DNA of 32,149 nucleotides from Gammaproteobacteria bacterium (GTDB lineage Bacteria; Pseudomonadota; Gammaproteobacteria; Steroidobacterales; Steroidobacteraceae), in assembly GCA_010029775.1 (NCBI GenBank), contig RGWK01000004.1:1-32149 (forward strand). Reading direction: 5' to 3'. The notes below the pieces were generated by a model. It made no database searches. It was not told the DNA's origin and saw nothing but the letters and a program-made list of their open reading frames with translations. Shown here piece after piece: positions 1 through 32,149 of the stretch. Numbering within the stretch: the first letter of the stretch is position 1; the number at the start of each line of letters is the position of its first letter. Position numbers and translations under genes: made by a program.

Positions 1-1737
1 GAGCCGGCTCAAATCCTGACGTAGCAGCGTCGGCACGAGGTCGATGCGTTTGTTTGGGGTCCAGAGTCGCTGCGGTAACGAGGGTTGCAACGGCCCGAGG
101 TCGATGCCATGCGGTTCGCGGACAATGCGGCTGAGCGTGAGGCCGCCCGAGAGCGGATTCCACCCGGCGCCTCGTTCGCCTGTGCGGATGCCGAGCGCGA
201 TGGTGCGTTTGGGCGTCAACCACCGTGTTGCCAGGCGCGTGAGCGCAGCAGGACGGCGCGCAGGGTCGAGAGACTCGAGCCGCGAGGCGAGCGCTTCGCA
301 GATTTCCCAATCGTGGCGTTGATCAGCTTGCCGCGGGAACAATGGCTCACAGTATTTGACTGTGTTGCGGATCGCGAGCATGTGGAATACGAGATCGAAA
401 TGGTCCCGCTCGAGCGCGAAGGTCGGCGGCAGGATGAGATGCGCATGGCGCGTGGTTTCGTTGATGTAGAAGTCGATCGACAGCATGAACTCGAGCTGCG
501 GCAACGCTGCCGCCAACTGGTTGCCGTTGGGTGTCGAGAGCACCGGATTTCCCGCCGCGGTGACAAGACCACGGATTTGGCCTTTGCCCGGAGTCAGGAT
601 TTCTTCGGCCAGCGCCGCGACCGGGTACTCGCCGCTGAATTCCGGCAGTCCACGAACGCGGGTCCGGCGCTTGGCGAAAGACCCGGGTGTGCCGAAGCCG
701 ACGCCGCTACGACGCGTATCCAGCGCGGGTGAGGTAAAGAGTGCGCCCCCTTCGCGATCGAGGTTGCCCGTGACAATGTTGAGCACTTGGATCAACCACT
801 GTGACAGCGCGCCGAAGGCCTGCGTTGATACCCCCATTCGTCCGTAGCAAACGGCAGCCGGCGAGCCAGCAAAGTCACGCGCAAGTTGGCGGATGCGTGT
901 GGCCTCGACACCAGTAGGGCCGGCCACGCGTTCGGGTGGCCACTCCGCACAGATCGCACGCAGTTCATCGAGACCGTCGAGCGAGGTGGCAAGGCGGCCG
1001 GGGGCAGCGAGATTTTCGGCAAAGATCACCTGCAGCAGCGCGAGTAGCAGCAGTGCGTCGGTCCCTGGCGTGACGAACAAATGGGTATCGGCCATGTCCG
1101 CCGTTTCCGAGCGCCGCGGATCAACGACTACCAGTCTGCCGCCACGCGTGCGCAAGGCCTTCAGCCGCCGCGCCACATCCGGCGCCGTCATCAGACTGCC
1201 ATTCGAGACCACGGGATTGGCACCGAGCACCAGCAGAAATTGCGTGCGATCGATATCCGGGATCGGGATCATCAGCTGGTGGCCGTACAGCAACCATGAC
1301 ACCAGGTGATGCGGCAACTGGTCGACCGAGGTGGCCGAGTACCGATTTCGACTGCGCAGTGCGCGCAGCAGCCGCGCTCCGCCCATCAGGCCGGTGTAAC
1401 TGTGTACCTGCGGGTTGCCGATGTAACTGCCGACGGCTTCCGAACCGTATTCACGCTGAATGGCGAGCAGCCGCTCGGCGGCTTCGTCGAGCGCTTCATC
1501 CCAGGAGATCTCTCGCCAGGTATCGCCTTCGCGTCGCACCGGTCGACGCAGTCGGTCGGGATCCTCGTGTACGTCTTTCAGCGCCAGTGCTTTCGGGCAG
1601 ATATGCCCGCGGCTGAATGGATCAGCTTCATCGCCACGGATCGAAACAATTTCGCGACCGCGATGGCGGATTTCCACTCCGCACATCGCCTCGCACAGGT
1701 GGCAGGTCCGGTAATGGATCGCGACAGAGTCTGACAT
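1..1737 (-). CDS. Molybdopterin-dependent oxidoreductase, formate dehydrogenase/BisC-like (3' end outside window)
   Basis: Reading leftward from ATG at 1737, the frame is open for 579 codons to base 1, so the C-terminus lies outside the window. The N-terminus carries a [4Fe-4S] ligand set, C12-x2-C15-x3-C19-x27-C47, followed by Pro-Lys-Ala, as in formate dehydrogenase/nitrate reductase alpha subunits. Further on are molybdopterin-fold segments: VLGANPVVSNGSLMT (about residue 180), VVDPRRSET, TPGTDALLLL, and in the second half AAGNPVLSTPNGN and HLILPPTFALERD. No Tat or Sec signal is visible, so it is probably cytoplasmic. Where related enzymes carry a Cys/Sec ligand to molybdenum, the aligned stretch appears to read SVDQLPHHL, with no cysteine; this alignment is by eye. 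The substrate is unknown. It is divergent from the yghU-like gene, with 78 bp between start codons. Confidence 0.88.
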   Translation of the reverse strand, partial: MSDSVAIHYRTCHLCEAMCGVEIRHRGREIVSIRGDEADPFSRGHICPKALALKDVHEDPDRLRRPVRREGDTWREISWDEALDEAAERLLAIQREYGSEAVGSYIGNPQVHSYTGLMGGARLLRALRSRNRYSATSVDQLPHHLVSWLLYGHQLMIPIPDIDRTQFLLVLGANPVVSNGSLMTAPDVARRLKALRTRGGRLVVVDPRRSETADMADTHLFVTPGTDALLLLALLQVIFAENLAAPGRLATSLDGLDELRAICAEWPPERVAGPTGVEATRIRQLARDFAGSPAAVCYGRMGVSTQAFGALSQWLIQVLNIVTGNLDREGGALFTSPALDTRRSGVGFGTPGSFAKRRTRVRGLPEFSGEYPVAALAEEILTPGKGQIRGLVTAAGNPVLSTPNGNQLAAALPQLEFMLSIDFYINETTRHAHLILPPTFALERDHFDLVFHMLAIRNTVKYCEPLFPRQADQRHDWEICEALASRLESLDPARRPAALTRLATRWLTPKRTIALGIRTGERGAGWNPLSGGLTLSRIVREPHGIDLGPLQPSLPQRLWTPNKRIDLVPTLLRQDLSRL

Positions 1738-1815
1738 CGGCCGATTATTGACCATTTGCTTGGTAACATCACTCCGTCTACGAGTCAGCCGTCTTCAGGC
1801 GAGGGTATGTAGCGC

Positions 1816-2652
1816 ATGAGCACCGAGTACACACCACCCAAAGTTTGGGTTTGGAATCGAACCAACGGCGGCAAGTTCGCCAACATCAACCGTCCGACGG
1901 CCGGGTCTACCCACGACAAGGAATTGCCGCGCGGCCGCAACCCCTTGCAGTTGTATTCGCTGGGCACGCCCAACGGCGTCAAGGTTACGGTGATGCTCGA
2001 AGAGCTGCTTGCTGCGGGACACTCCGGTGCCGAGTACGATGCCTGGCTCATCAACATCGGTGAGGGCGATCAATTCGGCAGTGGCTTCGTCGCGGTGAAC
2101 CCGAATTCGAAGATCCCGGCACTGCTCGATCTCAGCACCTCACCATCGACGCGGGTGTTCGAGTCCGGATCCATCCTCGTTTATCTGGCCGAAAAATTCG
2201 GTGCCTTTCTGCCGCGCGAGGCCGCAGCACGCGCCGAGTGTTTGTCGTGGCTCTTCTGGCAGATGGGCAGTACGCCGTATCTGGGCGGCGGCTTCGGACA
2301 CTTCTATGCCTACGCGCCGCAGAAATGGGAATACCCGATCGATCGGTTCGCGCTTGAGGTCAAGCGCCAACTCGATGTGCTCGATCGTAATCTGGCGACC
2401 CGTCGCTATGTGGCGGGCGAGGAGTACAGCATTGCCGATATGGCGGTATTCCCGTGGTACGGGGGTCTCGTGCTCAACAACCTGTACAACGCTGCAGAGT
2501 TTCTCGAGGTGGCAAGCTATCGCCACGTGGTGCGCTGGGCGAGCGAGCTGCGCGAGCGACCGGCCGTGCAGCGCGGGCAGCGGGTCAATCGGACCTGGGG
2601 GCCCGAAGAACTGCAGGTGCGTGAGCGGCACTCGGCGGCGGATTTTCGGTGA
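1816..2652 (+). CDS. yghU: Glutathione S-transferase, YghU family (disulfide-bond oxidoreductase)
   Basis: The 278-residue product is very close to E. coli YghU, a GST-fold enzyme that binds two glutathiones and has thiol-disulfide and organic peroxide reductase activity. Shared blocks visible here are FANINRPTAGSTHDKELP (20-37), LQLYSLGTPNGVKVT (thioredoxin-fold start), AEYDAWLINIGEGDQFGSGF, NPNSKIPALLD, FESGSILVYLAEKFG (glutathione-binding Glu-Ser), and in the helical domain FWQMGSTPYLGGGFGHFY and YSIADMAVFPWYG. The long N-terminal extension before the thioredoxin fold is typical of YghU and separates it from other GSTs. It is cytoplasmic, with no signal peptide. The last 68 bp overlap the antisense 3' end of the next gene. 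It is probably a redox-defence gene unrelated to the DUF1838 cluster. Confidence 0.93.
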   Translation: MSTEYTPPKVWVWNRTNGGKFANINRPTAGSTHDKELPRGRNPLQLYSLGTPNGVKVTVMLEELLAAGHSGAEYDAWLINIGEGDQFGSGFVAVNPNSKIPALLDLSTSPSTRVFESGSILVYLAEKFGAFLPREAAARAECLSWLFWQMGSTPYLGGGFGHFYAYAPQKWEYPIDRFALEVKRQLDVLDRNLATRRYVAGEEYSIADMAVFPWYGGLVLNNLYNAAEFLEVASYRHVVRWASELRERPAVQRGQRVNRTWGPEELQVRERHSAADFR

Positions 2653-3196
2653 TGGCAAACAGGCTGCGCGTGTCGGCAGGCACCGCGCCGTAGCGCAGGA
2701 AAATCACGATGCCCTCGATAAAGCCCAGCGTGTAGAGCAGGGCGGTGGCGCGCAGCAACCAGCTCGTATCGATCACGAACGAAGCGAACACCACGAGCAC
2801 CACACCCACGGCGGCGGTACGGTTCAGGTGGGTATGGAGCAAAATCAACCGACCGCATTTGAACCACGACACGGCGAGCATCAGACCCAGCATACCGATG
2901 GCCAGCGCGATGAAGGCGAGGTTGGCCCTCACGACCGCCGGGAACCACTGATACAGCAGCAACGCGGCGCAAGGGTAAAACACGAGATCAGCGACTCCAT
3001 CGAGCATGGCGCCGCGCTCGCTCGTCTGTTGCCAGCGACGGGCCAGCCATCCGTCCAGAAAATCACTGAGCCCCAGCAGCGCAAACCACGTGAGCAGCGC
3101 GGTCTGGTTCGTCTGCGTATCGAAGACGAACAGCAGGGGCGAGCCAAAGAACCGAAAGATCGACAGGGCATTGGGCAGATTCACGGCCGGCATCAT
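2585..3196 (-). CDS. CDP-alcohol phosphatidyltransferase family membrane protein
   Basis: This integral membrane enzyme of phospholipid head-group transfer contains the complete family signature D-G-x2-A-R-x8-G-x3-D-x3-D, seen as DGWLAR, then GAMLD and GVAD, about 45-70 residues in. These acidic residues bind the metal and the CDP-diacylglycerol pyrophosphate. Hydrophobic helices flank the motif (LLTWFALLGLSDF, FIALAIGMLGLMLAV, AAVGVVLVVFASFVI, ATALLYTLGFIEGIVIFL). I chose the ATG pair at 3196/3193, directly before PAVNLPNALSIFR, the usual family N-terminus. An upstream GTG at 3250 would overlap the divergent gene. Whether it makes phosphatidylglycerophosphate, phosphatidylinositol-type lipid or something else cannot be told. 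The C-terminal tail (about 22 residues, Pro/Ala-rich) is encoded antisense to the yghU 3' end. Confidence 0.8.
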   Translation of the reverse strand: MMPAVNLPNALSIFRFFGSPLLFVFDTQTNQTALLTWFALLGLSDFLDGWLARRWQQTSERGAMLDGVADLVFYPCAALLLYQWFPAVVRANLAFIALAIGMLGLMLAVSWFKCGRLILLHTHLNRTAAVGVVLVVFASFVIDTSWLLRATALLYTLGFIEGIVIFLRYGAVPADTRSLFAITENPPPSAAHAPAVLRAPRSD

Positions 3197-3243
3197 GCCC
3201 ACATGGCCCGGCGTTCGGCAAAGGCCGTACACTCTGCAGATCG

Positions 3244-4317
3244 ATGACACGTCGCAACACCATTGCCGCGCTACTGCTCAGCGGTTGCGGGTCGGCGCTG
3301 ATCGCTGGCCCTGCGTCCGCGCCGCCGACCCCTGTGGGGACCTCGCCCGTTGCCGGCTACACGGAGGCGCTCGATCGCGGCTGGCTGGAGGCTGTCATCA
3401 CGGTGCGGCAGCCAGAAGCCGTACTGCAGTTGGCCGAGCAGGTCGCCGGTTGGCAGATTGAAGCCCTGCCCGCGGCTGACACGGCTGCAGGGGCCGCCGC
3501 CAGCGCGGCGCGCGAGTGGCGCGTCGGCGATGCTTCCGGTCAACCGGGGGTGCTGCGGGTGATCGAGGCACGCGCATCGGCTGCAGGAACCTCCGCACGG
3601 TCCGTGCGCGCCTCGGCTCAACCCTGGGATACGGGCGGACACTTCAGCGTGATGACGCGTTCCAATGATGCCGAGGGTCGCTGGCGAAAGGCTGAATCGC
3701 TCGGTTGGGGCGCCTGGAACGCGCCGGTGGAACTGGATTTCGCAGGGGTGCGGCTCGCCAATGTCATCTTGCGCGGGCCCGAGGGTGTCAACGTCTCTAT
3801 CTATGAACGACGCGCGCCACGGTTGCCCGATGCGCCGGATCTGCGTGGGCTGCGTCGTCCGTTCAATGCGATGCAGATCGTGCGCGACCCGGCTGCCGCT
3901 CGGCGCTTTTATGTAGACATTTTGAAATTCGAGGTCCTGAACGAGGGGCGTTATCGCGGTGCGCCCGGTGTCGCCAACAATTTCGGCATGCCGGCCAACC
4001 TCGCAGGCGAGGTCGTGCTCGATTACATGATCGTGGCGCCGGTCAAGAACGGACCCACGCAAATTGAGGTGGTGCGATTCAATGGTATCGAGGGGCGTGC
4101 CTTGCCGACCGATCCGGCACCTACGCTCGGCATCACGGCGCTGCGCTTTCCGGTGAGCCGTCTCGCACTTATCGAGGAGCGGCTGCGCGCGGCGAACTGG
4201 CCGCTGCTGCAAGAAGCGACCGTACGGCAACTGGCGCCGTACGGTCGCGTGCGTTCGCTGAGTGTGAGCTCGCCTGAGGGTGCGGTTCTCGAGTTCTTCG
4301 AACTCAGCGCCCCATGA
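3244..4317 (+). CDS. Exported VOC (glyoxalase/bleomycin-resistance fold) family protein
   Basis: The 357-residue protein has an N-terminal export signal. Basic MTRR is followed by a hydrophobic stretch and either a lipobox (LSGC, Cys15) or a Sec cleavage site near AGPASA, so lipoprotein versus soluble periplasmic is open. Two VOC-like halves can be seen. The first (about 45-195) begins YTEALDRGWLEAVITV and ends GPEGVNVSIYER. The second (about 205-355) has FNAMQIVRDPAAARRFYVDILKF, the typical strand-helix start of a VOC module, and ends SSPEGAVLEFFEL. VOC proteins bind metal and act as isomerases, dioxygenases, hydrolases or binding proteins; which applies here is not evident. The start is fixed by the signal peptide. 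The 3' end overlaps the convergent DUF1838 gene by 14 bp. It is one of three VOC-family proteins in the window. Confidence 0.75.
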   Translation: MTRRNTIAALLLSGCGSALIAGPASAPPTPVGTSPVAGYTEALDRGWLEAVITVRQPEAVLQLAEQVAGWQIEALPAADTAAGAAASAAREWRVGDASGQPGVLRVIEARASAAGTSARSVRASAQPWDTGGHFSVMTRSNDAEGRWRKAESLGWGAWNAPVELDFAGVRLANVILRGPEGVNVSIYERRAPRLPDAPDLRGLRRPFNAMQIVRDPAAARRFYVDILKFEVLNEGRYRGAPGVANNFGMPANLAGEVVLDYMIVAPVKNGPTQIEVVRFNGIEGRALPTDPAPTLGITALRFPVSRLALIEERLRAANWPLLQEATVRQLAPYGRVRSLSVSSPEGAVLEFFELSAP

Positions 4318-5239
4318 TGGGCTGCCCCGGCCCGTACTTGGCCATGTACTCGGCGAAGTCGATGCGCGGTTTTGTCCACGACTTCAGATCAAAGATTTCC
4401 GGTGTTTTCTTTTCGAGCGCCAAGCGGGCACCGCGCGGCAGATCGTCGAGGCTGCGCAGCTTCGTGCCGAGGCCTTTGCCCCAGGTGCGCCCCGGTGTTT
4501 TGCCCATGCCGAGCCAGGGGTGAAAGCTGACCAGGTTCTGGAACTGCACCGTCGACAGGGCACTCGATTTGCCAGGATCCTGGATGTCGCGTAGGTCAGC
4601 GGCAAAAAAGTAATGCGAGTCCCAGTAGAACATGGGGCCGCCGGCTTCCTTCGGCCACTTGTCTTCTTTGAACGGATTAGGGAACGAAAAGGACGACTGG
4701 TTGGGTGCGAGCACCTTGCCGGCGATCACGTCGATGCGCATGTCCTTGGGTTTGAGAGTCGCCTCAGGTCCGGTGACGATGCCGTCGGGACCGATTTCCA
4801 CCGAAAGCGGGCCGCCGGCGAATTGCCAGATCTCACGCTTCTCGCCGGTGACGGGATTGACCCAATGATCGACGAGCTCATCGGTGTCGAAGGCGGTGTA
4901 GGCGCCCACCTCGCGCACCAGGCACTTGTAGTTGCCGTTCGGCAGCGGAGACCACGATCCCGCGGCGAGGTTCTGCATGGTCAGCATGGGCTTCAGATTG
5001 CCGTCATTGAGCCACAGGTACAGGTGCAGTCGTGTGAAGGTGTAGACCGTCTCTTCGGCAATCGAGCCCTTGAGTTTGGCGAGCAGGCGGGCCCGCGCTT
5101 TGGGGTCCTCCAGTTGCAGTGCCGACACTCCACTCGATGTGGCAGCCACGGCAGGCGAGATCATCGAGGCGGCCATCGATCCGCCTATGGCGACCGAGGC
5201 GCCGAGTACTGAGCGACGCGAAATACCCATGTCCGACAT
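4304..5239 (-). CDS. DUF1838 family protein, Tat-exported (paralogue A)
   Basis: The 311-residue protein begins with a twin-arginine signal (ISRRSVLGA, Arg8-Arg9, then a Gly/Ala/Ser hydrophobic core ending near SPAVAA), so export of a folded protein to the periplasm is predicted. The ATG at 5239 is preceded by a strong GAGGGGG ribosome site; upstream in-frame starts lack one. Features of DUF1838 are YTFTRLHLYLWL (about 55-70), the VREVGAYTAFDTDELVDHWVNP region, and NPVTGEKREIW, the family's asparagine-proline turn. It ends with a Lys/Pro-rich tail, WTKPRIDFAEYMAKYGPG. No function is known for the family, so no reaction is proposed. It is transcribed divergently from paralogue B across 98 bp. 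It is the least similar by eye to the other four and keeps a longer middle region (FPNPFKEDKWPKE). Confidence 0.75.
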   Translation of the reverse strand: MSDMGISRRSVLGASVAIGGSMAASMISPAVAATSSGVSALQLEDPKARARLLAKLKGSIAEETVYTFTRLHLYLWLNDGNLKPMLTMQNLAAGSWSPLPNGNYKCLVREVGAYTAFDTDELVDHWVNPVTGEKREIWQFAGGPLSVEIGPDGIVTGPEATLKPKDMRIDVIAGKVLAPNQSSFSFPNPFKEDKWPKEAGGPMFYWDSHYFFAADLRDIQDPGKSSALSTVQFQNLVSFHPWLGMGKTPGRTWGKGLGTKLRSLDDLPRGARLALEKKTPEIFDLKSWTKPRIDFAEYMAKYGPGQPIMGR

Positions 5240-5337
5240 GTGAACCCCCTCGAAAAATGAGCCCTGAACATAACGCAAGCCGATGCGTCTTGTCCTTGGC
5301 GACGTTACCCTGTCCTCCTGTTGCTCAAGGGGGTCAA
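5240..5337. promoter_or_regulatory. Shared upstream region of two divergent DUF1838 genes
   Basis: These 98 bp separate the start codons of paralogues A (leftward) and B (rightward). Both genes have near-identical strong ribosome sites, GAGGGGGTTCAC before A and AAGGGGGTCAA before B. For the leftward gene a sigma70-like pair can be proposed: TATGTT (plus-strand 5267-5272) and AGGACA (plus-strand 5291-5296), 18 bp apart. I see no equally good pair for the rightward operon. No operator palindrome is obvious. The promoter assignment is inference from consensus matching only. Confidence 0.35.
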
Positions 5338-6213
5338 ATGAGCGAAGCCACTGCATGGTCCAGACGTGAGGCCTTGGCCGGCCTCGGGCTGCTCGCGGTG
5401 TCGGGCGGCATGGCGCACGCGGCGGGTTCTGCAGCGTCAAGCGCACCGGCTGCTTCAGAGCCGTCAATCGTGCCTGCGGAGGTCTTCGCGGACTTCATGC
5501 GGCTGCGCACTTCGCCGGAGGGTAGGCCCGTGCTTTGGGTGTATTCCGGTGTGCTGGTCGTCAAGCCCGAGGGCGAAGTGGCGCGGACGCTGGCGCGCAT
5601 CGAGGGCTTGAGTCGCTCGTTTGCGGTCGCGCAGCCTGACGGCAGTTATCTCTGGACGCTCGATGAGGCCGGCTATTACTGCGATCCGCAGACGGGTGAA
5701 GTCGCCTCCTCCCTGTTCAATCCTTTCATCGGCCAAAACGTGGTGCCGAAACACTATCGCTCGCCGCAGACGCTGCGCTTTAGCCGCAACGGAATTATCC
5801 CCGGTCGCGAACTGCCACCCGGCATCGACTTTCGCGGCGAAATCACGCGCCTCGGGGAGGTCGCGGGAACCGTGGCTTTAACCGAAGATTTGTACGTGCG
5901 CATGGGCGCTACGGCAGCGACGGCGGATCGCCCGGCTCGTCCCGTGCGCTTCGCCAACTCGCTTGCGACCTTCACGACGTTACGGCGCAACCTGCAGCGC
6001 CCTGCCAACGAGTGGGTCGACTGCCAGTTCAACTACACGACCCTCAACACGTTCGTAGATTGGTTGCAGATGGGCGGTCGCGCGGGCGTGCAGGACATGC
6101 GACTCGTCGGCATCAAGTGTCGACTCGAGGATCGCGAGGCAGTACCGAGCAGTTTGCGCGCGCGCATCGAGCGCGAACATCCGGATTTGCTCAAGGGGAG
6201 TGAGCGCACATGA
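5338..6213 (+). CDS. DUF1838 family protein, Tat-exported (paralogue B)
   Basis: The 291-residue protein has a twin-arginine signal, WSRREALAGLGLL (Arg9-Arg10), ending near MAHAAG. The ATG at 5338 follows AAGGGGGTCAA. The mature part shows the DUF1838 layout: FMRLRTSPEGRPVLWVYSG at the N-terminus, YLWTLDEAGYYCDPQTGEV, then LFNPFIGQ in place of the usual NPxTGE turn. EDLYVRMGA and FANSLATFTTL follow mid-protein, and WLQMGGRAGVQDMRL lies near the C-terminus. The W-x2-M-G motif near the end is shared in form with paralogues C (WMLMG) and D (WMNMG). It is probably the first gene of the long rightward operon, and its TGA overlaps the ATG of the next gene (ATGA at 6210). Catalytic activity is not established for this family. 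Confidence 0.78.
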   Translation: MSEATAWSRREALAGLGLLAVSGGMAHAAGSAASSAPAASEPSIVPAEVFADFMRLRTSPEGRPVLWVYSGVLVVKPEGEVARTLARIEGLSRSFAVAQPDGSYLWTLDEAGYYCDPQTGEVASSLFNPFIGQNVVPKHYRSPQTLRFSRNGIIPGRELPPGIDFRGEITRLGEVAGTVALTEDLYVRMGATAATADRPARPVRFANSLATFTTLRRNLQRPANEWVDCQFNYTTLNTFVDWLQMGGRAGVQDMRLVGIKCRLEDREAVPSSLRARIEREHPDLLKGSERT

Positions 6214-7160
6214 TCGATCGACGCAGCCTCTTGCAAGGCGTGGGCTTCGCTGCGCTATTGCAGTCACCGGTGCTGGCCGAGGCGGCCGCTATGGTCGCCT
6301 CCGGGGGCGTGCCCGGCGCTGCGCCGGGTGCGCTTGATCTGCGCACCGCGCAGGGAAACGTGCGGGCAATGGCCAAGATGTCCGCCACGCTCGCTGCCGA
6401 TGGACACAAGCATGGCTGGTACAGCGGCGTGCTGATGGGTGTGGTGCCCGGGCAGGCGGTGCGCGAGCTCGTGGGCGTCATCGGCATGAGCACGCAGCGG
6501 CTGCGCGCGGTTCCGGAGCAGGGGGGTTATCAGCTGTTGCAGAAGGAGTGCGGCTTCTTCACCGATCTCGGTACCGGTGCCGTGCTCGATCGATGGCTTA
6601 ACCCCTACACCAACGAGTACGTTGAGCCGTTCCACATCGCCAATCCCGCGGTGAACCGCTGGATACTGCCGGTGGTCAAGGAGGAACGGTTCTATGATCG
6701 CGTGCAGAACGACGCGCCTGTGGAGCGACCCTTCGTGTTGCCGTGGAAGCGCGCGGGGGATCGCGTCATGCTTGAGCAACGCACCCACTTTTGGGCCAAC
6801 AACCCGCTGGATCCTGCAGTCTGGAAGCGGGAGAGCAGCGGGCCACGCATCCAGGTCTCCGATTGCATGAGTTACAACGCGCGGTACGATGATCTCGTTG
6901 ATCCGCGGCTCGACAGCGTGGAGTACTCGGGACATTGGGTGCACGTGCGACCGTGGCAGCCGTGGATGCTGATGGGCGCGCATCCGGGGCATTGCCTCTA
7001 TAGCGCGATGACCGGCAGCGCGCTGCGTGCCGAGAACGTGCCGGCCCAGATCCTCGGCATCGTGCGCGAGCGTCTGCCGGAGTTCCTGCAGCCGCCCACC
7101 GAGGTGCGCAAGAGCGAGCCCAGCATGATTCGCTTCATGCGGGAGCGCAAACCCTCGTGA
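6210..7160 (+). CDS. DUF1838 family protein, Tat-exported (paralogue C)
   Basis: The 316-residue protein begins MIDRRSLLQG, a short twin-arginine signal (Arg4-Arg5) with a hydrophobic core to about VLAEA. Family features are clear: YSGVLMGVVPG, GYQLLQKECGFFTDLGTG, RWLNPYTNEYVE (the NPYT-E turn), a middle block with WANNPLDPAVWKRESSGP, and the C-terminal WQPWMLMGAHPGHCLY. It keeps more of the long-form DUF1838 sequence than B or D, including the NPLDP segment. Translation is coupled to B by an ATGA overlap and to the next reading frame by GTGA at 7157. I infer the same compartment and probably the same pathway step or complex as its neighbours; paralogues in one operon suggest different substrates or a hetero-oligomer. 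Confidence 0.8.
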   Translation: MIDRRSLLQGVGFAALLQSPVLAEAAAMVASGGVPGAAPGALDLRTAQGNVRAMAKMSATLAADGHKHGWYSGVLMGVVPGQAVRELVGVIGMSTQRLRAVPEQGGYQLLQKECGFFTDLGTGAVLDRWLNPYTNEYVEPFHIANPAVNRWILPVVKEERFYDRVQNDAPVERPFVLPWKRAGDRVMLEQRTHFWANNPLDPAVWKRESSGPRIQVSDCMSYNARYDDLVDPRLDSVEYSGHWVHVRPWQPWMLMGAHPGHCLYSAMTGSALRAENVPAQILGIVRERLPEFLQPPTEVRKSEPSMIRFMRERKPS

Positions 7161-7724
7161 GCGGTCCCCTGCATCGGCATTACCACGGCAAGATGCTGTA
7201 TCTCACCGATGGCATCGGCGAGATGGGCCGCGAGTTTTTCAATAGACGGACAGTTGCTCGGGACCTCGTGGTTCAACTTCACGACCCGTACCGCCCAGTG
7301 CGAGGGACTCACCTCGCGCGACGGGCGGGTCTCGCAGCGCTTCGAACTCGACGAAGACATCGAGTCCTTTGGCACCCACGCCTTGCACGGCGATGCCTGG
7401 GTCGTGGCCCGTTTGCGTCGATATACCGGACCAATGGAGCGATTTGCGCTCGCGACCTTCACCAATTCGACGCGTGCCAATGGCGCCTCCGGGCCGACAC
7501 TGATCCGTCTCGGTGAGGGCTATTCGCGCATCCACGATCTCGGCGAAGAGACCCTCGCGGTGCCGGCCGGGCAGTTTATTACCCGGCATATCCGCATCGA
7601 TGTGCCCGGTGTCGATGATTTCGAGGTTTGGGCGGGCGGCGAGGATTGCTTGCCGGTGCAACTGCGATCAAAGAATTTACGCCAGACCTATGTGCTGGTG
7701 GATGTGCAGGGAGAGTGGCGATGA
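7157..7724 (+). pseudogene. Unrecognised operon gene split by a frame switch near 7236
   Basis: A GTG at 7157 overlaps the stop of paralogue C (GTGA) and begins SGPLHRHYHGKML, reading well to GIGEMGREF. From about 7236 the protein-like sequence continues in the frame of 7209-7724: SIDGQLLGTSWFNFT, CEGLTSRDGRVSQRFELDE, FGTHALHGDAW, EETLAVPAGQFITRHIRID, ending VLVDVQGEWR. The switch lies in a run of five T (7234-7238). Dropping one T joins the two parts into a protein of about 188 residues. No signal peptide is seen. The C-terminal half recalls DUF3108-like beta-rich proteins, but only by eye. Alternatives are a sequencing slip in the T run, a true frameshift with a small internal deletion, or a shorter gene starting at 7209. 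Its TGA overlaps the ATG of paralogue D. Confidence 0.6.
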
Positions 7725-8602
7725 CCAGGGTACGCCTCAATAGACGTGACGTAGTGGGCGGTGCGATCGGCGCGGTAGCGGCGGGCGCGGTGGGTTCAGC
7801 AGCCCAGGCATCAGTCGATGCGGCGCGCTCGGCCTCGCCGTCTACGTCGACGCCCGATCCGCGCATGCTGTACCGCAAGCTGCACCTTCGCACCGACGAT
7901 GGGCTGCTGTTCTGGTGGCTGCAGGGGCCGAAGATCGGGCAGGTGGGCACGACCTTGACGCCGCTTTATACGAGCAGCATCGGCACCGTGCAGCGCGTGC
8001 GTCACCGGGAAGATGGCGGTTTCGACGTCACGCAACTGGAACTGATCATTATCTGCGATTTGCAGACGGGGGAGCCCCTGACGCAATGGCGAAACCCCTA
8101 CACGGACGAAATGATCCCTATCCGTTTTGCGCCGGTCGGTCCTACCGTGGTGCGCTACCGAGCCGACAATTCGCGTGTCTTGCCGACCGAAATTGGGGGC
8201 ACGCCGTTGCAGGCCACCGCGACCATGCATGCGCCGGTGATTGTCGGTGACGATGTGTTTCAACGCGATGAGTCGGTGGCGCGCGTGTTTACGCCCGGTC
8301 GTGCTACGCCCTTCGAGGTCAACGATATCGCCGTTTATCACGGCAGTCTCGCCAATCTGACCGACCCGGCGGTAACGGTGGGTGAGGCGACGGTATTCTT
8401 CGCCGAAGTCACAGGCTGGCAACGCTGGATGAACATGGGTGATCGTGCGGGCAATTTGACCTCACGCCTGACCGGCCGCAAGGTTAGGCGCTACGCGGAG
8501 CTACCGTCGCGTTGGCGCGAGCAGCTTGCGGCCGTCGCGCCGAAGATTGCCGCCGATCCCATTGCTGCGCTCGATGTCGCCGCAGCCCGTTTCGATCGAT
8601 GA
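7721..8602 (+). CDS. DUF1838 family protein, Tat-exported (paralogue D)
   Basis: The 293-residue protein starts at ATG 7721 (ATGA overlap with the preceding frame, GGGAGAG ribosome site) and carries a twin-arginine signal, LNRRDVVGG (Arg8-Arg9), with an Ala/Gly core. This is the most typical DUF1838 member here: LYRKLHLRTDDGLLFWWLQGPKIG, TPLYTSSIGTVQRV, LIIICDLQTGEPL, RNPYTDEMIPIRFAPVGPTVVRY split across the central part, TEIGGTPLQATATM, and FAEVTGWQRWMNMGDRAG near the C-terminus, then a helical tail (PSRWREQLAAVAPKIAADP). A periplasmic location is predicted. Function is unknown. The next gene, a hydrolase, begins 7 bp downstream. Confidence 0.85.
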   Translation: MTRVRLNRRDVVGGAIGAVAAGAVGSAAQASVDAARSASPSTSTPDPRMLYRKLHLRTDDGLLFWWLQGPKIGQVGTTLTPLYTSSIGTVQRVRHREDGGFDVTQLELIIICDLQTGEPLTQWRNPYTDEMIPIRFAPVGPTVVRYRADNSRVLPTEIGGTPLQATATMHAPVIVGDDVFQRDESVARVFTPGRATPFEVNDIAVYHGSLANLTDPAVTVGEATVFFAEVTGWQRWMNMGDRAGNLTSRLTGRKVRRYAELPSRWREQLAAVAPKIAADPIAALDVAAARFDR

Positions 8603-8609
8603 GGTGACC

Positions 8610-9527
8610 ATGTTGCGTAATGTGCTCATATCTTTGTTGCTGCTGGGTCTGGCCCCGCTTGCATCGGTTGCCGCGGAGCCCGCTGCGCCCAGCGCGTCGG
8701 CAGGATTCGTCTTTCGCTACGTGACGGCCACCGATGGCGTGCCGCTCAACGTGGTGGAGACCGGTAACCCTACGGGGTCCGCCATCATTTTTCTGCACGG
8801 CTACACGCAGAGTTACCTCAGTTGGCATCCGCAACTCGACGATGCGGCGCTCCGTGCCAAGTATCGACTGATTGCCGTAGACCTGCGTGGACACGGTGCA
8901 TCGGGCAAGCCCTGGGATAAGGCCGCCTACGCAGGTCATTTGCCCTGGGCCCGTGACGTACGTCGCGTCGTCGAGGAACTCGGTGTGACGCGGCCGATGC
9001 TCGTCGGTTGGTCTTTTGGCGGTTTCGTCGCCATGGACTATGTTCGTGAATACGGCGAGGCCGCAGTCGCCGGGGTGATGATGACGGGCAGTCACGGCGG
9101 TCTGCTGTCGCGCCCCGTCGGTCAACCGCCTGCATTCACCGGTGATCTTGACCTCGCCATCGACGGTGCGCGTACGTTCATGAAGATGATGTCCGTGGAG
9201 CCGCCCGCGCCCGCCACCGTCGATCGCGGCACCTATGCCAATGTCATGATGCCGGCGTATGTGCGTAATGCCATGTGGGGCAAGCGACTCGATAACACCG
9301 ATCTCACGCCGCGCCTGCAGTTACCGGTGCTGATGATTCTCGGCCGGCAGGATCTGAGTTTACCGGCCGACGCGATTGCGAGCTCGTTGGCGTCACGATC
9401 CAACATCACCGTGCGGATCTTCGAGCAGACGGGGCACTCGGCGTTCATTGAGCACCCGGCGCGATTCAATCAGGAGCTCGCGACCTTCGTCGGGCGGACA
9501 GACAGCGTCAAAGGGAGTCAGGAATGA
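8610..9527 (+). CDS. Exported alpha/beta hydrolase with intact catalytic triad
   Basis: The 305-residue protein starts at ATG 8610, after GAGGTGACC, with a Sec-type signal (LISLLLLGLAPLASVAA, likely cleavage after AAE or nearby). Fold landmarks are the oxyanion segment FLHGYTQS (61-68), DLRGHGASGKP (91-101), the nucleophile elbow GWSFGG with Ser135, acid Asp248 in LGRQDLSLP, and His276 in TGHSAFIEHP. It is therefore a probable active serine hydrolase (esterase, lactonase or C-C hydrolase) acting in the periplasm. The cap region (MKMMSVEPPAPATVD) gives no substrate hint. It follows DUF1838 paralogue D by 7 bp and overlaps the next hydrolase by ATGA, so the two are co-translated. Confidence 0.88.
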   Translation: MLRNVLISLLLLGLAPLASVAAEPAAPSASAGFVFRYVTATDGVPLNVVETGNPTGSAIIFLHGYTQSYLSWHPQLDDAALRAKYRLIAVDLRGHGASGKPWDKAAYAGHLPWARDVRRVVEELGVTRPMLVGWSFGGFVAMDYVREYGEAAVAGVMMTGSHGGLLSRPVGQPPAFTGDLDLAIDGARTFMKMMSVEPPAPATVDRGTYANVMMPAYVRNAMWGKRLDNTDLTPRLQLPVLMILGRQDLSLPADAIASSLASRSNITVRIFEQTGHSAFIEHPARFNQELATFVGRTDSVKGSQE

Positions 9528-10531
9528 AATCGTGGCAATCGCCGTTTCGTAGCGGCCGGCTACTGTCGGTGGTGATGTGGGTGATGCTGCTCGGTACTCC
9601 GGCGGGTGCGGCGTGGGCGCTCGGCACACCGTCAGTGCCGTTGGCCACGCTCGAATCCCGATACGTGACACCGACCTCGCTTTTCGCGGAGATCGACGGT
9701 GTGCGCATGCACTACAAGGACGAGGGCACGGGCCCCGCGGTGGTAATGCTGCACGCGTCGTACATGAGCCTGCACAGCTGGGACGCCGTGGCTGCAGACC
9801 TCGCCCGCGATCATCGCGTCATCCGTTTCGATTTTCCGCTCGCGGGGCTGACGGGTCCCGACCCGCAGCGCCGCTACTCGATGGAGCGAAGCGCGGAGTT
9901 GATGAACGGGTTGCTCACCAAACTCGGCGTGAGCACCTATTCGATCATTGCGACGTCCTCTGGCGCCATCGTCGGTTTTCGTCAGGCGGCGGCCAAGCCC
10001 GAGGCGGTGACCCGGCTGATCCTGATCAATGCTGCGGGCATGCCGCGCACGGCGGTGACAGACCCGAACCGGGAGCGGGGCACGGCATTCAGCCGGTGGC
10101 TGCAAGGCAAGTACAAATCTCGTGGCTACTGGAAAACAACGCTGACCGGGCAGTTCACCGGTGGCCAGCCGCCGCCCGCCGACATCGTCGAGCGCGTGTT
10201 TGACCTCAATCGACGATCGGGGCTCGTCGAGGAGTCGGCGATCTACATGCGCAATTTCCGCACGGGCGATCCCGAGGCCGTGCTCGGACAGATTCGCGCG
10301 CCCACGCTGATTCTTTGGGGCATGGGTAACATCACCGTGGCGCACCTCGAGGCCGACGTTTTCCAACTTTGGTTGACACAGGCGCCTTCGATCAAAAAGA
10401 AATATCCTCGCTATGGGCACTACGTCTACATGGAAAACCCCGGCATCGTGATCCCCGATGTGCGCAATTTTCTCGAGGGGCGCATGGACGCGGAGTTGCG
10501 CGTAACGCGGCGGCTGCCGCCTGCTCCATGA
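9524..10531 (+). CDS. Exported alpha/beta hydrolase-fold protein with altered acid position
   Basis: The 335-residue protein has an N-terminal signal or anchor (LLSVVMWVMLLGTPAGAAWA). It resembles the MhpC/haloalkane dehalogenase-like branch: YKDEGTGPAVVMLHASYMS (oxyanion region), FDFPLAGLTGPD, and elbow ATSSGA with Ser145 in the small-x-Ser-x-small context. His299 in YGHYVYMENP is at the catalytic histidine position. The usual Asp after the sixth strand (W-G-x-x-D) reads LWGMGNIT, so Asn269 replaces it; an acid could come from another position, as in some families. A cap helix region (YKSRGYWKTTLTGQFTG) is present. It is coupled by ATGA to the preceding hydrolase and lies 1 bp before the di-iron hydroxylase. 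A periplasmic role in the same pathway is inferred. Confidence 0.82.
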   Translation: MKSWQSPFRSGRLLSVVMWVMLLGTPAGAAWALGTPSVPLATLESRYVTPTSLFAEIDGVRMHYKDEGTGPAVVMLHASYMSLHSWDAVAADLARDHRVIRFDFPLAGLTGPDPQRRYSMERSAELMNGLLTKLGVSTYSIIATSSGAIVGFRQAAAKPEAVTRLILINAAGMPRTAVTDPNRERGTAFSRWLQGKYKSRGYWKTTLTGQFTGGQPPPADIVERVFDLNRRSGLVEESAIYMRNFRTGDPEAVLGQIRAPTLILWGMGNITVAHLEADVFQLWLTQAPSIKKKYPRYGHYVYMENPGIVIPDVRNFLEGRMDAELRVTRRLPPAP

Positions 10532-10532
10532 C

Positions 10533-11384
10533 ATGACGCCACTTCAGTTTCAAAGTCTGGTCGTCGTCGGCATCTTGCTGTTCTACGCGCTGCTGGAGCT
10601 TGCACGCGGCCGGTTTTTCACCGCAGCGGCGGATCGGGAGGACAACCGTCTCGATGTGGCGGTGATGATGATGTTTCCGCTGGTGTCGGGCGGCGTGTCG
10701 ATCGTCGCTGTTGCGCTGTGCCAGGCCTTCATGCCGGAGCAGGCGGGGGCGCTCTCGCATTGGCCGTGGTGGGCCATGGTGCTGACGCTGCTCGTAGTCG
10801 ACGATCTCACCCAGTACTTTTGGCATCGCTTGTCGCACACGAGCGTGCTGTGGCCGCTGCATCGGGCGCATCACAGCGCCTCATACATGAGCGTGCGTGT
10901 CGTCTACCGCAACAATGCGTTGTACTACGCGATGATGCCGGGACTTTGGTTGAGCGCAGTGTTCAGTTTTTTGGGTTTCAGCTGGGTGTATGTCGGTTAC
11001 ATCATGGTGAAGTTGGCCGTCATTGCCGGTGCGCACTGCAGCCTGCCCTGGGATGCGCCGCTCTACCGCATCCGGGCGCTTCGACCGGTGATGTGGGTGC
11101 TCGAGCGCACCATTTCGACACCCGCCACCCACTGGGCACATCACGCCTTGTCGCAGGATGATGGCGTCGGCCACTACTCCGGCAACTTCGGCAACCTGCT
11201 TTTTCTTTGGGACGTGCTCTTTGGCACGGCGCGGATCACGCGTCGCTACCCGCCGGCGTTCGGTCTTGCAGATGATCGCGCGCACGGTCACGAGAAGTGG
11301 TACACGCAGATGCTGTTCCCCTTCGTTCGGTCGCGCCGAGCCGAATCGAGCCTCGTCTGGCCGCCCGGGCGACCGCCGGCGTGA
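10533..11384 (+). CDS. Fatty acid hydroxylase / sterol desaturase superfamily membrane protein
   Basis: The 283-residue integral membrane protein carries the three histidine boxes of the di-iron hydroxylase/desaturase superfamily: HRLSH (His98-His102), HRAHH (His110-His114) and HWAHH (His200-His204). These bind a di-iron centre that uses O2 to hydroxylate or desaturate lipids, sterols, carotenoids or ether lipids. Hydrophobic helices lie at about 7-22, 45-65, 80-95, 133-165 and 220-232. The start ATG at 10533 is 1 bp after the preceding stop, and the final TGA overlaps the next start (GTGA). The active site is expected on the cytoplasmic face, unlike the exported neighbours, so the pathway may span the membrane. 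The substrate is not deducible. Confidence 0.88.
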   Translation: MTPLQFQSLVVVGILLFYALLELARGRFFTAAADREDNRLDVAVMMMFPLVSGGVSIVAVALCQAFMPEQAGALSHWPWWAMVLTLLVVDDLTQYFWHRLSHTSVLWPLHRAHHSASYMSVRVVYRNNALYYAMMPGLWLSAVFSFLGFSWVYVGYIMVKLAVIAGAHCSLPWDAPLYRIRALRPVMWVLERTISTPATHWAHHALSQDDGVGHYSGNFGNLLFLWDVLFGTARITRRYPPAFGLADDRAHGHEKWYTQMLFPFVRSRRAESSLVWPPGRPPA

Positions 11385-12889
11385 GTGTGCCGCCCGCAAC
11401 GGACCGACGAGGCCTGCTGCGGGGCCTGCTGGCCGGTTCCGTGTTGGGCGCCTCGGCACCGACGCGCAGCGAAGAAAGGGGTACCGCACCTGCGGCATTG
11501 CCGGATCGGCGCTGCATTATCGATGCGGGCTGGGCACTGCTGCACGATGGCCAAGGCTTTGCGCTGCAGCGTGACGTGTCGATCGTGATCGATGGCGATC
11601 GCATTGCGGCCGTGCATGCCGGCGCGCTGCGCTCCATGTTGCCGCGGGTGGACGCGCGGACTCATCTGGTGCTTCCCGGGTTTATCTCCGGGCACACCCA
11701 CGTGGCCGGAGGCACGGTTACGCGCGGCATCTTCGAAGGTCGCCGCTCCTACGCGCGGGCGCTCGAACTCGCCGAGACGCTGGATGATGATGCCCTCGAT
11801 GCCTTAACCGCCCTGAACCTCGCCGAACTGCTGCGTTCGGGCTGCACCACGCAACTCGACATGGCCCTGTCGTTACGACAGATGCAAAGTTACGTGCGTG
11901 TGGCTCGGCGCTGGGGGGTGCGTGCGTACCCCTCGGCCATGGTGCCGGGCGTCGGGCGATTGTTTCCGATCTGGCAACGCGAGAGCGATTCGGTATTGCG
12001 TGATTCGGTGCCGGATACTCTGGCGGAGATCGCAGCCGCGCTGAGTTACGCGCGCCAGATCAACGGCGCCGACGATGGCTTGATCCGCCCGCAAATGGCG
12101 ATGCATGCGAGCGACACACATACGCCAGAGACCATTGCCGCAACGCTCGCTGCGGCTGCTGAACTCGGTCACGGGTTGCATTTGCACCTCTGCCAGGGCG
12201 CACGCGAGGTCGAGGCCGTGCAGCGTTTGTGGCAGCAGCGGCCGGTGCAGTGGCTGGACTCGCTCGGCGTGTTTGCGCAGCGCGTATTCGCGGCGCACAT
12301 GTCGAGTGCGGACCCGGCGGTGGATGCGCCGCTGCTGCGTCGCGGCACGTTCACCTATTGCACCTGTCCCTCAGCAGGCGGTGCGAGCGGGTTCACTCAA
12401 CCGTGGCCGGAGATGCTCGCGGCGGGCGTGAACACGAATATCGGCATCGACACCCATTCGAACGACTACGTCGAGAATCTCAAGCTCGCGGTGCTCAAAG
12501 GCGAGGCGCGCTGGTCCTTGCTGCGTCGCAGTTCACCCGTGCCACTGCAACGGCCGAGCATCCAGCGCGCTGTGGAGGCGGCGACGGTCGATGCCGCCCG
12601 CGGTCTTGGCCGTGACGATATCGGACGCATTGCAGTCGGAGCGAAAGCGGATCTCGTCTCGATCGATGTGTCCGGACTGCTGGCGGGCACGGGCGCATTG
12701 CCGCCCGAGCCGCTCTACCATCTGCTCTATGCCAATGGCCTGATGGTGCGGCACGTGTTGATTGATGGCGCTTTCAAGGTGTTCGACGGAGTGCTGCGGG
12801 TCGATGACGAAGCGACTCTGCTGGCGCAAGGCGGAGCGGTGGTGCAAAAAATCTGGGCGCAACTCGACGAAGAGGGGTTTTTCAAATGA
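11381..12889 (+). CDS. Tat-exported amidohydrolase (TrzA/AtzA-like metal-dependent hydrolase)
   Basis: The 502-residue protein starts at GTG 11381, overlapping the preceding stop (GTGA), with a twin-arginine signal TDRRGLLRGLLAGSVLGA. The ORF extends further upstream, but only into the preceding gene. Amidohydrolase metal-site motifs are in order: FISGHTHVAGG (His105, His107), HLHLCQG (His267/His269), AAHMSS (His306) and GIDTHSND (Asp357). The small N-terminal composite beta-sandwich (DVSIVIDGDRIAAV) and its C-terminal partner (IGRIAVGAKADLVSID) are both present, as in cytosine deaminase/chlorohydrolase relatives. Those enzymes hydrolyse C-N or C-Cl bonds on ring compounds, and most are cytoplasmic, so an exported member is notable. 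It is coupled to the next gene by ATGA. Confidence 0.87.
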   Translation: MSVPPATDRRGLLRGLLAGSVLGASAPTRSEERGTAPAALPDRRCIIDAGWALLHDGQGFALQRDVSIVIDGDRIAAVHAGALRSMLPRVDARTHLVLPGFISGHTHVAGGTVTRGIFEGRRSYARALELAETLDDDALDALTALNLAELLRSGCTTQLDMALSLRQMQSYVRVARRWGVRAYPSAMVPGVGRLFPIWQRESDSVLRDSVPDTLAEIAAALSYARQINGADDGLIRPQMAMHASDTHTPETIAATLAAAAELGHGLHLHLCQGAREVEAVQRLWQQRPVQWLDSLGVFAQRVFAAHMSSADPAVDAPLLRRGTFTYCTCPSAGGASGFTQPWPEMLAAGVNTNIGIDTHSNDYVENLKLAVLKGEARWSLLRRSSPVPLQRPSIQRAVEAATVDAARGLGRDDIGRIAVGAKADLVSIDVSGLLAGTGALPPEPLYHLLYANGLMVRHVLIDGAFKVFDGVLRVDDEATLLAQGGAVVQKIWAQLDEEGFFK

Positions 12890-14367
12890 CCGTGTTCAAG
12901 CTGGGTGTGGCGGGTGTGATGGGCGTACTGATCGGCGTGTCGTCGTCGATGGCGCAGGCGATCGAGTGGCAGACCTTCGATCCGTCGCCCTATTCGCAGA
13001 GCGTGACCGACTGCGACCGTGAGGCCGCACACCCGGACGACCCGAACAAAGTGGTCCCGGGTCGCACCTCGCGCGAGATGAATCTCGACACGGCCATTCG
13101 TGTCTGTCGGGCAGATCTCGCCAAAGATCCGAACAACCCGCGCATCGGCTATCAGCTCGCGCGTTCACTCACCTACGCGGGAAAGGTTACCGAAGCGTTG
13201 CCCTTCATCGAGCGTGCCGCGGCACAGAAATATCCGCAGGCCATGTTCGTCGTCGGCTATCTGTATCTCGAGGGCTCCTACGCCTCACCCAAGAATCCTT
13301 GCCGCGCCGCGCAATTGATCCGCGAGTCGGCAATCTACGGACGACTGGCCGGGCTGCTCGGCTACCCGTCGTACGTGTTGAACGGCCGCTTTGCCGGTTG
13401 CGGGCTGCAGGTCGATGCGCAGGAACTGCGCGGCGGAGGATCGGAAATGAAAGGATCGGACATGAACGACAAGCGAGTATCGCGGCGTGACGTATTGCAG
13501 ACAGCCGCGGTTGCTGGGCTCGCGCCGCTTATTGCAGCCGCCCCCGCGGAGGCCAACCTGCCCCGGCCGGGCGGTGAGCGCGGTTATGCCCGCGGTCCGC
13601 ACGGTCAGGTGCACTACCACGACAATCAGGGCGCGAGTGCGATGCCCTTGCTGCTGCTGCATCAGGCACCGATGTCCCATCGGCAATTCGACGCGGTGTA
13701 CGGTCCTTTGAAGCAACGCGGGGTTCGTGCGATCGGCATCGACATGCCGGGCTTCGGCATGTCGGACCCGACGCCGTTCGTGCCTAAGGTCGCCGATTGG
13801 GCAAGCTCGATCGCGGCGGTACTCGACCATCTGCGCATTCGGCAGGCCGATGTGCTCGGTCATCACACCGGTGCGCTGCTCGCCACCGAGGTCGCGCTGC
13901 AGTATCCAGCGCGCGTGCGGCGGGTGATTCTGAATGGCCCGTTCCCCATTACCGAGTCCGAGCGGGCGATGTTTCTTGCCGATCTGCAGAAGACGGAAAT
14001 CGACTTCGAGTACCGCGCGGATGGCACTCACCTGTCGGAGAGTTTCGTCAAGCGCTCGAAGTTCTACGGCCCTGATGCCGACCCGAAGCACATCACGCGC
14101 ATTCAGGTTGAAAAATTCATGGGTTACGGACCGTTCTGGTACGGCCACAACGCCGCCTACCGCTACGATCACGCCAGCACGCTGAAGTTGTTGAAGCACC
14201 CGACGCTGATACTCACCAACACCGGGGACATGGCCTACCCGATGGCGCAACGTGCCCGGCAGATGCGCCCCGACATGGCCTACGTCGAGCTGCAGGGTGG
14301 CAACGTCGACATCGTCGATCAGGCGACCGAGCCCTGGAGCGATGCCGTCAAGGCCTTCGTCGCCTAG
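12886..14367 (+). CDS. Fused ORF: exported Sel1/TPR-like domain plus Tat-signal alpha/beta hydrolase-fold domain
   Basis: One uninterrupted 493-codon frame holds what look like two proteins. Residues 1-25 are a Sec signal (VMGVLIGVSSSMAQA). Residues about 65-170 are a Sel1/TPR-like helical repeat region (AIRVCRADLAKDPNNPRIGYQLAR, then AMFVVGYLYLEG) with several cysteines. Residues 188-222 are a second, internal twin-arginine signal (RVSRRDVLQT, Arg200-Arg201). Residues 230-493 are an alpha/beta hydrolase fold: LLLHQAPMSHRQFD, DMPGFGMSDP, elbow GHHTGA and NTGDMAYP (Asp448). The nucleophile site is His327 instead of Ser, and the C-terminal His position reads QGGNVDI (Asn473). A catalytic Ser-His pair is thus lacking. 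An internal ATG with its own ribosome site suggests the second half can be made separately. Last gene of the operon. Confidence 0.75.
   Translation: MTVFKLGVAGVMGVLIGVSSSMAQAIEWQTFDPSPYSQSVTDCDREAAHPDDPNKVVPGRTSREMNLDTAIRVCRADLAKDPNNPRIGYQLARSLTYAGKVTEALPFIERAAAQKYPQAMFVVGYLYLEGSYASPKNPCRAAQLIRESAIYGRLAGLLGYPSYVLNGRFAGCGLQVDAQELRGGGSEMKGSDMNDKRVSRRDVLQTAAVAGLAPLIAAAPAEANLPRPGGERGYARGPHGQVHYHDNQGASAMPLLLLHQAPMSHRQFDAVYGPLKQRGVRAIGIDMPGFGMSDPTPFVPKVADWASSIAAVLDHLRIRQADVLGHHTGALLATEVALQYPARVRRVILNGPFPITESERAMFLADLQKTEIDFEYRADGTHLSESFVKRSKFYGPDADPKHITRIQVEKFMGYGPFWYGHNAAYRYDHASTLKLLKHPTLILTNTGDMAYPMAQRARQMRPDMAYVELQGGNVDIVDQATEPWSDAVKAFVA
13435..13464 (+). promoter_or_regulatory. Internal ribosome binding site and start for the Tat-hydrolase half
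   Basis: Inside the fused frame, GGAGGA (13435-13440) sits 6 bases before ATG 13447, and AAGGA lies ahead of a second ATG at 13462. Starts here would give a protein of about 306 or 301 residues whose N-terminus is a proper twin-arginine signal. An internal Tat signal after a Sec-exported domain makes little sense, so independent initiation is the likely arrangement. This is read from the sequence; its use is inferred. Confidence 0.6.
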
Positions 14368-14376
14368 CGTTGCATC

Positions 14377-14396
14377 GCGCCGAGCGCGCTCGGCGC
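14377..14396. terminator. Perfect 20-bp GC palindrome between convergent genes
   Basis: GCGCCGAG-CGCG-CTCGGCGC is a perfect palindrome that can fold into an 8-bp stem with a CGCG loop on either strand. It lies 9 bp after the stop of the rightward operon and 16 bp from the end of the leftward gene. No T tract follows on either side, so a factor-independent terminator is doubtful. A bidirectional transcription barrier or 3'-end stabiliser is possible. Confidence 0.4.
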
Positions 14397-14412
14397 TCGC
14401 ATGAGCCAAGAC

Positions 14413-15138
14413 TCAGGCGGCGAGTGCCACCGTCACCTTGTTGTCGGCGCCGATGTCCGACACGCTGATGGGCACGCCCATGGCTGCGGCATAGCCGAGC
14501 AGGCGCGGCTTCAGCCAGGTCTCGTGCATCTCGGTATCGCTGAGATCGAATTGCCCGGAGCGCCTCGCCTCGGCGAGCACGTACGAGTAAGGAAACGTGA
14601 AGGTCCGTTTACCGGGTTCGACTTTCAGATCGAGGCAGAGCTGGTAGAGGCAGGCCGTGCGATCGAAGATGCCGGCCAGCGCGATTTCCTTCTCGCCGGT
14701 TTTTTCGATCATGCCCTTGAGGCGTTCGAGCATCGGTTGCATGGTGCGGATATCGTGCTCGACGTAATCGTTGAGCACGCCATGAGTCTTGGCGAACTGC
14801 ACTGAGGTCAGGTGCATATTGACCAGTGCATCGTTCATTTCATGCGGATAGGGCGCCGTGTCCTTGAGCGTGCGGATCGCCATGGCTACGGCCTCGCCGA
14901 GTACTTTCTCCCGCCCTTCGAAGCCGCTCGAGGTGGCGAGCATTGCAGCCATGCTTTGCGGTGCTCCGCCCCCCGCCAGCATCGCCTTAACCCAGGGCGG
15001 CGGGCCACCGCCTGAACCGGGAGCTCCGCCCCCGGCGCTGGCCATCATTTTTTTCATCGCCCAGGAGATGAGCTTGGCCTTCAAGCCCTTCTTGGGTGGT
15101 GCGGGCGGTGTGGCGGTGCGTTCAGCAGTGACAGACAT
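14413..15138 (-). CDS. Protein of unknown function, Pro/Gly-rich N-terminus
   Basis: I do not recognise this 241-residue protein. The ATG at 15138 follows a strong GAGGAGGG site. The first 65 residues are low-complexity and basic, then Gly/Pro-rich (PPAPPKKGLKAKLISWAMKK, then ASAGGGAPGSGGGPPP). After that comes a predominantly helical region (VLGEAVAMAIRTLKDTAPYP, MLERLKGMIEKTGEKEIALAG) with IFDRTACLYQLCLDLK and a C-terminal KPRLLGYAAAMGVPISVSD. No signal peptide or membrane helix is evident, so it is probably cytoplasmic. It lies 32 bp downstream of the ASCH-like gene on the same strand, suggesting a two-gene operon, and is convergent with the fused hydrolase gene. No function is proposed. 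Confidence 0.65.
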   Translation of the reverse strand: MSVTAERTATPPAPPKKGLKAKLISWAMKKMMASAGGGAPGSGGGPPPWVKAMLAGGGAPQSMAAMLATSSGFEGREKVLGEAVAMAIRTLKDTAPYPHEMNDALVNMHLTSVQFAKTHGVLNDYVEHDIRTMQPMLERLKGMIEKTGEKEIALAGIFDRTACLYQLCLDLKVEPGKRTFTFPYSYVLAEARRSGQFDLSDTEMHETWLKPRLLGYAAAMGVPISVSDIGADNKVTVALAA

Positions 15139-15170
15139 GGTGAACCCTCCTCGTAACGCTGGTTATACCC

Positions 15171-15671
15171 CTAGTTGCCACCGTCGTACACGAGTTCGAA
15201 CTCCTCGATCCAGAACGGCATCTCTGGCGATACCTCAAGACCGAAGGGTTGCAGATGGTTGTTCCAGTAGAACGTGTGTAAGGGCACCCAGGTTGCCGGG
15301 TCACGCACAGGCGAGCCGTCGATGACCGTGTGTTCGGCGCGGACGGCGCCGAACACGGCGCGGTCGACCCGTACGACTCGAGTCAGCAATACGGGCTTGC
15401 CGCCCATGTCGATAAGCACCAGCAGTCGACCGACGGCAGGCACCGGTGAGCCCGTGCGTTCGACGATCCAGGGAAGGGTGAAGGTGCCCCGTTTGTCGCC
15501 GGTGCGAATCAGATCGAAGATCTGCAGGGTGCTCTCGGCATCAAGCCCGATCCAGCGGATCTCGACGTTATCGGCGGCGAATTCAAGCGACGGGTTGGCC
15601 TGCTGGGCGCGGGCGCAAAAGGCGTGGACGCTCTCGGCGGAGGGCGCAATGGCAGGCGCTGGCAAATACAC
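15171..15671 (-). CDS. ASCH/PUA-like domain protein
   Basis: The 166-residue product starts at GTG 15671, placed 7 bases after a GGAGG site; the frame continues upstream but without protein-like sequence. The body resembles ASCH-domain (DUF437-type) proteins: an N-terminal helix (SAESVHAFCARAQQ), then IFDLIRTGDKRGTFTLPW, GRLLVLIDMGGKPVLLTRVV and RVDRAVFGAVRAEH, the pattern of a small beta-barrel with a conserved Gly-Lys-(K/R)-x-T/G-T turn. It ends with VPLHTFYWNNHLQPFGLEVSPEMP, like the W-x2-H-x3-F/Y region of that family. ASCH proteins are proposed RNA- or nucleoside-binding proteins, and some hydrolyse modified cytidines. It is cytoplasmic and co-oriented with the unknown gene downstream. 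The family call is by eye. Confidence 0.6.
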   Translation of the reverse strand: MYLPAPAIAPSAESVHAFCARAQQANPSLEFAADNVEIRWIGLDAESTLQIFDLIRTGDKRGTFTLPWIVERTGSPVPAVGRLLVLIDMGGKPVLLTRVVRVDRAVFGAVRAEHTVIDGSPVRDPATWVPLHTFYWNNHLQPFGLEVSPEMPFWIEEFELVYDGGN

Positions 15672-15813
15672 GGACCAACCTCCAAGGGGTGAACGGCAAG
15701 TGATCAAGGACCCCGAATGTAGCAAGTCCGGCTGGTATCCCGCAGCCACCGTCCGCAGAATTCTTCGTGGCCGCAACAGGCCTGAGCCGATTTTGCAAAC
15801 GGGGGGCGAGTCA

Positions 15814-16893
15814 ATGAAACGATGGCAGCAGGCGATCACCGCGGTGTTGGTGGGCGTAGTGATGGCCGTGTCCGGACTGCGGGCCGCAGCCGGGCCTGCT
15901 CACGACCCGTCGCGACAGGAACTTGAAGCGATTCTGGCCGATCTCATTGCCTGGTTGCCGGGAGGTTGGGACTCCTATCCTCAAGTGCATTTTGAGCGGC
16001 GCTATCGCGTTCCCGCCGAGGGCGAGCACGAGCACTGGCACCATATCTTCGAACGCATCGATGCGCCGCAGATTGGCGAGGTCGTTTTCTACGGCCAGAT
16101 CAATCCGGGCGGGCGTGATGCGCCGATGATGCATCGCTCGCAAATTCTCTACAAAGTCTGGATCGACGAGCAGCGCGGCGTGGTTGTGGTCAACGGCCAG
16201 GGACCCGCTGATCCTGACGCGTTTGTCGATCTGCACGAGCGCCCGGAGTTATGGTCCAAGGTTCGCATGCGCGATCCGGCGAAGATCAACTGCGATTTCA
16301 TCTGGCGCCGCGATGGCGAGCAGATCGTCGGTGTGCTCGATGGCAAGACAGCGGCCGGGCGCACCCAGGGGCCGGGTACCTGCACGTACATGGTCAACAG
16401 CACCGATGTGCGTTTCATTGCTGACGCCGAGTGGGTGCTCTCGCCCGAGGTGTTCTGGGACTACGATCTCAATGAAATGGCTGGCCATCAGTTCATCGGG
16501 CGCAAGGATAAAACCCACATCAAGATGTACCGGGCACGCGGTTACGACTGTCGCGTGCGCGATGCCGAGGGCGAGCGTCGCTGGCAGGCCTACGATCGTG
16601 GCGCGACTTTGGCCGTGAAAACCTCAGTCGGGCCGCGCCAGTTGATGCTGTTGCGCGCGCCGATGCCCGATGCCGCCGGTCGCGGTATGCACGACAAGTT
16701 GCGCTTGCTGCTGCAGAAACCCGGCGAGGACGCGCCGCTGTACGAAACCGAGTCCGAGCCGCGCGCTGCATCGATCGCACTCGAGCGCGACGGTGTGAAC
16801 GTGCAGTGCGCGCTTGCGCCCTCGCTGCCGCGCATGCACAAGGCAGATGCCGCAGTCGCATCCGCGGGACACAGCACGTCAGCGGGGCATTGA
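15814..16893 (+). CDS. Exported CpeT/CpcT-like protein
   Basis: The 359-residue protein starts at ATG 15814, after a GGGGGGCGAG site, and has a Sec-type signal (AITAVLVGVVMAVSGLRAAAG). The mature region resembles the CpeT/CpcT family, whose cyanobacterial members attach bilin chromophores to phycobiliproteins. Similar features are LIAWLPGGWDSYPQ at the N-terminus, HRSQILYKV, CDFIWRRDGEQIVG, CTYMVNSTDVRF, VLSPEVFWDYDLN and HIKMYRARGYDCRV, the order of a lipocalin-like barrel with a terminal YRAR-x-Y-x-C element. Non-photosynthetic bacteria also carry such proteins, with no known role. The last 110 residues (RQLMLLRAPMPD onward) extend beyond that family. It is divergent from the ASCH-like gene and overlaps the convergent EamA gene by 15 bp. 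Family assignment moderate; function unknown. Confidence 0.6.
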   Translation: MKRWQQAITAVLVGVVMAVSGLRAAAGPAHDPSRQELEAILADLIAWLPGGWDSYPQVHFERRYRVPAEGEHEHWHHIFERIDAPQIGEVVFYGQINPGGRDAPMMHRSQILYKVWIDEQRGVVVVNGQGPADPDAFVDLHERPELWSKVRMRDPAKINCDFIWRRDGEQIVGVLDGKTAAGRTQGPGTCTYMVNSTDVRFIADAEWVLSPEVFWDYDLNEMAGHQFIGRKDKTHIKMYRARGYDCRVRDAEGERRWQAYDRGATLAVKTSVGPRQLMLLRAPMPDAAGRGMHDKLRLLLQKPGEDAPLYETESEPRAASIALERDGVNVQCALAPSLPRMHKADAAVASAGHSTSAGH

Positions 16894-17793
16894 ATCCAGC
16901 GGGGTGTTACGCAGTCGGCGTTGCAGGTAGGGCTGCGCGAAGACCACGGCGAGAATCAATGCCACGCCGAGGTAAAACCGCGGTGTGAGCTCGGCGTACT
17001 CGCGAAAGAGCAGGGCCGCGATGACGATTGCGTAAACGGGCTCGAGATTGAGCGCCAGTTGCGTCGTAAACGCGGTGATGTGGCGTAGTGCACGCAAAAA
17101 GAGCAGGAAGGGCAGCAGCGTGCACAGCAGCGCAAGCAACAGCAGCCAGCCGAGATCCGTCAGACTCGGTTGCTGCAACGTTGCCTCGACACCCAGAGTG
17201 AGCGAGCCCAACAGCGCGAGAAAAAGGCCGCCGCTCGCCATTTGTACAAATGTGATCGCTGCAGGGTCGCCGCGGGTCACGTAGCGTTTGTTAAGCGCGG
17301 CGAAGAGCGCTGTCAGGAACGCCGCCGCAGTGCCGATCAGCACGCCGATCTGCATGGCGTCTGGTACTCCGCCCACCAGCAGCCACGCACCGGGCAGTGC
17401 GAGCACCCCCAGCAGCAACTCATCAACCTGGTGACGGCGACCGGTGAGCGGGGGCTCGACGATGGCAGCAAAGATCGAACTCAGCGCCAGACAGGCGACG
17501 GCTACCGAGGCGTTGGCGATCTTGATCGCAGCAAAGAAGGCGAGCCAGTGCACGGCGATGACGCAACTGACGGCGGCGAATAGCGCGACGTTGCGCGCAC
17601 CGAGCGCGCGCAGCTCGCGCCATACGCGGGGCACGACAGCGAGCGATGCTGCCACGATGCCGACGCGCCAGATCACGAGCGCCAGCGCGGGCAGCGCAAT
17701 CAGTTTGCCGAGAATCGCCGTAAAGCCCCACAGCAGCACACAGGCGTGGATCTGCCACAGCGCCTTGCGCTCGGCTGCGCTGCTCGTGTGCAT
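16879..17793 (-). CDS. EamA/DMT-superfamily permease
   Basis: The 304-residue protein has about ten hydrophobic helices in two repeats, the layout of the drug/metabolite transporter superfamily (RhaT/YdcZ/EamA). Visible are VLLWGFTAILGKLIALPALALVIWR (helices 1-2), VIAVHWLAFFAAIKIANAS, LLLGVLALPGAWLLVGG, FLTALFAALNKRYV starting the second repeat, and LNLEPVYAIVIAALLFRE, a typical EamA signature near helix 9. A short basic tail follows. I chose the ATG at 17793; a TTG two codons upstream is possible. It lies 30 bp downstream of DUF1838 paralogue E on the same strand, so co-transcription is likely. Such permeases export metabolites or amino acids; the substrate here is unknown. Confidence 0.82.
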   Translation of the reverse strand: MHTSSAAERKALWQIHACVLLWGFTAILGKLIALPALALVIWRVGIVAASLAVVPRVWRELRALGARNVALFAAVSCVIAVHWLAFFAAIKIANASVAVACLALSSIFAAIVEPPLTGRRHQVDELLLGVLALPGAWLLVGGVPDAMQIGVLIGTAAAFLTALFAALNKRYVTRGDPAAITFVQMASGGLFLALLGSLTLGVEATLQQPSLTDLGWLLLLALLCTLLPFLLFLRALRHITAFTTQLALNLEPVYAIVIAALLFREYAELTPRFYLGVALILAVVFAQPYLQRRLRNTPLDSMPR

Positions 17794-17823
17794 TGGCAAT
17801 GCGGGAGTGAGCGGTGTGTCGCG

Positions 17824-18651
17824 TCAGGGTGCGGCGGGTTGCTGCAAGCGCCGGATTTCGGCGAGATCACGCGGCGGTTCGCGCCACAATGCTGCCTCGC
17901 TTTGCACGTACTCGCGGATGCTTTGTGGCAAGTCCTCGAACCGATCGACCCGCCACGACACCATATGCATCACGCCCTTGCCGAGTCCCGCAGGCAGATC
18001 ACCGAAGCGCAACCAGCTGATCTGATACGGATGCCGCAGTCCCTTCGCCGCCGATTGATCGAAGAAATCGTAATGCTCGAACGCCTGACTGCGTGTGCCG
18101 TCTCGCAGTGGGAAGTCGAGAAACAGCGGCGCGGAGAAGGCGAGCGTTCCGCCGATGCGCCGCGCCATGATGTCCGTACCCGGACCGATGCGTTGAACCC
18201 GCGCTCCTGCGCCTTGCTCCACCCAGCTCTCGACGCTGCGGTCCCGCAATTCGTAGGTGATGTACTGGTAGGGGTAACTGATCGGCGGCAGGGGTTTGCC
18301 TTGCCACTCGCGCAGGATCGCGTTGCTCTGCAAGTCGCGGTACACGAAGGTCTTGCGCGAGAGCTGATGTGCCTTGCTCGCGGTGGACTGGGTGGTGTCG
18401 AGCCGGGCCGCGTCGATGCCCTCCATGCGCATCAGCGGCTGGCCGCTTGGCGAGCTGTAGACCGTGCCGACCGCATACCAGTACACCGGGGTGCCCGAGC
18501 CGACGCGCATCTGTACCCATTGGCGAAACACCTCGGGGTCGAAGCCACGATCGACGTTGGCGGGCTGCGCGGAACCGACCGGCATCAGACCGCCGGCACA
18601 GCACAGCATGGCGGCCCAGAGAATGGCCACACGGGAACGGGATTGGCGCAT
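17824..18651 (-). CDS. DUF1838 family protein, Sec-type signal (paralogue E)
   Basis: The 275-residue protein starts at ATG 18651, 6 bases after a GGAG site. The frame extends far upstream (to 19332) only as an antisense shadow of the NlpC/P60 gene. The signal peptide (SRSRVAILWAAMLCCAGGLMPVGSAQ) lacks a twin-arginine pair, so Sec export is likely, unlike the other four paralogues. DUF1838-like elements are FRQWVQMRVGSGTPVYWYAVG, SRKTFVYRDLQSN, SYPYQYITYELRD and YQISWLRFGDLPAGLGK. The NPxTGE turn is replaced by EWQGKPLPP. It is diverged but alignable in outline with B and D. It sits about 9 kb from the other paralogues, upstream of the EamA permease and divergent from the NlpC/P60 gene. Confidence 0.7.
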   Translation of the reverse strand: MRQSRSRVAILWAAMLCCAGGLMPVGSAQPANVDRGFDPEVFRQWVQMRVGSGTPVYWYAVGTVYSSPSGQPLMRMEGIDAARLDTTQSTASKAHQLSRKTFVYRDLQSNAILREWQGKPLPPISYPYQYITYELRDRSVESWVEQGAGARVQRIGPGTDIMARRIGGTLAFSAPLFLDFPLRDGTRSQAFEHYDFFDQSAAKGLRHPYQISWLRFGDLPAGLGKGVMHMVSWRVDRFEDLPQSIREYVQSEAALWREPPRDLAEIRRLQQPAAP

Positions 18652-18687
18652 GCGAATCTCCTGCTCGGGGAGGGTGTACGAACCGGT

Positions 18688-18714
18688 CGGGGCGAGGCTA
18701 CACTTCCCGCCCCG
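18688..18714. promoter_or_regulatory. Inverted repeat with TACACT in its loop, divergent promoter region
   Basis: CGGGGCG (18688-18694) and CGCCCCG (18708-18714) form a perfect 7-bp inverted repeat in the 93 bp between the divergent paralogue E and NlpC/P60 genes. The loop contains TACACT (18699-18704), a plausible -10 hexamer for the rightward gene, about 41 bp ahead of its ATG. No good -35 hexamer is seen, so operator or promoter use is speculative. Confidence 0.3.
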
Positions 18715-18744
18715 GAACGTCCTCGAGTGTAGTAGACCCGAGCC

Positions 18745-19311
18745 ATGCTGCCCGCATCCCTGCAACGCCCTGCCCGAGCCTTGGTGGTCGGCCTCATTGC
18801 CCTCTCGGGGCTTGGGATGGCACGGCCCGTTGCGGCCGAGACGCAGGAGGAGCAGGGCGTGGTTCAGGGACTGCAGTTGGCCCTGTCGGCACAGGCCGTG
18901 GTGATGCAGGGGGTGGTCGATCGCGCCCTCGGTTATATCGGCATCCCTTACCGGTTCGGCGGCAGTCACCCCGACAAGGGGTTCGATTGCAGCGGGCTCG
19001 TCAACCACGTGTTCCGTGAGACGCTCGGTGTCAGGCTGCCACGCACGTCGCGGCAGTTGGCGACGGTGGGCATCGAGGTCGCGAGAGAGGATCTCCGAGC
19101 GGGCGATCTCGTGTTCTTCAACACGCGTGGCTCGCCGAACTCGCATGTCGGCATTTACCTCGGCGACGGGCGTTTCGTGCATGCCCCGCGCGCCCGCACC
19201 TTGGTGCGCATCGACCAGCTCGACGATGTCGGCTATCGCGGTCGTTTCACCGGGGCTCGGCGGATTGATCCGCTGACCTTCGTCGTGGCGACCGTCGATC
19301 CGGCGAGCTGA
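18745..19311 (+). CDS. Secreted NlpC/P60 cell-wall peptidase
   Basis: The 188-residue protein has an N-terminal signal (ALVVGLIALSGLGMARPVAA) followed directly by a single NlpC/P60 domain. The catalytic triad is clear: Cys82 in FDCSGLVNHVF, His134 in NSHVGIYLG and His146 in RFVHAP. LGYIGIPYRFGGSHPDKG precedes the nucleophile, as is usual. These papain-like enzymes cleave peptidoglycan stem peptides, typically the D-Glu to diaminopimelate bond, in the periplasm. The size and lone domain resemble Spr/MepS-type endopeptidases, although no lipobox is present. It is divergently transcribed from paralogue E and convergent with the binding-protein gene. It looks like a housekeeping gene with no clear tie to the DUF1838 locus. 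Confidence 0.9.
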   Translation: MLPASLQRPARALVVGLIALSGLGMARPVAAETQEEQGVVQGLQLALSAQAVVMQGVVDRALGYIGIPYRFGGSHPDKGFDCSGLVNHVFRETLGVRLPRTSRQLATVGIEVAREDLRAGDLVFFNTRGSPNSHVGIYLGDGRFVHAPRARTLVRIDQLDDVGYRGRFTGARRIDPLTFVVATVDPAS

Positions 19312-19341
19312 TCGCGAAAGCCGACCGCTCAACCCGTCCGC

Positions 19342-20916
19342 TTATCCTGCCAGCGAGAGATATCGCGACGGGTGCGCGTGCCCCGGGTGGTCCGTCCAGC
19401 CGCGCACGCGGCGCGCGATGAGGCGATGCGAGTTGCCTGCCCACAGCGGAATCAGCGGCACATCGCGCAACAACAAGGTTTCGGCCTCGCCATAACCCGC
19501 GTAGCGCGCGGCCAAGGTCAACTGACGTTCTGCCGCCGTGACGGCGCGGTCGAAGGCCGCGTTGCGATAGCGGGTCACGTTCTCTGCGGAGTCGGAGACG
19601 AAGCGCAGCAGGAAGTTGGACGCCGAGGGCACGACCGCAAAGGCCGCATAACTGAAGAGGTCGTAGTCGCCGCGCTGCAGAGCCGCGCTGTAGGCGCGGC
19701 CATCGAGCGGCAGCAGTTCAAGATCCACGCCGATGGGTTTCCACATGGCGGCAACGGCCAGATACATCTTGCGGCCGGTGGGGCTCGTCGGAAAACCAAT
19801 GCCGAGCCGGAGCCGGGCGGAACCGATGCTCTGGCGTACGAGAGTGCGAGCGGTATCGATGCGCTGTGCCATAGCGGCAGCGCTGTCGCCGGGTTTGCGC
19901 AAGGCTGGGTAGCCGGGAATTCCGGGTGGTAGCACGCTGTGCCACGGCTGCTCGCCGAGTCCGCGGACCTTGCCGACCAGTACATCGCGATCCACCGCGA
20001 GCGAGAGGGCGCGGCGTAAATCCGTTTTGTCGAGGGGCGCGCGCGAGGTATTGATACCGATGGCTCCGAGCGCACATTCCGGCGAACTGCGCAGGGCCGT
20101 GCCGAGCTCGCGGCGCGCCGCGGCGTAATTGCCCATGTCCTCGATCGAGGCGATATCCGCTTGTCCGAGGCGGAACAATCGCAGGCGCGTGCTGTCGTCG
20201 TAGCCGGTGAGCCATTCGATGCGCTCGATGGCGACCTCGGCGGCCGCGTAGAAACGCGGATTGCGTCGTAACTTCAAATCTTTGGCGCCTGCCGCCCAGG
20301 ACTCGAGTCGGTACGGGCCGTTGCAGACAATCAGCGTGGGCTTGGCCCACTCGCGACCGTGCACCGAGATCACGTGCTCGGGCACGCAGTAGGCCGTGAC
20401 GAGATTGACCGGCAACTCCACATCCGGGTGTTGCAGACGGATGACGAGCGTCGCGGGGTCGGGCGCGCTGACGCCGAGCGTCGAGGCGGGTTTGCGGCCG
20501 AAGCGCACGTCCACCGCACCGACGATGGAGTCGAGGCGCGCGGCTTGCGCGGCGCCAGTTTCCGGTTGCAGGTAGCGTCGCAGCGTGTAGACAAAATCAC
20601 GGGCCGCGAGCGGCTTGCCATCGGACCAACTGAGATTGCGCCGCAGACGAAAGGTCCAGGTGAGTCCATCGGCACTCGTCGACCATGACTCCGCACAGCC
20701 CGGCACCACCCGTCCTGCGGCATCGGTGACCGCGAGGCCTGCGAAGAGTTCGGCCGCCATCTCCGCGGTGACCTGACCGGTGGGGCGCTGCGGGTCGAGA
20801 GACGTCAGTTCGCTCGATACGACCCGACGCAATACAGCCGGGTTCTGCGCTTGCAGCGGGGCGGCCGCGCACAAAGAAATCGCCGATCCGGCGATGAGAA
20901 AATCCCTACGTTGCAT
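19342..20916 (-). CDS. ABC-type oligopeptide-like substrate-binding protein (SBP_bac_5), orphan
   Basis: The 524-residue protein begins MQRRDFLIAGSAISL, a signal with an Arg-Arg-Asp-Phe motif that could be Tat. It contains the family's standard blocks: SSELTSLDPQ, TWTFRLRRNLSWSDGKPL (the DG-x-P-ADV region), CNGPYRLESWAAG, LKLRRNPRFYAA, and IGINTSRAPLDKTDLRRALSLAVDRD. These are closest in style to OppA/MppA peptide binders. No permease or ATPase genes lie beside it, so it either serves a transporter elsewhere or works alone. It is the last gene of a three-gene leftward operon (5 bp after the VOC gene, GAGGA site ahead of the ATG). The neighbouring NiCoT gene raises a NikA-like metal role, but the sequence favours peptide-type ligands. 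Confidence 0.87.
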   Translation of the reverse strand: MQRRDFLIAGSAISLCAAAPLQAQNPAVLRRVVSSELTSLDPQRPTGQVTAEMAAELFAGLAVTDAAGRVVPGCAESWSTSADGLTWTFRLRRNLSWSDGKPLAARDFVYTLRRYLQPETGAAQAARLDSIVGAVDVRFGRKPASTLGVSAPDPATLVIRLQHPDVELPVNLVTAYCVPEHVISVHGREWAKPTLIVCNGPYRLESWAAGAKDLKLRRNPRFYAAAEVAIERIEWLTGYDDSTRLRLFRLGQADIASIEDMGNYAAARRELGTALRSSPECALGAIGINTSRAPLDKTDLRRALSLAVDRDVLVGKVRGLGEQPWHSVLPPGIPGYPALRKPGDSAAAMAQRIDTARTLVRQSIGSARLRLGIGFPTSPTGRKMYLAVAAMWKPIGVDLELLPLDGRAYSAALQRGDYDLFSYAAFAVVPSASNFLLRFVSDSAENVTRYRNAAFDRAVTAAERQLTLAARYAGYGEAETLLLRDVPLIPLWAGNSHRLIARRVRGWTDHPGHAHPSRYLSLAG

Positions 20917-20921
20917 GGTCC

Positions 20922-21866
20922 TCAGTGCTCGATGAGCCAGTGGAAAACGCCGTGCGGTGCGCGAATGATCGCAGTGCGACGCACGCTGCCTGCGATGTCG
21001 ACCGACTGCGGTTCACCCGCGATCTCGATGCCGGCGCTGCGGCATCGCGCCACGAGTGACTCGAGTCCGCTGACCCGCAGCCGCACACCGATGATACCGC
21101 GATTGGGCGGCCGAGCGCGCTCGCGCAAGTCGGCATAGCTGCCCTCGGGCAGCCCGTAGTGGATGATGCCGAGCATCACGTCTTCGACGACACGGCCGTA
21201 ATTATTGGCCCGGATATGCAGCGTTTGGCTGACACCGACCATGCGCGAGAAGGACTCGCTCGCGAACTCGTAGCGAAAGCCGAGCGGCACGCCCAGCACC
21301 TCTTCGTAGAACTGCCGCACCGGCTCGAAGTCGCTGACCGGGCCCGAACTGCTCTGCACTTCGCTGAAGACTCGATCGGTCAGTGTGACGAACTGTGCGG
21401 CATCGACGTTTTGGGGCTCGATCGCCGCGATCATCACCCCATCCGGACCCTTGGCATGGGCTTCGAGAAAGCGCGACCCGTCCGGTAAATCGACGTGGGC
21501 CCCTTCCGAGACCAGCTCGAACCCATGGGCTCGCAGCCGCGCCACCGCCGCAGGACGATCTGCAGTAAAGAAATCGATCATCTTTAGGGCGTTGCAGGCC
21601 ACGCCCACTCCGCCTTCGCGGATGACGACGGCAGAACCCGGTGAGAACTGTACGAGCCATACGCCGAGTTCCGAGCCTGGCGTGACGAGGCACATCAAGC
21701 GAGCGGTTTGTCCTGCCACGCCAAACAGGACTTGAGTGGCCTTGGCATCGAGCGCGGCGTCCGCCACGACCTGCATGCCGATGACGTCGGCGAACAATTC
21801 GCGCTGGCGGGGCAGATCCGCCGTGCTGATGATGGGTCCGTCGATGGATTCGACGCGGCCGCTCAA
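20922..21866 (-). CDS. Double VOC (glyoxalase/dioxygenase fold) protein
   Basis: The 314-residue protein probably starts at TTG 21866, whose last two bases overlap the TGA of the upstream transporter gene; upstream codons in frame are antisense-like and Arg-rich. Two VOC modules are visible: residues about 8-125 (GPIISTADLPRQRELFADVIGMQVV, then FTADRPAAVARLRAHGFELV) and about 150-312 (DFEPVRQFYEEVLGVPLGFRY, then SGLESLVARCRSAGIEI, ending with APHGVFHWLIEH). Both open with the usual strand and helix. The final segment resembles the C-terminal metal-ligand strand of VOC enzymes, but ligands cannot be assigned by eye. No signal peptide, so cytoplasmic. Possible activities include ring-cleavage dioxygenase or lactoylglutathione lyase-like chemistry. 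Confidence 0.78.
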   Translation of the reverse strand: MSGRVESIDGPIISTADLPRQRELFADVIGMQVVADAALDAKATQVLFGVAGQTARLMCLVTPGSELGVWLVQFSPGSAVVIREGGVGVACNALKMIDFFTADRPAAVARLRAHGFELVSEGAHVDLPDGSRFLEAHAKGPDGVMIAAIEPQNVDAAQFVTLTDRVFSEVQSSSGPVSDFEPVRQFYEEVLGVPLGFRYEFASESFSRMVGVSQTLHIRANNYGRVVEDVMLGIIHYGLPEGSYADLRERARPPNRGIIGVRLRVSGLESLVARCRSAGIEIAGEPQSVDIAGSVRRTAIIRAPHGVFHWLIEH

Positions 21867-22669
21867 GCGAGTGGGGCTCGAGCGAGCCGCTTGCCGGCGA
21901 GATAACTCATCAGCACCGTGAGCACCACGGCGGCGCCGAAGTAGAGCTCCTTGCCCTCCGACCAGGCGTCGAGGTTGGGCAGCGTCAGTTTGGCGAGGGC
22001 AAACGCAGCGATCAGCAGGCTGACGCCACCGACTGCGAGACTCATGACTCTTGAGGCGATGCGGGCCAGTTCGTCGGCGCGGGCGATGAGTCGCGAGATC
22101 CACACGCCGTTGATGCCGTCAGTGACCAGCATGCCGGCGGTGAACAATGCGCCGAGCATCACGGCGTGGCCGAGGCCACCGAATTGCTGCGCAGTAAGCG
22201 AGAACAGGGCCGCTTGACTGATGGTGTCGAACGACAGGGCAAACAGCGCACCCACGAAGGCGATCAGTCCGGGCGAACCGGCACGTCCGAGACGACCGAG
22301 CAGGCGCGCTTTCAAGCCGACAGGCGCGACGATTTCATCGGCCGGTGCGGTGATAGCGGCATGTACGTTGGCGATACCAAGGGCGGCAAGGAAAGTAATG
22401 GAGATCCAGACGCCGCTCGTTTGCAGCCACGCGGGTGTCTGCCACTGGCCGGCCACGAGGCTGACGATCACCGCAATCGCCATGACCACCACGCCGTGAC
22501 CCAAAGAAAACAGCGCCCCGCAATAGGGTGCGAAGGCCTTGCGGCTGCGGGCGTTGACCCGCGTCAGGCCGTCGATGGTGGCGAGGTGATCAGCGTCGAA
22601 ACCATGCTTCACGCCGAGCAGGAAAACGACTGCAGCCAGTGCAGTCCAACTGGTGGGTAATGCATCCAT
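21863..22669 (-). CDS. NiCoT-like nickel/cobalt transporter
   Basis: The 268-residue polytopic membrane protein has the hallmark H-x4-D-H motif in its second hydrophobic segment, LGVKHGFDADHLATID (His22, Asp27, His28), which is required for Ni/Co transport in NixA/HoxN/NicT. Further family motifs are GALFSLGHGVVVM (LGHS-like) and LSFDTISQAALF (LGFDT-like). About seven to eight helices are apparent, with a central soluble loop (GLKARLLGRLGRAG). The ATG at 22669 is preferred to an upstream GTG at 22693; neither has a good ribosome site. First gene of a leftward trio with the double-VOC and binding-protein genes, coupled to the former by an overlapping TTGA. Ni versus Co preference cannot be read. 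Confidence 0.83.
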   Translation of the reverse strand: MDALPTSWTALAAVVFLLGVKHGFDADHLATIDGLTRVNARSRKAFAPYCGALFSLGHGVVVMAIAVIVSLVAGQWQTPAWLQTSGVWISITFLAALGIANVHAAITAPADEIVAPVGLKARLLGRLGRAGSPGLIAFVGALFALSFDTISQAALFSLTAQQFGGLGHAVMLGALFTAGMLVTDGINGVWISRLIARADELARIASRVMSLAVGGVSLLIAAFALAKLTLPNLDAWSEGKELYFGAAVVLTVLMSYLAGKRLARAPLA

Positions 22670-22723
22670 GGATTGAAAGGGTAGGCAGTCCACAGGGTGG
22701 CAGACAAGGGAGGTGCGGACGGT

Positions 22724-22764
22724 GCCCGTACCGCGGTAGGCTGTGGTTCATTGGGGGTACGGGC
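22724..22764 (+). promoter_or_regulatory. Inverted repeat abutting a start codon
   Basis: GCCCGTACC (22724-22732) and GGTACGGGC (22756-22764) form a perfect 9-bp inverted repeat. The right arm ends on the base before ATG 22765 and takes in the last part of the GGGGG ribosome site. Folded in mRNA with a 23-base loop, it would partly hide the ribosome site. It could equally be a protein-binding operator in the space shared with the divergent NiCoT gene. Confidence 0.4.
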
Positions 22765-25521
22765 ATGCGGCAATCGCACATCGGCAAGGCTGGACGAACG
22801 TGGAGCGCGGGCATCGCGGCAGCGCTGCTTGTAGTGTCCTGCGGCGGTGGCGGCGGTGGTGGATCGTCGAGCAGCTCGGCTGCGCCACCGACCTCGGGGG
22901 GGTCCACCACGCCGGTGACCGTCTCCCCTATTGAGCAATCGCAGGGCGCGTTGCTGCAGCGGCCGGTGTTCCAGTGCGGGACGTCGGCCGACAACGTCAC
23001 CGCAGACACGGCGGCCAACAGCGTGACCCTGTTCGAGAGTGGTCCCGTTCGGCCTTTGGCGCTGTCTGCTGACGGCCAGCGTCTGTATGTGGCGAACGCC
23101 CCAGCGCACTGCTTGGAAATTTACGCTGTTGAGACGGATGCCCTGCGTCTCGTCAGCACCGTGTCGGTCGGTCTCGAACCAGTGGCCGTGGCCGAGCGTA
23201 ACGCCAACGAGGTCTGGGTGGTCAATCACCTCTCCGACTCGGTGAGCGTGGTGCGTCTCGACGGCACGCCGCGCGTGCTGCGCACGCTGCAGGTCGGCGA
23301 TGAGCCGAGGGATGTGGTGTTTGCCGGAACTAATCGTGACCGCGCGTTCATCACCGCCGCCTTCCGCGGTCAGAATCGGCCGGGTTTCACGTCGTCTTCC
23401 CTGACTACGCCCGCCACCGGACGCGCGGACGTGTGGGTGTTCGATGCCTCGCAACTCGATGAATCGTTGAACGGCAAGCCGGTGACGACGCTGACGCTGC
23501 CGGCTGATGTGCCGCGGGCGCTGGCCGTCAGCAACGATGGCCGCAGCGTGTACGCCGCGGTGTTCATGTCGGGCAATCGCAGTACCGTGCTGCACCGCGA
23601 TGCCTTGAATACCCCAAAGCCAGGACTTTCGACCAGCACGGACGGCGTGCAGGCTCCGGGCACGGGGCTGATCGTTCGCTACGACGGCACGGCCTGGCGC
23701 GACGAGGCCCGCAATGACTGGTCCTCGCGCGTGAAGTTCACGCTGCCCGATGAGGATCTGTTCGTCATCGATGCCGCTGCTGCAACACCCACCATCACGC
23801 AGCGCGTCAGTGGTCTCGGTACGGTGCTCTTCAACATGGCGGTCGCTCCGGATGGGCGTCTCGTGGTGAGCAATACCGAGTCGTTCAACGAGGTGCGATT
23901 TGAGGGTTCCGGGCGGCGCGGCAACAGTACGGTGCGCGGTCGCATCGCCGAGAGTCGCCTGACGTGGGTCACGCCGGGCTCGGCGTCGGTGTCGGCCGTG
24001 CATCTGAACAAGCACGTGAACTTCGCGCTTCCGCAAGGACAGAGCTTGCCCGCTGCAGAGAAGGCGCGCAGTTTGTCGCAGCCGACGGCGCTCGCCTTCA
24101 GTCCGAGCGGCGACACGCTGTACGTGGCCGCCTTTGGTTCAGCGAAGGTGGCGGCGCTGCCGACGGCGAGCCTGACAGCGAGTGGATTCGAGCCGGATGC
24201 GAGTCGCCACATTGCGGTGCCTGCGGGGCCTGCGGGCCTCGCGCTGAATGCGTCGGGTTCACGGCTCTATGTCTATTCACGCATTGCGCACAGCGTCAGC
24301 ATCGTCGATACCACACAGCGCAGCGTGCTCGCGACGCGCAGTCTCTTTTCGCCCGAGAGCACGGCGGTGAAGACCGGTCGGCAATTTCTGTACGACGCGA
24401 ACTTGAGCTCGGCCAACGGCTCGGTGTCCTGCGCGAGTTGCCATGTGTTCGGAGATCTCGATCATCTGGCCTGGGACCTCGGCAATCCCGACGATGCGAT
24501 GCAGCTGAATCCGAACGCCTACGTCGCCAACAGTCCGCGCACGACGCCGCGTTTCCATCCGCTTAAGGGCCCCATGACCACCCAAACCCTGCGCGGCATG
24601 AGCGGGCATGGGCCGCTGCACTGGCGCGGTGATCGCACGGGCAGCAATCGGCAGATCGTTCGTGGCGCTTTGGAGACACTCGAAGAGGCCGCTTTCAAAG
24701 AATTCAATGGAGCCTTCGTCGGTCTGCTCGGGCGCGAGACCGTGCTGACGCCTGCGCAAATGCAGGCGTTCACCGATTTCGCCATGCGCCTCGCGATGCC
24801 ACCGAATCCGATCCGTGCGCTGGACGGCTCGCTGACGGCGGATGAAGCCGCCGGGCGCAACATCTACATGAACGTGCCGACCACACTGCTCGGTAGTTGC
24901 GACAACTGCCATCGGCTGCGCCCCGCGGAGGGCAAGTTCGGCACCGGTGGGCTGATGTCCTTCGAAGGGGGGCGGATCAGCGAGAATTTCAAGGTGCCGC
25001 AACTGCGCAACGTCTACACCAAGGCTGGAATGTTCGGCTTCAGTGCTGACAGCGGTGGCAGCACCGGGGCGCAGATTCGGGGCTTCGGTTTTAGTAACGA
25101 CGGTTCGCTCGACACGCTCGATAATTTCTTCCGCGATCCGGTGTTCTTCTTTCCGGCCCCTGCAGACCAGAGCCGACGGCAGGTGATCGCCTTTGTGCTG
25201 GCGTTCGACAGCGACCTTGCGCCCGTAGTGGGGCAGCAGGTGACCTGGCGCCCGGGCTCGCCCGATGCAGTGGAGTCGCGGCTCGCCTTGCTACGCGGTC
25301 AGGCGACGGCGCCGGGCGGCGCGACCTGCGATCTGGTGGCCCGCGGCAACATCAACGGCGTGTCCTACAGCGCATTGCTGCAGGCCGATGGCACGTGGTC
25401 GATGCGCGGCGGTGGCACGCGCAGTGATGCGGCACTCAAGGAATTGGCCAGTGCGGCGCAGCCGCTGACCTTCACGTGCATGCCGCCCGGCAACGGCCGG
25501 CGCGCAGCACTCGATCTGTAG
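22765..25521 (+). CDS. Beta-propeller lipoprotein with two c-type haem sites
   Basis: The 918-residue protein starts at ATG 22765, behind a lipoprotein signal with lipobox VVSC (Cys26), followed by a Gly then Ser run as linker. Residues about 100-540 are YVTN/YncE-type propeller repeats (PLALSADGQRLYVANAPAH, PVAVAERNANEVWVVNH, PTALAFSPSGDTLYVAAFG, GLALNASGSRLYVYSR). Two haem-attachment motifs follow: CASCH at 556 and CDNCH at 712. Between them is RFHPLKGPMTTQTLRGMSGHGPLHWRGDR in pieces, typical of propeller/cytochrome fusion proteins related to di-haem peroxidases. A short C-terminal domain (CDLVARGNINGVSYSALL) ends the protein. It is probably anchored in the outer membrane and may take part in extracytoplasmic electron transfer. 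The substrate is unknown. Confidence 0.85.
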   Translation: MRQSHIGKAGRTWSAGIAAALLVVSCGGGGGGGSSSSSAAPPTSGGSTTPVTVSPIEQSQGALLQRPVFQCGTSADNVTADTAANSVTLFESGPVRPLALSADGQRLYVANAPAHCLEIYAVETDALRLVSTVSVGLEPVAVAERNANEVWVVNHLSDSVSVVRLDGTPRVLRTLQVGDEPRDVVFAGTNRDRAFITAAFRGQNRPGFTSSSLTTPATGRADVWVFDASQLDESLNGKPVTTLTLPADVPRALAVSNDGRSVYAAVFMSGNRSTVLHRDALNTPKPGLSTSTDGVQAPGTGLIVRYDGTAWRDEARNDWSSRVKFTLPDEDLFVIDAAAATPTITQRVSGLGTVLFNMAVAPDGRLVVSNTESFNEVRFEGSGRRGNSTVRGRIAESRLTWVTPGSASVSAVHLNKHVNFALPQGQSLPAAEKARSLSQPTALAFSPSGDTLYVAAFGSAKVAALPTASLTASGFEPDASRHIAVPAGPAGLALNASGSRLYVYSRIAHSVSIVDTTQRSVLATRSLFSPESTAVKTGRQFLYDANLSSANGSVSCASCHVFGDLDHLAWDLGNPDDAMQLNPNAYVANSPRTTPRFHPLKGPMTTQTLRGMSGHGPLHWRGDRTGSNRQIVRGALETLEEAAFKEFNGAFVGLLGRETVLTPAQMQAFTDFAMRLAMPPNPIRALDGSLTADEAAGRNIYMNVPTTLLGSCDNCHRLRPAEGKFGTGGLMSFEGGRISENFKVPQLRNVYTKAGMFGFSADSGGSTGAQIRGFGFSNDGSLDTLDNFFRDPVFFFPAPADQSRRQVIAFVLAFDSDLAPVVGQQVTWRPGSPDAVESRLALLRGQATAPGGATCDLVARGNINGVSYSALLQADGTWSMRGGGTRSDAALKELASAAQPLTFTCMPPGNGRRAALDL

Positions 25522-25535
25522 ATGCGCCCGCGGCG

Positions 25536-26096
25536 CTACGGCGCTGCGGGTCGTGGGGCCTCGAGCAATTCGATCAAGTACCCGTCCGGGTCTCGGACGT
25601 GAAATACCTTGCCCCGCATTGGTGAGCCATCCGGCGCAGTTTTCTTTGATGTGTACACCTGTGGCGGCTCGATGATCCGTACGCCGGCACGCTGCATCGT
25701 GGCGTGGATGGCATCGGCGTCAGCCACGTCGAACACCAGCACCACATCACCGCGGCCGGTGCGCGCCGGATCGAGGCGGGCTTCGGTCGGCGTCGGCTTG
25801 GAGAATTCCACGAGCCCGATGCGACCGCCTGCGCCGGAGGCGCTTTGCATGATGACGAGGCGCACGGCGGTGGAGGGCGCATTCAGCGGAAATGGGTTGC
25901 TCTCAGGCTTGCGTGGGTTCGCCTGATCCATCTCGACCCGAAAGCCGAGCAGTTCGTAGAACGCCATCGCACGCGGTGCGCTGTCGACGATCAGTGCTGC
26001 GCGCAGCAAGGTCGGCGAATCAGCGGCGGCTGGCCGCAGAGCAGTGGCCAGCAGCAGCGAACCCAACACCCATGAGCGACGAAGTTTAGAGTTCAT
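25536..26096 (-). CDS. Exported single-domain VOC protein
   Basis: The 186-residue protein starts at ATG 26096, where a Sec signal begins (MNSKLRRSWVLGSLLLATAL, then RPAAA). The mature part is one VOC module: LRAALIVDSAPRAMAFYELLGF (strand and first helix), AVRLVIMQSASGAGGRIGL, GDVVLVFDVADADAIHATM, and VFHVRDPDGYLIELLEAP, the DPDG-x-x-IEL strand with a probable metal-ligand glutamate. Such modules dimerise to form the active site. An exported copy is less common than cytoplasmic ones, and with the VOC gene at 3244 it makes two exported VOC proteins in the window. It is convergent with the propeller lipoprotein (14 bp apart) and divergent from the small membrane protein. Confidence 0.85.
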   Translation of the reverse strand: MNSKLRRSWVLGSLLLATALRPAAADSPTLLRAALIVDSAPRAMAFYELLGFRVEMDQANPRKPESNPFPLNAPSTAVRLVIMQSASGAGGRIGLVEFSKPTPTEARLDPARTGRGDVVLVFDVADADAIHATMQRAGVRIIEPPQVYTSKKTAPDGSPMRGKVFHVRDPDGYLIELLEAPRPAAP

Positions 26097-26125
26097 GTCA
26101 TCAGCATAGCGCCGACGGAGGTCGC

Positions 26126-26800
26126 GTGACATACAGCCTGCTGCTTTGGGCGCACGTTCTGGTGATGGGTTACTGGCTCGGCAGCGAACTGGTCATCAAT
26201 GCGCTGACGCATTACATCGCCCGCACCACCAGTTTGTCGGGTACCGAGCGCATGCGGCTGTGGGATTTTCTACTCGACGTCGACCAGCACGTACGCAACG
26301 CCATGATCATGTCGGTGCCGCTCGGCTTCTCGCTCGCCGGCCTCCTTGGGCTCGCCCCGATCGAGGGCTGGACCGTGATCGCGGTGTGGTTTGTATCGGC
26401 GGTTTGGTTCTGGTTCATGTGGCTGGTTCACTGGCGTCGCAACACGGCCGAGGGCCTGACGCTCGCGCGCTGGGACTGGCGCCTGCGCTACGTGCTGATG
26501 GTGCTGTTCTTCGCCAGTGCCGTGTGGTCGCTCGCGACCGGCTGGCCGTTTGCCGCGCCGTGGCTTGCGTGGAAGGTATTGCTGTTCGTCGGCTGCATGG
26601 CCTGCGGCATCGCCGTTCGCTACTACATCCGCGCCGCCTACCGCAGCGCGCTGCCGGCGATCGCGGCCGATCGGGCCACGCCCGCTGACAACGCCGAGTT
26701 CGCCCTGCTGATGCGCCGCGCGACCTGGGCGCTGGTGGTGCTCTGGGTGCTGCTGTTCACGATTGGCGCCTTGGGGGCCCTCAAGCCGCACTTCGGCTAG
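26126..26800 (+). CDS. Polytopic membrane protein of unknown function
   Basis: The 224-residue protein starts at GTG 26126, close behind GGAGG. It has about six hydrophobic segments (roughly 4-24, 60-79, 84-103, 118-137, 142-162, 197-218). The first helix reads LLLWAHVLVMGYWLGSELVI, with a histidine placed as in CopD/DUF2269-like membrane proteins. Other histidines (DVDQHVRNAM, HWRRN) could be cofactor ligands. The charged loops carry Arg clusters (LARWDWRLRYV). I cannot name the family with confidence. It sits 9 bp upstream of the Ig/RCC1 lipoprotein and may share its transcript. The divergent exported VOC gene starts 29 bp away. Confidence 0.65.
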   Translation: MTYSLLLWAHVLVMGYWLGSELVINALTHYIARTTSLSGTERMRLWDFLLDVDQHVRNAMIMSVPLGFSLAGLLGLAPIEGWTVIAVWFVSAVWFWFMWLVHWRRNTAEGLTLARWDWRLRYVLMVLFFASAVWSLATGWPFAAPWLAWKVLLFVGCMACGIAVRYYIRAAYRSALPAIAADRATPADNAEFALLMRRATWALVVLWVLLFTIGALGALKPHFG

Positions 26801-26809
26801 AATCGCCGC

Positions 26810-28789
26810 ATGAACGTGTTTACCGTGTTGCGTCGTGCCCGGCTTGTGCTCGGGTGGTGTGTTTCGGCTGTGCTGCTGTCGGCGTGTCTGTCGAGCGCGG
26901 GGCCGGAGGCACCGACCATCACCGAACAGCCGAAGGACCGCATCACGTTCATCGGTCAGACGGCGAAGTTCGACTTCGGCGGCTCGGGCAAGCCGCCGTT
27001 CACCTTCCAGTGGTTTCGCAATGGAACGGCCATTTCCGGCGCGACGGCGTCGACCTACACCACGCCGGCGCTGACGGCTGCCGACGATGGCGCGAAGTTC
27101 TCCGTGACCATCACGAATGCCGCCGGCACGGTGACGAGTTCTCAGGCCACGCTGACCGTCAAGCCCGGTCCTTCGATCACCACGCAGCCGGTGTCGACCT
27201 CCGTTACGGCGGGTACGGCAGCGAGTTTCACGGTCGTTGGTGCGGGCGAACAGCTGGCGTATCAGTGGTTCCGTGACGAGGTCGCGATCTCGGGCGCCAC
27301 CACGGCGACCTATTCACTGACCTCGCCGACCGCGGCTGATGATGGCGCGGTATTTGTGGTCTACGTGGTTAATCCGGGCGGTTTCGTTGCCTCCAATCCT
27401 GTGACGCTCACGGTCTCTGCGGCACCGGCTATCGTTGTGCAGCCCGTCAGCCAAACCGTCGTGGCAGGGGACTCGCTTACGCTCGCGGTCAGCGCGACGG
27501 GCGGCAACCTCAAGTACCAATGGAAGCGCAACGGCGCCGACATCGAGGGTGCCACATCGAACGTATACCGACTCGCCGCTGCGGCGGCGGGCGATGACAA
27601 CGCCTCGTTCACCGTCGCCGTCAGCAATGGGCTCGGGGCGGTGACGAGCAGCGCGGCCGTGGTGCGTGTGGTGGCAGGCGCCGTGTCGGCCTTGCCGGTC
27701 GCAGCGGCGCAGGTGGCCGTCTCGAAGCCGGGCTCCGCTTCGGGAAGTTTCACGCTCGTGCGCCGCTCCAACGGCACGCTCGCCAGCTGGGGGTACAACA
27801 CAGACGGGCAGCGCGGTGATGGCACGGTGACTTTGCCGAGCGACACCATCGGCACGGTCACGCTGCCCGCCGGACGCACCGCCCGCCAAATCGCGGTCGG
27901 TGGCTCGCACGCACTCGTGCTGCTCGATAACGGCGACGTGTATGCCTGGGGTCTCAACGATGCCGGGCAGCTCGGGCAGGGCGATGTCGCCACCCGCGCC
28001 GTTCCGGTGAAAGTCACCTTGCCGGCCGCCGCCATTGCCATTGCGGCGGGCCGCGTGCACTCGGTTGCCGTGCTAACTGGCGGGGCCGTGTACACCTGGG
28101 GTGCCAACACTTTCGGGCAATTGGGTGATGGCGGCCGCGAAGCGAAGGCCTCGCCGGTGGCCGTCGTGGGGCTCGACGGCGTGGTCGGCGTGGCGGCGGG
28201 GAAGGATCACACGCTGGCTCTGCGCAGCGATGGAACCGTGCGCGCCTGGGGTGCCAATGCCTCCGGCCAGTTGGGCGATGGCACGTTCAAGCCGAGCCGG
28301 GTGCCGGTGATCGCGGCGTTGTCGGGCATCGCTCGTATCCGCGCGGGTGGTGATCAATCCTTCGCGATCTCGACGCGCCGTGCGCTGTATGCCTGGGGCG
28401 AGAATGGCGATGGGCAGCTCGGGCTGGGATCGGCGCTCGATGCCGGAGTCCCTGCAGGCGTGCTGCGCGATGTGGTGGACGCCGCCACGGCCGATCGCAC
28501 CTCGATTGCTTTGGGTGGTGATGGCCTTGCTCGATCGGCGGGCGCCAACGAATCGGGCTCCTTGGGCGATGGCGGCAGCACGGCGCGCAATACCTTTGGT
28601 GCCGTTGCGGTGCTGAGCACGGGTATCTCCATCGACACCGGCGGCCGCTCGTTCTCGGCAGCCATCGCGGCGGATGGCGCGACCTACACCTGGGGTGACA
28701 ACACGAGCAAGCAGCTGGGCAACACGACCCTCTCTGCCGTGGGTACCTCCACACCTACCGCCGTGCCCTCCTTCGACGCGATTCCGTAA
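26810..28789 (+). CDS. Lipoprotein with three Ig-like domains and an RCC1-type seven-bladed propeller
   Basis: The 659-residue protein has a lipoprotein signal with lipobox LSAC (Cys26). Three bacterial Ig-like domains follow at about 35-118, 120-202 and 204-290, each with the pattern ITxQP, V/I-GxTA, F/YQWFRNG, ISGAT and AADDGAxF. The remainder holds seven repeats with RCC1/BNR-type cores: ASWGYNTDGQRGDG, YAWGLNDAGQLGQG, YTWGANTFGQLGDG, RAWGANASGQLGDG, YAWGENGDGQLGLG, a degenerate RSAGANESGSLGDG, and YTWGDNTSKQLGN. Seven repeats match a closed propeller. It is presumably an outer-membrane or surface protein in adhesion or carbohydrate/protein binding, which is inference. It is preceded by the small membrane protein and followed by the TonB receptor's promoter region. 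Confidence 0.85.
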   Translation: MNVFTVLRRARLVLGWCVSAVLLSACLSSAGPEAPTITEQPKDRITFIGQTAKFDFGGSGKPPFTFQWFRNGTAISGATASTYTTPALTAADDGAKFSVTITNAAGTVTSSQATLTVKPGPSITTQPVSTSVTAGTAASFTVVGAGEQLAYQWFRDEVAISGATTATYSLTSPTAADDGAVFVVYVVNPGGFVASNPVTLTVSAAPAIVVQPVSQTVVAGDSLTLAVSATGGNLKYQWKRNGADIEGATSNVYRLAAAAAGDDNASFTVAVSNGLGAVTSSAAVVRVVAGAVSALPVAAAQVAVSKPGSASGSFTLVRRSNGTLASWGYNTDGQRGDGTVTLPSDTIGTVTLPAGRTARQIAVGGSHALVLLDNGDVYAWGLNDAGQLGQGDVATRAVPVKVTLPAAAIAIAAGRVHSVAVLTGGAVYTWGANTFGQLGDGGREAKASPVAVVGLDGVVGVAAGKDHTLALRSDGTVRAWGANASGQLGDGTFKPSRVPVIAALSGIARIRAGGDQSFAISTRRALYAWGENGDGQLGLGSALDAGVPAGVLRDVVDAATADRTSIALGGDGLARSAGANESGSLGDGGSTARNTFGAVAVLSTGISIDTGGRSFSAAIAADGATYTWGDNTSKQLGNTTLSAVGTSTPTAVPSFDAIP

Positions 28790-28827
28790 GCGGTATTGCA
28801 GCGCCGGCGTTGCGAAATTACAACGAA

Positions 28828-28862
28828 ATCGGATTGAGAAATCCGATCTGACATGGTAACAA
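28828..28862 (+). promoter_or_regulatory. Candidate sigma70 promoter with overlapping hairpin, upstream of the TonB receptor
   Basis: TTGAGA (28834-28839) and TAACAA (28857-28862) are spaced by 17 bp, a fair sigma70-type pair. The -35 hexamer lies within a perfect inverted repeat, ATCGGATT-GAGA-AATCCGAT (28828-28847). The repeat could be an operator that blocks the -35 box, or a terminator-like hairpin for the preceding gene (no T tract). It predicts transcription starting near 28870 and a leader of about 85 bases. Confidence 0.45.
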
Positions 28863-28885
28863 TTGCGCCCTTCGGGAGAGGGGTT

Positions 28886-28925
28886 CCGGGCAATAGCCCG
28901 GTTTCCGCTTGTCCGAGCGGTTTTC
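28886..28925 (+). promoter_or_regulatory. Two small hairpins in the TonB receptor leader
   Basis: CCGGGC-AATA-GCCCGG (28886-28901) is followed closely by CCGCT-N6-AGCGG (28905-28920) and then TTTTC. The second hairpin with its short T run looks like a weak terminator, so attenuation of the receptor gene is conceivable. The stems are short and no known riboswitch shape is recognised. The ribosome site AGGGAAGGA follows at about 28937-28946. Confidence 0.3.
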
Positions 28926-28955
28926 AAAGCAAACAACAGGGAAGGATTCAACACC

Positions 28956-31931
28956 ATGACACGCGTCAATCGCGCTGCCTTGATCTCGGCATTCGTCGCC
29001 GCTGCGGTCGCTCAGAGCGCTGCACTGGCTGCGCCGCAGGCTCAGTCGTCGGCCAACACCTCGCAAGCCACCAGTCAGGAATCGGCGATCGAGGAAGTGG
29101 TCGTCACCGGTTCGCGCATCAAGCGCACCGAGTTCACCTCGAGCTCGCCGGTGCTGATCATCACGAGCGAAGAGACCTCCCTCGAGGGCTTGCTCAGCAC
29201 GTCTGAAATCCTGCAAACGAACACGCTCGCGGCGGGTTCGCAACAGATTAACGACCAGACCACGGGCTTCGTGACCGAGAACGGTCCGGGTGCCAACACG
29301 GTCGCACTGCGTGGCATCGGTTCCTCGCGTACGTTGCTGCTGCTGAACGGCCGTCGCCTCTCGCCCGCGGGTGCCCGCGGTCAGTTGGCCTCCGTTGACC
29401 TCAACGTCATCCCGACCTCGATCGTTCAGCGCACCGAGATCCTCAAGGACGGCGCGTCGTCGGTGTACGGTTCGGACGCCATCGCGGGTGTCGTGAACCT
29501 CATCACCAACAAGAACCTCGACGAGGGGCGCCTGAGCGCCTCGGCCAACTCCGTGTTCGAAGGTGGTGGCGAAACCCAGCTGTTCTCGTACGAGTACTAC
29601 AACCGCGAGCCGATGCTGGTTGCCGATCGTGACTTCCTGAGCTGCGCGCAGGACAACCTCACCAACGTCACGCAAAACCCGAACTCGATCTTCTACTCGT
29701 CGGCTGGACAGTCACTAGACATCATCGACCCGGCCACCGGCCAATCGAAGTGCTTCAACCTGCTTGACGCCGTCATCGACCGTCTGCAGCGTGGTGGTCG
29801 CTTCGTGCCCGACTCCACGGCCGTTGCGGGTGGCGGTGCCTTCGGTCTCGACCTCGCGGGCTGGAAGCGTGTCGGCTTGACCTACGCGCAGGTGCTGGCC
29901 GCTCGTCCGACCTTGACGCCGGCCCAGGCCCTGCAGGCCTGGCGTGATTCGCAGGCGATCGTGCCGAACGATCCGAAGCGTTTCTTGAGCCGTACGTTCA
30001 TCTCGCCGGTGGAGCGCAACTCGGTGTTCGCGGAAGGTTCGTACACCTTCAGCGACGCCGCCAAGGTGTACGGCGAAGCGCTGTACAACAAGCGCGAGTC
30101 CGCGCAGAAGAGCTGGCGGCAGATTTTCCCCAACGTGGCCGCGGCGAACCCCTCGAACCCGTTCGGCGAAATCGCCCGGTCGATCGTCACCATTCCGACC
30201 AACCAGGAACAGGAAGTCGAGTTCAAGCGTGCCGTGGTGGGCATCACGGGTGAGTGGTCGAGCGGCTTCCTCGATGGCTGGAGCTACGACGCGTATATCC
30301 AGCGCGCGGAGTCGGACGCCACGTACGTCAACGACATCATCTACAACGATCGCGTGAATGCGACCACCGGTGCCTCGGCCTGTAACGCGGCCCTGATCAC
30401 CATCTCGGGTCCGGTGACCTGCCAGGCCGTCAACTGGTTCAGCCCCACGACCATCACGTCAGGCAACTTCTCGGATGCCGAGAAGGCGTTCCTGTTCACG
30501 CGTGACATCGGCCAAACGAGCTACACGCAGAACCTGCTTGGCGCGTCGCTCACCGGCAGCGTCTTTGACCTGCCTGCGGGTTCGGTCAGCGCGGTGATCG
30601 GTATCGAAGCTCGTAAGGACTCGATCGATGATCTGCCGGGCTTTAACGCCCGTAATAGCAACCTGTGGGGCCAGACGTCGGCCGGTCAGACCAAGGGCGA
30701 TGACACCGTGAAGGAAGCCTACACGGAGTTCGAAGTTCCGTTGCTGCGCGACATTCCGGGCATCAAGCGCCTGACCTTCAACGGTTCGTACCGCTGGACG
30801 GATTACGAGAGCTACGGTTCGGACAGCACCTACAAGGTGAGCTTGAACTGGCAGTTCATCGACGCCCTGCGTCTGCGTGGCGCCTACGGCACTTCGTTCC
30901 GTGCGCCGGCGCTCTACGAACTGTACCTTGCCAACCAGACGGGTTTCATCGGGCAGGGCTCGGTTGATCCTTGCACCCAGTGGAACCTCAGCTCGAACCA
31001 GCAGATCGTCAAGAACTGCGGTCCGAGCGGCATCGGTCTGCCGGAGAACTGGAACAACCTGAACTCCTCGGCGCTCGCCATCACCGGTGGCGGCAAGGGC
31101 ATCCTCGATGCGGAGACCTCGGACAACACCACCGTAGGTTTGATCTGGACGCCGGAGTCGCTGCCTGTCAGCGCGGCTGTCGACTGGTGGCGCATCGAGA
31201 TCAACAACCAGGTCTCGCAGTTCGGTGCAGGAAACATCGTGAGCTCATGCTACGGTTCCAAGGATTTCCCCAACGACCCGTTCTGCTCGCTGTTCCAGCG
31301 TGATCTGAACAAGGCCTCGCCGAGCTACGGTAAGATCGACAACATCCGCAACTCCTACGTGAACATTGCCAACCAGACGGTGGAGGGTACCGACTGGACC
31401 GTGCGCTTCAACAAGCGCTTCGGCAAGACGCAGGTGCGGATCAGCGCGCTGGTCACGTACTTCAATGTCGATCAGTCGCAGACCTTTGAGACCTTCCCGA
31501 TTGTTGATAGCCGCAACACGATCTACAACAACCGTTGGGTGTCCAACCTCGATTTCAACTTCGAGCGCGGGCCCTGGACCTTCAACTGGAACATCGATGG
31601 CTTCGCCAAGGCGTCCAACGATGATTTCTTTGGCGGTGACACCTTCGGCTGGCGTGGTTTCGCGAACTGCCTGACGTCGGCGCCGACTTCCACCACCTGC
31701 GTGGCCGCGAAGTACGACCAGACCACCGAAATGGCCTTCTATCACGACATGTCGCTGCGCTACCGCGCGGACAAGTGGGAAGCCATCGTCGGTGTGTCGA
31801 ACGTGTTCGACAAGGAGCCGCCGGTGCTGTCGACGGGTTCCGGTGCAACCCGCATCGGCAACGCCGTGGCGATCAGCAACTACGACGTGCTCGGCCGCCG
31901 GGCGTTTGCGACGCTGAACTACCGGTTCTGA
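28956..31931 (+). CDS. TonB-dependent outer-membrane receptor
   Basis: The 991-residue protein starts at ATG 28956 after AGGGAAGGA, with a Sec signal (ALISAFVAAAVAQSAALAAP). A TonB-box-like IEEVVVTGSRIKRTEF is followed by a full plug domain: LLSTSEILQTN, VALRGIGSSRTLLLLNGRRL, VDLNVIPTSIVQRTEILKDG, ASSVYGSDAIAGVVNLIT. The rest is a 22-strand-type barrel rich in aromatic/charged strands, ending LGRRAFATLNYRF with the terminal aromatic residue needed for assembly. Paired cysteines in extracellular-loop regions (for example CTQWNLSSNQQIVKNC) suggest disulfides. Size and style match oxidant/TonB receptors of Xanthomonas, Caulobacter and sphingomonads for plant or complex carbon sources rather than siderophores. 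The ligand is unknown; a strong intrinsic terminator follows. Confidence 0.95.
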   Translation: MTRVNRAALISAFVAAAVAQSAALAAPQAQSSANTSQATSQESAIEEVVVTGSRIKRTEFTSSSPVLIITSEETSLEGLLSTSEILQTNTLAAGSQQINDQTTGFVTENGPGANTVALRGIGSSRTLLLLNGRRLSPAGARGQLASVDLNVIPTSIVQRTEILKDGASSVYGSDAIAGVVNLITNKNLDEGRLSASANSVFEGGGETQLFSYEYYNREPMLVADRDFLSCAQDNLTNVTQNPNSIFYSSAGQSLDIIDPATGQSKCFNLLDAVIDRLQRGGRFVPDSTAVAGGGAFGLDLAGWKRVGLTYAQVLAARPTLTPAQALQAWRDSQAIVPNDPKRFLSRTFISPVERNSVFAEGSYTFSDAAKVYGEALYNKRESAQKSWRQIFPNVAAANPSNPFGEIARSIVTIPTNQEQEVEFKRAVVGITGEWSSGFLDGWSYDAYIQRAESDATYVNDIIYNDRVNATTGASACNAALITISGPVTCQAVNWFSPTTITSGNFSDAEKAFLFTRDIGQTSYTQNLLGASLTGSVFDLPAGSVSAVIGIEARKDSIDDLPGFNARNSNLWGQTSAGQTKGDDTVKEAYTEFEVPLLRDIPGIKRLTFNGSYRWTDYESYGSDSTYKVSLNWQFIDALRLRGAYGTSFRAPALYELYLANQTGFIGQGSVDPCTQWNLSSNQQIVKNCGPSGIGLPENWNNLNSSALAITGGGKGILDAETSDNTTVGLIWTPESLPVSAAVDWWRIEINNQVSQFGAGNIVSSCYGSKDFPNDPFCSLFQRDLNKASPSYGKIDNIRNSYVNIANQTVEGTDWTVRFNKRFGKTQVRISALVTYFNVDQSQTFETFPIVDSRNTIYNNRWVSNLDFNFERGPWTFNWNIDGFAKASNDDFFGGDTFGWRGFANCLTSAPTSTTCVAAKYDQTTEMAFYHDMSLRYRADKWEAIVGVSNVFDKEPPVLSTGSGATRIGNAVAISNYDVLGRRAFATLNYRF

Positions 31932-31958
31932 TCGCAGAGCTCGGGTTTCGACCCCTCG

Positions 31959-31985
31959 AAAAGGCCCGCCTCGGCGGGCCTTTTC
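31959..31985 (+). terminator. Intrinsic terminator after the TonB receptor
   Basis: AAAAGGCCCGC, loop CTCG, then GCGGGCCTTTT gives an 11-bp stem flanked by A and T tracts, followed by CTTTTG. It lies 27 bp after the receptor's stop codon and separates it from the hydrolase gene starting at 32004. The A/T flanks would also allow some activity on the other strand. Confidence 0.9.
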
Positions 31986-32003
31986 TTTTGCTAGTCTCAC
32001 GCT

Positions 32004-32149
32004 ATGACTGCACCGCAACGCTTCACACTGACCACCACCGATGGCGAACAGCTCGCCTGCTTCGACTGGGCTCTGCCCGGGCCGCGCGGCACCGTGCTCA
32101 TCGTGCATGGCCTCGGCGAACACGCCCTGCGCTACGCGCGGCTCGCCGA
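32004..32149 (+). CDS. Alpha/beta hydrolase, lysophospholipase/monoacylglycerol lipase-like (5' fragment)
   Basis: The ATG at 32004 opens a frame that continues past the right edge; 48 codons are visible. It reads MTAPQRFTLTTTDGEQLACF, then a strand GTVLIVHGLGEHALRYARLA. The HGLGEH-x3-RY segment is the oxyanion region typical of PldB/YHRL-type lysophospholipases and monoglyceride lipases (Hydrolase_4). No signal peptide, so it is probably cytoplasmic. The nucleophile and other triad residues lie outside the window. It is separated from the TonB receptor by an intrinsic terminator, so it has its own promoter, which I cannot pick out in the 18 bp left after the terminator unless it overlaps it. 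Confidence 0.8.
   Translation, partial: MTAPQRFTLTTTDGEQLACFDWALPGPRGTVLIVHGLGEHALRYARLA

Follow-up and report, generated by a model that had tools for sequence, protein, structure and literature searches.

Putative periplasmic gene module combining DUF1838 and alpha/beta-hydrolase-fold proteins in a member of the Steroidobacteraceae

The stretch of DNA analysed here (the window, 32,149 nucleotides) carries a tightly packed gene set that we are, on balance, inclined to read as one ten-gene transcription unit which, together with a divergent gene (g0) probably sharing its control region, would specify a mainly periplasmic module acting on a compound taken up through a TonB-dependent receptor encoded elsewhere. 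Retention of the junctions in sister loci, purifying selection, a near-identical g0-gA gap, an intact catalytic triad in gE and the linkage of receptor, DUF1838 and gF genes all speak for this reading; against it, the full set was found in only a few genomes of the genus, the operon holds no receptor, gG and gH are unlinked to it elsewhere and about half of the loci with gE homologues have no DUF1838 gene nearby.

Operon layout and comparison with sister loci

The source organism is a lake bacterium. Positions 5338-14367 of the window hold nine coding units on the forward strand (Table 1), joined, just as the first-pass annotation had described, by ATGA (6210), GTGA (7157), ATGA (7721), 7 bp (8603-8609), ATGA (9524), 1 bp (10532), GTGA (11381) and ATGA (12886). 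The same junction types occur at homologous places in the sister locus L001, and similar ones in a second sister locus, L002, wherever it has coverage, such that the genes form an operon by strand, by overlaps or few-base gaps and by retention of both in relatives. While the junctions of the proposed nine-gene operon thus recur in sister species, its gene list needs correction: on sequence comparison the intact operon is one of ten genes, because the last open reading frame (12886-14367), a single frame in the window only, corresponds in L001 to two ATGA-joined genes (215 aa and 301 aa), the second encoding an alpha/beta-fold protein that bears a separate Tat-like signal and is 95% identical to gI2. 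At this boundary a net 68 bp, including the stop codon, is missing from the window, and the C-terminal part of gI1 has been replaced. The window copy of gC is also broken, beginning in one frame and finishing in another, and aligns short against L001 (Table 1).

Table 1. Coordinates and properties of the operon genes, the divergent gene g0 and the intergenic region between g0 and gA.
Feature	Position	Strand	Description	Pfam score	Remarks
g0	4304..5230	-	DUF1838, Tat-like signal	PF08894, 62 bits	divergent from operon
g0-gA intergenic	5231..5337	.	candidate shared control region		
gA	5338..6213	+	DUF1838, Tat-like signal	PF08894, 50 bits	dN/dS 0.10
gB	6210..7160	+	DUF1838, Tat-like signal	PF08894, 118 bits	dN/dS 0.05
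gC	7157..7724	+	DUF3108-like		frame broken in window by a frameshift and net loss of ~134 bp; L001 copy intact at 233 aa
gD	7721..8602	+	DUF1838, Tat-like signal	PF08894, 65 bits	
gE	8610..9527	+	exported alpha/beta hydrolase, canonical Ser-Asp-His	PF00561, 91 bits	
gF	9524..10531	+	exported alpha/beta-hydrolase-fold protein	PF00561, 71 bits	
gG	10533..11384	+	membrane FA_hydroxylase-family (di-iron type) protein	PF04116, 72 bits	
gH	11381..12889	+	exported amidohydrolase, ATZ/TRZ-deaminase type	PF01979, 96 bits	
gI1	12886..13461	+	exported, weak TPR/Sel1 similarity		215 aa in L001
gI2	13462..14367	+	alpha/beta-hydrolase-fold protein, Tat-like signal	Pfam-supported	in frame from gI1 in window

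The frame break and deletion in gC, the lost 3′ end of gI1 and the gI1-gI2 fusion could signify an operon that is starting to fall apart in the window's own genome. We consider this unlikely: relative to L001, every gene has a dN/dS of 0.03-0.11, indicating purifying selection (0.07 for the shared part of gI1, 0.055 for the surviving part of gC), so any decay would have to be recent. An assembly error is also possible in this genome of 585 contigs, which contains further members of the gC family.

The gene g0, omitted from the first-pass annotation, probably belongs to the same system, since the 107-bp gap between it and gA is 94% conserved: 102 of 108 columns match in the alignment with L001, which places the gap at the 99.7th percentile among windows of equal size, whose mean is 83%. 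The gene itself is 97% identical in L001, and a homologue (76%) adjoins gE and gA homologues at L213, a locus in the same genus. Scanning for consensus promoters and terminators gave no excess over shuffled sequences, and the g0-gA gap is likewise not enriched in consensus promoters.

Protein families of the operon

At family level, Pfam confirmed the expected products of the operon—three DUF1838 proteins, three alpha/beta-hydrolase-fold proteins, one membrane hydroxylase of the di-iron type (FA_hydroxylase) and one amidohydrolase—while in NCBIfam none of the operon proteins scored above a cut-off. Tat- or Sec-like signals, identified by eye, are present on all operon proteins except gC (none) and gG (membrane), and these N-termini support the prediction that the proteins are mostly exported, in agreement with the earlier description of the pathway as largely periplasmic.

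All four DUF1838 proteins, including g0, exceed the PF08894 gathering cut-off (25 bits) and differ from the family at large in that all four are neighbouring paralogues, each with a Tat-like signal. In a literature search covering 5.39 million papers, the sole mention of DUF1838 was ArtU, listed with no function given in the aurantimycin biosynthetic cluster of an actinomycete (PMC5031334); PF08894 returned no mention. Profile searches of the PDB with DUF1838 gave nothing credible. For gB, a fold reading from an AlphaFold model (pLDDT 55, pTM 0.57) was dropped, leaving a beta-rich impression only, as was a proposed likeness to LmcA (best Foldseek E 6e-4, yet TM only 0.2-0.3).

All three hydrolase-type proteins have the alpha/beta fold, but the textbook triad is complete in gE only, which weakens the hydrolytic part of the earlier proposal. 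This protein (GWSFGG, GRQD and GHS, with the residues conserved among homologues) matches serine alpha/beta hydrolases of the esterase/haloperoxidase-like kind over its full length (PDB 4x00, a ‘putative hydrolase’, and 7yii). In contrast to such enzymes, gF retains Ser and His (ATSSG, GHY) with Asn at the usual acid position (GMGN); another acid may stand in for the usual Asp. The departure is greater in gI2, which lacks the residues of a serine hydrolase: GHHTG replaces GxSxG, so that His occupies the nucleophile position, and Asn (GGN) takes the place of the catalytic His, with the same loss of Ser and His across nearly all aligned homologues. No description of the GHHTG motif was found in the literature search.

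Membership of gG in the fatty acid hydroxylase/sterol desaturase superfamily is clear from its Pfam score (cut-off 31 bits), its membrane segments and three His clusters seen by eye (HRLSH, HRAHH, HWAHH); the subfamily to which it belongs is a common one among Burkholderiales. The superfamily includes the ornithine-lipid hydroxylase OlsE, to which gG is a weak match, scoring 31 bits, far below the cut-off of 475. This kinship and the occurrence of ArtU in a biosynthetic cluster would suit proteins that make or modify a compound for export or for the envelope and do not degrade one taken up from outside, a reading that we regard as very improbable, given that the operon has no biosynthetic core enzyme and that TonB receptors are among its conserved neighbours. 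Elsewhere gG is a widespread stand-alone gene, with 78 of 80 homologous loci lacking the operon, and in six relatives within the genus it adjoins the 14413 gene with the remainder of the operon absent; it is probably a local resident gene outside the conserved core. The earlier proposal of O2-dependent hydroxylation as a shared step is weakened by this solitary habit and becomes a guess.

The amidohydrolase gH (Pfam cut-off 25 bits; metal-binding GHTH, AAH and IDTHSND motifs) matches ATZ/TRZ enzymes such as 8-oxoguanine deaminase and atrazine chlorohydrolase over most of its length, with 8-oxoguanine deaminase 7ww2 as the nearest PDB sequence. It differs from them in falling under every NCBIfam equivalog cut-off, in its Tat-like signal and in what seems, by eye, to be HLCQ where HxxE is usual. 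It stands apart from the operon genes in its two nearest relatives; judged by these distributions, both gG and gH resemble local additions.

For gC, Pfam gave no match, no export signal was seen by eye and a structure model (pLDDT 35) was too poor for use; a plasmid homologue with 32% identity carries a DUF3108 annotation.

Recurrence of a partial gene set

Close packing of genes is ordinary in bacteria, and what exceeds chance here is not the tight packing itself: it is that some of these genes recur together in other families. Within about 10 kb of gE homologues, DUF1838 genes were found in 16 of 33 loci (1/40 random regions), gF homologues in 15 (0/40) and TonB receptors in 21 (7/40), in 14 of these at ≤400 bp. 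The controls were 40 regions of 20 kb drawn from three genomes, and the 33 loci are partly related, with about seven coming from a single genus of family f12, so that they do not count as independent. DUF1838, gE, gF and a TonB receptor, judged by gene order, are thus a recurrent neighbourhood in several families, and the counts support a periplasmic, uptake-linked module as a prediction. In other families of the order, the DUF1838, gE and gF subset co-occurs with TonB receptors and gF homologues adjoin gE homologues; a locus in another family (L114) brings together homologues of gD, gE, gA and gB. In Novosphingobium, which belongs to another class, a receptor is followed by two DUF1838 genes, and a gI2 homologue by DUF1838. 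Conservation of the gene set elsewhere, on which the first-pass annotation had staked its proposal, is divided: the complete operon turned up in just 3 of the 24 genomes of the genus, while the partial core extends wider.

There is a second account, which we rate as possible though doubtful, in which a variable site between GST/molybdopterin-oxidoreductase genes and the 14413 gene has gathered exported proteins of separate function that are co-expressed without serving one pathway. At this site other genus members have gG alone, gI2 alone or different genes, and gG and gH homologues are alone in most genomes; yet the linkage of DUF1838, gE and gF reaches far beyond the 14413 site and the overlaps are retained in two sister species. 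Readings of 14413-15138 as DUF1993-like and of 15850-16893 as CpeT-like were not borne out by Pfam.

Proposed route and relation to known systems

In Sphingobium, a TonB-dependent receptor is reported to serve a lignin-derived aromatic compound (PMC6874591). The relatives of our operon resemble such sphingomonad loci in that hydrolase genes adjoin a TonB receptor, which by analogy suggests receptor-mediated uptake followed by breakdown. Unlike those loci, the window operon has no receptor inside it, and its breakdown proteins, DUF1838 proteins included, seem periplasmic. The nearest receptor gene in the window starts at 28863, so a receptor in or beside the enzyme genes is a feature of the 21 gE-homologue loci counted above and not of this operon; the earlier link to TonB uptake is supported by those relatives, where a subset of the genes neighbours receptors.

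Under the uptake-linked module that we favour, a TonB receptor would import a hydrophobic compound that carries ester, lactone or amide linkages; DUF1838 proteins might bind or hold this compound or its products; gE, whose catalytic residues are observed, would hydrolyse it through Ser-Asp-His chemistry; gF would perform a second step; and gG, gH, gI1 and gI2 might, in this lineage, tailor the module to one particular substrate. A broader and distinctly more speculative proposal is that DUF1838 proteins, the gE/gF pair and the GHHTG family constitute a periplasmic catabolic system that is widespread yet undescribed (several families of the order and Novosphingobium, with DUF1838 expanded to ~16 genes in each genome); its GHHTG proteins would serve in binding or in non-hydrolytic chemistry, on substrates coming from TonB receptors.

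The first-pass annotation knew of no described pathway of such composition, and no description was found in the literature searched, broader searches included; nor was any mention of pJE1. Neighbourhood counts with a random control now tie the DUF1838, DUF3108-like and GHHTG alpha/beta-fold families to outer-membrane uptake and define a small core—gE, gF, DUF1838 and receptor—that is testable in cultured bacteria. The substrate, if found, could explain the diet of freshwater and soil bacteria rich in TonB receptors and DUF1838 proteins. Isochorismatase and polysaccharide-deacetylase genes lie near some gC or gI2 homologues, and hydantoinase- and ureidoglycolate-lyase-like genes were seen by eye in such neighbourhoods, offering a lead, and only a lead, towards an N-heterocycle substrate.

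Operon layout and integrity

The window, contig 224 of a 2.75 Mb source genome (585 contigs, 77% complete), has as its nearest named relatives the Nevskiaceae MAG ZLKRG17 (locus L001) and the lake MAG Erken-D3 (locus L002). L001 shows identical gene order for the whole block with junction types matching those of the window, while L002, which spans gD to gI1, matches except at gH/gI1, where GTGA replaces ATGA. The junctions listed in the first-pass annotation were exact and its tight coupling stands, but its count of nine genes does not: compared with L001, the intact operon is one of ten genes, of which the window has gC in broken form and gI1 and gI2 joined as the last ORF.

Features of the window in and around the operon
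Feature	Position	Strand	Remark
Glyoxalase-superfamily-like gene	3244-4317	+	Overlaps or abuts g0 3′ end; weak Pfam match
g0 (divergent neighbour)	4304-5230	-	
gA to gI2 (operon)	5338-14367	+	
gC break	~7244		
Joined gI1-gI2 ORF	12886-14367		
gI2	13462-14367		Own start and Tat-like signal retained at 13462
14413 gene (just beyond operon's end)	14413-15138	-	No match in Pfam search
Additional DUF1838 gene	17824-18642	-	Outside operon; position conserved in genus members
Glyoxalase-superfamily-like gene	21003-22103	-	
Glyoxalase-superfamily-like gene	25536-26132	-	Assigned by eye
TonB-dependent receptor	28863-31931		Assigned by eye; 14.5 kb downstream of operon

The window gC lacks a continuous reading frame, with its first 29 codons in one frame and the remainder in another, and is short by a net ~134 bp against the intact L001 gene (233 aa). 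In place of the last ORF, L001 has a gI1 of 215 aa and a separate gI2 of 301 aa; the window is missing a net 68 bp that includes the gI1 stop, which joins the two frames. These changes in gC and gI1 may be real mutations or assembly errors; dN/dS between window and L001 was 0.03-0.11 in all genes, including the remaining part of gC.

The g0-gA gap is 94% identical to L001, at the 99.7th percentile among equal windows (mean 83%), which suggests that g0 and the operon are under shared control. L213, a locus of the same genus, also links g0 to this system: its g0 homologue (76%) adjoins a gE homologue, near a gA homologue (52%).

Protein families and active sites

Pfam searches assigned gA, gB, gD and g0 to DUF1838, gG to FA_hydroxylase and gH to Amidohydro_1; gI1 showed weak TPR/Sel1 similarity under the cut-off and gC had no Pfam match, although a plasmid homologue (32% identical) is annotated DUF3108. 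As judged by eye, N-terminal signals are Tat-like in gA, gB, gD, gH, gI2 and g0 and Sec-like in gE, gF and gI1; no export signal was seen at the gC N-terminus, and gG is a membrane protein.

The three alpha/beta-hydrolase folds claimed at first reading (gE, gF, gI2) were borne out by Pfam, but of the three only gE has the textbook Ser/acid/His set, which is conserved across aligned homologues. In gF, Ser and His are conserved and close relatives carry Asn at the usual acid position. Judged from its motifs, gI2 is no textbook hydrolase: at the nucleophile elbow GHHTG replaces GxSxG, and where a catalytic His would be expected almost every homologue has Asn, Gly, Thr or Ser. Across the homologues compared, this loss is a family trait and not decay of the window genome. 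Several members of the GHHTG family (homologues L136-L167) directly adjoin TonB receptors (L166, L167).

Variable site and recurring core

Close gE orthologues (>80%) were found in three of 24 genus genomes: the window genome, G752 (L001) and G719, equated with L002 by coordinate match. Beside the 14413 gene, other genus members carry just gG, just gI2, a gI1 homologue, or different DUF1838/gE genes close by; with the full operon and other genes as further occupants, the interval is on this gene content a site that varies within the genus. Homologues of gG stand alone elsewhere, with operon partners only in L001 and L002 among 80 loci, and gH homologues at 52-57% identity (n = 2) likewise lie apart from other operon genes. 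Accretion, with separate functions gathered at this variable site, is the main rival to a joint pathway and in our judgement rather unlikely.

Gene order elsewhere bears on both readings: the gE-gF-DUF1838-receptor part recurs across families, whereas the full set was found only in the three genus genomes. After a gE query against 396 genomes of the order, 33 homologue loci, excluding the operon's own, were retrieved and scanned within about 10 kb using profiles built in this analysis; 40 random 20-kb regions from three complete genomes of the order served as control. DUF1838 lay near gE in 16/33 loci (random 1/40; Fisher 3e-6), a TonB receptor in 21/33 (7/40; 8e-5) and gF in 15/33 (0/40; 7e-7), Fisher values that overstate the evidence because the loci are non-independent, about seven coming from one genus of family f12. 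The receptor was ≤400 bp from gE in 14 of the 33, DUF1838-gE neighbours occurred in families f1, f2, f3, f12 and f15, and gE and gF overlap or abut, as in the window, in L205, L206, L217 and others. L114, from another family, holds gD, gE, gA and gB homologues as one block, its gA split by a frame change. The window genome has about 16 DUF1838 genes, with similar numbers in f12 and f15; in the window genome's own family, DUF1838 is missing from almost every other genus. The full operon form is local to three species and a tight operon alone is ordinary; what stands out is the core that recurs elsewhere, together with the GHHTG family.

A putative periplasmic module and its relatives

Gene linkage, export signals judged by eye and the gE residues incline us, by a modest degree, towards a periplasmic module acting on an imported compound. 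A receptor would take up the compound, putatively a hydrophobic one with ester, lactone or amide bonds, gE would hydrolyse it and gF might catalyse a second step, with DUF1838 proteins as putative binding or auxiliary partners and gG, gH, gI1 and gI2 as probable lineage-specific additions. The receptor downstream of the operon is a possible partner. To our knowledge this gene combination is undescribed.

Loci that pair enzymes with an adjacent TonB receptor are already known (PMC6874591). In the literature searched, which included few subscription papers, DUF1838 appeared only as ArtU of the aurantimycin cluster (PMC5031334), and PF08894 was not found.

The following cases from another class are uncontrolled examples. 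A Novosphingobium plasmid carries a receptor followed by two DUF1838 genes and, at a different place, a gI2 homologue followed by DUF1838; on N. resinovorum pSA1 (L300), a gI2 homologue directly adjoins a reading frame that matches gC. On plasmids of Sphingobium sp. TomTYG65 (L295) and Sphingomonas sp. JE1 (L296), a gC homologue sits, in near-identical gene order, within a catabolic-looking cluster (isochorismatase, two polysaccharide deacetylases, LeuCD-like, HMG-CoA lyase, CoA transferase, MFS, TonB receptor) for which the literature search found no function.

Around the operon, the three glyoxalase-superfamily-like proteins are exported or soluble. L001 (248-1274) has ~776 bp extra, relative to window position 1750, between molybdopterin-oxidoreductase-like and GST-like genes.
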